Origin: Metapseudomonas otitidis
Lineage (GTDB): Bacteria > Pseudomonadota > Gammaproteobacteria > Pseudomonadales > Pseudomonadaceae
Assembly: GCF_900111835.1 (NCBI RefSeq)
Contig: NZ_FOJP01000011.1
Span: 168,180-232,179 of the forward strand
Length of the DNA: 64,000 nucleotides
Direction: 5' to 3'
Each line of letters starts with the position of its first letter. The first letter of the stretch is position 1. The notes under the pieces are model-generated. The model ran no database searches and had not been told where the DNA came from. It worked only from the letters and a program-made list of their open reading frames with translations. The position numbers were made by a program, and so were the translations under genes. Of the stretch, positions 1-64,000 are shown piece by piece.

Positions 1-525
1 GGCGTCGGCAACTACGCCATCGTTGCCAGCAACGCCCAGGGCAGTGGGCTGGGCAACTACGACATCACCTACGGCAACGGCACCCTGACCATCGACAAGG
101 CCGCGCTGACCATCACGGCCAGTGACGCCAGCAAGACTGCCGGCCAGGTGGCGACCCTCAGCGGCTTCACCACCGCCGGGCTGGTGGCGGGGGACCAGGT
201 CAGCGGTGTCAGCCTGGCCAGCCGCGGTGCCGGGGCAGGGGCTGCGGCCGGCAACTACGCCATCGTCGCCAGCAACGCCCTGGGCAGTGGCCTGGCCAAC
301 TACGACATCACCTATGTCGACGGCCTGCTCACCGTCACCGGGACCCTGCCTTCCAGCACCGTCACCGACCCGCGCGTGGCGACGGCGCAGAAGACTGGCA
401 AGCAGTCCGGAAATGAAGCCGAACGGCCCCTGGTGGTGGTCACCCCGGCACTCTTCGCACCGGCCGAGTTCGGCGCGCAGCTCAACCTCGTCAACAACGG
501 CATTCGTCTTCCCGAAGGAATCTGA
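1..525 (+). CDS. C-terminal end of a two-partner-secretion adhesin (TpsA) with MBG-type repeats; 5' end outside window
   Basis: The frame is open from base 1 and stops at 523-525. It holds copies of an 81-residue unit: the block GNYAIVASNA.GSGL.NYDITY starts at base 7 and again at base 250, a 243-base period. This wording is typical of the MBG (mostly beta-strand) repeats at the end of very large haemagglutinin-type exoproteins. A non-repetitive tail of about 60 residues follows. The TpsB transporter gene starts 2 bases after the stop, which is the usual TPS layout and supports secretion through it. The N-terminal TPS signal domain and true length lie upstream, so the adhesin's target cannot be told. 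Confidence 0.82.
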   Translation, partial: GVGNYAIVASNAQGSGLGNYDITYGNGTLTIDKAALTITASDASKTAGQVATLSGFTTAGLVAGDQVSGVSLASRGAGAGAAAGNYAIVASNALGSGLANYDITYVDGLLTVTGTLPSSTVTDPRVATAQKTGKQSGNEAERPLVVVTPALFAPAEFGAQLNLVNNGIRLPEGI

Positions 526-527
526 AG

Positions 528-2180
528 ATGCGTTCGACACCCGTGCTGGCCGGCCTTGCCGCCTCACTGATCAGCCTGTCCGTCTCCGCCGCCACCGCGC
601 CGGATGCCGGCCAGGTGCAGCAGGGCCTCGACCAGCAACCCCTGCAGCTCAGCCCCCGGCAGTCCCTGCCGCTCAACCTGCCGGACGCACCCGCCGACCC
701 GGCGGCGGACGCCGGCCCGCGCCTGCAGGTCAACGGCTTCACCCTGGAAGGCAACAGCGCGCTGGGCAGCGAGGAGCTGCTGGGCCTCTTGGCGGACCTG
801 CCCGGCAAGGAACTCAGCGTCGGCCAGCTGCAGGCCGCCGCCAACCGCATCACCCGGCGTTACCGCGAGCAGGGCTACCCCCTGGCGCGCGCCTACCTGC
901 CGGCCCAGGAGATCGAGGGCGGCGTGGTGAAGATCGCCGTGCTGGAAGGGCGCTACGGCGAGATCAAGGTGGACAACCCGGTGGGGCTGGGCGGCAGCGC
1001 CCTGGCGCCGCTGTCCTCGCTGAAGGCCGGTGACGCCGTGCAGGGCCAGCCGCTGGAGCGCAGCCTGCTGTTGCTGCAGGACACCCCCGGCGTGGAGGTG
1101 AAGTCCACCCTGCGCCCCGGTGCCAGCACCGGCACCACCGACCTGCTGGTGGGCCTGCAGCAAGCGCCCCTGGTCACCGGCTCGGTGGACATGGACAACT
1201 ACGGCAACCGCTTCGTCGGCCAGTACCGCCTGGGCGGCACCCTGAACCTGAACAACCCGCTCAACCTCGGCGACCGTCTCAGCCTGCGGGCCATGGGCAG
1301 TGACCAGGACCAGCACTACGGCCGCGTGGCCTACCAGTTGCCGCTCGGCCCCTGGGCCACCCAGTTCGGCGTCGCCTACTCGGACATGGACTACGAGCTG
1401 GGCAAGGACTTCGAGGACCTGCGCGCCCACGGCAACGCGCGCATCGCCAGCGTCTACGCCATCCAGTCGCTGGTGCGCTCGCGGGACTTCAGCCTGTTCA
1501 CCCAGCTGCAGTTCGACGACAAGCGCCTGAAGGACGACATCGACCTGTTCGACGAGAAGAGCGACAAGCACGCCCGCGTCGTCACCCTGACCCTCAACGG
1601 CAACAGCCGTGACGACCTGCTCGGCGGCGGGGTCAACAGCTTCGCCCTCGGCTGGAGCCAAGGCAGCCTGACCCTCGACGGTGCCCAGGCCCAGCGCACC
1701 GACGACGCCACCGCCGGCACCCGTGGACGCTTCCACAAGCTCAACCCCAGCCTGGTGCGCCTGCAGCGCCTCAGCGACCGCTTCAGCCTCTACACCCAGC
1801 TCCAGGGCCAGTGGGCCGACGGCAACCTGGACAGCTCCGAGAAGCTCTACCTGGGCGGCGCCTACGGTGTTCGCGCCTACCCCCAGGGCGAGGCTTCCGG
1901 CGACCAGGGCTGGCTGGCCAACGTCGAGCTGCGCTACGCCCTCACCGAGGCCTGGCAGTTGTCCACCTTCGTCGACCACGGCGAAGTGCGCCTGAACAAG
2001 GACACCTGGACCTCGGGCGACAACCACCGCAGCCTCTCCGGCGCCGGCTTCGGCGCCCTGTGGGCGGCCCATGGCTGGCAGGTCAACGCCGTGGCGGCCT
2101 GGAAGCTGGGCAACGCCGAAGCCGAGAGCGACGTGGAACGCACGCCTCGCGTCTGGGCCCAGGTGGTGCGCGCCTTCTGA
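528..2180 (+). CDS. TpsB-family outer-membrane transporter (ShlB/FhaC/HecB type)
   Basis: A 550-residue protein that should export the preceding adhesin across the outer membrane. It has a signal peptide (about residues 1-22), a Q/P-rich linker, a POTRA domain (about 62-140, including QVNGFTLEGNSALGSEELL) and a C-terminal 16-strand barrel. The barrel carries the conserved block LYLGGAYGVRAYPQGEAS near residue 440, whose RAYP core corresponds to the V/IRGY lid-lock motif of the family, and ends in phenylalanine as barrel proteins do. GAAGGAA lies just before the ATG. The 2-base gap to the adhesin frame argues for one transcript with translational coupling. Confidence 0.93.
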   Translation: MRSTPVLAGLAASLISLSVSAATAPDAGQVQQGLDQQPLQLSPRQSLPLNLPDAPADPAADAGPRLQVNGFTLEGNSALGSEELLGLLADLPGKELSVGQLQAAANRITRRYREQGYPLARAYLPAQEIEGGVVKIAVLEGRYGEIKVDNPVGLGGSALAPLSSLKAGDAVQGQPLERSLLLLQDTPGVEVKSTLRPGASTGTTDLLVGLQQAPLVTGSVDMDNYGNRFVGQYRLGGTLNLNNPLNLGDRLSLRAMGSDQDQHYGRVAYQLPLGPWATQFGVAYSDMDYELGKDFEDLRAHGNARIASVYAIQSLVRSRDFSLFTQLQFDDKRLKDDIDLFDEKSDKHARVVTLTLNGNSRDDLLGGGVNSFALGWSQGSLTLDGAQAQRTDDATAGTRGRFHKLNPSLVRLQRLSDRFSLYTQLQGQWADGNLDSSEKLYLGGAYGVRAYPQGEASGDQGWLANVELRYALTEAWQLSTFVDHGEVRLNKDTWTSGDNHRSLSGAGFGALWAAHGWQVNAVAAWKLGNAEAESDVERTPRVWAQVVRAF

Positions 2181-2256
2181 GCCGTTGTCCCCTACCTGAT
2201 GGTCAGGGGCAGCGCGGGCGGCGTAGAGTGGCGAACCCCTGCACCAGGAGCTCGCC

Positions 2257-2829
2257 ATGTCACTGACGCACCTGCTCGTCCCGACCTTCTCGAATCAGCT
2301 GAACAGCCTGGCCCAATGGCTGGAGAAAGCCTCTCTTCATGCCCGTGAGCACGGCGAGGACGCCGACGCCTGGCTGGCGCTGAAGCTGGCCCCCGACATG
2401 TACCCGCTGGCTGCCCAGGTGCGTTTCGCTGCCTTCCAGGCGCTGGAACCCTGCTACCGGCTGCGCGGCCAGTCGATCCCGGAAGGCTGGCTGGAACGCC
2501 GTCGCCAGGCCTGGGCCGCCCATGACCACCCCGGCTCGCTGGAACAGGCCCAGGCGTGCCTGCGCGATGCCCTGGCCGAACTGGCTGCACTGGAACCGGC
2601 TGCGTTGGATGGCCGGATGGATGCGCCCATCGCCCTGGAGCTGCCCAACGGCATGGTCTTCGACATGAGCGCCGAGCAGTACGCCCGGGACTGGGCCCTG
2701 CCGCAGTTCTACTTCCACGCCATCACCGCCTACGCCATCCTTCGCCACCACGGCGTGGCGCTGGGCAAGGCCGACTACGTCGCGCACATGTTCGCCTACC
2801 TGCGGCCGGGGACCGTGCCGCAGGGGTAA
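2257..2829 (+). CDS. DUF1993-family protein
   Basis: A 190-residue soluble protein with no signal peptide. The stretch LPNGMVFDMSAEQYARDW followed by ALPQFYFHAITAYAILRHHG and LGKADYV near the C-terminus is the hallmark of DUF1993, a four-helix-bundle family distantly related to DinB-like proteins. Length matches the family (about 170-190). GAGCT lies 8 bases upstream of the ATG. The function is unknown and no neighbour suggests one; it is probably a single-gene unit. Confidence 0.88.
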   Translation: MSLTHLLVPTFSNQLNSLAQWLEKASLHAREHGEDADAWLALKLAPDMYPLAAQVRFAAFQALEPCYRLRGQSIPEGWLERRRQAWAAHDHPGSLEQAQACLRDALAELAALEPAALDGRMDAPIALELPNGMVFDMSAEQYARDWALPQFYFHAITAYAILRHHGVALGKADYVAHMFAYLRPGTVPQG

Positions 2830-3121
2830 TGCTGCAAGGGGCCTCCACGAGAGCGGTGCTCCGGGTCGTTCGCCCAGCGCAACGGCCCGGGGTACGGCCG
2901 TCAGGCACGCATTTTTCACGCTCGGGTATCGGCTGCTGCGCACCGTGGAAACCCCGTCATTTCCTCCTATGCTCCAGCGGTAGTCGTCGGTAAACGACAT
3001 CGTTTTGTCACGCACGACATGCGACCTCAAGGAGGCGAGGGCAGCGCCGATAGCCGGGTGGTTCCCCTCCGCGACGCGCCGTACCGCACGTGGCGAACAC
3101 CCACTCTCGAGAGCACTTGGA

Positions 3122-5062
3122 ATGAACATCAAGCAGAAGCTGACCTGGGCCTTCGCGGCCATCGCGTGCGTGCCCATCCTGCTGGTCGCCGTGGTGGTGA
3201 TCTACAACCTGCGGTCCCAGGCCGAGGCGGACTTCCTCGATGGCAGCAACCGCGAGATCCGCCAGATCGACAACGCCATGGGCATGTTCTTCAAGGGCAT
3301 CAGCGAGAACGTGGACTACATGGCCGCACTGCCCCAGGTGGTGGCCGCGCCGGTGCTGAAGAACTACACATCCGCCGATGCGCCGAGCATCCCGCTGCCG
3401 GAGACCAACAAGAAGCTGGAAGCCTTCTTCGACCGCTTCGCCAAGGCGCACCCGACCACCGCCTACCTGTCCTATGGCCGGGTCGACGGCGGCTACGCCA
3501 TCTGGCCGGCCGACCCAGGGCTGAAGAGCTACGATCCCCGCGTCCGCCCCTGGTACAAGACCGCGCTGGCCAACCCCGGCCGCACGGTACGCACCGCTGC
3601 CTACTACTGGGCGCCCGACGATGCGGTGCTGATCGGCACCGTGCGCTCCGTCAACGATGCCCAGGGCAACCTGGCCGGCGTGGTGGGGCTGGACGTCTCC
3701 CTCAAGCAGCTCACCGACCTGGTCAAGCAGATCCGCATCGGCGAGACCGGCTACCTGATGCTGGTGGAGGAGAGCGGCAACGTGCTGGTCGACCCGAGCG
3801 ACTCGGCGCACAACTTCAAGTCCCTGAACGACCTTGGCGAGGGCTACGCCAAGCTGGCCAATGCCCAGGGCCTGGTGCAGGTGGAGCTCAACGGCAAGCG
3901 CTACATGGCCAACGTCTGGGCCTCCCAGGGGCTCGGCTGGCACTTCATCGGCCTGATCGAACACGGCGAGGTGATGGCCAAGGCCAACGCGCTTGCCTGG
4001 CAGATCGGCATCATCGTGGCGGTGCTCGCCGTGCTGTTCGCGGTGGTCGGCGCGGTGTTCGCCAACCTCATCGTCAACCCGATCCGCAGCGTGGCCGATG
4101 GCCTGGAAGGCATCGCCCAGGGCGAGGGCGACCTGACCCGCAGCCTCTCGGTCACCGGCAAGGATGAAACCGCCGTGCTGGCGGGCTGGTTCAACCAGTT
4201 CCTCGGCGCCATCCGCCAGCTGGTGCAGCGCATCGTCGAAGCCTCGGCGGCCCTGCGGCACACCTCCGAGGGCAGCACCCGCGTGGCCCGCGAGATGAAC
4301 GATGTCGCCGAGCGCCAGCGTGGCGCCGTGGAGATGGTCTCCACCGCCTTCAACGAGATGGTGGCCACTGCCAACGAAGTGGCCCGCTCCTGCAGCGCGG
4401 CGGCCACCTCCGCCGACGACGGCCAGCGCCAGGTGCACGCCGGGCAGACCCAGATCGAAGGCGCCACCGAAAGCGTGCTGCGCCTGAGCGAGAACCTGAA
4501 GCAGTCCGCCGATTCCCTCCAGGAGCTGGAGAAGGACAGCCAGAACATCAACGCCATCCTCGACACCATCCGTTCCATCGCCGAGCAGACCAACCTGCTG
4601 GCGCTCAACGCCGCCATCGAGGCCGCGCGGGCCGGCGAGCAGGGGCGCGGCTTCGCCGTGGTGGCGGACGAGGTGCGGGCCCTGGCGCAGCGCACCGCCG
4701 TGTCCACCGGCGAGATCGACAGCCTGCTGGGTGGCCTCGCCCGGCGCACCCAGGACGTGACCCGGCAGATGCAGAACAGCCTGGAAATGTCCCGCGCCAG
4801 CGTCGAGCGCATCGACCTCGCCAGCAAGAGCTTCGAGCAGATCCGTGGCGCGGTGGACCACATCCGCGACCAGAACACCCAGATCGCCACGGCGGCCGAG
4901 GAGCAGCACCACGTGGCCGAGGACATCAACCGCCACATCGCACAGATCCAGGACGATGCGCTGCTGGTGGAGAACCTCGCGCAATCGGCGCGGCGCGACT
5001 CCCACGAGCTGGCCCAGCTCTCCGAGCAGCTGCATGGGCTGGTGGGGCGCTTCAAGGCCTGA
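3122..5062 (+). CDS. methyl-accepting chemotaxis protein with dCache_1 sensor
   Basis: A 647-residue chemoreceptor. Order: TM1 (about 9-30), periplasmic double-Cache domain (about 40-285) with [11 protein letters not shown] and [11 protein letters not shown]2 (about 290-318), HAMP, then a long coiled-coil signalling domain. The hairpin [32 protein letters not shown] near residue 486 is the canonical CheA/CheW-binding tip. The RPWY segment resembles the amino-acid-binding motif of PctA-like receptors, but the aspartate expected two residues after WY is Thr, so the ligand is left open. The ATG at 3122 is preferred over an upstream open extension because it begins a classic MNIKQKL membrane start. 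No C-terminal CheR-binding pentapeptide is seen. Confidence 0.94.
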
Positions 5063-5082
5063 GCCCTTCCGGTTCGTACCTT

Positions 5083-5116
5083 CCACCGCCGGCACCCTGC
5101 CGGCGGTGGCGTTTCC
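5083..5116 (+). terminator. strong hairpin after the chemoreceptor gene
   Basis: A perfect 12-bp stem (5083-5094 with 5098-5109) and 3-base loop sit 20 bases after the stop at 5062, followed by CGTTTCC. The T-tract is short, so intrinsic termination is likely rather than certain. Confidence 0.55.
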
Positions 5117-5270
5117 GGCCGGGCGAACGTGGCTGTTGATCGCCCGGCTTCCTGCCAGGGTGTCGCTTCTGGTTGGTTGCATGCCGCTTGTCGGCCCTGG
5201 CCCGGCAACGCGCTTTGCTAGGTTGGACGGCCTTGACCGAGCCCACGGCCGACGACCACGGAGCAGCCCC

Positions 5271-6953
5271 TTGAGCCACGCCACCGCGTCCCACCGAACC
5301 GACACCGCGTCGAGCGACATCCCGCCACCTTCGGGTGACGCCAACCCGATCCTCACCGGCTACCGCGTCGGCCAGGACAATCTCCGTGGGCACTGGCTGG
5401 TGCCTTTCGACATCCACGGCGCGGTGTTCCTCACCTCGGCGCTCACCGTGCTGCTCTTCGTGGTGCTGACGTTGGTGTTCCGCGAGGCGGTGGAACCGGT
5501 GTTCACCGGCCTGCGCGACCTGCTCACCGGTCGCCTCAACGGCTTCTTCCTCGGTGCGGCGAACGTGTTCGTGGTGTTGTGCCTGGCCCTGGTGGTCTCG
5601 CCCCTGGGGCGGGTGCGCCTCGGTGGCACCCAGGCCCGGCCGGACTACTCCTACGGCAGCTGGTTTTCCATGCTGTTCGCCGCCGGCATGGGCATCGGGC
5701 TGATGTTCTACGGCGTCGCCGAACCCATCTCCCACTACCAGACCGCCCTGGCCGGCCTGCAGCTGGGCGAGGGCGGGGCGCGCATCGACTGGGCACCGTT
5801 GGCCGGTGCGCCGGGCAACCCCGCCGAGGCCGCGCGCCTGAGCATGGCGGCGAGCATCTTCCACTGGGGCCTGCACCCCTGGGCGATCTACGCCATCGTG
5901 GCGCTGGCCCTGGCGCTGTTTTCCTTCAACAAGGGGCTGCCGCTGTCGATCCGCTCGATCTTCCACCCCCTGCTCGGTGAGCGGGTGTGGGGCTGGCCGG
6001 GGCATGTGATCGACATCCTCGCGGTGTTCGCCACGCTGTTCGGCCTGGTCACCTCCCTGGGCCTGGGCGCCGAACAGGCGGCGGCCGGCATCGACTTCCT
6101 CTTCGGCACCGGCGCCTCGCTCACCGCCAAGGTGGTGCTGATCGTGGCTATCACCCTGGTGACGCTGTCCTCGGTGGCCGCCGGGGTGAACAAGGGCATC
6201 AAGCGCATGTCCGAGCTGACCATGGTCCTGGCCGTGGCGCTGCTGTTCTTCGTGGTCCTCGCCGGGCCCACCCGCGTGCTGCTGGCCGGCACTCTGGACA
6301 ACCTCGGCGCCTACCTGCAGTACCTGCCGGCGCTGTCCAACCCGCTGGAGCGCAGCGATGCCGCCTTCAGCCAGGGCTGGACGGCCTTCTACTGGGCCTG
6401 GTGGGTGAGCTGGTCGCCCTTCGTCGGCATGTTCATCGCCCGCATCAGCCGGGGGCGCACCGTGCGTGAATTCCTCATCGCGGTGCTGCTGGTGCCTTCG
6501 CTGGTGTCGGTGTTCTGGATGAGCTCCTTCGGCGGCGCCGCGTTGCACCAGGTGTTCAGCGGCCTCGCCGGGGTGCAGGAGGCGGCCCTGGAGCTGAAGC
6601 TGTTCGTGATGCTCGCGCACCTGCCCTGGAGTGCGATCACCTCCTTCGTCGGCATCGTCCTGGCGCTGCTGTTCTTCATCACCTCGTCCGATTCTGGCTC
6701 CCTGGTGATCGACACCATCACCGCCGGCGGCAAGCTCAATGCACCGGTGGTGCAGCGGGTGTTCTGGGTCGTGCTGCAGGGCGTGCTGGCCATCGTCCTG
6801 CTGGTCGGCGGCGGCCTGGCGGCATTGCAGGCGATGGCGGTGTCCACCGGCCTGCCGTTCACCTTCGTCCTGCTGGTGGGGTGCGTCGCGGTGGTCAAGG
6901 GCCTGCTCAGCGAGCCCCGTGGCCAGGTGCGCCGCTCCATGGCAGGCGGGTAG
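5271..6953 (+). CDS. BCCT-family betaine/choline/carnitine transporter
   Basis: About 560 residues with 12 predicted membrane segments. The signature GWTAFYWAWWVSWSPFVG then MFIARISRGRTVREF is diagnostic of the betaine/carnitine/choline transporter family (PF02028), which imports quaternary-ammonium osmolytes or carbon sources with Na+ or H+. No ATG precedes the first membrane segment in this frame; the TTG at 5271, with GGAG 7 bases upstream, is the best start and gives a normal 45-residue cytoplasmic N-terminus. The open frame upstream overlaps the chemoreceptor and is not used. No catabolic genes for a substrate are adjacent, so an osmoprotection role is as likely as nutrition. Confidence 0.9.
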   Translation: MSHATASHRTDTASSDIPPPSGDANPILTGYRVGQDNLRGHWLVPFDIHGAVFLTSALTVLLFVVLTLVFREAVEPVFTGLRDLLTGRLNGFFLGAANVFVVLCLALVVSPLGRVRLGGTQARPDYSYGSWFSMLFAAGMGIGLMFYGVAEPISHYQTALAGLQLGEGGARIDWAPLAGAPGNPAEAARLSMAASIFHWGLHPWAIYAIVALALALFSFNKGLPLSIRSIFHPLLGERVWGWPGHVIDILAVFATLFGLVTSLGLGAEQAAAGIDFLFGTGASLTAKVVLIVAITLVTLSSVAAGVNKGIKRMSELTMVLAVALLFFVVLAGPTRVLLAGTLDNLGAYLQYLPALSNPLERSDAAFSQGWTAFYWAWWVSWSPFVGMFIARISRGRTVREFLIAVLLVPSLVSVFWMSSFGGAALHQVFSGLAGVQEAALELKLFVMLAHLPWSAITSFVGIVLALLFFITSSDSGSLVIDTITAGGKLNAPVVQRVFWVVLQGVLAIVLLVGGGLAALQAMAVSTGLPFTFVLLVGCVAVVKGLLSEPRGQVRRSMAGG

Positions 6954-7075
6954 GGCGTACAGGACCTCGCAGGCGTGAACGGGGTGGTGGCAGAGGGCGC
7001 GGATTTCCGCTCTACTGCCGCACCTTGGCGGGGGCGAGCGGCCTCCGCGTTCCCCTGCGACTGCGAGGTACACGG

Positions 7076-7573
7076 ATGTTGGCTCAGGCCTTTCACTACA
7101 AATGCTGGGCGGACCGGCGCACCCTGGACGCCATCGCCCTGATCGATGCCAGCCGCTTTGCCGATTCGCTGGCCTTCACCCTGCAGCAGCTCAACCACAT
7201 GGTCATCGTCGAAGACCTGTTCCGCGCCCGCCTGAGCGGCGTGGCCGAGCCGCACCCGGCCACCAACAGCCAGGCCATGCCGCCCTACGCGATGCTGCGC
7301 GAGCGGCTGCTGGCGTCCGGCCAGTGGTACGCCGCCCAGGCCGAGGACCCGGCCGATGGCGAGATCACCTTCCGCTTCACCGACGGCCAGGCCGGGCGCA
7401 TGAGCCGCCAGGAAATGCTCTTCCACGTGCTCAACCACGGCACCTACCACCGGGGCAACATCGCCCATGCCCTGGACCTGGCCGGTGTGCCTCATCCCGC
7501 CGACACCTACACCGTGTACCTGCACGCGGTGCAGCCGGAGCGTCGACAACCCTCTGATGCGCCGGTGCGCTGA
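7076..7573 (+). CDS. DinB-family metal-binding protein
   Basis: A 165-residue four-helix-bundle protein. The expected metal ligands are visible: His41 (QLNHMVIVED), His121 and His125 (VLNHGTYHRGNI). The pattern H...HxxxH with a trailing RGN is typical of DinB/YfiT-like proteins, many of which are thiol transferases or of unknown function. The start follows TGCGAGGTACACGG. It lies just upstream of the frameshifted membrane gene at 7583. Confidence 0.88.
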   Translation: MLAQAFHYKCWADRRTLDAIALIDASRFADSLAFTLQQLNHMVIVEDLFRARLSGVAEPHPATNSQAMPPYAMLRERLLASGQWYAAQAEDPADGEITFRFTDGQAGRMSRQEMLFHVLNHGTYHRGNIAHALDLAGVPHPADTYTVYLHAVQPERRQPSDAPVR

Positions 7574-7582
7574 GGCCTCCCC

Positions 7583-8717
7583 GTGACGATACCGGCGCGA
7601 TTGGCCCAGGTGTTCGAATGGCTGATGAAGCTGCTGCAGGCCGCCTTGACCCTGGGCTGCGCGATGGTGACCGGGGTCGTCTCCGGCATCGCCCTGGACG
7701 GCGGCCCCATTGCCGCCGTGGCGCTCACCCTCGCGCACCTCGCCCTGGCGCTGTGCGTGCATGTGGCTGGGCGCCCGCTGGGATGGCTTGACGGTGTTGC
7801 TGGTGCGGGTGCTGGCGGTGGAAATCCAGCCGATGCGCCGTGGCCTGCGGGTGCGCTGGTCCCGCCAGAAGCGCCTGCGCGGGCTGGGGGGCTACGTTTT
7901 CTGTGCCGACGCCGTGCCACCGCGCGGTCCCCGTGCGCGCCTGCGCATGATCGCCCTCGGGCCCGGCGCCAACCTGCTGCTGGCGGCGCTCGCAGCCCTG
8001 GTCGCGCTGCTGTGCATCGACTCGCCGCCGGCCTTTGGCATCGCCCTCGGCATGGCCAGCAGCAACCTGAGCATGGGCCTGGCCAACCTGGTACCCACCC
8101 TGCGCCCCATGCCCAGCGATGGCGCTCGCCTGCTCATGGCCTGGCGGGGCGCCGACGAGTCCGGCCCGGCGTTCGCCTACGCCCGCCTGCTGGCCCTCAG
8201 CGTGGCCGGTGTGCCCGCCGAGGCCCTGCCCGAGGCGGACCTGGCGAGCCTGGAGCAGCAGCCGATGCCCATGCCGCTGGTGGCGCTGGCCTACCGCCTG
8301 GATCGCGCGCAGGCGGCCGGTGATTGGGCAGCGGCGACGGCCATGCAGGCCCAGCTGGAGGCGTCGCTCACCGCGCACCCCCAGGCGCGTACCGAGTGTG
8401 CGGCGGTGGTGGCCTTGCTGCGGGGCGAGCTGGCCTTCAGCCAGGCCATGGCCAGTGGCCGTGCCGACGGCCTGGACGCCGTGCTGAACAACCGCGAGGT
8501 GGCCTGGTACTCACCGACCCTGCCGGCCCGTTGCCGAGCCTTGCAGGCACTGTTCAGCGGTGACGAAGCCGGGGCCGAGCGTGAACTGGAAGTAGCGGTG
8601 GCGCTGGGGGCCAACGCCAGGGTTCGCTCGTCCCACCCCCTGCAGCTCGCGCTCGCCGGGCATGTCCGCGCGTTGTTCAAGGGCCGGACCGCCGAAGGAG
8701 CGCTGCATGTCCCGTAG
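7583..8717 (+). pseudogene. frameshifted M50 (site-2-protease-like) membrane protein
   Basis: Two frames together read as one protein. Frame 2 from the GTG at 7583 gives a hydrophobic N-terminus through LALALCVH; coding then continues in frame 3 from about 7762 (WLGARWDGL) to the stop at 8717. The second part holds ALGPGANLLLA and NLVPTLRPMPSDGARLL, which resemble the GPxxN and NLLPxxPxDGxR elements of site-2 proteases. The join falls exactly where the HExxH zinc motif should be: only the first His remains. An 11-base deletion inside an ancestral HELGHWLGAR would give the sequence seen. The approximately 200-residue C-terminal part has no recognised family. A sequencing error cannot be excluded. 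Confidence 0.6.
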
Positions 8718-9396
8718 CCAGCGCCTGCTCGACCTGTTGCAGATCCTGCGGCGTCACCGCTACCCGGTGGCCGGTCACGTGCTGGCCGGCGAGCTGGGCA
8801 TCAGCCTGCGCACCCTCTACCGCGACATCGCCACCCTCCAGCAACAGGGCGCCCACATCGAAGGTGGCGCGGGGCTGGGCTACGTGCTGCGCCCCGGCTT
8901 CGAGCTGCCGCCACTGATGTTCTCCCTGGAGGAGATCGAAGCCCTGGTGCTGGGCATGCGCTGGGTCGGTCGCCGTGGCGACCGCCGTTTGATGGGGGCT
9001 GCGCGGGACGTGCTGGCCAAGGTCGGTGCCGTGCTGCCACCGGCCCTGCGCGAGGAGCTGGAAACCAGCACCCTGCTGATCGGCCCGGCGCCGGCCAGCG
9101 ACGTGTCCGACGCGCTGCTGGAGCAGGTCCGCGATGTCATCCGCCGGGAGCACCGGGTGCAGCTCGGCTACCGCGATGCCGACGGGCAGGCCTCGCAGCG
9201 GGTGGTCTGGCCGTTCGCCCTGGGCTACTTCGAGCAGGCCCGCGTGCTGGTGGCCTGGTGCGAGCTGCGCCAGGCCACGCGGCACTTCCGCCTCGACCGG
9301 GTGGAGGCCCTGCAGGACCTCGGCCAGCGCTACCCGCGCCGGCGCCAGGTGCTGCTGCGTGAGTGGCGCGCGCAGGAAGGCATCGCCGAGCAGTGA
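8707..9396 (+). CDS. YafY-type HTH/WYL-domain transcriptional regulator
   Basis: A 229-residue regulator: an N-terminal winged HTH (residues 1-60, LAGELGISLRTLYRDIATL) and a ligand-sensing WYL-type domain (about 135-200; the segment RVQLGYRDADG and a C-terminal HFRLDRV). Family members are usually repressors or activators of adjacent small enzymes. The start overlaps the end of the upstream frame by 11 bases, so it may have been translationally coupled to that gene when intact. The VOC protein gene lies 87 bases downstream, a pairing commonly seen with WYL regulators. Confidence 0.9.
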   Translation: MSRSQRLLDLLQILRRHRYPVAGHVLAGELGISLRTLYRDIATLQQQGAHIEGGAGLGYVLRPGFELPPLMFSLEEIEALVLGMRWVGRRGDRRLMGAARDVLAKVGAVLPPALREELETSTLLIGPAPASDVSDALLEQVRDVIRREHRVQLGYRDADGQASQRVVWPFALGYFEQARVLVAWCELRQATRHFRLDRVEALQDLGQRYPRRRQVLLREWRAQEGIAEQ

Positions 9397-9483
9397 GGCT
9401 GCTGCCAGAAACTGACAGGGGAGGGGCCTAGCCTGTGCGCATCGAGTGACGACGCCCGTCGCTCCACACAAGGAGCCCCACCC

Positions 9484-9852
9484 ATGATCGACTCCAGCCT
9501 GCTCAACCTGTACGTCGATGACCCGGCCCGCAGCGCCGATTTCTACCGGCGCCTGCTGACGGGGGACATCGTCGAGCAATCCCCGACCTTCGCCCTGTTC
9601 GTCTTCCCCAATGGCTTCAAGCTCGGCCTCTGGGGCCGTACCGGCGTCGAGCCGGCCACCACCGTGCGTGGCGGCGGCAGCGAGCTGTGCGTCCATGTCG
9701 ACAGCGACGAAGAGGTGGACCGCCTGCACCAGCGCTGGCGCGAGCAGGGCGTGGAGATCGTCCAGGCACCGCTGGCCATGGACTTCGGCTACACCTTCAC
9801 CGGCCTCGACCCGGACGGCCACCGCCTGCGGGTGTATCACCTGGCGATGTAG
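9484..9852 (+). CDS. VOC-superfamily (glyoxalase/bleomycin-resistance-like) protein
   Basis: A 122-residue two-module beta-alpha-beta-beta-beta protein. It begins LLNLYVDDPARSADFYRRLL and ends with FTGLDPDGHRLRVYHL, the usual VOC opening and closing segments (DPDGH contributes the last strand). AAGGAG precedes the ATG by 8 bases. The substrate is unknown; possibilities are a dioxygenase-type enzyme or a small-molecule-binding resistance protein. It may be controlled by the WYL regulator just upstream. Confidence 0.87.
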   Translation: MIDSSLLNLYVDDPARSADFYRRLLTGDIVEQSPTFALFVFPNGFKLGLWGRTGVEPATTVRGGGSELCVHVDSDEEVDRLHQRWREQGVEIVQAPLAMDFGYTFTGLDPDGHRLRVYHLAM

Positions 9853-9930
9853 TGCCGGAAGCGGCGGCTCGCAAGCTTCAGCCCCGCTCGAATCCCCCGG
9901 CCAGCCCAGGGGATACCGGGCGGCCCCGGG

Positions 9931-11145
9931 TCAGAGGCCGACGAAGAAGCCGATGGCCAGTGCGTTGATGAGGTCGATGAAGAACCCGCACACCAGCGGC
10001 ACCACCAGGAAGGCCTGGGGCGCGGCGCCGTACTGCTTGGTCACCGCGCTCATGTTGACGATGGCCGTGGCGGTGGAGCCCAGGCTGATGCCGCCGAAGC
10101 CGGCGCAGATGACGCTGGCCTCGTAGTTCCTGCCCAGCAGGCGGTAAACCACCCACACCGTGAACAGGACGGAGAGCACCACCTGCAGGCCGAGCGTGCT
10201 GAGGATGAAGCCGAGCATGCCGTGCAGCTCCCAGAGTTTGAGGCTCATCAGGGCCATGGTGAGGAACATGCCCAGGCAGATGTCGGAGATCAGCGACATG
10301 CCGCGCCCGGCCCCCGCCCAGCTCTGGATGCGGCGCGGGCTCAGCCATTGCAGGCCGTTGCGCAGGATGATCCCCGCCATCAGCGCACTGACGAACATGG
10401 GCAGGCGCAGGCCGGCCGAGCTCAGCAACTGGTCCAGGCCGTAGCCGAGCATCATGGCGAGGTTGAGCCACATCCAGGCCCAGAGGATGTCGTAGTAGCT
10501 CACGCTCACCTGGGAGGTGTCTTCGTAGGTGGCGCCGATGGCCAGGTCATGGTCCGGGGAGGTGGCCAGGCGATCGCGGCGGATCAGGTAGTTGGCGATG
10601 GGGCCGCCGATGACGCACGCCGCGATCAGGCCCACGGTGTTGCTGGCAACACCGATCTCCAGCGCGTTGCCGATGCCCAGGTCGCGGACGAAGGTGTCCG
10701 TCCAGGCCAGCGTGGTGCCGACCCCGCCGATCAGCGAGATGGACCCCGTCATCAGCCCGGCCTTCGGGTCGAGCCCGAACAGGCCGGCCATCCCCAGGCC
10801 CAGCAGGTTCTGCAGGATGATGAACAGGCTGGCGAGCGCGGTGAGCACCAGCAGCGGCCGGCCGCCCTTGAGCAGGGTGCGGACGTCGGACTTGAGGCCG
10901 ATGCCGGCGAAGAAGTAGAGCAGCAGCCAGTCCCGGACCTTGAGGTCGAAACTGACCTGGATGTCCAGCGCCCAGTACAGGATGGCCACCACCAGGGCGC
11001 AGATCAGCCCGCCGATCACCGGCTCGGGAATGCTGTAGCGGCGCAGCAGTTCATAGCGCGAGCAGACAGCCTTGCCGGCGAACAGCAGCATGATCGCCAG
11101 CGTGAAACTGATGAAACCGCGAATCTCCAGGGTGTGTTCAAGCAT
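9931..11145 (-). CDS. gltS: sodium/glutamate symporter GltS
   Basis: A 404-residue integral membrane protein of the ESS family (PF03616). Visible features are GFISFTLAIMLLFAGK at the N-terminus, YSIPEPVIGGL, the glycine-rich reentrant loop ISLIGGVGTTLAW and the second loop GFGGISLGSTATAI, matching the two inverted-repeat halves of GltS. It imports L-glutamate with Na+. Length matches E. coli GltS (401). It is transcribed away from the 481-base region upstream and converges with the VOC gene. Confidence 0.93.
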   Translation of the reverse strand: MLEHTLEIRGFISFTLAIMLLFAGKAVCSRYELLRRYSIPEPVIGGLICALVVAILYWALDIQVSFDLKVRDWLLLYFFAGIGLKSDVRTLLKGGRPLLVLTALASLFIILQNLLGLGMAGLFGLDPKAGLMTGSISLIGGVGTTLAWTDTFVRDLGIGNALEIGVASNTVGLIAACVIGGPIANYLIRRDRLATSPDHDLAIGATYEDTSQVSVSYYDILWAWMWLNLAMMLGYGLDQLLSSAGLRLPMFVSALMAGIILRNGLQWLSPRRIQSWAGAGRGMSLISDICLGMFLTMALMSLKLWELHGMLGFILSTLGLQVVLSVLFTVWVVYRLLGRNYEASVICAGFGGISLGSTATAIVNMSAVTKQYGAAPQAFLVVPLVCGFFIDLINALAIGFFVGL

Positions 11146-11626
11146 CAGGGGCTCCCGGCAGGCAGCGCGGTTCTGGTGGCGCCGGACAGGGGCCGGGCCG
11201 TGCGATCCACGCCGTCGTGTGCAAAAAACAAGCGGCGAAGGCTAACCGAAACAGGCGGGGCCAGGATTGACCGGTGACGGCCCCGGGCGCGCCCTGCGTT
11301 CGCCGTTACTCCTGCGGAATGTTCGTCGCACTGGCCTGTCAGCCGAATGCGGGGGCTTTTCGACGGCACCTGGCCAAGGCTAGGTCATCAGAAAGAACCC
11401 CGAAGGCTATTCCGCATGTCTGCCATGCCTGTGGGCTGAATGCCTACGCAGTGGGCTCGGTAAGACGCTGCCGGGTCGCACGGCTCGATGAACGCGTGCA
11501 GCCGCTCTGGCCCGGCCCTTTCAAACAAAACCGCACACCGTTGCAACGCGAGCACGCGCCTTCAATTCCCGGGAAACGGCCTGGGGGAAGCTTGAGTCTC
11601 CATTCATCCCTCCCTGGAGAACCCCC
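11146..11626. other. 481-base divergent intergenic region between gltS and the isochorismatase operon
   Basis: No gene or RNA is recognisable. It must hold the divergent promoters for gltS (left) and for the operon that starts at 11627. I found no convincing -35/-10 pair, riboswitch-like structure or long repeat. Confidence 0.4.
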
Positions 11627-12280
11627 ATGGCCGTCGCCATCGCCGCCCCCGGCAAGACCCTGCTGGACCCGAAGAACCACACGCTGATCCTCATCGACCA
11701 CCAGTCGCAGATGGCCTTCGCCACCAAGTCCATCGACGCTGTGACCCTGCGCAACAACGCCGCGCTGGTGTCCAAGGCCGCCCGTGAGTTCGGGGTGGAC
11801 ACAATTCTCACCACCGTCGCGGAGAAGAGCTTCTCCGGCCCGATCTTCGACGAGATCAAGTCGGTGTTCCCCGAGCATCAGGTGATCGACCGCACCACCA
11901 TGAACACCTGGGAAGACCCGCGCATCGCCGTGGAAGTGAACCGCATCGGCAAGCCGAGGATCGTCCTCGCCGGCCTGTGGACCTCGGTATGCATCGTCGG
12001 CCCGGCCCTGTCCGCGCTGGACCAGGGCTTCGAGGTGTACGTCATCACCGACGCCTGCGGCGACGTCTCCAGCGAAGCCCACGAGATGGCCATCCAGCGC
12101 ATGGTGCAGCTGGGCGCCCGCCCGATGACCGCCCTGCAATACCTGCTGGAACTGCAGCGTGACTGGGCCCGCGGCGAGACCTACGACCAGACCGTGAAGA
12201 CCGCCATCGCCAACGGCGGCGCCTACGGCCTCGGCCTGATCTACGCCAAGACCATGTTCAATGCCTCGGAAGGTCACTGA
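11627..12280 (+). CDS. isochorismatase-fold cysteine hydrolase (YcaC-like)
   Basis: A 217-residue cysteine hydrolase. The catalytic Asp is at residue 24 ([10 protein letters not shown]) and the nucleophile Cys122 lies in [15 protein letters not shown]. Relatives cleave amides, carbamates or isochorismate. TGGAGA precedes the ATG by 8 bases. It heads a five-gene run (11627-16296) with gaps of at most 13 bases or overlaps, so it is probably co-transcribed with Ohr, an alpha/beta hydrolase, an ABM-domain protein and an amidohydrolase. That mix of hydrolases with peroxide defence suggests catabolism or detoxification, but no substrate can be named. Confidence 0.9.
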
Positions 12281-12281
12281 G

Positions 12282-12710
12282 ATGCGCATCGAACAGGTTC
12301 TCTACCGCGCCTCCGCCGAGGCCACCGGTGGCCGTGACGGTCGCGCCATCTCCTCCGATGGCGTGCTCGACGTCGCCCTTACCACGCCCCGCGAGCTGGG
12401 CGGCGCCGGCGGCGTCGGGACCAACCCCGAGCAGCTGTTCGCCGCCGGCTACTCGGCGTGCTTCCTGGGGGCGATGAAGTTCGTCGCCGCCCGCGACAAG
12501 CTGGCCATCCCCGCCGACGTGTCCATCGAGGGCGTGGTCGGCATCGGCGCCATTCCCAACGGCTTCGGCATCGAGGCCGAGCTGCGCATCAGCCTGCCGG
12601 GGCTCGATGCCGAGGCCGCGCGCACCCTGGTGGAGCGGGCGCACATCGTCTGCCCGTATTCCAACGCCACGCGCAACAACATCGACGTGACCCTCACCCT
12701 GATCGACTGA
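12282..12710 (+). CDS. ohr: organic hydroperoxide reductase Ohr
   Basis: A 142-residue OsmC-superfamily peroxidase that reduces organic and fatty-acid hydroperoxides with lipoyl thiols. The two redox cysteines are at residues 60 ([12 protein letters not shown]) and 124 ([13 protein letters not shown]), the same numbering as P. aeruginosa Ohr. The Ohr-specific stretch [20 protein letters not shown] is present. Its start is one base after the stop of the isochorismatase-fold gene, so translation is coupled. No OhrR repressor is adjacent, unlike many ohr loci; here it appears tied to the operon. Confidence 0.95.
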
Positions 12711-12723
12711 AGGAGCAGACACC

Positions 12724-13737
12724 ATGCCCCGCATAGCCTTGCTGAGCGCATTGATCGCCCTGGCCGTCGGCCAGGCCCAGGCCGCTGACTACAGCGGCGT
12801 GGAACACAACACCCGGACATTTCTCGAAGCCCTGGAGAAGGGCGGCGGCAAACCGCTGGAAACCCTCAGCCCGCAGGACGCACGCGCCGTGCTGGTGGGC
12901 GCGCAGAACTCGGTGAAGGTCGACCTCTCCGGCATCAAGGTGGAGGAGAAGACCATCCAGGCCAACGGCCAGCCCCTGAAGCTGACCGTGGTACGGCCCA
13001 CCGACGCCAAGGGCACGCCCCCGGTGTTCATGTACTTCCACGGCGGCGGCTGGGTGCTGGGCGACTACCCGACCCACGCACGGCTGATCCGCGACCTGGT
13101 GGTGAACTCCGGCGCCGTGGCCGTCTACGTCGGCTACGCCCCATCGCCCGAGGCCCGCTTCCCCACCGCCATCGACCAGGCCTATGCCGCCACCTGCTGG
13201 GTCGCCGAGCACGGCAAGGAGCTGGGCGTGGACGGCAGTCGCCTGGCGGTGGCCGGCAACAGCGTCGGCGGCAACATGGCCGCCGTGGTGGCGCTCAAGG
13301 CCAAGGAGCAGGGGGCGCCTGAACTGCGCTTCCAGCTGCTGCTGTGGCCGGTGACCGATGCCCGCTTCGATAACGCGTCCTACACCCAGTTCGCCCAGGG
13401 CTACTTCCTCACCCAGCCGATGATGAAATGGTTCTGGGACAACTACACCACCGACGCCCAGCAGCGCGCCGACATCCATGCCTCGCCGCTGCGCGCCAGC
13501 GCCGAACAGCTCAAGGGCCTGCCGCCGGCACTGGTGCAGACCGCCGAGTTCGACGTGCTGCGCGACGAGGGTGAGGCCTATGCCCGCCACCTGGACGCAG
13601 CGGGCGTCGAGGTCACCGCCGTGCGCTACAACGGCATGATCCACGACTACGGCCTGCTCAACCCCCTGGCCCACGTGCCGACGGTGCACACCGCGCTGCG
13701 CCAGGCCGGGGTCGAGCTGCGGCGGCACCTGCAATGA
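12724..13737 (+). CDS. exported alpha/beta hydrolase of the HSL (esterase/lipase) family
   Basis: A 337-residue hydrolase with a cleavable signal peptide (cut after QAQA, about residue 20). HSL-family features are the oxyanion block [12 protein letters not shown] near residue 105, the nucleophile elbow GNSVGGN with Ser180, the acid in [16 protein letters not shown] and the His in [12 protein letters not shown]. It probably acts in the periplasm on an ester. GAAGGAGCAG lies upstream of the ATG. The stop overlaps the next start as ATGA. Confidence 0.92.
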
Positions 13738-14342
13738 GCGCCCTCCGGCCCGGTGAAGGGCAGGGGGGCGATGATCCGGTCACCCTGCTCATCCGCCATC
13801 GCGTCCATGCCGCCCATGCCAGGGAGTACGAAGCCTGGCTGCGGCGCATCGTCGGTATCGCCCAGGGCTACCCTGGGCACCTCGGGGTGGACGTGATCCG
13901 CAGCCATGAGCAGGGCGTGCCGCTGTTCACCAGCGTGCTGCGTTTCACCGGGCCGGAGTGCCTGCAGGACTGGCTCGGTTCCGAGACCCGACGCCAGCTG
14001 GTGGCGGAAATCTCGCCGCTGCTGCTGGAGGACGAGGCCCTGGAGCTGAACCCGGCGCGGGAGTTCTGGTTCGCCCCGGCCAGCGCCGAACAGCCACCGC
14101 CCCCACGCTGGAAGCAGGCCTGCGTCAGCTTCCTGGTGATCCTGCCGCTCAGCCTGCTGGTGCCCTGGGCCTGGCAGCCGGCATTCGCCGCCTGGCCCTG
14201 GCTGGGTGGCTACCTGCCGAGCAACGTGGTGATCACCCTCAGCATCGTCCTGCTGGTGGTCTACCTGTTCATGCCGCGCGTGACCCGCTGGCTCGCGCCC
14301 TGGCTGGAAGGCCCCGGCCCCGGAGGTCCCCATGACCGATGA
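13734..14342 (+). CDS. ABM-domain (antibiotic biosynthesis monooxygenase-like) membrane protein
   Basis: A 202-residue protein fusing an N-terminal ferredoxin-like ABM domain (about 15-110, with RHRVHAAHAREYEAWLRRI and a GVDVIR strand) to two C-terminal membrane segments (about 127-147 and 160-182). ABM modules with this tail are seen as a distinct membrane-anchored type in proteobacteria; their reaction is unknown. The start overlaps the previous stop (ATGA) and the 3' end overlaps the next gene by 11 bases, so it is firmly within the operon. Confidence 0.85.
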   Translation: MSALRPGEGQGGDDPVTLLIRHRVHAAHAREYEAWLRRIVGIAQGYPGHLGVDVIRSHEQGVPLFTSVLRFTGPECLQDWLGSETRRQLVAEISPLLLEDEALELNPAREFWFAPASAEQPPPPRWKQACVSFLVILPLSLLVPWAWQPAFAAWPWLGGYLPSNVVITLSIVLLVVYLFMPRVTRWLAPWLEGPGPGGPHDR

Positions 14343-16296
14343 ATCCACCCCCAATGGCCGGCGGCGGTTTCTCGCCGCCTCGTCCATCCTCGGCGCCGCT
14401 GGCGCGCTGTGGCCCGCGCTCCCGGTGTTCGCGGGCGAAGGCAAAGGAGCTTCCCCCATGCATCCCGATCTGATCCTCCACAACGGCCGGTTCCACACCG
14501 TGGACCGCGAGAAACCCACCGCCAGCGCCGTGGCCATCCGCGACGGGCGCTTCGTCGCGGTCGGCAGCGAAGCGGAGGTGATGCCCCTGCGCGGGCCCGC
14601 CACCCAGGTGGTCGACCTCAACCGCCGCACCGTCATCCCCGGGCTCAACGACTCCCACCTGCACCTGATCCGGGGCGGCCTCAACTACAACCTGGAGCTG
14701 CGCTGGGAGGGCGTGCCCTCGCTGGCCGATGCCCTGCGCATGCTCAAGGACCAGGCCGACCGCACGCCCTCGCCGCAGTGGGTGCGGGTGGTGGGCGGCT
14801 GGAACGAATTCCAGTTCGCCGAGCGGCGCATGCCGACCCTGGAGGAGATCAACCGCGCGGCGCCCGACACGCCGGTGTTCATCCTCCACCTCTACGACCG
14901 CGCGCTGCTCAACCGCGCGGCGCTGCGGGTGGTCGGCTACGACCGCAACACGCCCAACCCGCCCGGCGGCGAGATCGTCCGCGACGGCAACGGCGAACCC
15001 ACCGGCATGCTCATCGCCCGGCCCAACGCGATGATCCTCTACGCCACCCTGGCCAAGGGGCCCAAGCTGCCGCTGGAGTACCAGGTCAACTCCACCCGCC
15101 AGTTCATGCGCGAGCTGAACCGCCTTGGCGTCACCAGCGCCATCGACGCCGGCGGGGGCTTCCAGAACTACCCGGACGACTACCAGGTGATCGAGCAACT
15201 GGCCCGCGACGGCCAGCTCACCGTGCGCATCGCCTACAACCTGTTCACCCAGAAACCGAAGGAAGAACTGGACGACTTCAAGCGCTGGACCGGCTCGGTG
15301 AAGTACGGCCAGGGCAGCGACTTCTTCCGCCACAACGGCGCCGGGGAAATGCTGGTGTTCTCCGCCGCCGACTTCGAGGACTTCCTCGAACCGCGCCCGG
15401 ACCTCGCCGCCAGCATGGAGGCCGAGCTGGAGCCGGTGGTGCGCCACCTGGTGGAACAGCGCTGGCCGTTCCGCCTGCACGCCACCTACGACGAGTCCAT
15501 CTCGCGCATGCTCGACGTGTTCGAGAAGGTCGACCGTGACATCCCCTTCAATGGCCTGCCGTGGTTCTTCGACCACGCCGAAACCATCAGCCCGCGCAAC
15601 ATCGAGCGGGTTCGGGCGCTGGGCGGCGGCATCGCCATCCAGGACCGCATGGCCTTCCAGGGCGAGTACTTCGTCGAGCGCTATGGCGCCCAGGCCGCCG
15701 AGAAGACCCCGCCAATCCAGCGCATGCTCGCCGAGGGCATTCCGGTGGGTGCCGGCACCGACGCCACCCGCGTCTCCAGCTACAACCCCTGGACCTCGCT
15801 GTACTGGCTGGTCAGCGGCAAGACCGTCGGCGGCCTGGCCCTCCAGCCCCAGGGCCTGCCCCGGGAAACCGCGCTGCAGCTGTTCACCCAGGGCAGTGCC
15901 TGGTTCTCCAGCGAGCAGGGCAAGAAGGGGCAGATCAAGGTGGGCCAGCTGGCGGACCTGGTGGCCCTCTCGGCGGACTTCTTCAGCATCGAGGACGAGC
16001 AGATCAAGTGGCTGGAGTCGGTCCTCACCGTCGTCGACGGCAAGGTCGTGCACGCCGCCGCCGAGTTCGACCGCCTCGGCCCACCGCAACTGCCGGTGCT
16101 GCCGGACTGGTCCCCGGTGGCCCGTGTTCCGGGCCACTGGCGGCCGGGCGCGCCGACGGTGGCCGCCGTGCACCAGTGCGCCGGCGCCTGCAGCGTCCAC
16201 GCCCACAGCCACGAGCGGGCCCGCCAGTCGAAGGTGCCGGTGAGCGACTTCACCGCCTTCTGGGGTGCCTTCGGCTGCTCCTGCTTCGCCTTCTGA
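14332..16296 (+). CDS. Tat-exported amidohydrolase (YtcJ/Amidohydro_3 family) with Cys/His-rich tail
   Basis: A 654-residue metal-dependent hydrolase. It starts with a twin-arginine signal (NGRRRFLAASSILGAAGAL), so it should be folded before export. The amidohydrolase core has GLNDSHLHL (first metal HxH), the region HATYDES, WFFDHAE and AGTDATRVSSYNPW. The C-terminal 45 residues are unusual: QCAGACSVHAHSHERA and a terminal GCSCFAF add four cysteines and several histidines outside the catalytic fold. It overlaps the preceding gene by 11 bases and ends the operon just before a terminator. Members act on amide or imide bonds of diverse small molecules; the substrate here is unknown. Confidence 0.88.
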   Translation: MTDESTPNGRRRFLAASSILGAAGALWPALPVFAGEGKGASPMHPDLILHNGRFHTVDREKPTASAVAIRDGRFVAVGSEAEVMPLRGPATQVVDLNRRTVIPGLNDSHLHLIRGGLNYNLELRWEGVPSLADALRMLKDQADRTPSPQWVRVVGGWNEFQFAERRMPTLEEINRAAPDTPVFILHLYDRALLNRAALRVVGYDRNTPNPPGGEIVRDGNGEPTGMLIARPNAMILYATLAKGPKLPLEYQVNSTRQFMRELNRLGVTSAIDAGGGFQNYPDDYQVIEQLARDGQLTVRIAYNLFTQKPKEELDDFKRWTGSVKYGQGSDFFRHNGAGEMLVFSAADFEDFLEPRPDLAASMEAELEPVVRHLVEQRWPFRLHATYDESISRMLDVFEKVDRDIPFNGLPWFFDHAETISPRNIERVRALGGGIAIQDRMAFQGEYFVERYGAQAAEKTPPIQRMLAEGIPVGAGTDATRVSSYNPWTSLYWLVSGKTVGGLALQPQGLPRETALQLFTQGSAWFSSEQGKKGQIKVGQLADLVALSADFFSIEDEQIKWLESVLTVVDGKVVHAAAEFDRLGPPQLPVLPDWSPVARVPGHWRPGAPTVAAVHQCAGACSVHAHSHERARQSKVPVSDFTAFWGAFGCSCFAF

Positions 16297-16315
16297 GGCC
16301 AGGACGCGCCTCCAG

Positions 16316-16339
16316 GCCCCGCCCTCGTGCGGGGCTTTT
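16316..16339 (+). terminator. rho-independent terminator of the 11627-16296 operon
   Basis: A perfect 7-bp GC stem (16316-16322 with 16329-16335), 6-base loop and TTTT, located 20 bases after the amidohydrolase stop. Confidence 0.8.
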
Positions 16340-16402
16340 CCATTCCGGGGGCGGGGCGTGGAGCCATTAAAAAAAGCGGGTCTCAGGCCCGGATAACATC
16401 GT

Positions 16403-16431
16403 TTTTCAGGGGGTGGCCCATTCCCTATATT
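16403..16431 (+). promoter_or_regulatory. candidate sigma-70 promoter of the PLP gamma-lyase gene
   Basis: TTTTCA (16403-16408, 4 of 6 to the -35 consensus), a 17-base spacer and TATATT (16426-16431, 5 of 6 to the -10 consensus) lie 46 bases before the ATG at 16478 and after the preceding terminator. The local AT-richness stands out in this GC-rich window. Confidence 0.6.
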
Positions 16432-16477
16432 CGCCGGCACACAGCACTGCTGCTGACCTTGTCTAGCCGGATCGGGA

Positions 16478-17761
16478 ATGGAAATGAGCAAGAACCTAGA
16501 AAGCCCCCGCGACGCCATCGCGGGTATCGGAACCCAGGTGGTCTGGGCGGGCGAGCAGGATGGCCACCCCTACAACGCCACCCAGACACCCATCGTCTTC
16601 AGCGCCGCCTATGGCTACCAGGACGTCGACCACTGGTACGACGTCGCCCTGGGCAAGCGCGAAGGCTACATCTACAGCCGCATGGGCAACCCGACGGTGA
16701 CCACCCTGGAGGCCAAGCTCTGCGAACTGGAGCAGGCGGAATCGGCGGTCGCCTTCAGCAGCGGCATGGCCGCCATCAGCGCGGTGCTGCACACCTTCCT
16801 CTGCCAGGGCAAGCGCGTGGTCTCGACCCGCGACAGCTACGGCGGCACCAACAAGATCTTCGAAGAGTTCCTCCCGCGCATGGGCGTGGACGTGGTGCTC
16901 TGCGACACCCTCGACACCCAGGCCATCGAGGCGGAGATCGCCCGTGGCTGCGACCTGCTGTACCTGGAGACGCCCACCAACCCGACCCTGAAGGTGCTGG
17001 ACATCCGCCGCCTGGTGGCAGCGGCCAAGCGCGTCGGCGCCCTGGTGGTGGCCGACAACACCTTCGCCACGCCGCTCAACCAGAACCCGCTGGCCCTGGG
17101 GGTGGACGTGGTGGTGCACAGCGCCACCAAGTTCCTCTCCGGCCACGGTGACGCCCTGGGTGGCATCGCCTGCGGCGCCGAGCACCTGATGGCCAGCGTC
17201 CGGCACTACCGCGAGATCAACGGTGCCGCGCTGGATGCCTTCTCCGCCTTCCTGATCATCCGCGGCATCAAGACCCTGGCCCTGCGCCTGCGCCAGCAGC
17301 AGCGCAGTGCCCAGGCCCTGGCCGAGTACCTGCTCACCGAGCCCCTGGTGGAAGCGGTGAACTACCCGGGCCTGCCCAGCCACCCCGGGCACGCCATCGC
17401 CCGTGGGCAGATGCGCGGCTTCGGCGCCATCGTCAGCTTCGTCCTGCGGGGCGGCATGGACACCGTGACCCGCCTGCTGCCACGCCTGCGCTACGCCCAC
17501 CGGGCCGGCAACCTCGGCGCGGTGGAGACCATCTACGGTCCCGCGCGCACCACCAGCCACGTGGAGAACACCCTGGAGGAGCGCCTGGCCCTGGGCATCT
17601 CCGAAGGGCTGGTACGGGTTTCCGTCGGCATCGAGGAGACCGAGGACCTGCTGGCCGACCTGCAGCACGCATTCGCCGGCGTTCGCGCCGAACTCGCCGC
17701 CGTGGCACCTCGCCAGGGCGAACCTTCACTGACCGGATGTCGCACCGAGGTGGAACTCTGA
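16478..17761 (+). CDS. PLP-dependent cystathionine gamma-synthase/gamma-lyase family enzyme (candidate canavanine- or homoserine-releasing lyase)
   Basis: A 427-residue Cys/Met-metabolism PLP enzyme. The Schiff-base lysine is Lys218 in HSATKFLSGHGDALGG; the phosphate-binding block SSGMAAISAVL and YLETPTNPT are standard. The family covers cystathionine gamma-synthase, gamma-lyases and sulfhydrylases, which motifs alone do not separate. Context points to catabolism: the same strand carries an amino-acid permease, a homoserine dehydrogenase, an aldehyde dehydrogenase and a Rid protein, as in the canavanine-gamma-lyase loci I recall from Pseudomonas. Methionine gamma-lyase is the main alternative. 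The start may be the ATG at 16478 or the one two codons later. The gene has its own promoter-like sequence. Confidence 0.88.
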   Translation: MEMSKNLESPRDAIAGIGTQVVWAGEQDGHPYNATQTPIVFSAAYGYQDVDHWYDVALGKREGYIYSRMGNPTVTTLEAKLCELEQAESAVAFSSGMAAISAVLHTFLCQGKRVVSTRDSYGGTNKIFEEFLPRMGVDVVLCDTLDTQAIEAEIARGCDLLYLETPTNPTLKVLDIRRLVAAAKRVGALVVADNTFATPLNQNPLALGVDVVVHSATKFLSGHGDALGGIACGAEHLMASVRHYREINGAALDAFSAFLIIRGIKTLALRLRQQQRSAQALAEYLLTEPLVEAVNYPGLPSHPGHAIARGQMRGFGAIVSFVLRGGMDTVTRLLPRLRYAHRAGNLGAVETIYGPARTTSHVENTLEERLALGISEGLVRVSVGIEETEDLLADLQHAFAGVRAELAAVAPRQGEPSLTGCRTEVEL

Positions 17762-17905
17762 CATTCGCCCCACTCCTGGCCGGAGAGTCAGCGAGTCCTT
17801 CATGAAAAGGAATAACAAGAAAAACCTGACGGCAAACAGTTTGGTTCTGCCTTGAAGTTGTTCGCAGAAACGTCCTTGTCCGCACACTTTCATGAGATTC
17901 AACTT

Positions 17906-19345
17906 ATGTCCCTACATACAACAAACGACAAAGCGACATCGGGGCCTGATTTCAAACAGGACATGCAGACCCGCCACATCGTCATGCTGGCGCTGGGCGG
18001 GGTGATCGGCACCGGCCTGTTCCTCACCTCCGGCTACACGGTCAACCAGGCGGGGCCGCTGGGCGCGGTCATCGCCTACGTCATCGGCGCGGTGATGGTG
18101 TACATGGTGATGATGTGCCTGGGCGAGCTGGCCGTGCACATGCCCGAGACCGGCTCGTTCAGCAGCTACGCCTCCCGCTACCTCGGAGCGGGCACCGGCT
18201 ACACCGTGGCCTGGCTCTACTGGCTGACCTGGGCGGTGGCCATCGGCTCGGAGTTCACCGCCGCCGGCATCCTCATGGTGCGCTGGTTCCCGGACACCCC
18301 GGTGTGGATCTGGAGCGCGCTGTTCGCCCTGACCGTCTTCATCAGCAACGTGGTGTCGGTGCGGCTGTTCGCCGAGACCGAGTTCTGGCTGTCACTGGTC
18401 AAGGTGCTGGCCGTGCTGGCCTTCCTGGTGGTCGGTGCCGGCGCCATCTTCGGTGTCTTCGAGACCCGCCACGTGCAGAGCGCGGGCCTGGCCAACTTCA
18501 CCCGCGAAGGGCTGTTCCCCACCGGTTTCTGGTCCATCGCCATGACCCTGCTGGCGGTCGCGTTCGCCTTCTCCGGTACCGAGCTGATCGGCATAGCCGC
18601 GGGCGAGACCCGCGACCCCAAGCGCAACGTACCGAAGGCGATCCGCACCACCGTGGTTCGCCTGGCGCTGTTCTTCGTCGGCACCATCTTCGTCCTGGCG
18701 ACGTTGCTGCCCCGGGAGCAGGCCGGCCTGGTGGAGAGCCCCTTCGTCACGGTGTTCGAGTCCATCGGCATTCCCTACTCGGCGGACATCATGAACTTCG
18801 TGATCATCAGCGCGCTGCTCTCGGCCGCCAACTCCGGGCTCTACGCCGCCTCGCGGATGCTCTGGACCCTCAGCGACCAGGGCCACATGCCCAAGCGCTT
18901 CGCCACCCTCAGCCGCATGGGCACGCCGTTCAACGCCATCGTCGTGAGCATGGCCGGCAGCATCGCCTCGCTGCTCAGCAGCGTGTTCGCGCCGGACACG
19001 GTCTACCTCGCCCTGGTGTCCATCTCCGGCCTGGCCGTGGTGGTGGTGTGGATGAGCATCGCCGCCAGCCAGATGGCCTTCCGGCGCCACTACCTGGCCA
19101 ACGGCGGCCGGCTGGAGGACCTGGGCTTCCGCGTGCGTGGCTACCCCTGGGTGCCGCTGGGCGCGTTGGTGTGCTGTGCCCTGGCGTGCATCGGGATTGC
19201 CTTTGATCCGGCCCAGCGAGTTGCGCTCTACTTCGGCGTGCCGTTCATTGCCTGGTGCTACTTCGTCTACTGGGTGACCTGCAAGCTGCGCGAACGGCGC
19301 CAGGCTTCACCCGTGGCCCCGGCAAGGGTACCGGGGGCGGCCTGA
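17906..19345 (+). CDS. APC-superfamily amino-acid permease
   Basis: A 479-residue, 12-TM transporter of the amino-acid permease type (AAT family). The first helix has [17 protein letters not shown], the substrate-backbone-binding GxGxG-like unwound segment; the conserved [15 protein letters not shown] follows at TM6, and [15 protein letters not shown] is the TM8-9 signature. The ATG at 17906 is preferred to one 18 codons upstream because the family starts about 20 residues before TM1. It is flanked by the PLP enzyme and the regulator/threonine-synthase-like pair, so it probably imports the amino acid that they degrade. The upstream 144 bases are distinctly AT-richer than the genes. Confidence 0.9.
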
Positions 19346-19383
19346 ACCACGCCTTCCCATTGCGCCGTCCCGAGGTCCCGACC

Positions 19384-20274
19384 ATGCACCCGAAAGCCCT
19401 GCCTCCCCTGAACTGGCTGCGCGCCTTCGAAGTCTCGGCGCGGTACCTCAACTTCACCCACGCGGCGGAGGAGCTGCACCTCACCCAGGGGGCGGTCAGC
19501 CAGCAGATCCGGCAGCTGGAAAGCCACCTCGGGGTGGCGCTGTTCAAGCGCCTGCCCCGGGGCCTCGGGCTGACCGAGGAAGGCCAGTCCTACCTGCCGG
19601 TGGTGCAGGACGCCATCACCCGGCTGGCGGTGGGCACCAACGAGATCTTCGGCCAGCACAAGCGCCGGCCGATCAAGGTCCGTGGCAGCCTGTCGTTCCT
19701 GCACTTCTGGCTGGCACCCCGGCTGGCGGACTTCCGCCGCGCCCACCCGCAGCTGGACATCCGCTACATCAGCAACCTCTGGGTGAAGGAGCTGGACGGC
19801 GAGGACGACGTGGAGATCCGCTGGGGCCACGGCCAATGGCCGGGGCTGGTCTCCCAGCGGCTGACCTGGGACACGCTGTTCCCGGTGTGCGCGCCGGAGC
19901 TGCTGGCCCAGGGCCCGCTGCGCGAGCCGCGCGACGTGGCCCGCCACCCGCTGCTGCACGTGCTGGGCTACGAGGAGGGCTGGGGCTACTGGTTGCAGCG
20001 CGCCGGCGCCGATGACGTCGACTACGCCACCGGCCCGCAGTTCGACACCCTGGTATCGACCCTGCGCCTGGCCGAGCTGGGGCAGGGCATCGCCCTGGCG
20101 CGCTCCTCCATGGTCGAGGACCTGCTGCGCGAAGGGCGCCTGGTGGAGCTGTTCGACTGCCGCATCGAGGCCAGCGAATCCTTCTACCTGGTCAGCGGTT
20201 CCGGCACCGACCTGCATCCGGATGCCCAGGCCTTCGCCACCTGGCTGGTGGCCCAGGCCCACCGTTCCACCTGA
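19384..20274 (+). CDS. LysR-family regulator (GcvA-like)
   Basis: A 296-residue LTTR. The N-terminal HTH (NWLRAFEVSARYLNFTHAA followed by LHLTQGAVSQQIRQLE) is of the GcvA/AmpR subgroup, followed by a periplasmic-binding-like effector domain. It lies between the permease and the threonine-synthase-like gene on the same strand, with only 13 bases to the latter, so it is likely to be co-transcribed with and to control this amino-acid locus. Confidence 0.9.
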   Translation: MHPKALPPLNWLRAFEVSARYLNFTHAAEELHLTQGAVSQQIRQLESHLGVALFKRLPRGLGLTEEGQSYLPVVQDAITRLAVGTNEIFGQHKRRPIKVRGSLSFLHFWLAPRLADFRRAHPQLDIRYISNLWVKELDGEDDVEIRWGHGQWPGLVSQRLTWDTLFPVCAPELLAQGPLREPRDVARHPLLHVLGYEEGWGYWLQRAGADDVDYATGPQFDTLVSTLRLAELGQGIALARSSMVEDLLREGRLVELFDCRIEASESFYLVSGSGTDLHPDAQAFATWLVAQAHRST

Positions 20275-20287
20275 GCTTGGAGTGAAC

Positions 20288-21658
20288 ATGCATTACGTGA
20301 GTACCCGCAGCGCCTCGGTGCGCGCGGATTTCCGCAGCGTCGTGCTGTCGGGGCTGGCCCCCGACGGCGGCCTGTTCGTGCCGGCCAGCCTGCCGGTGTT
20401 CAGCGTGCAGGAGATCGCCACCTGGTCCTGGCTGCCCTTCGAGGAGCTGGCCTGGCGGGTGATCGCCCCCTTCGTCGGCCAGGCCATCGCCGAGGACGAC
20501 CTGCGCGGGCTGCTCAAGGCCTGCTACCAGGGTTTCGGCCACCGCGCCATCGCCCCCTTGCGCCAGGTGGACCGCAACGAATGGGTGCTCGAGCTGTTCC
20601 ATGGACCCACCCGCTCCTCGAAGGATTTCGCCGCCCAGCTGCACGCGCGCCTGGCCCGTCACTTCCTCGAACGGGAAGGGCGTGAGGCCCTGGTGCTCGG
20701 CGCCACCAACGGCGACACCGGCCTGGCGGCGGTTGCCGCCTTCGGCGAGTGCCCGTGCAGCCGGGTGGTGATGCTCTATCCCGAGCAGGGCGTGCCAGGC
20801 GATCGCCTGGTGGCGTTGCAGGCGGCCGAGTCCGCACGGGTTCAGGGCATCGCCGTGGCGGGCAGTTTCGACGACTGCCAGCGCCTGGTGTCGCGGCTCT
20901 TCAGCCAATGGCCCAGCGAGCACCTGGCCATCGGCTTCAACTCCTCCAACTGGGTCGGCGTGCTGGCGCAGATCGTCTTCTACTTCCACGCTGCGCTGCA
21001 GTTGGGCGGCGGCCAGCGTCCCATCGGCTTCAGCATTCCTGCCGCCAGCTTCGCCGAGGTCTATGCCGGTTACGTGGCGCAGAAGATGGGGCTGCCGGTG
21101 AACCAGATCATCGTCTCCACCAACCGCAACGACGCCTTGCACCAGTTCATCCACCGCAACCGCTATGGCACCTGCGAGGCCCGCTCGACGCTGTCGCCGG
21201 CCATGGATTTCTCGGTGTTCTCCAACGTCGAACGGCTGGTCTGGGAACTCTACGACCATGACGACCAGGCCGTGCGCCGGTTGATGGAGCACCTGGAGGC
21301 GAGCGGCGAACTGAGCATCGCCAACGCGCCCTGGCTGCAGGCGCGGATGCTGATCGACTCCTACGCCGTGGACGACGCCCAGACCGAGGCGGAGATCGTC
21401 GCGCTGTTCCGCGACACCGGCCTGTGCATTGACCCGCACACCGCCACCGGCGTCCTGGCCGCGCGGCTTTACCGGCGCAGCGTGGTGACCCCGATGGTCA
21501 CCCTCGGCCAGATCGCGCCGGAGAAGTCCGCCGCGCTGCTGGCCCGCCTGGGCGCCTGGCCGGCACCGCTGCCGGCCCGGGCGGCGCCGCGCGCCCACGC
21601 CCGCTGCCATGCCCGCACGGACCTGGAGGGCCTGCGCCAGGCCCTGGCCGGGGCCTGA
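20288..21658 (+). CDS. divergent threonine-synthase-like PLP enzyme
   Basis: A 456-residue fold-type II PLP enzyme that aligns along its length with bacterial ThrC (HYVSTR start, IAPLRQ, ELFHGPT, DPHTATGVLAAR, TPMVTLGQIAPEK near the end). The PLP lysine is kept: Lys112 in HGPTRSSKDFAAQL. Other catalytic-loop positions differ from housekeeping ThrC: GATSGDTG has become GATNGDTG, the segment after it has GVPGDRLVALQ in place of the usual VSxxQ pattern, and the phosphate-binding PTGNFGD reads PAASFAE. It is therefore probably a paralogue with another substrate, or altered function. It lies 13 bases after the LysR gene and 13 before the Lrp gene. Confidence 0.85.
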   Translation: MHYVSTRSASVRADFRSVVLSGLAPDGGLFVPASLPVFSVQEIATWSWLPFEELAWRVIAPFVGQAIAEDDLRGLLKACYQGFGHRAIAPLRQVDRNEWVLELFHGPTRSSKDFAAQLHARLARHFLEREGREALVLGATNGDTGLAAVAAFGECPCSRVVMLYPEQGVPGDRLVALQAAESARVQGIAVAGSFDDCQRLVSRLFSQWPSEHLAIGFNSSNWVGVLAQIVFYFHAALQLGGGQRPIGFSIPAASFAEVYAGYVAQKMGLPVNQIIVSTNRNDALHQFIHRNRYGTCEARSTLSPAMDFSVFSNVERLVWELYDHDDQAVRRLMEHLEASGELSIANAPWLQARMLIDSYAVDDAQTEAEIVALFRDTGLCIDPHTATGVLAARLYRRSVVTPMVTLGQIAPEKSAALLARLGAWPAPLPARAAPRAHARCHARTDLEGLRQALAGA

Positions 21659-21671
21659 GGACGCGACCGCG

Positions 21672-22109
21672 ATGAAGCGCATCCTCGACCCGCTGGACGA
21701 GCGGATACTGGCCGAGCTGACCGCCAACGCGCGGATCGCCCACGCCGAGCTGGGCACCAAGGTGAACCTGTCGCGCAACGCGGTGCGCCAGCGCATCGAG
21801 CGCCTGGAGCGCGACGGGGTCATCCAGGGCTACACCCTCAAGGTGGGCGAGGGGCGGCGTGCAGCGGCACTGATCAGCGCAGTGATCTTCGTCTACCGCC
21901 ACGACCGCATGCGCGGTGAAGAGGTGCTGCGGGACCTGCGGGCTATTCCCGAGGTGACCCAGTGCGACGTGATGAGTGGCGAGTTCGACCTGATGCTGCG
22001 GGTCGAGGCCGCCACGCCGGATCGCGTCCACGGCGTCTGGCGGCAGATCGCCGGGATTCCTGGCGTGGCCAATACCGTCACCTCGTTCGTGCTTTCCGCC
22101 GTCATCTGA
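21672..22109 (+). CDS. Lrp/AsnC-family transcriptional regulator
   Basis: A 145-residue regulator with an N-terminal HTH (LDERILAELTANARIAHAEL and LSRNAVRQRIERLERDGVI) and a C-terminal RAM/AsnC ligand domain (CDVMSGEFDLMLRVE). Such proteins sense amino acids; several control adjacent amino-acid catabolic genes (for example mdeR or bkdR in Pseudomonas). The ATG at 21672 is chosen because it starts immediately before the HTH. A strong terminator follows, then the homoserine dehydrogenase gene. Confidence 0.93.
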   Translation: MKRILDPLDERILAELTANARIAHAELGTKVNLSRNAVRQRIERLERDGVIQGYTLKVGEGRRAAALISAVIFVYRHDRMRGEEVLRDLRAIPEVTQCDVMSGEFDLMLRVEAATPDRVHGVWRQIAGIPGVANTVTSFVLSAVI

Positions 22110-22132
22110 CCCCCTCCTCGCTCCACGACCCG

Positions 22133-22165
22133 GGCCCCGGCACGCCACACGTGCCGGGGCCTTTT
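22133..22165 (+). terminator. strong rho-independent terminator after the Lrp gene
   Basis: A perfect 11-bp stem (22133-22143 with 22151-22161), 7-base loop and TTTT tail. It separates the LysR/ThrC-like/Lrp unit from the dehydrogenase pair. Confidence 0.88.
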
Positions 22166-22237
22166 CGTCTGCGCCCGGTGCACGCCGCCGCAGCCCCAGG
22201 GGGCGGGCCGTGGGGCCGCTCCGGCACTGGGCAGAAC

Positions 22238-22262
22238 GCCCAATGAATACAGCAGATTGGCC
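22238..22262 (+). promoter_or_regulatory. inverted repeat upstream of the homoserine dehydrogenase gene, possible operator
   Basis: GCCCAAT (22238-22244) and ATTGGCC (22256-22262) form an imperfect inverted repeat with half-site centres about 18 bases apart, 68 bases before the ATG at 22330. The spacing would suit a dimeric regulator such as the adjacent Lrp protein; this is inference only. Confidence 0.3.
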
Positions 22263-22329
22263 TATTCAACTGCCACAGGCCGGCTCTTAGGCTGACCCCA
22301 TCGAGCAAACGCCGGATTGGAGGCACCTG

Positions 22330-23373
22330 ATGACCGAATACAAGATCGCCCTCGTGGGCTTTGGTGGAGTGAACCGTGGCCTGGCCCGCCTGGTGGCCGA
22401 GCGCAACGGGGCCTGGCAGCGCGAGCTGGGCTTCAGCCTGAAAATCGTCGGGGTCACCGACCTGTTCCTCGGCTCCCTCATCGACCGCAACGGCCTCGAC
22501 GCCGCCCAGCTGGCCAACCTGCCCGTCACCCAGGGGGCGCTGGCCAGCCTGCCGGGCGGCACCGCCGAGGCCTTCAACGAGGCCGTGATCAAGCAGTCCG
22601 GCGCGGACCTGATCGCCGAGGCCACCTTCACCAACCCGGTGGACGGCGAACCCGCCACCACCTTCTGCCGCTGGGCCCTGGAGAGCGGCAAGCACGTGGT
22701 CACCACCAACAAGGGGCCGATTGCCCTGCATGGCGCCGAGCTCAAGGCCCTGGCCAAGCGCAACGGCGTGGCCTTCGAGTACGAAGGCGCGGTGATGAGC
22801 GGCACCCCGGTGATCCGCATGGCGCGACAGACCCTGGCGGGAGCCGGCATGGTCGGCTTCGAGGGCATCCTCAACGGCACCTCCAACTACGTGCTGACCC
22901 GCATGGAGGAAGGCCTCGGCTTCGACGAGGCGGTGGCCAAGGCCCAGGCGCTGGGTTACGCCGAAGCCGACCCGACGGCGGACGTGGAAGGCCACGACGT
23001 GCGCCTGAAGGTGGTGATCCTCGCCAACGAGCTGCTGGATGCCCACCTCTCGGTGAGCGACGTCGCCTGCAGCGGCATCAGCGCCCTGACCCCGGCGGAC
23101 CTGACCCAGGCCCGGGAGGAGGGTGCTCGCTGGAAACTCATCGGCTCTGCCCAGCGCCAGGCCGATGGCTCGGTGGCTGCGCGGGTGGAGGCCCGCAAGC
23201 TGGACCTCGGCCACCCGCTGGCCGGGATCAGCGGCGCTACCAACGCGGTGGCCTTCAACACCGAACTGCTGGGCGCGGTCACCGTGTCCGGACCGGGTGC
23301 CGGCCGTATCGAGACCGCCTTCGCGCTGCTCTCCGACATCGTCGCCCTCCATGCCACCCACGGCCGCCCGTAA
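22330..23373 (+). CDS. short (ACT-less) homoserine dehydrogenase
   Basis: A 347-residue NAD(P)-dependent dehydrogenase. Rossmann motif GFGGVNRG at residue 10; the catalytic-domain signature [15 protein letters not shown] and [16 protein letters not shown] is that of homoserine dehydrogenases. The biosynthetic Pseudomonas Hom is about 430 residues with a C-terminal ACT domain for threonine feedback; that domain is absent here. Loss of feedback, a catabolic-looking neighbourhood and an immediately following aldehyde dehydrogenase suggest it oxidises homoserine to aspartate semialdehyde rather than making homoserine. It begins a two-gene unit, with 16 bases to the next gene. Confidence 0.92.
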
Positions 23374-23389
23374 GCCCAGGAGCCTGCCC

Positions 23390-24808
23390 ATGACCGTTTC
23401 GTCCCTGGCCTTGGCCACCGCTGTCGAGCCCTCCGGCATCGACGTACACAACCCCTTCGACGGCAGCCTCGTCGGCAGCGTGCCCTGCCTGGGCGCCGCC
23501 GATGTGCCGGCCCTGCTGGCCAGTGCCCGCGAGGGTGTACGCCAGTGCGCGGCGCTGCCCCGGCACCGTCGCGCCGCCATCCTGGAGGAGGCCGCCCGCC
23601 GGGTGGAGCAGGAGGCCGCCGTCTTCGCCGCGCTGATCGTCGCCGAGGCCGGCAAGACCCTGCGCCAGGCCCAGAAGGAGGTGAAGCGCTGCATCAACAC
23701 CCTCAAGCTTTCCGCCGAAGAGGCGCGGCGCAATGCCGGCGAGGTGGTGCCCTTCGAATCCTACGAGGGCTCCGAGTCCCGCCAGGGCTGGTTCACCCGT
23801 GAACCCCTGGGGCTGATCGTCGCCATCACCCCCTACAACGACCCGCTCAACCTGGTGGCGCACAAGCTCGGGCCGGCCATCGCCGGGGGTAATGGCGTGC
23901 TGCTCAAGCCGTCCGAACTGGCTCCGCTGTCGGCCTGCAAGCTGGTGGATTGCCTGCGCCAAGCGGGCCTGCCGGAGGCCGTGGTGACCATCGCCACCGG
24001 CGGCGCGGAACTGGGCAAGGCGCTGACCTCGGCCCGGGAGGTGCGGATGATTTCCTTCACCGGTGGCTTCGTCACCGGCGAGCACATCGCCCGCAACGCC
24101 GGCCTCAAGAAGCTGGCGATGGACCTGGGCGGCAACGCACCGGTCCTGGTGCTGGACGACTGCGAGCTGGAAGCCACCGTCGAATCCTGTGTCTCCGGTG
24201 CGTTCTGGGCCGCCGGGCAGAACTGCATCGGCACCCAGCGCCTGCTGGTGCAGGCCTCGATCTACGCCGAGTTCCGCGAGCGCTTCGTCGCCCGTACCCG
24301 CGCGCTGGTGGTGGGTGACCCGGCCCGTGCCGAGAGCGACATGGGCCCGATGATCACCGAGCAGGCCGCCCGCGCCACCGAACAGGTGGTGGCCGAGGCC
24401 CTCGCCGAGGGAGCGACCCTGCTGTGCGGCCAACGCCGCGAGGGTGCGCTGTATCACCCCACGGTGCTGGAAGGGGTGGACCATCGCAGCCGCCTGTGGC
24501 GCCAGGAGGTGTTCGCGCCCGTGGTGGTGCTGGAGCCTTTCGAGACCCTGGAGGAGGCCGTGGCCCTGGCCAACGAACCGGAGTACAGCCTGCACGCCGG
24601 CATCTTCACCCGCGACCTGCGTCGCGCCCTCTGGGCGGCCCGGCGCATCGAGGCCGGCGGCGTGATGATCAACGACTCCTCCGACTACCGCTTCGACGCC
24701 ATGCCCTTCGGCGGCTTCAAGTACGGCAGCCTGGGCCGCGAGGGCGTGCGTTTCGCCTACGAGGACATGACGCAGCCCAAGGTGGTCTGCATCAACGACC
24801 TCAACTGA
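23390..24808 (+). CDS. NAD(P)-dependent aldehyde dehydrogenase, probably semialdehyde-oxidising
   Basis: A 472-residue ALDH-superfamily enzyme. The catalytic cysteine is Cys279 in [11 protein letters not shown], and [18 protein letters not shown] marks the cofactor-binding region. The general-base position 34 residues before the cysteine, usually Glu in ELGG, is Asp245 (MDLGGNAP). Its place directly after the homoserine dehydrogenase suggests oxidation of aspartate semialdehyde to aspartate. It is not the usual acylating Asd enzyme, which has a different fold. Tandem hairpins follow the stop. Confidence 0.9.
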
Positions 24809-24818
24809 ACCGTCAGGT

Positions 24819-24886
24819 GACGACCCTTTGCGGTCGTCCTTTGCACCGGACGACGCCGCTCGCCGCGCCGCCCGGTGCGTTTTTTT
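24819..24886 (+). terminator. tandem terminator hairpins after the aldehyde dehydrogenase gene
   Basis: A 7-bp stem (24819-24825 with 24832-24838) is followed by a second hairpin with arms 24843-24849 and 24872-24878 and a run of seven T (24880-24886). The second is a good rho-independent terminator. Confidence 0.8.
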
Positions 24887-24889
24887 GGA

Positions 24890-25270
24890 TATGTCTGCGT
24901 AGCTGTTGTGAACCTAAGGAAGGCATTGCGCACCGAACGTGATGCGCACATCGATGAAGATTTTGGCGAAGACGTTGGAGCGGCCAAACGCCCCTTTCAG
25001 GAGGCCGAGCGGCATCGTCGTGTAAGGGGTTGAGCGACATGGATGTCGCGAGAGCGCTGCCGGGCCAGGGATGGCCCGTCAGCGCGGGCCCCGGAACGAT
25101 GATGGCGCGAGGGTAGTCTGGCGAAGCCAGACCCGTATGCAGGGGCAAGCGCTTTTGGTTCCTTTTCTGGCGACTGAGAAAAGGGACTCGCCTGGCAAGG
25201 CGAAACAGAAACCATCAGCAAAACTCGGCAATCGGCTTGGCAACAGACCTTCTAGCAACACTTAATGCAG
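24890..25270. repeat. hairpin-rich Pseudomonas-type intergenic repeat element, degenerate
   Basis: This gene-free stretch carries three compact perfect hairpins: 25034-25049 (GCGACAT/ATGTCGC), 25061-25078 (CGGGCCA/TGGCCCG) and 25116-25132 (GTCTGGC/GCCAGAC), then ATGCAGGGGCAAGCGCTTTT and a purine-rich tail ending in GCAAGGCGAAACAGAA. I recognise this order of hairpins and the GGGGCAAG...GGCGAAAC wording from repeated intergenic blocks of other Pseudomonas genomes, but cannot count copies here. Small open frames inside it (for example 25071-25265) look non-genuine. The rest of the 24809-25294 gap holds the terminators and the Rid promoter. Confidence 0.55.
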
Positions 25271-25294
25271 ACAGAGTTTTTTAGGGAGCCTTGC

Positions 25295-25648
25295 ATGATC
25301 ACGCGATTCCACGAGGGCCCGCGCATGGCCCAGGCCGTTGCCTACGGGCCGTTCTTCGAGACGGCGGGCATCTGTGCCGACGACCCGACGCTGGACATCC
25401 GCGCCCAGGCGCGCCAGGCCCTGGCGCACATCGACGCTTTGCTGGCGGAGGCCGGCCTCGGTCGCCGGGACCTGGTGCGGGTGCAGGCCTGGCTGGCCGA
25501 CTACCGCGACTTCGACGCCTTCAACGAGGTCTATGACGCCTGGCTGGCGGCAGGTCCGAAGCCGGTCCGTGCCTGTGTGGGCAGTGCCCTGGGCGGCTAC
25601 GCGGTGGAGGTCCAGGTGCTGGCCTATCGACAGTCGCCCGGCGCCTAG
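25295..25648 (+). CDS. RidA/YjgF-family protein
   Basis: A 117-residue Rid-superfamily protein. The arginine used for imine deamination is kept (KPVRACVGSALGGYAVEVQVLAY, where the R aligns with Arg105 of RidA). Archetypal RidA hydrolyses reactive enamines and imines, including those released by PLP lyases, which fits its position downstream of the PLP enzymes. The ATG at 25295 follows AGGGAGCC; the in-frame ATG 10 codons upstream is less likely because the Rid fold begins near the second. It might instead belong with the downstream GlxA-type regulator. Confidence 0.88.
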   Translation: MITRFHEGPRMAQAVAYGPFFETAGICADDPTLDIRAQARQALAHIDALLAEAGLGRRDLVRVQAWLADYRDFDAFNEVYDAWLAAGPKPVRACVGSALGGYAVEVQVLAYRQSPGA

Positions 25649-25760
25649 CGGGGGCGTGCCGTGACGCAGGGCACGGCGCGGTCAAACCGGGGGAGGCCGG
25701 CAACACGCGGGGCAGGTATGCTTTCGCTCCTTGTGTCGCACACGCTCCCCCGAAAAGAAC

Positions 25761-26711
25761 ATGAAGAATGTCGCCGTCCTCGTGTACCCCGACGTGCTGA
25801 TGCTGGATGTCTCCGGCCCGGTCGAGGTGTTCTCCATCGCCAACCGCTACCTGCCGCCCGAGCAGCAGTACCGGGTGTTCACCGTCAGCACCGGCGAGGC
25901 CATCGTGCGGGCCTCCAACGGCATGCGCCTGGTGGCGGACCACCTGCTGGACGATGCGCCTCGCGAGCTGGACCTGCTGCTGGTCCCCGGTGGTCCCGGC
26001 GCCTACAACTTCAACCAGCCGGAGCTGCTGCCCTGGCTGCGCGAAACCGTGGCGCGCACGCCCCGGCACGGTTCCATCTGCACCGGTGCGTTCATCCTCG
26101 GTGAGGCCGGGCTGCTGGACGAGCGTCGCGTCACCACCCACTGGAACTACACCGAACGCCTGGCGCGGCGCTTCCCCCGGGCCCAGGTCGAGGTGGACCG
26201 GATCTACCTGCAGGACGGGGAGCTGGTGACCTCCGGCGGCATCACCGCCGGCATCGACATGGCCCTGGCGATCCTCGCCGACGACCACGGCCGCAAGATC
26301 GCCGTGGACGTGGCCAAGGTGCTGCTGGTGGCCATGAAGCGCCAGGGCGGCCAGGCCCAGTTCAGCCCGCTGCTGGCAGAGGTGGCGCGGGAGGACACCC
26401 CCATCGCCCGCGCCCAGCGCCATGTGCTGGACCACCTGGCGGAAGACCTCAACGTCGAGGCGCTGGCCGGGGTCGCCGGGCTCAGCAGCCGCCACTTCGC
26501 CCGGTTGTTCACCCGCGAGGTGGGCATGACCCCCACCGCGTTCATCCACGACGCGCGCATCGACCACGCCCGGCGCCTGCTGGAAAGCACCGACCTGCCG
26601 CTCAAGACCATCGCCTTCCGCAGCGGCTTCGGCAGCGTGCGCTGCATGCGCGAGCTGTTCACCGAACGCCTCGGGCTCACCCCCGCGCAGTACCGCCACC
26701 AGTTCGGCTAG
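25761..26711 (+). CDS. GlxA-type regulator (DJ-1/PfpI domain plus AraC HTH)
   Basis: A 316-residue regulator. The N-terminal GATase-1-like domain (about 1-185) has LLVPGGPGAYNF and a cysteine at the nucleophile elbow (HGSICTGAFIL); the C-terminal AraC domain (about 215-316) has VAGLSSRHFARLFTREVGMTP and IAFRSGFGSVRCMRELF. Members of this class regulate arginine, carnitine and quaternary-amine catabolism in Pseudomonas (ArgR, CdhR, GbdR). The ATG at 25761 begins the first strand of the DJ-1 fold; an upstream ATG would add 10 unrelated residues. Confidence 0.92.
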   Translation: MKNVAVLVYPDVLMLDVSGPVEVFSIANRYLPPEQQYRVFTVSTGEAIVRASNGMRLVADHLLDDAPRELDLLLVPGGPGAYNFNQPELLPWLRETVARTPRHGSICTGAFILGEAGLLDERRVTTHWNYTERLARRFPRAQVEVDRIYLQDGELVTSGGITAGIDMALAILADDHGRKIAVDVAKVLLVAMKRQGGQAQFSPLLAEVAREDTPIARAQRHVLDHLAEDLNVEALAGVAGLSSRHFARLFTREVGMTPTAFIHDARIDHARRLLESTDLPLKTIAFRSGFGSVRCMRELFTERLGLTPAQYRHQFG

Positions 26712-26881
26712 TGGCCTCACCCGGGGCATGTCCGAATTACGCCCCTCGTTGTCCGCCTGGCTCCCCATGGTTTCGTTTTCGCCCGCAGGGCCGAGCGGCA
26801 TCATGGCTTCCACGATTGCGCGCCGCCCTCCATCCCTTCCGGATGGGGCTTCGGCGTCCGCAGAAAAAGGGAGGAGGGGCC

Positions 26882-27325
26882 ATGGAGACACAGGAGCAGG
26901 ACCGTGCCCGCACGGCGATCCACCTGGCGCCCTGGCAGCTGCAACGGGCCAAGGAGCTGATCGCGGCCCACCTCGGCCGTTCGCTGACGGTGGCCTGGCT
27001 GGCCCGTGAGTGCGGCCTGTCGCGTTGTCATTTCTCCCGCGCCTTCCAGGGCAGCACCGGGCTGTCGCCCCACCAGTGGCTGACCCGCGCGCGGCTGGAC
27101 CGTGCCCGGCAGTTGCTGCTGGGCGAGCGCACCGTTGCCGAGGTGGCCCAGGCCTGCGGTTTCACCGACCAGGCGCACTTCGCCCGGGTGTTCGTCCGTC
27201 ATGTGGGCACGCCGCCCAGCCAGTGGCGGCTGGCGCGCCTGCGGGAGCAGAGCGGAGCGCGCATGAGCCGGGGCATCGAGCACCCGGCCCCGCGCCCGTC
27301 GCGGCTTACTTGCCGATCAGAGTGA
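26882..27325 (+). CDS. short AraC-family regulator (DNA-binding domain only)
   Basis: A 147-residue protein that consists almost only of the two-HTH AraC domain (ARECGLSRCHFSRAFQGSTG and VAQACGFTDQAHFARVFVRHVG) with a 35-residue N-terminal lead and no ligand-binding domain. It resembles the product at 35245-35778, sharing the LxPWQxxRAKE lead and the GFxDQAHFxRxF helix. AGGAGGGGCC lies just upstream of the ATG. Its 3' end overlaps by 20 bases the end of the convergent ycaC gene. Confidence 0.88.
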   Translation: METQEQDRARTAIHLAPWQLQRAKELIAAHLGRSLTVAWLARECGLSRCHFSRAFQGSTGLSPHQWLTRARLDRARQLLLGERTVAEVAQACGFTDQAHFARVFVRHVGTPPSQWRLARLREQSGARMSRGIEHPAPRPSRLTCRSE

Positions 27326-27929
27326 AGTAGCTGGTCATCAGGTTGCGGTAGTTGGGGATGTGCTCGGAGAGCAGGTTGCCCAGCCCTTCGATGTCGTTGC
27401 GCCAGTCACGGTGCAGTTCGCAGGCGACGCTGAACCAGTTCATCAGCTGCACGCCGGCGGCGTTCATGCGCGCCCAGGCGGCCTGCTGCACGGTCTTGTC
27501 GAAGGTGCCCGAGGCATCGGTCACCACGAACACCTCGAAGCCTTCGGCAATGGCCGACAGCGCCGGGAAGGTCACGCACACGTCGGTCACCACGCCGGCG
27601 ATGATCAGTTGCTTGCGCCCGGTCTTCTTCACGGCGGCGACGAAGTCCTCGTTGTCCCAGGCGTTGATCTGGCCGGGGCGGGCGATGTAGGGCGCATCGG
27701 GGAACTGGGCCTTCAGCTCGGGCACCAGCGGGCCGTTGGGGCCCTGCTCGAAGCTGGTGGTGAGGATGGTCGGCAGGCCGAAGAACTTGGCGACGTCGCC
27801 CAGGGCCAGCACGTTGTTCTTGAAGTCGCTGGGGGTGAAGTCCTGCACCAGCGAGATCAGGCCGGACTGGTGGTCGATCAGCAGGACGACCGCATCGTCC
27901 TTGTTCAGGCGGTTGTAGGGCTTGGACAT
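27306..27929 (-). CDS. ycaC: YcaC-family cysteine hydrolase
   Basis: A 207-residue isochorismatase-fold protein, close to P. aeruginosa/E. coli YcaC in length and key positions: Asp19 (VLLIDHQSGL) and Cys118 (GVVTDVCVTFPALSAI). The third triad position, residue 84, is Arg (PYIARPG) where a Lys is usual in the superfamily. The substrate of YcaC is not established. AAGGAG lies upstream of the ATG. It is the second isochorismatase-fold protein in the window; the one at 11627 is clearly different in sequence. Confidence 0.92.
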   Translation of the reverse strand: MSKPYNRLNKDDAVVLLIDHQSGLISLVQDFTPSDFKNNVLALGDVAKFFGLPTILTTSFEQGPNGPLVPELKAQFPDAPYIARPGQINAWDNEDFVAAVKKTGRKQLIIAGVVTDVCVTFPALSAIAEGFEVFVVTDASGTFDKTVQQAAWARMNAAGVQLMNWFSVACELHRDWRNDIEGLGNLLSEHIPNYRNLMTSYFTLIGK

Positions 27930-28360
27930 GGTGTTTCTCCTTGTGGCGGTGGCCCGCAGCGGGGCGATTGGGGCGCCGTATCACCCCCGGGTCGTTGGCG
28001 GGTGGGTACGGGCGCTGCCGCCACTATCGGTGAGCGCACAGGGCGTCGGCTTGCATCGATGTGCTCGATTGGGAGGGCGGGGGATCGACGGCGGCGGACG
28101 CGGGGAGGGCAGGTGTGCCCTGAGGCGGTTCCGGCGTTTTCAGGAAGCGTGCGGGGTGCTCTGAAAGACCCGTTCCAGAGGGGTTGGATGGTTCGGGTGG
28201 CACGTCATTGAAGCAGGTGTGCGACACCCTGGCTTGTACATTTGTTCTTATTTCCGTGTCGCGTGGTTAACGCTTGAGATGGGAATTTCTTTCATCTAGG
28301 TTGAAAAAGTTCCGCTGAAAAGCGGCCCTGTTTCCGCCTGTTCGACGACGAGTTGCCACC
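27930..28360. other. 431-base divergent intergenic region
   Basis: No gene is supported. It holds divergent promoters for ycaC and the signalling operon at 28361. An inverted repeat with 7-bp arms, GCGACAC (28221-28227) and GTGTCGC (28256-28262), encloses an AT-rich TTGTACATTTGTTCTTATTT stretch, the most promoter-like part, and could be an operator for the downstream operon. Nothing else stands out. Confidence 0.4.
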
Positions 28361-29338
28361 ATGATCCGCCTGGGTGACGCCTGGATTTCGCTGGAGCGAA
28401 GAGAAGCCTTCCTGAACGGTGCCCCGGTGCGCCTGGGCAGCCGCGCCTTCGATGTGCTGGAAGCCCTGCTCGCCGCCCCCAACCGCCTGGTGACCAAGGC
28501 CGAGTTGCTGCAGGCGGCGTGGCCCGACCTGGTGGTGGAGGAGAACAACCTGCAGGTGCAGGTCTCGGCCCTTCGCAAGCACCTGGGCCTGGATGCGCGC
28601 CTGCTGGAAACGGTGCCGCGCCGGGGCTATCGCCTCAACCTGCAGGCAACCGTGGTGGCGGCCGCCGAACCGCCTGTCCGACCGGTGCCCGCTGCGCCGG
28701 TCGGGCGCGCCGACGTGCATGTCATCGACGACGAGCCGGCCGTGCGCACGGCGCTGGTCCGCCAGCTGCGCTCGGCGGGTATCGAAGCCACGGCCTATGC
28801 CTCGGCGCCCGAGTTCCTCGCCCGCTGCCCCTGTGATCGCCCCGGCTGCCTGCTGCTGGACGTGCGCCTGCGCGAGGGCAGCGGCTTCGACCTGCAGGAC
28901 GAACTGGCCCGGCGCGGCGTGCCGTTGTCGGTGGTGTTCATGAGCGGCTTCGGCACCATCGACATGTCGGTCAAGGCCATGAAGGCCGGCGCCGAGGGCT
29001 TCCTCACCAAACCGGTGGACGAGGCCCAGTTGCTGGCGGCGGTGGGCGAGGCCATGGGCCGGGCCTGCATCCTCCACCAGCAGCGCCATGCCCGGCAGGC
29101 GGTGCAGGCGCGCTATGCCAGCCTCACCCCACGGGAGCGCGACGTGTTCCGACTGCTGCTGGAGGGCCGCCAGAACCGCGACATCGCCCAGCAGCTCGGC
29201 CTGCAGGACGTGACGGTGAAGATGCATAAAAAGCACGTCATGACAAAACTCGGCGCGAGCAACCTGATACACCTGCTCGTGGCGGGCCGCACGCTGGGGA
29301 TGCTGCCCCAGTTCGACCCGGTCGCCGAACCGGCCTGA
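28361..29338 (+). CDS. response regulator with winged-helix, receiver and LuxR-type HTH domains
   Basis: A 325-residue protein with three recognisable domains. Residues 1-97 are an OmpR/CadC-type winged helix (RLGSRAFDVLEALL, VSALRKHLGL and VETVPRRGYRL-like ending). Residues about 115-230 are a receiver with DDEP acidic pocket, phospho-acceptor Asp167 (LLLDVRL) and a KP switch lysine (FLTKPVD). Residues about 258-315 are a LuxR/FixJ HTH (LTPRERDVFRLLLEG, VTVKMHKKHVMTKLG). FixJ/TodT-like regulators normally have only the last two; a second DNA-binding domain in front is unusual. It heads an operon with a lone receiver and a giant sensor kinase. Confidence 0.9.
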   Translation: MIRLGDAWISLERREAFLNGAPVRLGSRAFDVLEALLAAPNRLVTKAELLQAAWPDLVVEENNLQVQVSALRKHLGLDARLLETVPRRGYRLNLQATVVAAAEPPVRPVPAAPVGRADVHVIDDEPAVRTALVRQLRSAGIEATAYASAPEFLARCPCDRPGCLLLDVRLREGSGFDLQDELARRGVPLSVVFMSGFGTIDMSVKAMKAGAEGFLTKPVDEAQLLAAVGEAMGRACILHQQRHARQAVQARYASLTPRERDVFRLLLEGRQNRDIAQQLGLQDVTVKMHKKHVMTKLGASNLIHLLVAGRTLGMLPQFDPVAEPA

Positions 29339-29384
29339 CCCGGCATGCACGCCGCCATCCCCTGTCCTCTGCCCAGGGCTAGCC

Positions 29385-29750
29385 ATGAAGGTCGTGTGCG
29401 TCGTCGACGACGAACCCAAGGTCCGCAAGAGCCTCGACAACCTGTTGCGCTCGGTCGGCCTGCGCGCCGTGTGCTTCGAGTCCGGCGAGGCCTTCCTCGC
29501 CTCACGCTGGCCGGAGCAGGCCGATGCGCTGCTGCTCGATGTGCGCATGCCTGGCCTGAAGGGCGCTGAGGTGCAGGCGCTGCTGGCCGAGCGCCGCTGC
29601 CCGCTGCCGGTCATCTGCATGTCCGCCGAGGCGGGCGCGCAGGGCGCCGAGTCGGCCCTTGCCCGCGGCGCCCATGCCTTTCTCGCCAAGCCCTTCAGTG
29701 CCGAGGCGTTGCTGGCCGCGCTGGCGGGCCTGCCCGGGTGGGCTGCGTGA
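29385..29750 (+). CDS. stand-alone receiver-domain protein
   Basis: A 121-residue single-domain response regulator (CheY-like): VVDDEPKVRKSL acidic pocket, phospho-acceptor Asp52 (LLLDVRMPG) and AFLAKPFS with the conserved lysine. It has no output domain. It sits 46 bases after the fused regulator and its 3' end overlaps the sensor kinase start, so it is probably an additional phospho-acceptor in that system, either a branch, a sink or a relay step. Confidence 0.92.
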   Translation: MKVVCVVDDEPKVRKSLDNLLRSVGLRAVCFESGEAFLASRWPEQADALLLDVRMPGLKGAEVQALLAERRCPLPVICMSAEAGAQGAESALARGAHAFLAKPFSAEALLAALAGLPGWAA

Positions 29751-32700
29751 GCCCGCCGCCACTGCTGCATGACTTGCCCGACGCTCTGGCCGCCTGCTTC
29801 GACGAGCACTGGCTGGCCCGTGTCGATTGGCAGCCCCTGGACCGCAACGGCGAGCTGAGCCGCTGGCGGGTGCGCGACAGCCGTGCCGGCCGCCAGTGGC
29901 TGGTGGTGCGTGCAGGCCCCCAGGCCGCCCATTGGGAACTGGCCGGGCTGGATCATGAATACGCCCTGGGTTCGCGGCTGGACACGGCCTGGGCGTTGCT
30001 GCCGGTGGCGCGCCTGGGTGGCGCCGACGGCACCCTGCTGGTGCTGGACGACGACGCTGGCATGCCGCTCTCCCTCACCTGCCGCGAGCCCCTGGCGGTG
30101 GAGCCCTTCCTGCGCCTTGCCCTGGCCGCCGCCCAGGCGCTGGGCAAGGTCCATCGCAGCGGCCTGGCGCACCGCAACCTGTGCCCGGACAACCTGTTCC
30201 TGATGCCCGACGGGCGCATCCGCCTCACCGGCTTCGGCAAGGCTGGCGCCCTGGAAAACGCCGCTCCCGGGAGCCCGGCCCTCAACGATCGGCAACTGGC
30301 CTACCTGCCGCCGGAGCGCGACGGCACGCCCGAGGCCGACCTCTATGCCCTGGGGGTGTGCTTCTTCCAATGGCTCACCGGGCGCTACCCCTTCGTCGCG
30401 GGCGACCCGCTGGAGTGGCAGCACCGCCATGCAGCCGTCGCCGCGCCCGCACCTTCGCAGTTGCGGTCCGGCGTGCCCGCCGCAGTGGATGCGCTGCTGG
30501 CCGCCATGCTGGCCAAGCAGGCCGACGCCCGGCCGCGCCAGGCGATCCAGGTGGAGAGCGAGCTGCGCCGTTGCCTGGAGGCCTGGCGCGAAGGCGCCGC
30601 GCTGCACCGGACGGCAGGCGGTGCTGCGTTGCTGGTGGCCCGTGAGGCCGAACTGGCGACCCTGGCCGCCGCCCGCGAACGCCTGCGCAAAGGGCAGGGC
30701 GGGGCCGTGCTGGTGGCGGGCGAGGCCGGCATCGGCAAGACCTCGCTGATGCGCCGCTTCCGCCGCGAGGAGGATGACGCCAGCGTGCTGTTCGCCAGCA
30801 CCAAATGCGAACTGTCCCGCCGCCGCGCGCCCTACGAGGCCCTGGCCGGGCTGTTCGGCGGCCTGTGCGAGCGCCTGCTGGCCGAAACACCGGCCCAGGC
30901 CCAGCGCTGGCGTGAACACCTGCAGGGCGTGGTGGGCACCCATGCCCAGCGGGTGGTGCGCCTCATTCCGCCGCTGGCGCCCTTGCTGGGGGATGGCCGT
31001 TTGCCGGCCGAGGCATTGCCGCCCAGCGAAGCGCGGCGTTACCTGCACGGCGTGCTGCAACGGCTGCTGGGCGCCCTGGCCCGGCGGGAGCATCCCTTGC
31101 TGCTGTTCGTCGACGACCTGCAGTGGATCGACGAGGAGAGCCGCGACTTCCTCTGCGAGCTGGCCCCTTCGGCCTTCGACCACTGCCTGCTGGTGCTCGC
31201 CTACCGGCCTGCCGAATGCCGGGCGGGCAGCCTTGCCGCGCCGTTGTTGGCCGCATGCGAGGGGCTTGGCGAGCGCTGTGTGCGCATCGACCTGGCGCCC
31301 CTGGGCGCGCAGGGCATCGGCGACCTGCTGGGCGCCGGCCTTAGCCTGCAGCCCGAGGCCCATGCCCGCCTGGCCGGGCACCTGGAGCAACAGGGGCACG
31401 GCAACCCGCTGTACCTCACCCAGTTCGCCGCCCTGCTGCGCGAGGCCGGCGATACGCCGCTGATGGCCGACGGCCCGGTGGTGGACGTGGCCAGCCTGCT
31501 GGAGGTTCGCCTGCGGCGCCTGCCGGAGAGCACCCGGGAATTGCTGGGTGCGCTGGCCCTGCTGGGCAACCGCACGCCGCTGGACGAACTGGCCCAGGCC
31601 AGCGGCCTGCCCGCCGATACCGTGGCCCATCACCTGCACCCCGCGCGAGAGGCCGGCCTGCTGGAGGAGCAGGCGGAGGGCCTGGCCTTCGCCCACGACG
31701 CCTTGCTGGAGTCGGTGCGCGGGCAACTGCCGGCGCAGCGCCAGGCCGGCATGCACGCCGGCTTCGCCCGCCAGTTGCTGGCCGGGCTGGCCACGCAGGC
31801 CCCCGCTGCGGCGGTGTTCCGGGTGGCCGCCCAGGTGCTGCGGGTGACCCCGGCCACGCTGGATGCCGAGGACCGGCGCCGCTTCGTCGACCTGCTGCTG
31901 CGTGCCGCCTGCCTGGCCGCCGACGCCGTCGCTCCCGGTCCGTTGCTGGACTACCTGCACCAGGCCGGGGCCCTGCTGCAGGGGCTGGACGACCCGGCCC
32001 GTGCCCGAGAGGTGGAGCTGTTGCACGTCCACGGGCTCATACTCGGCGCCGACTACCTGGCGGCCGATACCCGCCTGCAAGCGCGGCTGGCCGACACGGC
32101 GGATGCCCTGGAACGCATCGCCCTGCAGCGCCTGCGGGTGGAGATCCACTGCCTGCGGGGTGACTACCCCGGTGCCCTTGCGTGTGTCGCCGCCGCCCTG
32201 GCCGAGCGTGGCGTGGTGTTCCCCTGTGCGCCCACGCCGGAGCAGGCCGCCGAAGCCTGGCAGGCCCTGCTGGCCGAACTGGACGGCCGTCCGCCGGCGT
32301 ACTTTGCCGAGCTGCCCGAGGCGCAGGATGCCGAGGCGCTGGCGGTGATGGAGCTGCTGGCCGCGCTGGTGGTGCCCGGGTCGTTCATCCAGCCGAACCT
32401 GATGCTGCTGGCCACCGCGCGCATCGCCCACATGGCCCTGCAGCACGGGCTCAGCGCAGCGGCCGTGCAGGCCCTGGCGTGGCTCGGCGTGGCAGCGGCC
32501 GAACGCTTCGAATGCCATGCCGAAGGCTTTGCCTTCAGTGCCGTGGCGCGGCGACTGGCGGAGCAGCCGGCCTATGCCGCCAGTCGCGTCTCGGCCCTGG
32601 TGGCTCTGGACCAGGTGAGCGTCTGGACCCAGTCGCTGCCCTTCGCCCTGGAATGCGCCGAGCAGGCCTACCGCGCCAGCCTGGCCCAGGGCTCGCCCAG

Positions 32701-35158
32701 CTTTGCCTGCTACGCCAACAACCACATCGTCTCGGACCTGCTGGTGCTGGGCGCCCCCATCGAACGCATGCTGGGGCAGATCGACAGCGGCCTGGAACTG
32801 GCGCGCAACCTGGAGTTCCTCGACGCGCAGACCATCCTCCACGCCCAGGCCCGCTACATCCGTCGGCTGGCCGGGGAGGGCGGCGGTCACCTGCCGATCC
32901 CGGACGTGGAGATCCTGCGCCAGCGGGTGGCGTGGAGCCACATGGGCCCGCTGCGCTTCTGGTGGAGCCTGTTCGAAGGCCTGCTGGCCTTCCTCGAAGG
33001 GCAGCTGGAAGAGGCGGCCGTGCACCTGGACGCCGCCTGGGCGCTGACCTGGTCCGCGCCGGTGCACATCCACCAGATCGACCTGGCGATGTTCAGCGTG
33101 CTCAACCGCGCCGCCCTGCAGACCGCCACCGGCCGGCCGCAGGACTACGCCGAGCCGCTGCGCCGCCTGCGCCTTTGGGCGGCGCTGAACCCGCGCTATT
33201 TCGCCGACCGCCTGGCCCTGGCCGAGGCCGAGGTGGCCCGCGCCGAAGGCGACCCGGTGCGGGCGCTGCGCCTCTACGAACGCGCCATCGCCTGTGCCGA
33301 AGCCTGTGGTGCCATCCACCTCAAGGGCCTGAGCCACGAGCTGGCGGCCCGCTGCCACGAAGCGCTGGAGCTGCCCGGCACCGCCCGTGAGCACCTGCGC
33401 CAGGCCCATGCCGCCTGGCGGCGCTGGGGCGCCCACACCCTGGCGGTGCAACTGGAGCAGGCCCACCCCTTCCTCTGCGAGGGCAGCAGCGTGGGGGATG
33501 GGCCCCGACCGGCTGCCGAGCAGCTGGACCGGCTGTCCATCACCCGCGCCTGCCAGGCGCTGTCCCGCGAGATCGAGCCCGCCGCGCTGATCGAGACGCT
33601 GCTGGCCAACGCCGCGATGCACGCCGGTGCCGGCTACGTCGCGCTGCTGCTCCACGAGGGTGGGAACCTGCACGTGGAAGCCTGCGGCCAGGCCGACCAC
33701 GATGGGGTGACGGTGCGCCTGCAGCCCGAGGCGGAGGCCGCCCAGCTGGCGCCCCTGGGCCTGGTGCGCGAGGCCCTAGAACGGCGCGAACCGGTGCTGG
33801 TGGAAGGCCCCTACGCCCTGCGCTGCTACACCGGTGACCCCTACCTGGGGCAGCTGGAGAACGGCACCGTGCTGTGCCTGCCGCTGCTCAAGCAGCGCGA
33901 GGTGGTGGGCGCGTTGTACCTGGAGAACCGCCTCACCACCGGCGCCATCGACCCGGCCCGCATCGACCTGCTGGCGCTGCTGGCGGCCCAGGCAGCGATT
34001 TCCCTCAGCCATGCCCGGCTCTATGGCGACCTGCTGGCGGAGAACCGCCGGCGCCGCGACAGCGAGAGCACCCTGCGGCGTACCCAGGCGCTGCTGGCCC
34101 TGGGGCAGGAGGTGAGCCGCTACGGCACCTTCGTCTGGCGGGTGGGGCGGGAGCCGTCGTTCTGGTCCGCCGCACTGGTGGCCGAACTGCGCCTGGAGGC
34201 CCCGGCCGACGGCGCCTACCTCAGCCAGCCCGGCGCCCTGGTGCATGCCGACGACCGTGCGCGCTTCGGCCAGGCCCTGGAAACCGCCCTGGCCGAGCGG
34301 CAGGGTGCGCGCCTGGAGTTCCGTAGCGTCTCCATGGACGGTTCGCCGCGTTACCTGGAGCTGGTGCTGGAGCCCGCCGAACACGAGACCTTCATCGGCG
34401 TGGTCTCCGACGTGACCGAGCGGCGTCGCACCGAGGCCGAGCTGCGCGCGGCGCGCAGCGAGCTGGACCGTACCTCCCAGGCCACCATCCTCGGCGAGCT
34501 GGCAGCCTCCATCTCCCACGAGATCAACCAGCCCCTGGCCGCCATTCTTTCCAATGCCGGCGCCAGCATCCGCTGGCTGGAGCGCGACTCGCCCTCGGTG
34601 GAGGAGGCCCTGGAGGGCCTGCGCGACATCCTCGCTGAGTGCCGTCGCGCTGCCGATATCGTCCGTGCCACCCGCGCCCTCGCCCGTCAGGCACCGAGCC
34701 AGCGGCGCCCCCTGGCATTGGGCAAGGTCATCCGCCAGGTGCTGGCGATCACCCGCGCCGAGCTGGACGACAAGCACGTGGACGTCAGCCTGCGGCTGGC
34801 CAGCGGCGTCACCGTCGAGGGCGACGCCATCCAGCTGCAGCAGGTGATGCGCAACCTGATCCAGAACGCCGTGGAGGCCATGCAGTGCCAGCCGCCCAGC
34901 ACCCGTCGGCTGGTGCTGGAGAGCCAGGTCCTCGGCAGCGAGGTGCTGGTGCTGGTGGAAGACAACGGCCCGGGCGTGGCCGAGGAAGCCCAGGGGCGCA
35001 TCTTCCAGGCCTTCTTCAGCACCAAGGCCAGCGGCATGGGCATGGGGCTGGCCATCTGCGAGTCGATCCTCTGCGCCCATGGTGGGCGGCTCGGCGCGAT
35101 CCGTGGCCGACGCGGCGAGAGCCTGTTCTTCTTCACCCTGCCGCTGGCGGCCGGGTGA
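29738..35158 (+). CDS. giant hybrid sensor kinase: pseudokinase - AAA ATPase - helical repeats - GAF - PAS - histidine kinase
   Basis: An 1806-residue protein of the 'Ser/Thr kinase-ATPase-histidine kinase' architecture. The N-terminal kinase-like domain (1-285) has degenerate catalysis: the HRD loop reads H145-R-N-L-C and DFG reads G165-F-G, so it is probably a pseudokinase. The AAA/STAND ATPase follows with Walker A GEAGIGKTS (328-336) and Walker B ending in Asp459-Asp460. A long alpha-helical TPR-like region (about 600-1260) leads to GAF (about 1269-1425), PAS-like (about 1458-1570) and a histidine kinase with phospho-acceptor His1594 (SISHEINQPLA), N-box RNLIQNAVEA, DNGPGV and GMGMGLAI. 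No membrane segment is seen, so it senses in the cytosol. Start GTG at 29738, or GTG at 29747, which would give a 4-base GTGA overlap. Confidence 0.92.
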   Translation: MGCVSPPPLLHDLPDALAACFDEHWLARVDWQPLDRNGELSRWRVRDSRAGRQWLVVRAGPQAAHWELAGLDHEYALGSRLDTAWALLPVARLGGADGTLLVLDDDAGMPLSLTCREPLAVEPFLRLALAAAQALGKVHRSGLAHRNLCPDNLFLMPDGRIRLTGFGKAGALENAAPGSPALNDRQLAYLPPERDGTPEADLYALGVCFFQWLTGRYPFVAGDPLEWQHRHAAVAAPAPSQLRSGVPAAVDALLAAMLAKQADARPRQAIQVESELRRCLEAWREGAALHRTAGGAALLVAREAELATLAAARERLRKGQGGAVLVAGEAGIGKTSLMRRFRREEDDASVLFASTKCELSRRRAPYEALAGLFGGLCERLLAETPAQAQRWREHLQGVVGTHAQRVVRLIPPLAPLLGDGRLPAEALPPSEARRYLHGVLQRLLGALARREHPLLLFVDDLQWIDEESRDFLCELAPSAFDHCLLVLAYRPAECRAGSLAAPLLAACEGLGERCVRIDLAPLGAQGIGDLLGAGLSLQPEAHARLAGHLEQQGHGNPLYLTQFAALLREAGDTPLMADGPVVDVASLLEVRLRRLPESTRELLGALALLGNRTPLDELAQASGLPADTVAHHLHPAREAGLLEEQAEGLAFAHDALLESVRGQLPAQRQAGMHAGFARQLLAGLATQAPAAAVFRVAAQVLRVTPATLDAEDRRRFVDLLLRAACLAADAVAPGPLLDYLHQAGALLQGLDDPARAREVELLHVHGLILGADYLAADTRLQARLADTADALERIALQRLRVEIHCLRGDYPGALACVAAALAERGVVFPCAPTPEQAAEAWQALLAELDGRPPAYFAELPEAQDAEALAVMELLAALVVPGSFIQPNLMLLATARIAHMALQHGLSAAAVQALAWLGVAAAERFECHAEGFAFSAVARRLAEQPAYAASRVSALVALDQVSVWTQSLPFALECAEQAYRASLAQGSPSFACYANNHIVSDLLVLGAPIERMLGQIDSGLELARNLEFLDAQTILHAQARYIRRLAGEGGGHLPIPDVEILRQRVAWSHMGPLRFWWSLFEGLLAFLEGQLEEAAVHLDAAWALTWSAPVHIHQIDLAMFSVLNRAALQTATGRPQDYAEPLRRLRLWAALNPRYFADRLALAEAEVARAEGDPVRALRLYERAIACAEACGAIHLKGLSHELAARCHEALELPGTAREHLRQAHAAWRRWGAHTLAVQLEQAHPFLCEGSSVGDGPRPAAEQLDRLSITRACQALSREIEPAALIETLLANAAMHAGAGYVALLLHEGGNLHVEACGQADHDGVTVRLQPEAEAAQLAPLGLVREALERREPVLVEGPYALRCYTGDPYLGQLENGTVLCLPLLKQREVVGALYLENRLTTGAIDPARIDLLALLAAQAAISLSHARLYGDLLAENRRRRDSESTLRRTQALLALGQEVSRYGTFVWRVGREPSFWSAALVAELRLEAPADGAYLSQPGALVHADDRARFGQALETALAERQGARLEFRSVSMDGSPRYLELVLEPAEHETFIGVVSDVTERRRTEAELRAARSELDRTSQATILGELAASISHEINQPLAAILSNAGASIRWLERDSPSVEEALEGLRDILAECRRAADIVRATRALARQAPSQRRPLALGKVIRQVLAITRAELDDKHVDVSLRLASGVTVEGDAIQLQQVMRNLIQNAVEAMQCQPPSTRRLVLESQVLGSEVLVLVEDNGPGVAEEAQGRIFQAFFSTKASGMGMGLAICESILCAHGGRLGAIRGRRGESLFFFTLPLAAG

Positions 35159-35244
35159 GGGCGGTTTAAGGGTTTTTCAGGTTCGCCAAAGGACGCCTCG
35201 GCTGCCGCCGGGCGAGGCTCTGCCCATCCCCAAGGAGAGCCGCC

Positions 35245-35778
35245 ATGACCGCACTGACGCTCGTCGCCGACACCGCCCTGGATGCCGAGACCTACCGCCT
35301 GACCCAACGCCTGCAGTCCGCCCTGGAGGGCGCGCCCCAAGGCGATGGCTCGGTGCTTTCGTCCCTCAGCCGGCAACTCTGCGACCACCTGCTGGCGCGC
35401 TACCGGGGCGCCGAGCGCACCTCTGGTGAACGGGCCGCGCTGTCGCCCTGGCAGGAGAAGCGGGCCAAGGAGATCCTCGCCCGCAGCCTGCACAGCCGCC
35501 TGCTGATCGCCGACGTGGCGCAGCAGTGCGCCATGTCCCGCAGCCACTTCTCCCGCGCGTTCAAGAAGACCACCGGCCTTTCGCCCCAGGAATGGACCCT
35601 GGACCTGCGCGTGCGCACCGCGAAGCAGCTGCTGGCCGAGGACCGCCTGTCCATCGCCCAGGTCAGCCTGGAATGCGGCTTCGCCGACCAGGCCCATTTC
35701 AGCCGCACCTTCAGCCGCCTGGTGGGCATGACGCCCAAGCACTGGCGCCAGCTCAATCGCGAGCAGGCCCGCGCCTGA
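35245..35778 (+). CDS. short AraC-family regulator
   Basis: A 177-residue protein with an 70-residue N-terminal lead of unknown fold and a C-terminal AraC DNA-binding domain (VAQQCAMSRSHFSRAFKKTTG and VSLECGFADQAHFSRTFSRLVGMTP). It lacks an arabinose-type sensor. AAGGAGAG precedes the ATG. It lies 86 bases after the sensor kinase and may be part of its regulon or operon. It is similar to the product at 26882-27325. Confidence 0.9.
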   Translation: MTALTLVADTALDAETYRLTQRLQSALEGAPQGDGSVLSSLSRQLCDHLLARYRGAERTSGERAALSPWQEKRAKEILARSLHSRLLIADVAQQCAMSRSHFSRAFKKTTGLSPQEWTLDLRVRTAKQLLAEDRLSIAQVSLECGFADQAHFSRTFSRLVGMTPKHWRQLNREQARA

Positions 35779-35817
35779 CTGTCTTCAGGGATATGGCCCT
35801 GGGGATAGGGTGGCGGT

Positions 35818-36762
35818 TCACGTCCGTTGCCGCCGGCCCTTGCGGGGTTCGGGTTGCGGCGGCTCCCCGGTCTCGCGCCAGCGCCTGAGCAGCATTTCGA
35901 TGAACAGCTCGGCGGTGCTGGAAAGCGGCTCGCCGTCGCGGCGGACCAGGCCGATGGTGCGTTCGATATGCGGGGGCGGCAGGTCCCGTGAGCAGAGGTT
36001 CTCGTGCTCGGCGTCGGGCATCGCCATGCGCGGCAGGATGGCCACGCCGAGGCCGCTCTCCACCAGGCCCAGGGAGGTGGACAGGTGCTGCACTTCGTAG
36101 AAGCCGTTGAGGCGGATGCCGTGGCCGGAGAGGGCGCTGTCCAGCAGCATGCGGTTGCCGCTGTCGCGGCTGACGGTGATCAGCCGGACGTTCTGCAGGT
36201 CCGGCCAGCCCACTTCCGGTAGCGCGGCCAGCGGGTGGTCGCTGCGCATGGCGAGGACGAACGGGTCCCGCAGCAGCGGGGTGAAGCTCACGTCCGGGTG
36301 CTGGGCGCTGATCATGTTGATACCGAAATCGGCGTCGCCGCTCACCACCCGTTCCAGCCCTTCGTTGGCACTGACGTCGAGGATGCGGATGCGGATGCCC
36401 GGATAGGCCTCGTTGAACACGCGGATGACGCTGGGCAGGAAGTAGAACGCTGCGGTGGGAATGCAGGCGATGGTGACGGTGCCCTTCTGGTGGGTCTTCA
36501 GCTCGCGGATGCCCTGCAGCGACGACTCGTAGTCCTCCAGCATGCGCCGTGCACGGGGCAGATAGTCCTTGCCCACCTCGGTCAGCCAGGTGCGCCGTGT
36601 GGTGCGCTCCAGCAGCTTGGCGCCGAGGGTTTCCTCCAGCTTCTGCAAACGACGGGAGAGGGCGGGCTGGGACAGGTGCAGGGCCTGGGCGGCTTCCTGG
36701 AAGGACTGCGATTCGGCCACCCGGACGAAGGCGGCAAGGTCAAGGAACTCTATTCGATGCAT
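35818..36762 (-). CDS. LysR-family regulator, probable controller of the divergent PrpF/GalD-like gene
   Basis: A 314-residue LTTR: N-terminal HTH (FVRVAESQSFQEAAQALHLSQPALSRRLQKLE) and an effector-binding domain, with a basic tail (EPRKGRRQRT). It is divergent from the tautomerase gene at 36898 across 135 AT-rich bases, the classical arrangement for an LTTR acting on its neighbour, here a tricarboxylate-type catabolic and uptake set. Confidence 0.92.
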   Translation of the reverse strand: MHRIEFLDLAAFVRVAESQSFQEAAQALHLSQPALSRRLQKLEETLGAKLLERTTRRTWLTEVGKDYLPRARRMLEDYESSLQGIRELKTHQKGTVTIACIPTAAFYFLPSVIRVFNEAYPGIRIRILDVSANEGLERVVSGDADFGINMISAQHPDVSFTPLLRDPFVLAMRSDHPLAALPEVGWPDLQNVRLITVSRDSGNRMLLDSALSGHGIRLNGFYEVQHLSTSLGLVESGLGVAILPRMAMPDAEHENLCSRDLPPPHIERTIGLVRRDGEPLSSTAELFIEMLLRRWRETGEPPQPEPRKGRRQRT

Positions 36763-36897
36763 GAAAAGTCAGCCCGTTTGCTGGTTTGTGCATTAATCCG
36801 ATTTGGTTATTTATCGTGGTCGATATTTGCATTTGAAGCATTAAAACGGCGCTGACAAGCTCTGTCCATCGTTGAAACGGTCATGGGTTAGACCAAG
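36763..36897. promoter_or_regulatory. divergent promoter region of the LysR and tautomerase genes
   Basis: This 135-base stretch is strongly AT-rich relative to its surroundings and contains two GCATTAA copies (around 36791 and 36837) and the palindrome-like TTATCGTGGTCGATA. It is the expected place for LysR operator sites; no single site can be assigned. Confidence 0.4.
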
Positions 36898-37998
36898 ATG
36901 ATGAACAGCATCCCCTGCATGATCATGCGCGGCGGCACCTCCCGCGGCCCCTTCATCCACATGAACGACCTGCCCGAATCCGTCGAGGCACGGACCGAGG
37001 TCCTGCTCGACCTGATGGGCTCCGGCCACCCGCTGCAGGTGGACGGTATCGGCGGCGGCAACTCGCTCACCAGCAAGGTGGCCATCGTCGGCCGCTCCTC
37101 CCGGCAGGACGCTGACGTGGACTACCTGTTCGCCCAGGTGGACGTCATCGAGCGCCGGGTCGACTACACCCCCAACTGCGGCAACATGCTTTCTGCCGTC
37201 GGCCCCTTCGCCATCGAGACCGGCCTGGTGGCGCCGACCTACGGTGAGACGCGGGTGCGGGTGTTCAACCTCAACACCCAGCGCATCATCGAGTGCGTCG
37301 TGCCGACGCCCCGTGGCCGGGTGGAGTACGAGGGCGAAACCTGCATCAGCGGCGTGCCGGGCCGCGCGGCGGGGATCCGCCTGAGCTTCCTCGACGTGGC
37401 CGGTGCCAAGACCGGTGCGCTGCTGCCCACCGGCCAGGCCCTGGAGTGGATCGACGGGGTGGAGGTCAGCTGCATCGACGCCGCCACGGCAACGGTGCTG
37501 ATCCGCGCCGCTGACCTGGGGGTGGACGGCCATGCCGACCCCGCCGTGCTGGATGCCGATGGGGCGCTGCTCGCGCGGCTGGAACGCATCCGCCTGGAAG
37601 CCGGGCGGCGCATGGGCATGGGCGATGTGAGCGGCTCGGTCCTGCCCAAGCCCATCCTCCTGAGCCCCGCTCGCCAGGGCGACGCCACCCTCTGCGCCCG
37701 CTACTTCGTGCCCCAGCGCTGCCACAAGGCGCTGGCGGTGACGGGGGCCATCGCCCTGGGCGCGGCGGTCAACGTACCGGGCAGCCTCGCCCAGCGCCTG
37801 GCCCTGGACAGCGGCCGCACCGAGGCGGGGCGGACGCTGGAAGCGGTGCGCATCGAGCACCCCTCCGGCCACCTCGACCTGCAGGTCGAGCTGCGCGGCG
37901 GCAATCCCCTGGACATCGCCCGCGTCTCACTGATCCGGACGGCCCGCAAGATCATGGACGGGCGCCTGTTCTACCTCCTTCCCGAGGCCCTGCACTGA
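36898..37998 (+). CDS. PrpF/GalD-family isomerase, probable 4-oxalomesaconate tautomerase
   Basis: A 366-residue cofactor-independent isomerase with the two-domain diaminopimelate-epimerase fold. Features are PCMIMRGGTSRGPF at the N-terminus, QVDGIGGGNSLTSKVAIV and YTPNCGNMLSAVGPFAI, which supplies the Cys of the family. GalD converts 4-oxalomesaconate keto to enol forms in gallate degradation; PrpF isomerises aconitate in the methylcitrate cycle. The length and the neighbouring CitMHS transporter and porin suit GalD or another tricarboxylate isomerase better than PrpF, since no prpBCD genes are adjacent. No gallate dioxygenase (galA) is in view either. Confidence 0.88.
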   Translation: MMNSIPCMIMRGGTSRGPFIHMNDLPESVEARTEVLLDLMGSGHPLQVDGIGGGNSLTSKVAIVGRSSRQDADVDYLFAQVDVIERRVDYTPNCGNMLSAVGPFAIETGLVAPTYGETRVRVFNLNTQRIIECVVPTPRGRVEYEGETCISGVPGRAAGIRLSFLDVAGAKTGALLPTGQALEWIDGVEVSCIDAATATVLIRAADLGVDGHADPAVLDADGALLARLERIRLEAGRRMGMGDVSGSVLPKPILLSPARQGDATLCARYFVPQRCHKALAVTGAIALGAAVNVPGSLAQRLALDSGRTEAGRTLEAVRIEHPSGHLDLQVELRGGNPLDIARVSLIRTARKIMDGRLFYLLPEALH

Positions 37999-38164
37999 CC
38001 GCCGGGCCTCACCTCCCATCCCCGACATAACAAACACAAGACGGGTAATCGACATGCATGCCACAGCCTTCGCACACCCCTTCCGATCCAGCCGGCCACT
38101 GCGGCCGTACCCCGACGCGACAGCCTGACGGGCCCTTACCCGCTCCCTCGATCAGCGGCTTCAT

Positions 38165-38188
38165 GGCGGGCGGTTCGCGCCGCCCGCC
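38165..38188 (+). promoter_or_regulatory. stable hairpin in the leader of the transporter gene
   Basis: A perfect 9-bp GC stem (38165-38173 with 38180-38188) and 6-base loop lie 37 bases before the ATG at 38226, with no T-tract. It could limit read-through from the tautomerase gene or stabilise mRNA. The rest of the 38000-38225 gap shows no credible gene. Confidence 0.35.
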
Positions 38189-38225
38189 CGAGGCAGGAAC
38201 CTAATAACTACAAGAGTCCAACGCC

Positions 38226-39530
38226 ATGCTTTCTCTGCTCGGTTTGTCCATGGTGGTCGTGTTCACCTACCTGATCATGACCAAACGCCTTTCCCCGGTC
38301 GTGGCCCTGACCCTGGTCCCCATTGCCTTCGCGCTCGCCGGCGGCTTCGCCCCCGAACTCGGCAAGATGATGCTCGACGGTCTGAAGACGGTCGCCCCTT
38401 CGGCCGCGCTGCTGCTCTTCGCCATCCTGTTCTTCGGCATCATGATCGACGCCGGGCTGTTCGACCCGCTGATCCGCCGCATCCTCCAGACGGTCAACGG
38501 CAACCCGGTGAAGATCGCCATCGGCACCGCATTGCTGTCGCTCATGGTCGCCCTGGACGGCGACGGCACCACCACTTACATGATCACCGTCGCCGCCATG
38601 CTGCCGCTGTACCGGCGCATCGGCATGAATCCGCTGGTCCTGGCCTGCATCGCCATGCTCTCGCTCAGCATCATGAGCGGCATGAGCCCCTGGGGCGGTC
38701 CCGCCACCCGCGCCATCGCGGTGCTCGGGCTGGATGCCAGCGCGTACTTCATTCCCATGCTGCCGACCATGGTCGGCGGGGCGCTGTGGGTGGTGTTCAC
38801 CGCCTGGGTACTGGGGCGCCGCGAGCTGAAGCGCATCGGCAGCGTGCACCTGAAGACCGGCGGCGACGATTGCTACATCAAGGCCATCCTGGCGGACAGC
38901 CCGCACAAGCGGCCGCGCCGCATCCTGCTGAACCTGCTGCTGGTGATCGGGGTGATGACCGCCCTGGTCATGGGGCTGATGAACGCGGCGGTGCTGTTCA
39001 TGCTCGGCTTCGTGGTGGCGCTGATGGTCAACTACCCGCGCCTCGAAGAGCAGAAGGAGCGCATCCTCGCCCACTCGGGCAATGCGATGACCGTGGTGCT
39101 GCTGGTGTTCGCCGCCGGTGTGTTTGCCGGGATCTTCTCCGGCACCCAGATGGTCGATGCCCTGGCCAACTCCCTGGTGCAGATGATCCCCGCCAGCTGG
39201 GGCCGGATCTTCCCGCTGGTGGTCGCCATCACCAGCATGCCGCTGACCTTCGTCCTCTCCAACGATGCCTACTACTTCGGCATGGTGCCCATCCTGGCCC
39301 AGGCGGCCTCGGCCTACGGCATCGATCCGGTGGAGATCGCCCGCGCCTCGGTGCTGGGCCAGCCGGTGCACCTGATGAGCCCCCTGGTCGCCTCCACGCT
39401 GCTGCTGATCGGCATGGTCGACCGGGACATCGGCGACTTCCAGCGCTTCACCCTGAAGTGGGCGGTGCTGACCTCGCTGGTCATCACCGCACTGGCCCTG
39501 CTCAGCGGCGCCATCAGCCTGGTCGCCTGA
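38226..39530 (+). CDS. CitMHS-family (metal-citrate/tricarboxylate) transporter
   Basis: A 434-residue membrane protein with about 11-12 hydrophobic segments. The block SLMVALDGDGTTTYMITVAA, SGMSPWGGPATRA and LSNDAYYFGMVPIL are characteristic of the CitMHS family (citrate-Mg2+/Ca2+:H+ symporters). Its position between a tautomerase of tricarboxylate-like acids and a substrate-specific porin suggests that it imports the acid that feeds this set, not necessarily citrate itself. Confidence 0.92.
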   Translation: MLSLLGLSMVVVFTYLIMTKRLSPVVALTLVPIAFALAGGFAPELGKMMLDGLKTVAPSAALLLFAILFFGIMIDAGLFDPLIRRILQTVNGNPVKIAIGTALLSLMVALDGDGTTTYMITVAAMLPLYRRIGMNPLVLACIAMLSLSIMSGMSPWGGPATRAIAVLGLDASAYFIPMLPTMVGGALWVVFTAWVLGRRELKRIGSVHLKTGGDDCYIKAILADSPHKRPRRILLNLLLVIGVMTALVMGLMNAAVLFMLGFVVALMVNYPRLEEQKERILAHSGNAMTVVLLVFAAGVFAGIFSGTQMVDALANSLVQMIPASWGRIFPLVVAITSMPLTFVLSNDAYYFGMVPILAQAASAYGIDPVEIARASVLGQPVHLMSPLVASTLLLIGMVDRDIGDFQRFTLKWAVLTSLVITALALLSGAISLVA

Positions 39531-39597
39531 GCCTCCCCGTCCGTCAGCGTCCCGCCCCCTTCCGGGAGCGGGCGATTTCCCACCCGTGAGGTGCACC

Positions 39598-40875
39598 ATG
39601 TCTCCCCATCACGCCCTGCGCCGCAGCGGCGCGGTACTCGCCTGCGTGGCCGCCGCGCTTGCACCCGAGGCCGTTGCCGAGGGCTTCTTCGCCGACAGCA
39701 AGGCCACCCTGCAACTGCGCAACCTCTACTTCAACGACGACTTCAAGGACGAGTCCGGGATGTCGCCCCGGGCCGCTGCCAGCGCCCAGTCCCGCCGCGA
39801 GGAGTGGGCCCAGGGGTTCCTGCTGGATGCCCAGTCCGGCTATACGCCAGGCCCGCTGGGGTTCGGCCTCGACGCCCTCGGCCTGCTGGGCGTCAGGCTG
39901 GACTCCGGACGCGGACGGGCCGGTACCGGGTTGCTGCCGCGCCATGACGATGGCCGGGCGGCGGACGAGTTCTCCAGCCTGGGCCTCACCGCCAAGGCGC
40001 GCCTGGGCGGAACCACCCTCCGGCACGGCACCCTGCAACCCAGGCTGCCGGTGCTGGTGCGCAACGATGCCCGCCTGCTGCCGCAGACCTTCGAGGGCAC
40101 CCAGGTGTCCAGCGTCGACATCCCCGGCCTCAGCCTCACCGCCGGCTACCTGAGGGAGGGCCGCCAGCGCGATTCCAGCGACGACCGCCCCCTCACGGCC
40201 GATGGCTACGGCGGCGACCGGGGCGAGGGCTTCTGGTTTGCCGGCGCCGACTACAAGGTCGGCAAGCCGCTGGTGCTCAGCTACTACCTGGGCGAGCTGG
40301 AGGCCTTCTATCGGCAGCACTACCTGGGGCTGGTGCACACCCTGTCCCTGGGGCCCGGCAGCCTGACCAGCGACCTGCGCTACTTCCGCAGCCGCGATGT
40401 CGGGCAGGCCCGCAACGGCGAGCTGGACAACCACATGCTCAGTGCCCTGCTGACCTACAGCGTCGATGGCCATGCCCTGAGCGCCGGCTACCAGCGCCTG
40501 AATGGGGAAGGGGGCTTGCCCTTCGTCGAAGGCGCCACCGTCTACAGCTTCAGCAATGCCGGGGTGGGCAAGTTCGTCGAGGAGGACGAACGCACCTGGA
40601 TGCTCGGCTACGCCTACGACTTCGCCGCCCTCGGCGCGCCGGGGCTGAGTGCCGGCCTGCGCTACTTCAAGGGACGGGATGGAACCACCGTACTGCGGGG
40701 GGCCGAGGTGGCGGCCAATGAGTGGGAGCGTGATCTCGACCTGGCCTATGTGGTGCAGACGGGCGCCCTCAAGGGGTTGGGCCTCAAGTGGCGGCACATC
40801 GCCTACCGCTCCAGCTACAGCCGCGACCGCGACAACAACCGGCTCTACCTGACCTACGACATCGCCCTCTGGTAG
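39598..40875 (+). CDS. OprD-family outer-membrane porin
   Basis: A 425-residue porin with a signal peptide (cut after AVAEG, about residue 31). The mature start GFFADSKATLQLRNLYFNDDF is the classic OprD N-terminus, and the protein ends NNRLYLTYDIALW with an aromatic terminal residue. OprD/OpdX porins are selective for amino acids or carboxylates; next to the CitMHS transporter this copy probably admits the same carboxylate. GTGAGGTGC precedes the ATG. Confidence 0.94.
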   Translation: MSPHHALRRSGAVLACVAAALAPEAVAEGFFADSKATLQLRNLYFNDDFKDESGMSPRAAASAQSRREEWAQGFLLDAQSGYTPGPLGFGLDALGLLGVRLDSGRGRAGTGLLPRHDDGRAADEFSSLGLTAKARLGGTTLRHGTLQPRLPVLVRNDARLLPQTFEGTQVSSVDIPGLSLTAGYLREGRQRDSSDDRPLTADGYGGDRGEGFWFAGADYKVGKPLVLSYYLGELEAFYRQHYLGLVHTLSLGPGSLTSDLRYFRSRDVGQARNGELDNHMLSALLTYSVDGHALSAGYQRLNGEGGLPFVEGATVYSFSNAGVGKFVEEDERTWMLGYAYDFAALGAPGLSAGLRYFKGRDGTTVLRGAEVAANEWERDLDLAYVVQTGALKGLGLKWRHIAYRSSYSRDRDNNRLYLTYDIALW

Positions 40876-40949
40876 GGCCGGATGCTGCGTGCCCAGCGGA
40901 CCACCCGGGCGCTCGGACGGGCGCCCTGCAACCCAAGGAGATACCCCCG

Positions 40950-41660
40950 ATGGACTGGCTGACACAGCCTGAATTCTGGATGGCCCTGGCGCAGATCGTC
41001 GCCATCGACATCCTGCTGGGCGGCGACAACGCCGTGGTCATCGCCCTGGCCTGCCGCCACCTGCCCGAGGCACAGCGTCGCCGGGCGATCCTCGGCGGCG
41101 TGGCGGGTGCCATCGCATTGCGCATCCTGCTGCTGTTCTTCGCCCTGCAACTGCTCGCCTTGCCTTTCCTCAAGCTGGCCGGGGCGCTGATGCTGCTGTG
41201 GATCGGCATCAAGCTGCTGCAGCCCGAGCCGGAGGCCGCCCACGAGGTGGCGGCCGGCACCGGTTTGTTCAGTGCCATCAGGACCGTCATCGTCGCCGAC
41301 GCGGTGATGAGCCTGGACAACGTGCTGGCCGTGGCCGGTGCGGCCGGTGGCAACCTGCTGCTGGTGAGCCTGGGCGTGCTGATCAGCATCCCCATCATCG
41401 TCTGGGGCAGCCAGCTCGTCCTGCGCCTGCTGGATCGCTACCCCCAGGTGGTGCTGCTGGGCGGCGGCCTGCTGGGCTGGATTGCCGGCGGCATGCTGGT
41501 GACGGATGTGGCCCTGGCCGGCTGGTTGCCCGAGGCCGCCTGGGTCCGGCCGCTGGCATCCGCTTCCGCTGCCGCGCTGGTCATCGCCTGCGGGCTGCTG
41601 GTGGGCCGCCGGCAACCGACCGTCCCGGCTGAGGGGGGGCAGGCCGACCCCGAGGGCTGA
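40950..41660 (+). CDS. TerC-family (YjbE-type) integral membrane protein
   Basis: A 236-residue protein with seven predicted helices. The two inverted-repeat signatures are present: IVAIDILLGGDNAVVIALA near residue 14 and IVADAVMSLDNVLAVAGAA near residue 115, each with the metal-coordinating aspartates of the family. TerC-type proteins are linked to Mn2+ export or metal loading of exported proteins. AAGGAG lies 12 bases before the ATG. I looked for a yybP-ykoY (Mn) riboswitch in the short leader and saw none. Confidence 0.92.
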   Translation: MDWLTQPEFWMALAQIVAIDILLGGDNAVVIALACRHLPEAQRRRAILGGVAGAIALRILLLFFALQLLALPFLKLAGALMLLWIGIKLLQPEPEAAHEVAAGTGLFSAIRTVIVADAVMSLDNVLAVAGAAGGNLLLVSLGVLISIPIIVWGSQLVLRLLDRYPQVVLLGGGLLGWIAGGMLVTDVALAGWLPEAAWVRPLASASAAALVIACGLLVGRRQPTVPAEGGQADPEG

Positions 41661-41774
41661 GGTGCTGGGCATTGTGCGATCCGGTTCATGGCGGCATTCG
41701 GCAGCGAAGGATGCAGGGCGGGACGGCGGACGGCACCCTCCGGATCGACCGCCCTTGTCCACGAGGTAGCCCGA

Positions 41775-42227
41775 ATGTCCAACCTGCGCCGTCGCTGGTT
41801 GCCCCTTGTGTCGGCCTCGACCCTGGCCAGCCTGCTGGCCCTTGCCGCCCCCACTCACGCCCAGGAGCCCACCATGCAGATCCGCCTCGAGCTCGACGAT
41901 ACGACCCTCACCGCCACCCTCGACGACACGCCCAGCACCCGCGAATTCCTCGCCCAGCTGCCGATGGAACGGGTCCTCCAGGACTACGCCGAGACCGAGA
42001 AGATCAGCGACCTGCCCAGGCGGCTGACCACCGAAGGCGCGCCCGACGGATACACGCCCAGGGCCGGTGACCTGGCCTACTACGCGCCCTGGGGCAACCT
42101 AGCGATCTTCCACAGGGATTTCCGCTTTTCCCGCGGGCTGGTGCGGCTGGGCCGGCTGGATGGTGGGGTGGAGGCCTTGCGCCAGGCCGGGCCGCTGAGG
42201 GTGGTGATCCGTCGGCTCGAACCCTGA
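41775..42227 (+). CDS. exported cyclophilin-like-fold protein
   Basis: A 150-residue protein with a signal peptide (about residues 1-30, LASLLALAAPTHAQ) followed by a domain of the cyclophilin-like type (PF18050-like): RLELDDTTLTATLDDTPSTREF, LPMERVLQDYAETEKI, GDLAYYAPWGNLAIFHRDF. These proteins share the cyclophilin barrel but lack demonstrated prolyl-isomerase activity. The ATG at 41775 is preferred because it creates a typical signal peptide; an ATG 29 codons upstream has no such logic. It ends at a bidirectional terminator. Confidence 0.88.
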   Translation: MSNLRRRWLPLVSASTLASLLALAAPTHAQEPTMQIRLELDDTTLTATLDDTPSTREFLAQLPMERVLQDYAETEKISDLPRRLTTEGAPDGYTPRAGDLAYYAPWGNLAIFHRDFRFSRGLVRLGRLDGGVEALRQAGPLRVVIRRLEP

Positions 42228-42243
42228 GGACGGTAAAAGCGAA

Positions 42244-42265
42244 GCGGCGGCCCAAGGGCCGCCGC
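42244..42265. terminator. bidirectional terminator between convergent genes
   Basis: A GC-rich perfect inverted repeat (42244-42253 with 42256-42265, closing to a 9-bp stem and 4-base loop) sits in the 44-base gap between the stops at 42227 (+) and 42272 (-), with T-rich flanks on both sides (GGTGTTT on +; CTTTT on -). Confidence 0.75.
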
Positions 42266-42271
42266 GGTGTT

Positions 42272-42745
42272 TCAGGGGGTGTACTGCTCGGTACTGACCG
42301 GTTCCAGCCAGTCCACCGCCTTGCCGTCCTGGGCGTCCTGCAGGGCGATGTGGCGCATGGCCTGGGTGGCCGTTGCACCGTGCCAGTGCTTGACGCCCGG
42401 TGCGATGCGCACCACGTCACCCGGGTTGATGACCCGGCGCGGCTTGCCCCATTCCTGCACCCAGCCCTGGCCGGAGGTGACCAGCAGGGTCTGCCCGCGC
42501 GGGTGGCTGTGCCACACCGTGCGGGCGCCAGGGGCGAAGGTGACGTGGGCGCCGCTGGCCGGGCTGTAGTCGGTGGCGGTGAAGAGCATGTCCACCACCG
42601 CCTGGCCGGTGAAGTAGTCGGCCGGACCGCTCTGGCTGGCCTGGGCGCCATTGGCTTGCACCTGGATGCCTTCGGCCTCGCCGGCAAGGGCCGTGCCGGT
42701 GCAGAGCTGGGCGAGCAGCAGGGTGGTGCGGAACGGGTGCTTCAT
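42272..42745 (-). CDS. exported cupin-domain protein
   Basis: A 157-residue single-cupin protein with a signal peptide (about residues 1-23). Metal ligands are visible in TVWHSHPRGQTLLVTSGQG (His, His, Gln/Glu site) and KHWHGATATQAM. Periplasmic cupins like this are often annotated as carboxymuconolactone-decarboxylase- or mandelonitrile-lyase-like, but the activity is not predictable. It lies 31 bases downstream of the molybdenum hydroxylase large subunit on the same strand, so it is probably the last gene of that operon. Confidence 0.88.
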   Translation of the reverse strand: MKHPFRTTLLLAQLCTGTALAGEAEGIQVQANGAQASQSGPADYFTGQAVVDMLFTATDYSPASGAHVTFAPGARTVWHSHPRGQTLLVTSGQGWVQEWGKPRRVINPGDVVRIAPGVKHWHGATATQAMRHIALQDAQDGKAVDWLEPVSTEQYTP

Positions 42746-42776
42746 GGCGGTTCTCCGGTGTGGTTGGGGCCGACAC

Positions 42777-45002
42777 CTACGCGTCGGCAAAGCGCGCCCG
42801 GGACAGGGGCAGGCTGCGTAGCCGCTGGCCGGTGAGGGCGGCCACGGCATTGGCCACGGCCGGTGGCACGCCGGGCAGGCCCGGCTCGCCGACGCCGCCC
42901 ATGGGCGCACCGCTCTCGACGATGCGCACGTGTACCCGGGGCATGCGCGCCTGGGGCAGCACGGCATAGGCGCCGAAGTTGCGGGCACGTGGCTGGCCGT
43001 TCTCGTACACCACCTCTTCCAGCAGGGCGGAGGACAGGCCCAGGGCCACGGCCGACTTCACCTGCGCTTCGACGATGGCCGGGTTGACGATGGAGCCGGG
43101 GTCGAAGGCCACCCAGACGTCGTGGACCACGATCTGCCCCTGCTCGATGGACACCTCGGCGATGGTCGCCACTTCGCTGCCGAAAGGGGAGGCCATGGCC
43201 ACGCCCCGGGCCCGCCGGCTGCCGTCGGCAGCGGTGAAGGGGCCGCGCTTCCAGCCACCGGACAGCGCCGCCACCGCTTCCAGCAGGGTCTTGTGCCGGG
43301 GTTGCTCGGCCAGCAGGTGCAGGCGCAGCGCATAGGGGTCCTGCTGGCCGGCATCGGCCAGTTCATCGAGGAAGGACTCGTAGAAGAAGTCGTTCATCGA
43401 GTGGCCCACCGAGCGCCAGAAACCGAGGGTGGGCGGGTGCTCTACGTACACCTGCGACACGCGCCGGTGGGGGATGGCGTAGACCTTGCCGGCCAGGCCT
43501 TCCACGGCGTTGTCGTTGGCCTTGCCCTGGACCCGGCCGAACCAGCGTTCCGTGGCGCTTTCACCCATGGTCTCGGCCACCAGCGCGTGGGGCAGCCCCT
43601 GGGCATCGAGGGTGGCCCGCAGGCGTGTCACGCCCATGGGGCGGAAGGCGTCGCGGAGGAACTCCTCCTCGCGGGTCCAGATCAGCTTGATCGGCGCCTT
43701 CACCGCCTTGGCCAGCAGGATGGCCTGGGTGAACGGGTTGGCGGTGCCGTAGAGGAAGTGCCGGCCGAAGAAGCCGCCCAGGGGCGGGGAGTGCAGGATG
43801 ACCTTCTCCGGCGGCAGGCCGGCCACCTTGGCGGCAGCCTGCTGGAACATCTCCGGGGCCTGGTTGGGCAGCCACAGCTCCAGGGTGCCGTCGGCGTTGT
43901 AGCGGGCGAGGGTGGACGGCGGCTCCAGCTGGCCATGGGCGAGGTAGGGCGCGTCGTAGGTGGCTTCGATGACCGTGGCCTGCGGCCCGAACTGGGCGTC
44001 GGGCTGGCCGCTCTGCTCGGCCACCACACCCGGCCCCGGCGTGGCTGCCAGGCGCTCGCGAAAGGCCGCCGAGGAGAAGTCCGCCGGCATGGCGTGGGCG
44101 GTGCCTGCCGGTGCCTCGCGCCAACTCACCCTGAGGCTTTCCACCGCACGGCGGGCCTGCCACCAGCGCTGGGCCACCACGGCCACGGCGCCAGGCAGGC
44201 GGTGGACGGAGTGCACGCCGGGCATGGCCTTGACCTCGGCCTCGTTGGCCAGGGCTTCCGGCTCCATGCCCATGCGCGGGGCGTGCTGAACGGCGGCCAG
44301 CAGCATGCCGTCGAGCGTGAGGTCGATGGTGTAGGCCACCTTGCCGGTGGCCTTGTCGCGGGCGTCGAGGCGCTTGACTGGCTTGCCGATCCAGCGGAAG
44401 TCCTTCCTGTCGCGCAGTTTCACCTCGGCGGGAGGCGTCAGGGCGGCGGCCAGGGTGGCCAGTTCGCCATAGCCCAGGGTGCGGCCGGAGGCGGGGTGGA
44501 CGACCTCGCCAGGGCGCGTGTCGAGGCTGGCCAGCGGTACGTCGAGCTTGGCGGCCGCCACCTGCAGCAGCATCTGCCGCGCACTGGCGCCCAGGCGGCG
44601 CATCACCTCGATGCTGGAGCGCACCGAGAAGCTGCCGCCGGTGAAGCGGGCACCGTTGACCAGCAGGTAGTCCGGCCCGGGTGGCGCGCACTCGACGCTG
44701 AAGCGTTCCGGAGCGATGTCCAGCTCCTCGCCGACGATCTGTGCCAAAGCGGTGTAGATGCCCTGGCCGCCCTCGACGAAGGGGCTGCGCAGCAGGGCAC
44801 TGCCGTCGGCACGGATCTCCAGGAAGGCCGGCAGGCGCGTGCCGGGTTTCACCGTGGCGACTTCGGCCGCGCGCAGCACCGGGGCCGGCAGCAGCGCGCC
44901 GAGCACCAGGGCACCGAGGCTGGCGCCGACGAACCGGCGGCGTGAGAGGTTGAGCGGCGTGCCATCGATGGGCAGCGTGCCGAGGAACTGCGATAGGTTC
45001 AT
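42777..45002 (-). CDS. molybdopterin-binding large subunit of an IorB-type periplasmic aldehyde/heterocycle oxidoreductase
   Basis: A 741-residue xanthine-oxidase-family large subunit. A twin-arginine signal is present (LSRRRFVGASLGALVLGAL), so the cofactor-loaded complex should be exported by Tat. The MoCo-binding segments GGFFGRHFLYGTANPFTQA, GFWRSVGHSMNDFFYESF and, near the C-terminus, GGVGEPGLPGVPPAVANAV with the catalytic glutamate are present. It is related to isoquinoline 1-oxidoreductase IorB and PaoC-like enzymes. The start 11 bases after the Fe-S subunit stop indicates co-translation. The substrate is unknown (aldehydes or N-heterocycles). Confidence 0.92.
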   Translation of the reverse strand: MNLSQFLGTLPIDGTPLNLSRRRFVGASLGALVLGALLPAPVLRAAEVATVKPGTRLPAFLEIRADGSALLRSPFVEGGQGIYTALAQIVGEELDIAPERFSVECAPPGPDYLLVNGARFTGGSFSVRSSIEVMRRLGASARQMLLQVAAAKLDVPLASLDTRPGEVVHPASGRTLGYGELATLAAALTPPAEVKLRDRKDFRWIGKPVKRLDARDKATGKVAYTIDLTLDGMLLAAVQHAPRMGMEPEALANEAEVKAMPGVHSVHRLPGAVAVVAQRWWQARRAVESLRVSWREAPAGTAHAMPADFSSAAFRERLAATPGPGVVAEQSGQPDAQFGPQATVIEATYDAPYLAHGQLEPPSTLARYNADGTLELWLPNQAPEMFQQAAAKVAGLPPEKVILHSPPLGGFFGRHFLYGTANPFTQAILLAKAVKAPIKLIWTREEEFLRDAFRPMGVTRLRATLDAQGLPHALVAETMGESATERWFGRVQGKANDNAVEGLAGKVYAIPHRRVSQVYVEHPPTLGFWRSVGHSMNDFFYESFLDELADAGQQDPYALRLHLLAEQPRHKTLLEAVAALSGGWKRGPFTAADGSRRARGVAMASPFGSEVATIAEVSIEQGQIVVHDVWVAFDPGSIVNPAIVEAQVKSAVALGLSSALLEEVVYENGQPRARNFGAYAVLPQARMPRVHVRIVESGAPMGGVGEPGLPGVPPAVANAVAALTGQRLRSLPLSRARFADA

Positions 45003-45013
45003 GGCGGTATTCC

Positions 45014-45460
45014 TCAGGCCTTGGCCAGTTGCTGCACCGCATCGGCGATGGCGTTGTAGGTGCCGCAGCGGCACAGGTTGACCATGGCGTTGGTGATCTC
45101 CTGCTGGCTGGGCCTGGCGTTGCGCTTGAGCAGGGCGGTGGCGGTGAGCACCTGGCCGGATTGGCAATAGCCGCACTGGGGCACCTGGTGCTCGACCCAG
45201 GCCTCCACCACGTGCTGGCCCACCGGGTCCTGCTCGATGGCTTCGATGGTGGTGATGGCCATGTTGGCCACGGCGCTCACCGGCATCACGCAGGCGCGCA
45301 GCGGCTGGCCGTCGGCGAGCACGGTACAGGCGCCACACTGGGCCGCGCCGCAGCCGTACTTGGTGCCGGTCAGGCCGAGTTCCTCGCGGATCACCCACAG
45401 CAGCGGGGTATCGGGGCTGGCGTCCACCTGGCGGCGGGTCCCGTTGATCATCAGTTCCAT
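45014..45460 (-). CDS. [2Fe-2S] small subunit of the molybdenum hydroxylase (IorA-type)
   Basis: A 148-residue ferredoxin-like subunit with two clusters: the plant-type motif GCGAAQCGACTVL with a further Cys in LRACVMP, and the C-terminal four-helix motif CGYCQSGQ...CRCGTYNAI. It passes electrons from the molybdenum centre. It lacks its own signal peptide, so it should travel with the Tat-targeted large subunit. No FAD subunit and no cytochrome c gene are adjacent, so the electron acceptor is not evident. Confidence 0.94.
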   Translation of the reverse strand: MELMINGTRRQVDASPDTPLLWVIREELGLTGTKYGCGAAQCGACTVLADGQPLRACVMPVSAVANMAITTIEAIEQDPVGQHVVEAWVEHQVPQCGYCQSGQVLTATALLKRNARPSQQEITNAMVNLCRCGTYNAIADAVQQLAKA

Positions 45461-45681
45461 CGTCGTGTCCTCGGTGGGGCGTTCTGCACGCGGGAGTGGG
45501 GCCAGGTATTAGCCCAGAGACGTGGCGCCGGGGAAACGCCGCCCCGCCGAATGCCCCTATGCACGGCATCGAACAATCCATTCATCGATGCCGTTCATGG
45601 CCACATTCGAGGCGGCGATATGGGCCGTATGGCCCGTCGCTGCTAGGGTCGCGAACTTTCCCGTCGTGTCAGGACACCGCC
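45461..45681. promoter_or_regulatory. divergent promoter region of the molybdenum hydroxylase and XdhC-type genes
   Basis: A 221-base gap between divergent genes. It contains a moderately palindromic GGCATCGAACAATCCATTCATCGATGCC (arms around 45565 and 45584). No clear -10/-35 pair could be fixed. Confidence 0.35.
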
Positions 45682-46662
45682 ATGCAACAGCTGGACATGC
45701 TGGTCATCGAACGCGCCCTGGCCTGGTCCCGCGAGGGCCGGGTCATCTGGCTCAACACGGTGCTGGCCACCTTCGGTTCCGCCCCTCGCGAGCCTGGCTC
45801 GCTGCTGGTGGCGCGTGAGGATGGCCAGCATGTCGGCTCGCTCTCCGGCGGCTGCGTGGAGGAGGACTTCCTCGAACGGCTGGTGGCCGGTGACTTCAAC
45901 CAGGCGGTGACGCGCATTCGCTACGGTGACCCCGATGGGCCGCAGGGCGCGCGCATCCGCCTGCCCTGTGGCGGCATTCTCGCGGTGTTGGTGGAGCGCC
46001 TGCTGCCGGTGCCGGACACCTGGGCGCACCTGGAGGCGCTGCAGGTGGCGCTGGCCGGGCAGCGTGCCTGCCGTCGCCACGTGGACCTGGAGCACGGCGG
46101 CCTGCGCCTGGAGCCGGACGATGGCCTGGGTACCCGGCTGGAGACCGCTGCCGACGAGCGCAGTGTCGCCATTCGCGTCGGTCCGGTGGCGCGCCTGGTG
46201 ATCGCCGGGATTTCCCCGGTCTCGGTGTTCTGCGCCCAGTTCGCCCAGGCCATGGGCTTCGAGGTGATCGTCTGCGATCCACGCGAGGAGGCGCTGGCGG
46301 GCTTCGCTGTGCCCGGCGTGGAGGTACGGCCGGTGCTGCCTTCGCTGTTCATCGCCGCCGATGGCTGCCATCGCGCCACCGCCGTGGTGGCCCTGACCCA
46401 CGACCCGCGCATCGACGACCTGGCGATGATCGAGGCAGTGCGCACGCCGGCCTTCTACATCGGGGTGATGGGCTCCCAGCGCACCTCCCGCGCGCGGGCC
46501 GAGCGCCTGCGCCGCTCCGGCGGCCTGGACGAGGCCCAGGTCGCCCGGTTGCACATGCCCATCGGCCTGGCGCTGGGCAGCCGCACGCCCGCCGAGATCG
46601 CCCTGGCGGTGATGGCGGATGTGCTGCGGGTGTACCGGGGGCGGCCGCGGGACGCGCTGTGA
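45682..46662 (+). CDS. XdhC/CoxF-family molybdenum-cofactor maturation protein
   Basis: A 326-residue protein of the XdhC family, which binds sulfurated MoCo and inserts it into xanthine-oxidase-type enzymes. The N-terminal XdhC/CoxI domain has TFGSAPREPGSLLV and GSLSGGCVEEDFLERL with the conserved Cys; the C-terminal Rossmann domain has LVIAGISPVSVFCAQFAQAMGFEVIVCDPR and YIGVMGSQRTSRAR. Divergent from the hydroxylase subunits, it is the expected chaperone for that enzyme. It converges with a LysR gene 7 bases away. Confidence 0.92.
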   Translation: MQQLDMLVIERALAWSREGRVIWLNTVLATFGSAPREPGSLLVAREDGQHVGSLSGGCVEEDFLERLVAGDFNQAVTRIRYGDPDGPQGARIRLPCGGILAVLVERLLPVPDTWAHLEALQVALAGQRACRRHVDLEHGGLRLEPDDGLGTRLETAADERSVAIRVGPVARLVIAGISPVSVFCAQFAQAMGFEVIVCDPREEALAGFAVPGVEVRPVLPSLFIAADGCHRATAVVALTHDPRIDDLAMIEAVRTPAFYIGVMGSQRTSRARAERLRRSGGLDEAQVARLHMPIGLALGSRTPAEIALAVMADVLRVYRGRPRDAL

Positions 46663-46669
46663 CGCGCCC

Positions 46670-47578
46670 TCAGCGGGCGTCCACCTTCAGTGCGGCGATC
46701 AGCGCCGACATGGCGCCGGAGGGCTGGCGGCGGCTGGGGTAGTAGAGGTGGTAGCCGGCCCAGTAGGGGCACCAGTCCTGCATCACCGAGCGCAGGTGGC
46801 CGCTGCGGATGTAGGGCAGGGCGATGTCTTCCGGCACATAGGCGATGCCGAGGCCGGCGATGGCCGCGTCGAGGCAGTCGTAGATGCTGTTGAAGATCAG
46901 CTGGCCGGGCACCCGTACGTTGCAGGCCTGGTCGCCCTGGCCGAACTCCCAGGCCCACAGCCCGCCATAGGTGGGCAGCCGCAGGTTGATGCAGCTGTGC
47001 GCCTGCAGGTCGTCCGGGTGGTGCGGCAGGGCGCGCCCTTCGAGGTAGCGCTGGGTGGCCACCACGGCGAAGCGCAGGTCGGGGCCGATGCGTACGGCGA
47101 TCATGTCTTGGGCCAGGCTGTCCCCCAGGCGTACGCCGGCGTCGAACTGCTCGGCGGCCAGGTCGACAAGCTGGTTGTTGGAGTGCAGCTCGACATGGAT
47201 GCCCGGGTGTTGCGGCAGGAAGCGCTTCAGCCGGGGAAACAGCACGGTCCGCAGGGCATGGTCGGAGGCGGTGATGCGGATGCTGCCGGTGGGGCTGTCG
47301 CGCAGGTCCGCCAGGTCGGCCATGCCGGCGTCGATCTCGGCCAGGCGTGGGGCCACGGTGCGCAGCAGGCGCTCGCCTGCCTCGGTGGGCGCGACGGTGC
47401 GCGAGTTGCGTGCCAGCAGGCGGGTGCCGAGGCGCTGCTCCAGGCCCTTCACCGCGTGGCTGACGGCCGATTGGGAGATCCCGAGGTGGGCGGCGGCACG
47501 GGTGAAGCTGCCCTCGCGGGCTACGGCCACGAGGGCCACCAGGCCGCTGAAGGCATCGCGGAGAAGGTCGTCGCTCAT
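46670..47578 (-). CDS. LysR-family regulator, paralogue of the one at 48999
   Basis: A 302-residue LTTR: HTH ALVAVAREGSFTRAAAHLGISQSAVSHAVKGLE, then an effector domain with HSCINLRLPTYGGLWAWEF and YWAGYHLYYPSRRQPSGAM. This subgroup (PA-type, often named after PgrR/DsdC-like relatives) commonly controls adjacent transporters or reductases. The ATG at 47578 is chosen over one 13 codons upstream because GGAGCCCC precedes it properly. It lies 25 bases after the MFS gene on the same strand. Confidence 0.92.
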   Translation of the reverse strand: MSDDLLRDAFSGLVALVAVAREGSFTRAAAHLGISQSAVSHAVKGLEQRLGTRLLARNSRTVAPTEAGERLLRTVAPRLAEIDAGMADLADLRDSPTGSIRITASDHALRTVLFPRLKRFLPQHPGIHVELHSNNQLVDLAAEQFDAGVRLGDSLAQDMIAVRIGPDLRFAVVATQRYLEGRALPHHPDDLQAHSCINLRLPTYGGLWAWEFGQGDQACNVRVPGQLIFNSIYDCLDAAIAGLGIAYVPEDIALPYIRSGHLRSVMQDWCPYWAGYHLYYPSRRQPSGAMSALIAALKVDAR

Positions 47579-47603
47579 GCGGGGGCTCCTGGGCGGGTGG
47601 GGA

Positions 47604-48827
47604 TCAACGTGCATCACCGATGGCGGGGCCGTGCCCGGCCTGCTGGCGACCCGGTTTGCGGATGCGCCAGCCGGAGCCGATCAGCACGCCGGAGAGTAGC
47701 AGCATCACGGCGCCTCCCAGCAGGGGCGCGCTGCTGCCGAAGCGGTCGAGCAACTGCCCGCCGAGGGCGTCGCCGAGCATGATGGCCAGCTGGATGGCGG
47801 CCACCATCAGGCCGCCGCCGCTCTCCGGTTCGTCGTCGATCTCGCGGGCCAGCCAGGTGGACCAGCACACCGGGATGGCGGCATTGATCGCGCCCCAGCC
47901 GACCATGAGCGCAGCCACGGCCCCCAGCGAGTGGCCCAGCTCGACCAGGCCCAGTGTGACGACGGCCAGGGCCAGGGGCAGGTAGCGCAGCAGTGGGTAG
48001 AGGCGCTCGCGCTGAAGCATGTGGCTGGCGAAGTGGGTACCGGCGAACCCGGCCAGGCCCAGGCCCAGCAGCAGGCCCGAGAGCTGCCGGGCATCGATGC
48101 CGGTGGCGTGCTCCAGGAACGGGCGGAAGTAGGTGAAGGCCCCGAATGCGCCGGCGAAGGTGAGCATGGTGGCGAGCATGCCCAGTTGCACATGGCGCCG
48201 GCGCAGCAGGCCGAACAGACGACCCACCGGTATGCTCGCCAGGGGCGGCATCGACGGCAGGCTGTGCAACTGCCAGAGGAGGGTGGCCAGCACCAGGGGC
48301 ACCAGGCCGCCGAACACCACGCGCCAGCCGAACAGGCCGCCCAGGTAGGCCCCGATGGGGGCGGCGAAGGCCGTGGCCACGGCATTGCCCATGAAGATCC
48401 AGCCCAGTGCGCGGGGCACCTCGCTTGCCGGCACCAGGCGGATCACGGTTGCCGTGGAGAGCGACCAGAAACCACCGATGGCCAGGCCCAGCAGGGCGCG
48501 GGCGGTCATCAGCAGGGTGAAGCTGGGGGCCAGGGCGATCAGCACCAGCGACAGCAGCATCAGCACGGTCATGGCCATCAGCACCCGGCGGCGGTCGTAG
48601 CGCCCGGCAAGGGGGGCGATCAGCAGGCTGGCCAGCACGGCGAACAGGCCGGAGATGGAAATGGCCTGGCCGGCCTGGCCCTGGGTGGCGTGCAGGTCCT
48701 GGGCGATGGGGGTGAGCAGGCTCACCGGCATGAACTCCGAGGCGATCAGCAGGGCAACGCAGAGGGCCAGGGAGCCGACGGCACTGCCGAGGGCGGTGTT
48801 GCCTGGGGTGGACGGGATGGGGCGCAT
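47604..48827 (-). CDS. MFS transporter, sugar/arabinose-efflux (AraJ/YdhP) type
   Basis: A 407-residue, 12-TM major-facilitator protein of the DHA1 drug/sugar-efflux group: LLIASEFMPVSLLTPIAQDL in TM1 and AGRYDRRRVLMAMT in the TM2-3 loop are the typical motifs, and GWRVVFGGLVPLVLATLLW follows TM6. It probably exports small polar compounds. It is followed on the same strand by the LysR gene, which probably regulates it. Confidence 0.92.
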   Translation of the reverse strand: MRPIPSTPGNTALGSAVGSLALCVALLIASEFMPVSLLTPIAQDLHATQGQAGQAISISGLFAVLASLLIAPLAGRYDRRRVLMAMTVLMLLSLVLIALAPSFTLLMTARALLGLAIGGFWSLSTATVIRLVPASEVPRALGWIFMGNAVATAFAAPIGAYLGGLFGWRVVFGGLVPLVLATLLWQLHSLPSMPPLASIPVGRLFGLLRRRHVQLGMLATMLTFAGAFGAFTYFRPFLEHATGIDARQLSGLLLGLGLAGFAGTHFASHMLQRERLYPLLRYLPLALAVVTLGLVELGHSLGAVAALMVGWGAINAAIPVCWSTWLAREIDDEPESGGGLMVAAIQLAIMLGDALGGQLLDRFGSSAPLLGGAVMLLLSGVLIGSGWRIRKPGRQQAGHGPAIGDAR

Positions 48828-48998
48828 GGGATTCTCGCGGAAAGGATGGGCCCTGGCGCTGCCTGGGCAGCACCGCGAGCGGTAGGTAGGGAAAGGCCGG
48901 AGTGGCGTTCGTTCAGGTGGGGGCCATCATAGGCAGCCGGGCACCGGCGAAGAACCGCAGGGGTTGCACGCGGCCATGAGCCGGATTGGACAATCGCG

Positions 48999-49892
48999 TC
49001 AGTCCGGGTGGCGCAGGGCCTCGATCACCACCTGCATGGCCCGGGACAGCTCGCGCTGGTTCGAGTAGTACAGGTGGTAGCCGGGGAAGGTGCTCCACCA
49101 GTCCTGCAGCACCGGCACCAGGTGCCCGGCATCCAGGTGCGCCTGCACCCGGTCCAGCGGCACGTAGGCCAGGCCGAAGCCGGCGACGGCGGCGCTGACG
49201 ATGGCACGCACTTCGTTGAACACCAGTTGCCCGTCGACCCGAACGTTCAGGGCCTGGCCGTCGCGGCACAGCTCCCAGGCCCAGAGGTTGCCGCGGGTGG
49301 GCAGGCGCAGGTTGATGCAGCGGTGCTCGGCCAGTGCCTGGGGCGTGGCGGGCGCCGGGTGCCGTGCGAGGTAGGCGGGCGCGGCCACCAGGGCGAAGGT
49401 CAGGTCCGGGCCGATGCGCACGGCGGTGATGTCCCGGGCCAGGCTGTCTCCCAGGCGCACGCCGAAGTCGAAGCGCTCCTGGACGATGTCCACCAGGGTG
49501 TTGTCGGCGTGCAACTCCAGGTTCAGTTGCGGATAGCGGGGCAGCAGGGGCTCCAGCCGTGGCCAGAGCAGCGTCTCGATGGCGTGCTCGGTGGCGGTGA
49601 TGCGCAGGGTGCCGGTCGGCAGCTCGCTGAGGTCGGTGACCCACCTCAGTTCGGCTTCGATGGCCTGCAGGCGCGGCGCGACCACGGCGATCAACTGCTC
49701 ACCGGCCTCGGTCACCGAGACGCTGCGGGTGGTGCGGGTCAGCAGGCGCACGCCGACCCGCGCCTCCAGGCTGCGGATGGTGTGGCTGAGCATGGATTGC
49801 GACATGCCCAGGCGCGCGGCGGCACGGGTGAAGCTGCGCTCCTCGGCCACGGCCAGCAGGGCGAGCAGGTCGCTGTAGGGTTCGCGGGGCAT
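48999..49892 (-). CDS. LysR-family regulator, paralogue of the one at 46670
   Basis: A 297-residue LTTR: LLALLAVAEERSFTRAAARLGMSQSMLSHTIRSLE in the HTH and HRCINLRLPTRGNLWAWEL and TFPGYHLYYSNQRELSRAM in the effector domain, colinear with the 46670 product. It lies 89 bases after the zinc alcohol dehydrogenase gene on the same strand, and 171 bases before the MFS gene. It probably regulates the hydrolase-dehydrogenase pair. Confidence 0.92.
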   Translation of the reverse strand: MPREPYSDLLALLAVAEERSFTRAAARLGMSQSMLSHTIRSLEARVGVRLLTRTTRSVSVTEAGEQLIAVVAPRLQAIEAELRWVTDLSELPTGTLRITATEHAIETLLWPRLEPLLPRYPQLNLELHADNTLVDIVQERFDFGVRLGDSLARDITAVRIGPDLTFALVAAPAYLARHPAPATPQALAEHRCINLRLPTRGNLWAWELCRDGQALNVRVDGQLVFNEVRAIVSAAVAGFGLAYVPLDRVQAHLDAGHLVPVLQDWWSTFPGYHLYYSNQRELSRAMQVVIEALRHPD

Positions 49893-49981
49893 GGCGGTCC
49901 GGGCGGGGGAGGGTGTGCGGGAATTCTTGCGGGGCCGAGGTCCCAGCGCAAGGGGCGCCCGGGGTGGGCGCCCGTCGGCGG

Positions 49982-51031
49982 TCAGGCGGAAAGGGTGGCC
50001 GAGTCGATGACGAAGCGGTACTTCACCTCGCCCTTGAGCATGCGCTCGAAGGCGTCGTTGATCTGCTCGGCGCGGATCAGTTCGATGTCGGCGACGATGC
50101 CGTGCTCGGCGCAGAAATCGAGCATCTCCTGGGTTTCGGGAATGCCACCGATCATCGAGCCGGCGATGCTGCGGCGCTTGAAGATGAGCTTGAACACCTC
50201 CGGCGGGGTATGCGGACTGGCCGGTGCGCCTACCAGGGTGAGGGTTCCATCGCGCTTGAGCAGGGCCAGGAAGGGGTTGAGGTCGTGGGGCGCCGCCACG
50301 GTGTTGACGATCAGGTCGAAGCTGCCGGCGTTGCCGGCCATCTCCTCGGCATTGCGCGACACCACCACCTCGTCGGCGCCCAGGGCAAGGGCGGCCTCGC
50401 GCTTGCCCTCGGAGGTGGTGAAGGCCACCACCTGCGCGCCCAGGGCATGGGCCAGCTTGATGCCCATGTGGCCCAGGCCGCCGATGCCGACGATGCCCAC
50501 CTTCTTGCCCGGACCCGCCTGCCAATGGCGCAGCGGCGACCAGGTGGTGATGCCGGCGCACAGCAGCGGTGCCACGGCGGCCAGTTGCTCCTCGGGGTGG
50601 CGGATGCGCAGCACATAGCGTTCGTGCACGACGATGCGCTCGGAGTAGCCACCCAGGGTCCAGCCCGGCGCGTCCGGGGTGGGGAAATTGTAGGTGCCGA
50701 CCATGCCGTCGCAGTAGTTCTCCAGGCCAGCGTCGCAGTCGGCGCAGTGCTGGCAGCTGTCGACGATGCAGCCCACACCCACCAGGTCGCCCGGTTCGAG
50801 CGTCGAGACATGGGCGCCTACGGCGCTGACGCGGCCGACGATTTCGTGGCCCGGCACGCAGGGGAACCGGGTGCCGGCCCACTCGGCGCGGACCTGGTGC
50901 AGGTCGGAGTGGCAGACGCCACAGAAGGCGATGTCGATCTGCACGTCATGGGCGCCGGGCGCGCGGCGCTGGATGGTCATGGGTTCGAGCGGCTTGTCGC
51001 CGGCATGGGCGCCGTAGGCGTGAACGGTCAT
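49982..51031 (-). CDS. zinc-dependent NADP(H) alcohol/aldehyde reductase (YahK/CAD type)
   Basis: A 349-residue medium-chain dehydrogenase. The catalytic zinc site is present (DIAFCGVCHSDLHQV, GHEIVGRV), as are the structural zinc cysteines (SCQHCADCDAGLENYC) and the Rossmann loop GIGGLGHMGIKLAHALGA. The CAD/YahK class reduces a broad range of aldehydes with NADPH. It lies 24 bases after the alpha/beta hydrolase gene and is probably co-transcribed with it. Confidence 0.94.
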   Translation of the reverse strand: MTVHAYGAHAGDKPLEPMTIQRRAPGAHDVQIDIAFCGVCHSDLHQVRAEWAGTRFPCVPGHEIVGRVSAVGAHVSTLEPGDLVGVGCIVDSCQHCADCDAGLENYCDGMVGTYNFPTPDAPGWTLGGYSERIVVHERYVLRIRHPEEQLAAVAPLLCAGITTWSPLRHWQAGPGKKVGIVGIGGLGHMGIKLAHALGAQVVAFTTSEGKREAALALGADEVVVSRNAEEMAGNAGSFDLIVNTVAAPHDLNPFLALLKRDGTLTLVGAPASPHTPPEVFKLIFKRRSIAGSMIGGIPETQEMLDFCAEHGIVADIELIRAEQINDAFERMLKGEVKYRFVIDSATLSA

Positions 51032-51055
51032 GGTGGGCTCCTTCAGCTGGTGGGC

Positions 51056-52084
51056 TTACTTGAGGTGGGCGCGGAAGAACGCGGTCAGGCGATCGAAGGG
51101 GATCAGCCCCACACGGTCGTACAGGTCCACATGCCCGGCGCCGGGGATCACCACCAGCTCCTTGGGCTCGGCCGCACGGCGGTAGGCGTCTTCGCTGAAC
51201 TCGCGGGAGTGGGCGTCCGCGCCAGTGATGAACAGCAGGGGGCGCGGCGAGATGGTTTCGATGTCTTCGAACGGATAGAAGTTCATGAACTTCACGTTGC
51301 TGGTCAGGGTGGGGCGAGTGGTCAGGTCCGCGCTCTGCCCGGCAGGCGTGAAGGCGCCACGGGGCGTGCGGTAGAAGTCGAAGAACTCCCGCTGGATCGG
51401 GTCGGTGTCAGGCTCAAGACGGGTGACCGTGCCGCCGGTGTAGCGTGTGGCACCGCCGGTGTACTCCACGTAGCGCTGCTGGGCGGCCTCTTCGAGGATG
51501 CGCTTGCGCTGTTCCAGCGTCAGGGAGTGGTGCAGTGCCTGGCGATTCGCCGCACCCATGTCGTACATGCTGACGGTGGCGATGGCCTTCATGCGCGGGT
51601 CGATCTTGGCGGCGGCGATGGCGAAGCTGCCGCTGCCGCAGATGCCGAGCACGCCGATGCGCTCGCGGTCGACCCGGTCATGGGTGCCGAGGTAGTCCAC
51701 GGCGGCACTGAAGGCTTCGGCGTAGAGGTCCGGGGAGACGGCGTTGCGCGGCTGGCCTTCGCTCTCGCCCCAGAAAGGCAGGTCGATGGCCAGGGTGATG
51801 AAGCCCTGCTCGGCCAGTTTGGTGGCGTACAGGTTGGCGCTCTGTTCCTTCACCGCGCCCATGGGGTGGCCGACGATCAACGCCGCATTGCGGCTGCCGG
51901 GGGCGATGTCGCGGGGGATGAACAGGTTGCCGACCACGCGCATGCGGTACTGGTCGAGGAAGGTCACCCGTTGCTGGGTGACCTTGTCGCTGGTGTAGAA
52001 GTTGTCTGCCTGATGGGACATGTCTGCTGCCGTTGCCACGAGTGAGTTGAACAGGAGGCCGAGGGCCAGGAGGAAGGTCTTCAT
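51056..52084 (-). CDS. exported alpha/beta hydrolase with cysteine at the nucleophile position
   Basis: A 342-residue hydrolase with a signal peptide (about 1-20, LNSLVATAA-like end). The fold markers are VGHPMGAVKEQSAN (oxyanion region), LPFWGESEGQPRN, the elbow GICGSGSFA with Cys149 where a Ser is usual, LFITGADAHS and GAGHVDLYD with the catalytic His. A Cys nucleophile recalls dienelactone hydrolase, and related proteins (YcjY group) keep GxCxSG. The substrate is unknown. It begins a probable operon with the zinc reductase. Confidence 0.9.
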   Translation of the reverse strand: MKTFLLALGLLFNSLVATAADMSHQADNFYTSDKVTQQRVTFLDQYRMRVVGNLFIPRDIAPGSRNAALIVGHPMGAVKEQSANLYATKLAEQGFITLAIDLPFWGESEGQPRNAVSPDLYAEAFSAAVDYLGTHDRVDRERIGVLGICGSGSFAIAAAKIDPRMKAIATVSMYDMGAANRQALHHSLTLEQRKRILEEAAQQRYVEYTGGATRYTGGTVTRLEPDTDPIQREFFDFYRTPRGAFTPAGQSADLTTRPTLTSNVKFMNFYPFEDIETISPRPLLFITGADAHSREFSEDAYRRAAEPKELVVIPGAGHVDLYDRVGLIPFDRLTAFFRAHLK

Positions 52085-52238
52085 GGTCTGCTCCGAGCAG
52101 GTGCCGTGGAGAGCAGGACTCTAGGGCGCCTGCGCCGGGCCAATAAGTGGGCTTTAGCGCAGGCGGCGATGCACCAGATTGCATAATCCGGTGCGTCACA
52201 GTGGAGCGCCTCGCAACCGTGGCGCCTCGGTCGAGCTC

Positions 52239-52569
52239 ATGGTTCTCGGGGAATTCCGCACGTTTCAGGCGTTGCCCCTGAATCGCCCGGTCAGCCGCGC
52301 AACCCGTTCGCCGAGGGGCGGGCGGTGTCCAGGTCACTGCAGTTGGGCGACAGTTCGGGCGCTACATCGTCGGGCTGGGCCATGACGCCCGCCAGCCGCC
52401 GTACCCGCAGGCGGGGCGGTTGAAGGTGGTGTTCCAGGCATTCCATGACCCGGGGAACTGCGCAATGGTCATCCAGTACCCGCATCGCGCGTTGATGGCG
52501 CCACGGGTGCGGGTGGTGCCGGAGTGCCTGCCGGAGGCGTTCGCCCAGGACGCTGCCCTGCGGCGTTAG
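52239..52569 (+). pseudogene. remains of a small gene broken by frameshifts
   Basis: Coding-like text appears in three frames in succession: MVLGEFRTFQALPLNRPVS from 52239 (frame 3), NPFAEGRAVSRSLQLG from about 52301 (frame 2), then RQFGRYIVGLGHDARQPPY and on through KVVFQAFHDPGNCAMVIQYP to the stop at 52567-52569 (frame 1). The last 70 residues have natural composition and no start codon, because a stop lies upstream in that frame at 52279. Joined, they read as one approximately 110-residue protein with two frameshifts. I do not recognise the family. The flanks of the 52085-52623 gap hold nothing else but a terminator hairpin. Confidence 0.45.
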
Positions 52570-52593
52570 AAGCCTTTCGCAGCCTGAATGCAA

Positions 52594-52617
52594 GCACCCC
52601 GCCGGGTGGCGGGGTGC
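52594..52617 (-). terminator. terminator hairpin of the amidase gene
   Basis: A perfect 10-bp stem (52594-52603 with 52608-52617) and 4-base loop, 6 bases past the amidase stop on the minus strand; the following T-tract is weak (TTGCATT). It could also serve the decayed gene on the plus strand. Confidence 0.6.
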
Positions 52618-52623
52618 AGGGGG

Positions 52624-54330
52624 TCAGCCTTTCAGCGGGGGCGTGCGCGGCGGGACGATCCGGCGCGAGCCGGTGGACTCGAACGCGGCGGCGTAGCGCA
52701 GCAGGGCGTTGTCGTCATAGGCGCGGCCGGCGAAGGTCAGGCCCACCGGCATGCCGATGTCGGCCATCACGCCCATGGGCACGGTGACGGTGGGTACGCC
52801 CAGGTGGCGGATGGCGAGGTTGCCGTTGGCGACCCATACGCCATTGCTCCAGGCGATGTCGGCGGAGGCCGGGTTGACGTCGGCATCCGCCGGGGCCACG
52901 TCGGCCACGGTGGGGAACAGCACGGCGTCCAGGCCCTGGGCCTGCATCCAGTCCTCCAGGTCGATCTTGCGGGTGTACTCCAGGGCGCGCAGGCCGTCGG
53001 GCAGGGTCTCGATGCGGTCCCAGGGGGTGATGCCGCGCTCGGCCATGGTCACGTACTCGGCCATGCTCGCCGCCAGGTCGCCCTCGCGGTTGGGCAGGGT
53101 GCCGGGTTCGTGGGGGAAGATCTGCGGGCCATCCACGTCCTTCAGGCGGTTGAGCTTCGGATCGCCGTTGGCCTGGAGGAAGTCGTCGAAGGCCCAGGCT
53201 GTCAGGTCCCACAGCTCGTGGTGGAGGAACTCCTTGGCGACGATGCCGCGGTTGAACACCGTGGGCGCGCCGGGGCGGTCGCCCTCGCAGTTGGAAACCA
53301 GCGGGAAGTCCACTTCCACCACTTCGGCGCCGGCCGCTTCCAAGGCCTGGCGCGCCTGCTCCCACAGGGCGATGACGCTGGGGCGGGTGTGGATGCGCTG
53401 GCCGGTGGGGCCGCCGATGCCGGGGTTCTCGCTGGTGCCGGCGTCCGGGTCCTGGTTGATGAACATGCGTGGCACGCCGAAACGCTTGCCGGCCAGGGCT
53501 TCGGTGCCGGCGGCCAGGTCCTGGTAGCGGGCGGGGCGGACTTCGCTCACCGAGGGGATCGGCACCCAGGGCTGCAGGCGCCAGAGGTCGCCGCGCTTCT
53601 CGGCGTCCTCGGCGACGATCACGTCGAGCACGTCCAGCAGGTCGGCCATGGTGCGGGCGTAGGGCACCACCACGTCCATGGTCGGGGTCAGCGGCCAGTT
53701 GCCACGGATGGAGATCACCCCACGGGACGGGGTGTAGGCGCACAGGCCGTTGTTGGAGGCGGGGCCCCGGCCGCTGGACCAGGTCTCCTCGGCCAGGCCG
53801 AAGGCGGCGAAGCTGGCAGCCGTGGCGGTGCCGGCACCGTTGGAGGAGCCGGAAGCAAAGGGCGCGGTGAGGTAGCCGGCGTTGTAGGGGCTTTCGGCAC
53901 GGCCGTAGACGCCACGCTGCATGCCGCCGTTGGCCATGGGCGGCATGTTGGTCTTGCCCAGGCAGATGGCGCCGGCGGCGCGCAGGCGTTCGATGGTGAA
54001 GGCGTCGCGGTAGGCCACCAGGTCCTTGAAGGCGGGGCTGCCGGAGGCGGCCGTCAGGCCCTTGACCAGGTAGCTGTCCTTGGCGGTGTAGGGGATGCCA
54101 TCCAGCGGGCCGAGGGTTTCGCCCCGGGCGCGGCGGGCGTCGGAGGCCTCGGCTTCGGCGAGGGCCTCGGGGTTGCGCACCACCACGGCATTGAGGGCGG
54201 TGGTGGTGTTCGGGCCGTCATAGGCGTCGATGCGGGCGAGGTAGGCCTTCACCAGCTCGACGGCGGTGGTCCGGCCCGACTCCAGCGCAGCGCGCAGGTC
54301 GGCAATGGAAACTTCGGTTACTTCGATCAT
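52624..54330 (-). CDS. amidase-signature family hydrolase
   Basis: A 568-residue amidase. The Ser-cisSer-Lys triad region is visible: Lys in GIPYTAKDSYL, the glycine/serine-rich segment FASGSSNGAGTATAASFAAFG and the nucleophile region EETWSSGRGPAS. The glycine-rich loop is less canonical than in GatA, so it is a catabolic amidase of unknown amide substrate rather than the tRNA-dependent enzyme. It has no signal peptide. It is divergent from the diguanylate cyclase gene across a 250-base gap. Confidence 0.92.
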   Translation of the reverse strand: MIEVTEVSIADLRAALESGRTTAVELVKAYLARIDAYDGPNTTTALNAVVVRNPEALAEAEASDARRARGETLGPLDGIPYTAKDSYLVKGLTAASGSPAFKDLVAYRDAFTIERLRAAGAICLGKTNMPPMANGGMQRGVYGRAESPYNAGYLTAPFASGSSNGAGTATAASFAAFGLAEETWSSGRGPASNNGLCAYTPSRGVISIRGNWPLTPTMDVVVPYARTMADLLDVLDVIVAEDAEKRGDLWRLQPWVPIPSVSEVRPARYQDLAAGTEALAGKRFGVPRMFINQDPDAGTSENPGIGGPTGQRIHTRPSVIALWEQARQALEAAGAEVVEVDFPLVSNCEGDRPGAPTVFNRGIVAKEFLHHELWDLTAWAFDDFLQANGDPKLNRLKDVDGPQIFPHEPGTLPNREGDLAASMAEYVTMAERGITPWDRIETLPDGLRALEYTRKIDLEDWMQAQGLDAVLFPTVADVAPADADVNPASADIAWSNGVWVANGNLAIRHLGVPTVTVPMGVMADIGMPVGLTFAGRAYDDNALLRYAAAFESTGSRRIVPPRTPPLKG

Positions 54331-54580
54331 GGGGTCACCGCTGGCAGGTGCCGCGTGGCACGCGTGGTTCGGAATTCGGCGGGCAGGGCCCGGGGCTCGA
54401 TGCCTCCCGGGCCGTGGGCCGGGCGAGTCGAGGCGACCTATTTAGCATCTGGCGGCGTCGGGCGGAATCTCCTGGTCGCGTTTTCGCATGTGGGTGGCCT
54501 GTTCGCGTCCGCCAGCGGGTTTTGGCGAGGCGGTTTTTCCTCTTGTAGACTTCCCCCGCCTTGTCAGAAAAGAACGCCGC

Positions 54581-56467
54581 ATGAATCGGCCGTATCCTGC
54601 ACCTGCCTTCCTGAACACGCTTTCCCTGCCCAGCCTCTTCGGTCTCTGGGCGTGCCTGCTCGTGGCCCTGGTGCTGGCAACCGCGCCGGCTCGGGCGGAG
54701 GAGGTGGTGGATGCCGCGGCGATGAGCGAGCAACCGCTGTCGCTGACCGACGCCCTGGGCCTGCTGGAGGACCCGCAGGCCCGCTACGGCCTGGACGATG
54801 TGCGCAGTCCGCCGCTGGCCGAGCGTTTCGAGGGTGGGAGAGCGCCGGCCAACGCCCTGGCGCTGGGCTTCACCCGTTCGGCGTTCTGGCTGCGGGTGGC
54901 GCTGCACAATCCGGGCGACGTGCCGCTGCGCCGGATGCTGGTGGTGGACAACCCGCGCGTGTCCCAGGTCGACGCCTTCCTGCCGGACGGCCAGGGGGGC
55001 TATCGCGCGGTGCTCACCGGCAGCGACCGACCGTTCGACACCCGTCTCTACCCCAATCGCAACTTCGTCTTCCCGCTGCTGCTGGCCCCTGGCGAGACCC
55101 AGGTGGTGTACCTGCGGGTGGCGTCCAAGATTGGCCTGCTGGTGCCGCTCAAGCTCTGGGACGAGGCGGCCTTCCATGTTGCCGAGCGCGAGGACTACGC
55201 GATCCAGGCGTGGTACTTCGGCATCGCCACCGCGATGATCCTCTTCAACCTGCTGCTGTTCGCCGTGCTGCGCGACCGCACCTACCTGTTCTACGTCATC
55301 TACGTCGGCCTGATGATGCTGGGCTTGGCCAGCAAGAACGGCCTGGCACCGGAGTCGCCCTGGGACGCCTTGCTGCTGAATTCCAACGAGGCCTATTACT
55401 CCGGCGTGTCCCTCGCCCTGGTGGGCATGCTGCTGTTCACCCGGCGCATGCTGCAGACCCGCGAAAGCCTGCCGCGTACCGACCGGCTGATGCTGGCGCT
55501 GGTGGGGCTGTACCTGCTGACCCCGGCGCTGTACTGGATGGCGCTGCCGGTGTTCGCCCGCGCGGCAGTGCTGCTGAACCTGGCCACGGCCTTGCTGATC
55601 GTCGGCGTGGCCGTGGCCTGTGCCTTCAGGCGCCAGCGCACCGCGTACTTCTTCATCGGTGCCTTCGCCCTGCTCATCGCCGGGGGCACCACCACCATCC
55701 TGCGGGCCATCGGCCTGTTGCCCACCAACGTCTTCACCGTGGACGGCACCCAGCTCGGCTCGGCAATGGAGATGATGCTGCTGGCCTTCGCCCTGGCCGA
55801 TCGCTACAACGTCATGCGCCGCGAAAAGGCCCGGGTGAAGGACGAGCTGCTACGCGCCCAGCAGCAACTGGTGGAGACCCTGCAGCAGTCGGAACGGCTG
55901 CTGGAGCAACGGGTGGCCGAACGTACCGACGAGTTGCAGGTGCTCAATCGTCGACTGAAGACCCTCAGCCTCACCGACGGCCTGACCGGCATCGCCAACC
56001 GGCGGCACTTCGACGTGATGCTGAGCCAGGCCTGGAGCCATGCGCAGCGCAACGGGGAGCCGCTGGCCCTGGCCGTGATGGATGTGGACTGGTTCAAGCC
56101 CTACAACGACCACTACGGCCACCCGGCCGGCGACGCCTGCCTGCGCCAGGTGGCGCAGGCCCTGAGCGCCACGCTGTGCCGTTCCAGCGACCTGATGGCG
56201 CGCTACGGCGGCGAGGAGTTCGTCTTCCTCGCCCAGAACAGCGGCGTCGAAGGGGCGCTGGGCCTGGCACGCCGCGTCGCCGAGGCCATGGAGGCGCTGC
56301 ACCTGCCCCATGAGCGTTCGCCCCTGGGCCACGTCACCCTGAGCATCGGTGTGGCCGCAATGGTGCCGCAGCCCGGCCAGCTCCCCGAGGTGTTGTTGCA
56401 GCGTGCCGATGCCGCGCTCTACGAGGCGAAGCGAGGCGGTCGCAACCAGGTGGTGGTCGACGGCTGA
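54581..56467 (+). CDS. membrane diguanylate cyclase with 7TMR-DISM sensor
   Basis: A 628-residue protein. Order: signal/TM (about 10-35), periplasmic DISMED2-type sensor domain (about 45-200), seven membrane helices (about 210-405), coiled coil (410-460) and GGDEF domain (about 460-628). The active site is intact (RYGGEEFVF) and an RxxD inhibitory site (RSSD) lies five residues before it, so it should make c-di-GMP with product feedback. DISMED2 modules often bind carbohydrates. The ATG at 54581 starts the signal sequence; open sequence upstream is not used. It might influence matrix polysaccharide such as the alginate-like cluster downstream, though this is not shown. Confidence 0.93.
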   Translation: MNRPYPAPAFLNTLSLPSLFGLWACLLVALVLATAPARAEEVVDAAAMSEQPLSLTDALGLLEDPQARYGLDDVRSPPLAERFEGGRAPANALALGFTRSAFWLRVALHNPGDVPLRRMLVVDNPRVSQVDAFLPDGQGGYRAVLTGSDRPFDTRLYPNRNFVFPLLLAPGETQVVYLRVASKIGLLVPLKLWDEAAFHVAEREDYAIQAWYFGIATAMILFNLLLFAVLRDRTYLFYVIYVGLMMLGLASKNGLAPESPWDALLLNSNEAYYSGVSLALVGMLLFTRRMLQTRESLPRTDRLMLALVGLYLLTPALYWMALPVFARAAVLLNLATALLIVGVAVACAFRRQRTAYFFIGAFALLIAGGTTTILRAIGLLPTNVFTVDGTQLGSAMEMMLLAFALADRYNVMRREKARVKDELLRAQQQLVETLQQSERLLEQRVAERTDELQVLNRRLKTLSLTDGLTGIANRRHFDVMLSQAWSHAQRNGEPLALAVMDVDWFKPYNDHYGHPAGDACLRQVAQALSATLCRSSDLMARYGGEEFVFLAQNSGVEGALGLARRVAEAMEALHLPHERSPLGHVTLSIGVAAMVPQPGQLPEVLLQRADAALYEAKRGGRNQVVVDG

Positions 56468-56641
56468 CGGCCTTCGGCATTGCAGAACACCCTGCGCCGG
56501 AGGGGCCACCCTTGCATCCTGCAAATGGCAGGGTGATGTCGAGCGCACGCAAGTGACTGATTTGCCTGGGGACCCGCCACGGGGGTGGTGTGGCATGAGG
56601 TCTGCACCCAAGGGAGGACACCGAACCCAAGGAGCCTCCCC

Positions 56642-57004
56642 ATGAGCATCGCCATCCAGGAACTCTTCCAGGCATTCCCCGGCTACGAGATCGCCATCAC
56701 TCCCCGGCCCGACGGCATGCTGCTGCTGTGCCTCAAGCACGGTGACGCAGAGCCCCTGCGCAAGGCCATCGACGGTGACGTGGTGTTCTGCGAGCAGCGC
56801 GTGCGCCGTGTCATCCGTGAGTTGACCCGCGACCTGAAGCTGGCCGCCGGGGAAGTGAGCTGGAAGGGCGAGGGCAACCAGTGGGTGCGTGCCGAGCTGC
56901 CCACCTTCACCGGTGACCCCATCCACTTCACCGCCGCCAAGACCCTGTTCGCCCGCCGCGCCGTGCGCCGCCCGGGCCAGGCCCTGGCCGACGCGGTGCG
57001 TTGA
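56642..57004 (+). CDS. DUF3509 protein
   Basis: A 120-residue soluble protein of the Pseudomonas-restricted DUF3509 family: QELFQAFPGYEIAITPRPDGMLLLCL opening and IRELTRDLKLAAGEV. Function unknown. The ATG at 56642 is preceded by AAGGAGCC. Its stop abuts that of the convergent tam gene with no gap. Confidence 0.86.
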   Translation: MSIAIQELFQAFPGYEIAITPRPDGMLLLCLKHGDAEPLRKAIDGDVVFCEQRVRRVIRELTRDLKLAAGEVSWKGEGNQWVRAELPTFTGDPIHFTAAKTLFARRAVRRPGQALADAVR

Positions 57005-57775
57005 TCAGCGCTGGGCCACCAGGAACAGGCGCGGGAACGGCAGCAGCACGCTGCCGTCGTCCAAGGTCGGGTAGGCCTCAGCCAGTTCGGCCTGGTAGGC
57101 CGCCAGGAAGGCCTGCTGGTCGGCATCGTCCAGCGGTGCCAGGAAGGGGCGCAGCCCGGTGGCGCGGAGCCACTCGATGATGGCCCCCGGGCCGCCCGCC
57201 AGCGGGTGGTAGTAGGTGGTGCGCCACAGGTCGACGCGGGCGCCGGCCTGGGTCAGCAGGCGGTAGTACCACTTCGGTGCATGGCGCGCCTCCCGGGCTC
57301 CGGCCGCCTCGCGCAGGGCGTCCGCCCAGGGGCCGCGGGCAGCCACTTCGCGCATCAGGCGGTGGGAGTCCTCGTCGAGGTTGTCGGGCATCTGTACCGC
57401 CAGGCAGCCGCCGGGTGCCAGTTGCGCCAGCAGGCGCGGCAGCTGGGTGCCATGGTCCGGCAGCCATTGCAGGGAGGCGTTGGCAAAGATCAGGTCCGGT
57501 GCCACCTGGGCAGTCCACTGGGCGATATCGCCTTCGAGGAAGGTCACGCCCGGCAGGCGCTGGCGAGCGGCGTCGAGCATGTCGGGCGAGCTGTCCAGCC
57601 CGCTGATGGCTGCGTGCGGGTAACGCTCCACCAGCAGTTGGGTGGAGTTGCCGGGGCCGCAGCCGAGGTCGATGGCGTGGTGCACGTCGGTCAGCGGCAC
57701 CCGCGCCAGCAGCTCGATGGCCGGGCGGGTGCGTTCGTCTTCGAACTTGCGGTACTGCTGGGCGGACCAGGTCAT
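57005..57775 (-). CDS. tam: trans-aconitate 2-methyltransferase
   Basis: A 256-residue class I SAM methyltransferase. It opens [19 protein letters not shown], the Tam-specific start, followed by motif I ([15 protein letters not shown]), [10 protein letters not shown] and [13 protein letters not shown]. Tam esterifies trans-aconitate, a spontaneous aconitate by-product that inhibits aconitase. Length matches E. coli Tam (252). The stop meets that of the DUF3509 gene. Confidence 0.93.
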
Positions 57776-57823
57776 GGCGGGCTCCTCCGACGGGAAGCGC
57801 CCATCATCCTCGCAGCCGCCTGT

Positions 57824-58591
57824 TCACGCCAGCGCGGGCGGCTCCGATGCTGCCGGGCGGTAGAGCACCAGGCGGTAGGTGACCAGGCAGATCATCCAGT
57901 CGAACAGCAGCGTCCAGACGTTGTGCGAGAGAAAGTGCGCGCCCTGCATCATCCGTCCCAGGGACAGCACCGACCCCAGCACCAGCGCGCCCATCAGGGC
58001 CGCACGGGCCAGCCGTGGGCGGCGGTCCCGCAGGAAGAAGAACAGTGCCAGCAAGGCAAAGCCGCTGGAGGCGTGTCCGCCCGGCCAGCAACGCCCGGGG
58101 TGGTCGGTGGGCGCACGCTGGGACAGCAGCGGGGTGTAGACCTCCTCGCCACCGAAGGCCGTGAGATCCCAGGGGCAGTGCACCTCTGTCAGTGCCTTGA
58201 GCGGCGTGACGATGGCGGTGGACAGTCCCAGCGCCAGCACCAGGTAGCCCAGCGAGCGGCGCCAGCCGGCCATGCGCTTGAACACCAGGCTGGCGACGAA
58301 GCCCACCAGGGCGAACACCGCCATCACGATCACGGCCTGCTTGACCCGGTCATGCAGGATGGTTTCGAGGAAGTAGCTGTGCCCGCCGACGAATCCGGTG
58401 GCCGGGTCGTAGAAGGCGTTGGCGATGGCGAAGTCCAGGCGCGTCGGGTCGAGCACCAGCAAGACGGCCATGCAGACCAGGGGCAGCACCGCCCACAGGC
58501 GGAAGTTGAACGGCCGCGAGACGACCGTCGCGCGGGGCGGGGTATCGGCCTCCAGTTCGGTAGGGAAGGTGGCGTCGGGGGTGTGGTTCAT
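57824..58591 (-). CDS. PAP2-superfamily membrane phosphatase (LpxE/LpxT-like)
   Basis: A 255-residue integral membrane protein with about six helices. The PAP2 catalytic motifs are present in modified form: a C1-like KALTEVHCPWDL, the C2 motif PGGHASSGFALLALFF and C3 GRMMQGAHFLSHNVW with the nucleophile histidine. Relatives dephosphorylate lipid A, undecaprenyl pyrophosphate or other lipids. It is divergent from a methyltransferase gene. Confidence 0.9.
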   Translation of the reverse strand: MNHTPDATFPTELEADTPPRATVVSRPFNFRLWAVLPLVCMAVLLVLDPTRLDFAIANAFYDPATGFVGGHSYFLETILHDRVKQAVIVMAVFALVGFVASLVFKRMAGWRRSLGYLVLALGLSTAIVTPLKALTEVHCPWDLTAFGGEEVYTPLLSQRAPTDHPGRCWPGGHASSGFALLALFFFLRDRRPRLARAALMGALVLGSVLSLGRMMQGAHFLSHNVWTLLFDWMICLVTYRLVLYRPAASEPPALA

Positions 58592-58807
58592 GGTCGGTCC
58601 TTATACGGTCAGGCCCTCCCTGCCGGACGTGCAGGTGGGCATGGGCGCCGACCTTAAGCGCGGGCGTGTCATTTTTGCGTGAAAAACACAGTGCTGAAGT
58701 CCCCGTGAAAACCCGCACGGCGATTGATGTTTTTTTCACGCGGTTTTGACACCCGGTTGATTGATGCCCCCCTAGTCTGGCCCTCCCTGTCACTGGGAGT
58801 GGATGGA
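58592..58807. promoter_or_regulatory. divergent promoter region with a candidate ColR-type box
   Basis: Between the PAP2 (-) and methyltransferase (+) genes lies TTGATGTTTTTTTCAC (58724-58739) on the plus strand. It fits 15 of 16 positions of the ColR-box consensus YYNASNNYTTTTTCAC as I recall it from P. putida. A second TTTTTCAC core lies on the minus strand near 58680. If real, the ColRS envelope-stress system would control one or both genes. Confidence 0.4.
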
Positions 58808-59470
58808 ATGACTGACCCCCGTCGGGCCCAATCGGGCAGCACCCTGGAGCCGGCTTTCGTGCCCGCGTCGCTGGACGCGGCTGCGCCCCGGCCGAGCCTC
58901 TGGCGGCGGCTGGCCAACTGGCGCGAGGACCAGGTGGCGCGCCGCGCGCTGCGCCTGGCCGGGGAACCCTGCCTGGTGCTCGACCTGCCCTGTGGCAGCG
59001 GCCGCTTCTGGCCGGTACTGGTGGGCTGGGCCAACCGCATCGTCATCGGCGCCGACGAATCCGCGCGCCGCCTGGACGTGGCCCTGCACGAACAGCCGGC
59101 GAACGTGCTGCAGCGCATCCGCCTGCTGCAGACCTCCGCCTTCGGCATCGACCTGGGCGAGAACGCCGTCGACTGCATCTTCTGCATGCGCCTGATGCAC
59201 CGGCTCGGCGAGCCCGGTCAGCGCCTGGCCATGCTGCGGGAATTCCACCGGGTCACCCGCGACACGCTGATCCTCTCGCTCTGGGTGGACGGCAACTACC
59301 GCGCCTGGCGTCGCCGCCGGCTGGGCCGTGGCGACCGCGACCGACACGTCGCACGCCGCAGCGAGGTCGAGGCCGAGTTCCGCCAAGCCGGCTTCGAGAT
59401 CATCGGCCACCAGGACGTCCTGCCGGGCTGGGCGATGTGGCGGGTGTATACCTTGCGCAAGGTGGAGTGA
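58808..59470 (+). CDS. class I SAM-dependent methyltransferase
   Basis: A 220-residue protein with motif I VLDLPCGSGRFWPVL, an acidic ribose-binding position (VIGADES) and CIFCMRLMHRLGEP at motif II, ending in RQAGFEIIGHQDVLP. A basic stretch (RAWRRRRLGRGDRDRH) interrupts the C-terminal part. The target is unknown. Divergence from a PAP2 phosphatase with a shared possible ColR box suggests an envelope or lipopolysaccharide substrate. Confidence 0.88.
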   Translation: MTDPRRAQSGSTLEPAFVPASLDAAAPRPSLWRRLANWREDQVARRALRLAGEPCLVLDLPCGSGRFWPVLVGWANRIVIGADESARRLDVALHEQPANVLQRIRLLQTSAFGIDLGENAVDCIFCMRLMHRLGEPGQRLAMLREFHRVTRDTLILSLWVDGNYRAWRRRRLGRGDRDRHVARRSEVEAEFRQAGFEIIGHQDVLPGWAMWRVYTLRKVE

Positions 59471-59500
59471 GCTGGCTGTCTCATAGGTCGACTGCGTCGC

Positions 59501-61012
59501 TCAGCCCTTGCAGCCCTCATCCAGCAACAGTTCAGCAGCCGGAGCGCCGGCTCCGGTGTCCACGCGCAGCAGGCAGGGGTGGCGCACGGTGCTTTCCAGT
59601 ACCTGGCTCTGCACCGGCAGCAGGTCGCCGATGAAGGCGCTCTGCAACACCGGGTTGCCCTGGAAACGGTTGCCGCCGAGCACGATCTGCTCCAGCCCTT
59701 CTACCCGCACCATGGCTTTGCCAATGCCCCCCAGGGTGTTGCCGGTGAGCACCAGGCGGCCGGGCAGGCGTTGGGGGTTGCGCAGGCTGACGGCGTATTC
59801 GGGGCTGTTGCCGATCTGGTTGCCCACCAGGAACAGCGCGCCGCCGACATTATTGGCGTCGATGCCGCTGCCTTGGGTGTTGCCGATGAGGTTGCCCTCC
59901 AGCAGCAGCGGCCGGAGTTCGCTGGGTGCCAGCTGGTTCAGCAGGATGCCGGTGCCGCGGGAGGCACCCAGCAGGTTGCGGCGGATGCCCAGGGCACCTT
60001 GCTGCTCTACCACTTCGATGCCGGCCTTGGCGGTGTTCAGCACGCTGTTGTCGGCGATCAGCCCGCTGACCTGGCCGCGTGCGCGCAGGCCGCTGTTGTT
60101 CTGCACGCCGTCGATACGGTTGCCCAGGACTTCGACCTGGCTGTCTTTCAGGTCCACCGCGTACTGCTGCTGGTCGCTGAAGCGCGACCCCTGCACCCGC
60201 GCGCGGGCGTGCTGCAGCTCCAGGGCGGTGGACAGGTCGTTGAAGGTGCTGTTGCGCACCAGCACCCGTGCCGGTGCTGTGGAGGCGGGCTGCTGGGGGC
60301 TCAGGGCCGTGGTGATGCCCCGGGTGAAGTTGGCGTTGTAGCCGAGCCGCTCCAGGTGTGAATCCTCGATGTGCAGGGTGCTGCCGGCCCAGGCCATCAC
60401 GAAGGGGCGATACGGGTCCTGGGTGTCGCCTGCCGATTCGCCTTTCCAGCTGGAGAGGGTGGCGCCTTTGAGCTGCAGCAGCCCTCGGTTGATCAGCGCG
60501 GTGCCGGAGGGGGTGTACAGGTACAGCGTGCTGCCTTCGACCCGCAGGGCTGCGCCAGGGGCGATCACCAGCGGGTAGCTGAGCAGGTAGCCGTCCTTGT
60601 GCCGCTTCAGCACGCGGGGGTCGTTGAGTGCGCTGGAGAGCTGTTCCAGGGTCAGGCTGCCGCCGCTGATCACCACCGCTTGCGGGTGGTGGGCCTGGTA
60701 GCCGGCGATGGCGCGGAACAGGCCGTTCCTGGCGAAGGGCTCGAAGTACCAGCTGCCCTGCTGGGAGGAGAACATCGTCTCCAGGCTGGCGTGTGCGCGG
60801 CCTGCGGGCACGGCCGTTTCCAGGGGCGGGAGGACTGCCTGGGCGATGGCGTCGCGGGCGTGCTGGAGCTCGGCCTGCTGGCCATCCCATGGCAGCAGGC
60901 TGAGGGCCGGATGGGGCGGCTGGTAGCTGGCCGCCTGGGCATCAAGGCCCAGCAGCAGGGGCAACAGGCCTGCGAGCAGGCGGCGGCCGGAGCGGAATAT
61001 GACCTGGCGCAT
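59501..61012 (-). CDS. AlgG-like right-handed beta-helix protein lacking the epimerase DPHD block
   Basis: A 503-residue exported protein (signal peptide about 1-27, ending DAQA). Residues about 200-450 form parallel beta-helix coils with repeated G-x-N-x-I steps, colinear with the carbohydrate-binding/sugar-hydrolase helix of mannuronan C5-epimerase AlgG. The AlgG active-site block YGFDPHDRS corresponds to YAVDLKDSQ here (residues 284-292, 60139-60163), losing the catalytic-loop Pro and His. It is therefore probably not a standard epimerase, and may be structural or act on another polymer. It lies 14 bases after algL and ends the cluster. Confidence 0.78.
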   Translation of the reverse strand: MRQVIFRSGRRLLAGLLPLLLGLDAQAASYQPPHPALSLLPWDGQQAELQHARDAIAQAVLPPLETAVPAGRAHASLETMFSSQQGSWYFEPFARNGLFRAIAGYQAHHPQAVVISGGSLTLEQLSSALNDPRVLKRHKDGYLLSYPLVIAPGAALRVEGSTLYLYTPSGTALINRGLLQLKGATLSSWKGESAGDTQDPYRPFVMAWAGSTLHIEDSHLERLGYNANFTRGITTALSPQQPASTAPARVLVRNSTFNDLSTALELQHARARVQGSRFSDQQQYAVDLKDSQVEVLGNRIDGVQNNSGLRARGQVSGLIADNSVLNTAKAGIEVVEQQGALGIRRNLLGASRGTGILLNQLAPSELRPLLLEGNLIGNTQGSGIDANNVGGALFLVGNQIGNSPEYAVSLRNPQRLPGRLVLTGNTLGGIGKAMVRVEGLEQIVLGGNRFQGNPVLQSAFIGDLLPVQSQVLESTVRHPCLLRVDTGAGAPAAELLLDEGCKG

Positions 61013-61026
61013 GTGCGGTCCTTCTT

Positions 61027-62142
61027 TCAATCCTGGGTCGGGTACATCGGCTTGATGGGGCCGCCGATCTGGCTGTAGTTGTCCACGTCGCCGCCCATTT
61101 CGTCGTAGAGCCGCCGGGCCCAGGGATGGCCCGGGTAGCGGTGCAGGTAGGGGATCAGCCAGGCGAGCTTGTAGGGCGCGGCCTCGTCCTGGTCGTGTGC
61201 CTGCAGCTCCGGCAGCTTCTCGGGTTCGAGCTGGCTGCGGGCGGCGAAGCTGGCCAGCAGCCACAGCGTCTGGCGCTCGTCGCCGCTGAGCGGCCGGCCG
61301 TTGGCTTCGGCGCTCTCCACCAGCAGCACCAGCGGGACCAGGGCGTACTGGGTGTAGGTGCTGGCGAGCTTGCCGCGGGCCACTTCCAGGGGCAGGTAGG
61401 CGTAGTCGCCGTTGGTGCTCCGCTGGGCCTGGGCGAGGCCCCGCCGCAGGCTGTAGTCGGCCCAGGCGATGAAGTCTTCGCGCTCCACCAGCATCCCCAC
61501 CGAGGCCACGGCCCAGCCGGCCCAGTAGTCATGGTTGTTGAAGTAGGGGAAGTCCGGAACGTGACGAGGCTGGTACTCGGCGATCACCCGTTCCGCCAGG
61601 CGCTCCAGCCAGGCCTTCTGCTCGCTGTCCAGCTCATAGCGGCCGTCACTGAGGGCACGCACCTTGAGCAGGGTGGAGCCGATGGCAGCCAGCGCCCATT
61701 TGCGTGCGGCGATGCCGGTCTTGCTGGCGTCGGGGTTTTCCAGCGCGCGGGCGTGGGCCCAGTGGCCGAGCCAGGTGTCGAGGCAGGCGAGGGCCTGGTT
61801 GGCCCGCTCGGGGCGCTTCGCCCGCTGGAACTCCTTGGAGGCGCGGATCAGCCCGCCGATGTAGCCCTTCACCTGGTCCTGGACCTTCTTGGCCTGGATA
61901 TCGGGCGTGGCGCTCAGGCGCGATTTGGTGACATCGCGCTGGTCGTACTTGCTCTCGAACTGCAAGGCGCCCGTGTAGGGCTCGGGCGCGGGGTACGGGC
62001 AGCCCAGGCTGCGGTAGTCGCCCACCATGGCGGCCTGGGGCGTTGCCTGGTTGGCCCAGAGGGAGTTGACCGCCTGTGCCGGGCTCATGGGCAGCACCAG
62101 CAGCAGGGCGAGGGCGCAGAGCAGGTGGCGGCTCAGCGGCAT
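61027..62142 (-). CDS. algL: alginate lyase AlgL-family periplasmic polysaccharide lyase (PL5)
   Basis: A 371-residue lyase with a signal peptide (about 1-24, SPAQA). PL5 features: CPYPAPEPYTGALQFESKYDQRD near the N-terminus, the RKWALA helix and the catalytic NNHDYWAGW (canonical NNHSYWAAW) near residue 195. AlgL removes polymer stranded in the periplasm during alginate export. Differences from P. aeruginosa AlgL run throughout, so it is a divergent copy. The ATG at 62142 overlaps the end of algX by 10 bases, which implies translational coupling. Confidence 0.88.
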   Translation of the reverse strand: MPLSRHLLCALALLLVLPMSPAQAVNSLWANQATPQAAMVGDYRSLGCPYPAPEPYTGALQFESKYDQRDVTKSRLSATPDIQAKKVQDQVKGYIGGLIRASKEFQRAKRPERANQALACLDTWLGHWAHARALENPDASKTGIAARKWALAAIGSTLLKVRALSDGRYELDSEQKAWLERLAERVIAEYQPRHVPDFPYFNNHDYWAGWAVASVGMLVEREDFIAWADYSLRRGLAQAQRSTNGDYAYLPLEVARGKLASTYTQYALVPLVLLVESAEANGRPLSGDERQTLWLLASFAARSQLEPEKLPELQAHDQDEAAPYKLAWLIPYLHRYPGHPWARRLYDEMGGDVDNYSQIGGPIKPMYPTQD

Positions 62143-63524
62143 AACTGCACGTCCACCTGGGTCGATTGAGCGATGTCCACGGTGGGTTCCATGAACACTG
62201 AAAGCAGGTTGGCACCCTTGAACGCCTCGGCCCGGCTGAGTTCCAGGTAGTAGTGGCCACCGGTGACGACGGCCTCGCGGCGGAACCACACCTTGTCCCG
62301 GGCGCCATTGTCGTAATAGACGATCACGTAGAAGTCCTTGAGGTTGCGGTCGCTGATGCGGATGTCGAGGAAACCGTCCATGCCGCTCAGGTCGCGGCGC
62401 TGGTCGCCGGCATTGCTGAGCAGTTCGATGCGCTGGTTGACCTTGAGCACACCGGTTTGCAGTGTGTTGCGGGCCAGGGGCTCGGCGCGGCAGCCACCCT
62501 TGATGGCGGGAATCAGCTGGCGGTAGCTGAGCGGGTCTTGCAGGCGGTAGTTGGCCGGCAGCTCCCAGACGATGAGCCTGGGCGGCTTGTCCGGCGAGTA
62601 ACTGTCCGATTGCAGGTACTCCAGCAGCGCGCCGTCCTGGCCGGCGCCGGGGAGGGCGTAGTTGAGGATGTCCACGTCGAGGTACTGCTTGAGGAAACCG
62701 TCGAAGTTGAACTGCTTGCTTTCGTCCTCCCGCGCGGCCGAGTTGGAGGTGCCGACCAGCACCACGTCCGGGTCCGGGGCGTCGTCGAACAGGGCGTCGG
62801 CATCGTCGCTGACCGGGATGGTCTGGAAGCCGCGCACGTACTGGAAGCCGTAGTTGTTGCCGCAGATGCGCGAGAGCGCCAGGTTCATGGTGCCGTCCTT
62901 GGGCACCATCACGCCGGGCTCGGTCTGGTAGTGCTTCTTCGCCAGGCCGGCGTACAGCGGATGGCGGCGGATTTCGTCGGCCACCAGGCGGGCAGTGGCC
63001 TCGGCCCCGGCCGGGGTCCAGTGGTGGTCACGGCGGAAGAAGTATTCCTTCTGCGGCGGGTGCTCCACCAGTTGCATGACGTCCGGCACGATGGCGCCGC
63101 CGGCCCGCAGCTGCCCCGCGAAGTGGCGCAGGCTGGCGCTGGCCTTGGCGTAGTCGAAGCCGTAGGCGCGGTCGGGGCGGATCTTGTCCCGGTGCATCAG
63201 CCCGCGGGTGGGCTGGATGGCGATGACCACGTCGGTGCCCTGGGCCTTGAAGGTGCGCATCAGCCGGGCGAATTCGGGCTCCATGGCGGTGGGGATGCCG
63301 AAGTCGTTGGTCAGGTCGACCACGGAGCGAAACAGCCAGCGGTCCTTGCCCGGCGCAATCTCGCGCATGAGCTTCATGTTGCCTTCGGCGTACTGCTGGG
63401 GATCGGTCAGGCCGGGGCAGAGCAGGCATTCCAGGTCGCCGCAGGTGGGCGCCTCGGCAGCGAGCGCCGGGAGGCTGGCGAGGGCCAGGAACAGGGCCAA
63501 TCCGTGCTGCAAGGTCTTCTTCAT
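62133..63524 (-). CDS. algX: AlgX-like polysaccharide O-acetyltransferase
   Basis: A 463-residue periplasmic SGNH-type acetyltransferase with a signal peptide (about 1-22). Catalytic elements match AlgX: the Asp/His pair in FFRRDHHWTPAGAEATARLV and the serine in VLVGTSNSAA, with QPTRGLMHRDKI and WLFRSVVDL typical of AlgX/AlgJ. Its length and C-terminal beta-sandwich (about 350-463) fit AlgX, which has a carbohydrate-binding module, rather than AlgJ (about 390). In the canonical operon algX follows algG and precedes algL; here it follows an algF gene. Confidence 0.87.
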   Translation of the reverse strand: MKKTLQHGLALFLALASLPALAAEAPTCGDLECLLCPGLTDPQQYAEGNMKLMREIAPGKDRWLFRSVVDLTNDFGIPTAMEPEFARLMRTFKAQGTDVVIAIQPTRGLMHRDKIRPDRAYGFDYAKASASLRHFAGQLRAGGAIVPDVMQLVEHPPQKEYFFRRDHHWTPAGAEATARLVADEIRRHPLYAGLAKKHYQTEPGVMVPKDGTMNLALSRICGNNYGFQYVRGFQTIPVSDDADALFDDAPDPDVVLVGTSNSAAREDESKQFNFDGFLKQYLDVDILNYALPGAGQDGALLEYLQSDSYSPDKPPRLIVWELPANYRLQDPLSYRQLIPAIKGGCRAEPLARNTLQTGVLKVNQRIELLSNAGDQRRDLSGMDGFLDIRISDRNLKDFYVIVYYDNGARDKVWFRREAVVTGGHYYLELSRAEAFKGANLLSVFMEPTVDIAQSTQVDVQLCR

Positions 63525-63555
63525 GGTCGAGGCGGGTTCATCCGTTGTTGAGGTG

Positions 63556-63577
63556 GGCGCCCGTGGGGACGGGCGCC
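63556..63577 (-). promoter_or_regulatory. intercistronic hairpin between algF and algX
   Basis: A perfect 9-bp stem (63556-63564 with 63569-63577) and GGGG loop in the 69-base gap; no T-tract on the minus strand. It probably acts as a processing or stability element rather than a full terminator. Confidence 0.4.
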
Positions 63578-63593
63578 GATCCCTGTCGTCGCA

Positions 63594-64000
63594 TCACTCG
63601 GTGGGGTCGACGCTGTTGGCCAGGCTGAGGGTGCGGTAGCCGCCGGCCTGGGGCAGCAGCACGTAGCTGTAGGAGCGGCCCTTCTTCAGGAAGAGTTCGT
63701 CGAACTGCGCCAGGCTCTGTTCGCCGGCGTAGGCGGCGAAGCCGATCTTGATCTCGTTCACCATGCGGCTGCCGGTCTGGTTCTTGCCCAGTGCCTGGAC
63801 GATGTCGTGCTTGCCGTCGCGGGTCTTCAGCGCCACGTCCTGGCCGGTGAGGTTGTAGAAGGCCACCTGGGCTTTCTTCGGCTCGTTGACGAAGGCGTCG
63901 GCGATGACGATCAGCTCGCTGCCGGTGTAGAGCAGGGTGGTGGCGGTGTTGGCCTTCAGCTCGGGCTCGACGGCCAGGGTGCCGGTGGCGATGCGGTGCT
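63594..64000 (-). CDS. algF: AlgF-like alginate O-acetylation protein, 5' end outside window
   Basis: The frame is open to the window edge and gives at least 134 residues; an internal GTG at 63866 is not the start. The order of segments, ELIVIADAFVNEPKKAQVAFYNL then a LKTRDGKHDIVQALG hairpin and MVNEIKIGFAAYAG, matches the C-terminal part of AlgF, the periplasmic adaptor that works with AlgI/AlgJ/AlgX to acetylate alginate. It is followed by algX instead of algA, unlike the canonical operon. What lies upstream decides whether algI, algJ and a synthase belong to this cluster. Confidence 0.75.
   Translation of the reverse strand, partial: HRIATGTLAVEPELKANTATTLLYTGSELIVIADAFVNEPKKAQVAFYNLTGQDVALKTRDGKHDIVQALGKNQTGSRMVNEIKIGFAAYAGEQSLAQFDELFLKKGRSYSYVLLPQAGGYRTLSLANSVDPTE

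Follow-up and report, generated by a model that had tools for sequence, protein, structure and literature searches.

Canavanine utilisation in Pseudomonas canavaninivorans, reportedly described by Hauth et al. in 2022, is said to involve CanGL together with CtdA, an editor of canavanyl-tRNA. Members of the PF01053 family share chemistries that act on gamma-substituted amino acids. Biochemical work in bacteria and plants has reported that S-methylmethionine can be cleaved to give dimethyl sulfide and homoserine, and no bacterial gene for this conversion was found in the open-library literature searched. A canavanine gamma-lyase that releases homoserine is described, with its gene located next to CtdA (PMC10018355; Hauth et al. 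2023); S-methylmethionine is presented as a methyl donor to homocysteine in E. coli (PMC3228920) and as a product of most plants (PMC9135737), and DMSP synthesis in Spartina is stated to run via S-methylmethionine (PMC11306096). The term 'methylmethionine hydrolase', known here by name as a plant activity with the same net reaction as that proposed below, appears in the abbreviation list of PMC13103439. A group of homoserine-oxidising homoserine dehydrogenases (HSDs) is described in PMC10228743, together with a rhizobial gene cluster for homoserine catabolism (Vanderlinde et al. 2014) that uses homoserine through such an enzyme.

The locus compared with these systems lies in a window of 64,000 nucleotides from Metapseudomonas otitidis (the whole stretch of DNA analysed). 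All eight gene families that a sequence-only reading had placed on one strand were found by Pfam profile matches, on the + strand between 16478 and 25648. The first gene (16478..17761) encodes a 427-aa Cys/Met PLP gamma-lyase (PF01053, 427 bits) of NCBIfam NF006097/PRK08249, 'cystathionine gamma-synthase family protein'. It is followed by genes for an MmuP-like APC permease (17906..19345, frame from 17852; PF00324, 423 bits), a LysR-family regulator (19384..20274, frame from 19255; PF00126 and PF03466), a threonine-synthase-like (ThrC-like) PLP enzyme with an altered active site (20288..21658, frame from 20012; PF14821 and PF00291), an Lrp/AsnC-family regulator (21672..22109, frame from 21609; PF01037 and the HTH domain PF13412), a 347-aa HSD (22330..23373), an aldehyde dehydrogenase (ALDH; 23390..24808, frame from 23123; PF00171, 482 bits), and a Rid-family imine deaminase (25265..25648; PF01042). 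The starts given for the APC, LysR, ThrC-like, Lrp, and ALDH genes are the first methionines fitting the respective families. The description of the HSD as devoid of the ACT feedback domain also held, as PF00742 and PF03447 were matched and ACT was not among the matches. Two antisense ORFs (19267-20289 and 20192-21823, minus strand) yielded no Pfam or NCBIfam matches.

In total, 80 related island loci were collected through the lyase (69 Pseudomonas-type and 11 Marinomonas loci), and the presence of each gene was scored at identity thresholds of 45-60%. The APC permease, LysR, ThrC-like, and Lrp genes each accompany the lyase gene in 69/69 Pseudomonas-type loci, and HSD, ALDH, and Rid genes were found in 64, 63, and 11 of these loci, respectively; the expected synteny with the dehydrogenases is thus preserved. 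Four of the five loci missing HSD stop at a contig end 5.2 kb or less from the lyase gene, and HSD is absent within 10 kb of the lyase gene in locus L041. Because the same genes recur across the 69 Pseudomonas-type loci, their grouping is not due to chance, and the island is a conserved unit. Clustering of ORFs of at least 120 aa identified no non-island gene common to most of the 80 loci. The LysR gene is present in all 80. In the Marinomonas loci, the MmuP-like permease (0/11) and the ThrC-like, Lrp, HSD, and ALDH genes are absent, and a polar amino-acid ABC transporter adjoins the lyase gene in 8 of the 11; among the other three, two contain a methyltransferase-family gene (see below), and L059 contains neither this gene nor the transporter.

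The window lyase scored 720 bits against NF006097, a model that defines no function, exceeding its cut-off of 600. It matched 55 models and, among the 25 listed, fell below the cut-off of each of the other 24, including those for methionine gamma-lyase MdeA (TIGR01328; 376.4 versus 549.7 bits), MetB (TIGR02080; 328 versus 504.55 bits), and O-succinylhomoserine sulfhydrylase. The lyase shares its fold and cofactor family with MdeA, and methionine gamma-lyases head the solved structures ranked by sequence similarity. The cysteine of the YGC motif has a role in MdeA. This residue is Gly (YGG) in the window lyase and its aligned PRK08249 relatives, whereas Cys is present in the Pseudomonas putida protein L122, which was called MdeA-like from its YGC motif and is 37.6% identical to the window lyase. 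In the phylogenetic tree, the window lyase falls in its own clade, in a subclade on a long stem (0.6), and E. coli MetB forms a separate long branch of unsure placement. The separation from MetB and MdeA implied by the sequence-only reading therefore stands in the tree and in both models but is not complete for MdeA, as an AU test allowed a sister relation to the window lyase clade (p = 0.15). Identity as MdeA itself was rejected on the absent YGC cysteine and the TIGR01328 score, and identity as the cystathionine gamma-synthase MetB on the TIGR02080 score and the lack of grouping with the E. coli protein.

The downstream genes point to the use of homoserine. The HSD exceeds the cut-off of NF004912 (472 versus 373 bits), its conserved Lys/Asp stretches TNKGP and DVEGHD..LK are intact, and the GQNC cysteine of the ALDH is intact. 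A biosynthetic-type HSD (439-aa frame) and ThrC are encoded adjacently on another contig of the genome, and the presence of an extra, ACT-less HSD in addition to this copy fits a putative oxidative use. The Lrp, HSD, ALDH, and ThrC-like proteins are 41-69% identical to those encoded beside CtdA in other pseudomonads: Lrp 59-62% and ALDH 63-69% in the CtdA loci L107, L110, and L111, and HSD 66-68% in L107 and L111. Because the Lrp, HSD, and ALDH kin lie beside CtdA, where a published canavanine gamma-lyase releases homoserine, homoserine is the probable product of the window lyase as well. The part of the pathway leading from homoserine through aspartate semialdehyde to aspartate, as predicted from these genes, appears well supported, and the notion of a catabolic island whose gamma-lyase probably feeds homoserine into aspartate was borne out. 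The ThrC-like enzyme retains the PLP lysine in 69/69 island copies, but none of them keeps the Arg of NSxNWxR, its position being taken by G, S, or N; GNFG of the biosynthetic copy is ASFA in 49 copies, the other 20 fitting neither pattern, and the score on the threonine synthase model TIGR00260 (165 bits) is below the cut-off (167.1).

The island permease is 55% identical, over 470 aa, to the E. coli S-methylmethionine permease MmuP. Its best model is the S-methylmethionine permease model NF008484 (637 bits, below the cut-off of 716; next model, 391), which was the best model in all four island copies scanned. When E. coli MmuP was used as the query in a one-direction search of the genome, the island permease was the best match (56% identity, 571 bits), followed by a protein of 48% identity (489 bits). 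This kinship alone is unspecific, because the score is below the cut-off and this second permease (genome G000), with its 48% identity to MmuP, reaches 533 bits on the S-methylmethionine permease model. A gene of the homocysteine S-methyltransferase family (PF02574) adjoins the lyase gene in 8 of the 80 loci. These belong to two genera, each with its own arrangement: the gene runs in the same direction as the lyase gene in six Pseudomonas loci and divergently in two Marinomonas spartinae loci. The eight adjacencies perhaps represent two events. The Pseudomonas proteins share 53.5-55.5% identity with their Marinomonas counterpart, and only 27% identity is seen with E. coli MmuM. Five clusters of non-island ORFs span both genera, and this is the only sulfur-metabolism enzyme recognised among them; the gene is absent from the window island. 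A G000 relative of the gene is located beside a choline/betaine-type ABC transporter. Compared with E. coli mmuPM (b0260 and b0261), the island thus has a related permease and, in some loci, a methyltransferase that falls in the MmuM Pfam family, but E. coli methylates homocysteine with S-methylmethionine, whereas the island is proposed to cleave it.

The sequence-only reading had suggested canavanine, which would be cleaved to homoserine and hydroxyguanidine. The canavanine operons of P. canavaninivorans and rhizobia also combine a PF01053 gamma-lyase with a homoserine-to-aspartate module, and L111 groups Lrp, HSD, ALDH, Rid (slightly below the curated cut-off), APC, lyase, CtdA, and ThrC-like genes. 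However, the PF01053 lyases of two CtdA loci (L110 and L111, taken as canavanine operons by their CtdA-type neighbours) belong to a different family and are only 34-35% identical to the window lyase; CtdA was found in 0/80 island loci; the island contains a LysR gene; and its permease is of the S-methylmethionine type, whereas in two CtdA loci the permeases that were scanned come nearest to the model for L-asparagine permease. The B3/4 domain gave one match per genome, in a PheT-sized frame (795-863 aa), in 18/18 genomes of the genus. An AU test rejected the union of the window subclade with the CtdA-linked lyases (p = 1.8e-8), but a sister relation of the two whole families was allowed (p = 0.26). 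Also against canavanine, genome G051 possesses both operons, each with a different lyase. Membership in the canavanine-gamma-lyase operons was therefore rejected on lyase type and CtdA neighbour, the HSD/ALDH module corresponding by homology only, and canavanine itself is a very unlikely substrate. A further possibility is that the island mainly serves free homoserine from plant exudates, with the lyase as a minor extra feed. L107 contains CtdA, the ThrC-like, Lrp, HSD, and ALDH genes, and an AnsP-like permease gene, and nothing in its 19.9 kb matches the window lyase, so that the module can stand without such a lyase close by; the constant presence of the lyase proves nothing here, because the loci were collected through it. 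The MmuP-like permease in all Pseudomonas-type loci makes this explanation very unlikely.

Diaminobutyrate is a serious rival, because distant members of the lyase family are located in ectoine-degradation operons. Lyases of the PRK08249 family with 52-59% identity have ectoine-degradation genes as neighbours on plasmids of Priestia and Pluralibacter and in one Pseudomonadales genome; those of Priestia pBMV_1 (764 bits) and Pluralibacter pFB2.3 (651 bits) exceed the NF006097 cut-off, the Priestia operon also contains HSD (45% identical to that of the window) and ALDH (49%) genes, and these lineages form a grade around the window subclade. Family kinship thus makes a nitrogen leaving group as plausible as a sulfonium: 2,4-diaminobutyrate (or a derivative), carried by the permease as a cationic amino acid, would lose ammonia from C4 to give homoserine, bypassing diaminobutyrate aminotransferase. 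However, doeA, doeB, and eutB queries found no relatives in the 80 island loci (E 1e-8), eutC-query matches were found in four with 25-28% identity, and the window subclade is set off by its long stem. The ectoine-operon lyases neighbour ectoine hydrolase, deacetylase, or eutB/eutC genes, whereas the island lyase neighbours the MmuP-like permease and, recurrently, the methyltransferase-family gene. At L151, about 2.4 kb separate the ectoine genes from a class-III aminotransferase gene, whose presence weakens the bypass idea there, and we regard diaminobutyrate as decidedly unlikely. Another gamma-substituted amino acid (methionine, homocysteine, cystathionine, O-acyl homoserine, or an unknown plant compound) could give homoserine or 2-oxobutyrate. 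The breadth of PF01053 chemistry, the generic family annotation of the lyase, and the permitted MdeA sister relation are consistent with this, but the missing MdeA-type cysteine and the methionine gamma-lyase, cystathionine gamma-synthase, and O-succinylhomoserine sulfhydrylase scores are not, and HSD and ALDH would be needless if 2-oxobutyrate were the product. Such a substrate is rather unlikely.

The permease kinship to MmuP and the recurring methyltransferase-family neighbour instead lead us to propose, tentatively, that the island serves S-methylmethionine catabolism, a substrate suggested by gene company and quite possibly the right one. The missing YGC cysteine of the lyase may also be counted for S-methylmethionine; the sub-threshold permease score, the restriction of the methyltransferase gene to a tenth of the loci, and the Marinomonas loci without an MmuP-like permease count against it. 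All of the following reactions, the substrate above all, are predicted from sequence. The permease would import S-methylmethionine, a cationic sulfonium amino acid from plants. The PRK08249-type lyase would expel dimethyl sulfide from C4 and hydrate the vinylglycine intermediate while it is bound to the enzyme (S-methylmethionine + H2O -> dimethyl sulfide + homoserine), and the ACT-less HSD and the ALDH would convert homoserine to aspartate semialdehyde and then to aspartate. Rid may hydrolyse 2-aminocrotonate leaking from gamma-elimination, the ThrC-like enzyme may use a by-product, for example vinylglycine, as its substrate, and LysR and Lrp are the putative regulators of the cluster.

We know of no gene for the bacterial S-methylmethionine cleavage route. 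It is conceivable, if somewhat doubtful, that the island represents this route and a plant-linked, non-DMSP source of dimethyl sulfide in pseudomonads and marine Marinomonas (including M. spartinae), in which the lyase was recruited from a lineage whose present-day members sit in ectoine operons and was joined to a homoserine module related to that beside CtdA. If so, a source of dimethyl sulfide in soils, rhizospheres, and salt marshes could be approached directly through a 427-aa protein, a permease, and a defined operon. Whatever the substrate, these comparisons suggest that the homoserine-to-aspartate module has been reused with varied gamma-lyases and permeases, and such reuse may help to predict from gene order how gamma-substituted amino acids are catabolised.

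All eight genes named in the sequence-only reading are present on the + strand at 16478-25648, encoding a PLP enzyme (16478-17761; the window lyase), an MmuP-like APC permease, a LysR regulator, a threonine-synthase-like (ThrC-like) enzyme, an Lrp regulator, a homoserine dehydrogenase (HSD), an aldehyde dehydrogenase (ALDH) and a Rid protein. There is good support for the proposal that they form a catabolic island releasing homoserine. The HSD lacks an ACT domain, as had been claimed, none being listed in the domain scan. Separate HSD and ThrC copies lie side by side on another contig of the same genome, and the island HSD and ThrC-like genes are thus additional copies. Outside the island, overlapping antisense frames of ~1,800 aa each occupy 28292-33700 (minus strand) and 29738-35158 (plus strand), and the minus-strand frame gave no Pfam match.

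When the lyase was used as a query over species genomes, 113 relatives were confirmed, and the best 80 of the 113 loci were fetched; since the loci were picked via the lyase, its own presence in them is not a result. One island locus (L010) is from the laboratory strain P. putida NBRC 14671. Of the 69 loci counted as Pseudomonas-type, L045 comes from a MAG labelled Paucimonas, and L027 and L029 share a single contig. This 1.42-Mb P. frederiksbergensis contig carries an island lyase copy near each of its ends, representing either a duplication or an assembly artefact. Among these best 80 of 113, genes for the permease, LysR, ThrC-like and Lrp proteins were each found in 69/69 Pseudomonas-type loci, HSD in 64, ALDH in 63 and Rid in 11, and the synteny of the lyase with the two dehydrogenases is maintained. 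Of the five loci that lack HSD, four stop at a contig end ≤5.2 kb from the lyase. One locus (L041) has the first five island genes, but the 10 kb downstream of its lyase hold neither HSD nor ALDH; in another (L015), HSD is located ~4.7 kb farther downstream than in most loci. Clustering of the ORFs over the 80 loci revealed no non-island cluster common to most of them. The 11 Marinomonas loci contain, out of the eight window genes, the lyase and LysR genes only, the lyase being adjoined by a polar amino-acid ABC transporter in 8, by a homocysteine S-methyltransferase family (PF02574) gene in 2 and by neither in 1.

The distribution of the lyase is patchy. At the cut-offs used, matches were obtained in 3/398 genomes of the phylum, 7/390 of the order (E 1e-120; one of the seven, G572, is an ectoine-type member) and 4/369 of the class, the last with a Priestia lyase as the query. 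These searches yielded few new gene contexts: L151 is of the ectoine type, and the lyase neighbours in L152, L153 and L154 were uninformative. In two genomes (G993 and G1066), internal stops were reported in the matched stretch, yet open frames of 400 and 396 aa are present.

The window lyase scored 720 bits on the NCBIfam model PRK08249 ('cystathionine gamma-synthase family protein'), above the cut-off of 600. Of 55 models matched, the 24 others shown were all under their cut-offs, including those for O-succinylhomoserine sulfhydrylase, methionine gamma-lyase and cystathionine gamma-synthase. Methionine gamma-lyase (MdeA) and cystathionine gamma-synthase (MetB) were both dismissed on curated score and active-site motif. 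The aligned active-site stretch reads YGG in the window lyase vs YGC in the P. putida MdeA-like protein; YGG is not diagnostic of the PRK08249 family because MetB and MetY-type proteins in the alignment also have it. In a tree of 39 rows, from which five duplicate rows had been removed beforehand, the PRK08249 proteins group in a single clade (100/100). The subclade of Pseudomonas and Marinomonas proteins to which the window lyase belongs is nested (100/100) among other members, three of them linked to ectoine genes. Lyases linked to CtdA, the canavanyl-tRNA editor, fall in another clade, and several rows are on long branches and of unsure placement. In AU tests, with groupings chosen after inspection of the tree, a grouping of the CtdA-linked lyases with the window subclade, a question that predates the tree, was rejected (p-AU 1.8e-8). 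Forcing the whole PRK08249 family together with the CtdA-linked lyases (p-AU 0.26) or with the MdeA-like protein (p-AU 0.15) was not rejected, and the tree fixes no sister group for the family as a whole.

The island ThrC-like enzyme retains the PLP lysine in 69/69 copies, and the arginine of the NSxNWxR motif is replaced in 69/69; ASFA stands in place of GNFG in 49 copies, the remaining 20 fitting neither pattern. The biosynthetic-type ThrC of the same genome (L163) retains the lysine, the arginine and GNFG. The window copy scored 165 bits, just below the threonine synthase cut-off of 167.1. A true biosynthetic role is unlikely because of the separate ThrC and the altered motifs. The enzyme may instead act on a changed substrate, perhaps one without phosphate; vinylglycine would be a guess from the chemistry.

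S-methylmethionine is tentatively the best single candidate for the island substrate, at somewhat under an even chance. The island permease shares 55% identity over 470 aa with E. coli MmuP, the S-methylmethionine permease, and no other protein of its genome matches MmuP as well (56 vs 48% for the next). The latter, a second MmuP-like permease away from the island (L159:3351-4778), is 48% identical to MmuP and scored 533 bits on the S-methylmethionine permease model. This model was the best in the four island copies scanned (636-656 bits, under its cut-off of 716); AnsP-like permeases of two CtdA loci scored 215 and 222 bits. Next to the lyase, a PF02574 gene occurs in six Pseudomonas loci (same direction) and two M. 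spartinae loci (divergent), or 8/80 by tblastn, six of which were recovered by ORF clustering. The Pseudomonas proteins share 53.5-55.5% identity with that of Marinomonas, itself just 27% identical to E. coli MmuM. According to a published survey, mmuM-type genes tend to occur beside transporters (PMC3228920). The permease and methyltransferase evidence suggests S-methylmethionine by kinship, and dimethyl sulfide would be a good leaving group in a gamma-elimination. Against this candidate, the methyltransferase-family gene of the window's own genome follows a choline/betaine-type ABC transporter (L158:2639-6503), and in the Marinomonas loci the two methyltransferase genes are the sole pointer to it. 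Among the listed titles and abstract openings of open-licence papers, none names a bacterial gene for a reaction that releases dimethyl sulfide from S-methylmethionine; PMC13103439 mentions a plant 'methylmethionine hydrolase'.

Other gamma-substituted amino acids are possible but rather doubtful substrates, and use of the island mainly for free homoserine is improbable. The main rival that we retain, diaminobutyrate from the ectoine side, is unlikely for the window. It draws on PRK08249-type relatives (52-59% identical) that adjoin genes for the degradation of ectoine or hydroxyectoine: on a Priestia plasmid (L115:7980-9179), the lyase lies beside eutB, an M24 protein 50% identical to DoeA, a cyclodeaminase, HSD and ALDH; on a Pluralibacter plasmid (L116:7980-9158), beside doeA and doeB; and in a Pseudomonadales locus (L151:8850-10034), beside doeA-like (51%) and doeB-like (58%) genes, with a class-III aminotransferase gene also near. 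In such settings, diaminobutyrate is the natural candidate substrate, possibly through a gamma-lyase step. The doeA, doeB and eutB queries found no relative in the 80 island loci (best 80 of 113). Canavanine, the candidate of the sequence-only reading, was rejected as the leading substrate and is very improbable. Canavanine gamma-lyase and CtdA are neighbours according to PMC10018355, and no CtdA was found in the 80 island loci (best 80 of 113).

With small B3/4-domain proteins as the marker for CtdA, the genus of the window showed one B3/4 match per genome (18/18), in a 795-863-aa frame fitting PheT. Among 46 genomes that we selected behind the 80 island loci, 10 had an extra match in a frame of <300 aa, and the surroundings of eight of these were fetched (L107-L114). 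The proteins of L107-L111 and L113 are close relatives (70-84% identical to that of L110, or L110 itself); those of L112 and L114 are distant from it (32-34%). A related homoserine module was found in three of the six close loci (L107, L110 and L111) and was not seen in L108, L109 and L113. Both L110 and L111 carry a PF01053 lyase just 34-35% identical to the window lyase, together with Lrp (59-62%), ALDH (63-65%) and ThrC-like (44-59%) proteins resembling those of the window. L111 also carries HSD (67%), a Rid-family gene and an AnsP-like permease; in L110, the window HSD matched nothing. Published canavanine gamma-lyase is probably the same as the L110/L111 lyases, judging from the CtdA neighbour and not from its published sequence. 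L107:9625-19487 encodes CtdA, a dapA-like protein, ThrC-like, Lrp, HSD, ALDH and an AnsP-like permease, and nothing in the 19.9 kb of this locus matches the window lyase; here the homoserine module stands with no lyase nearby. In the ThrC-like proteins at L107:13380-14795 and L110:8385-9779, Gln takes the place of the PLP lysine (HGPAGVYQD and HGPASVYQD), so they are probably not working PLP enzymes and are perhaps sensors or degenerate copies. One genome (G051) contains both operons, with differing lyases. The comparison of these loci, including G051, suggests that the island and CtdA-locus modules are related and that the lyase and permease have been exchanged.
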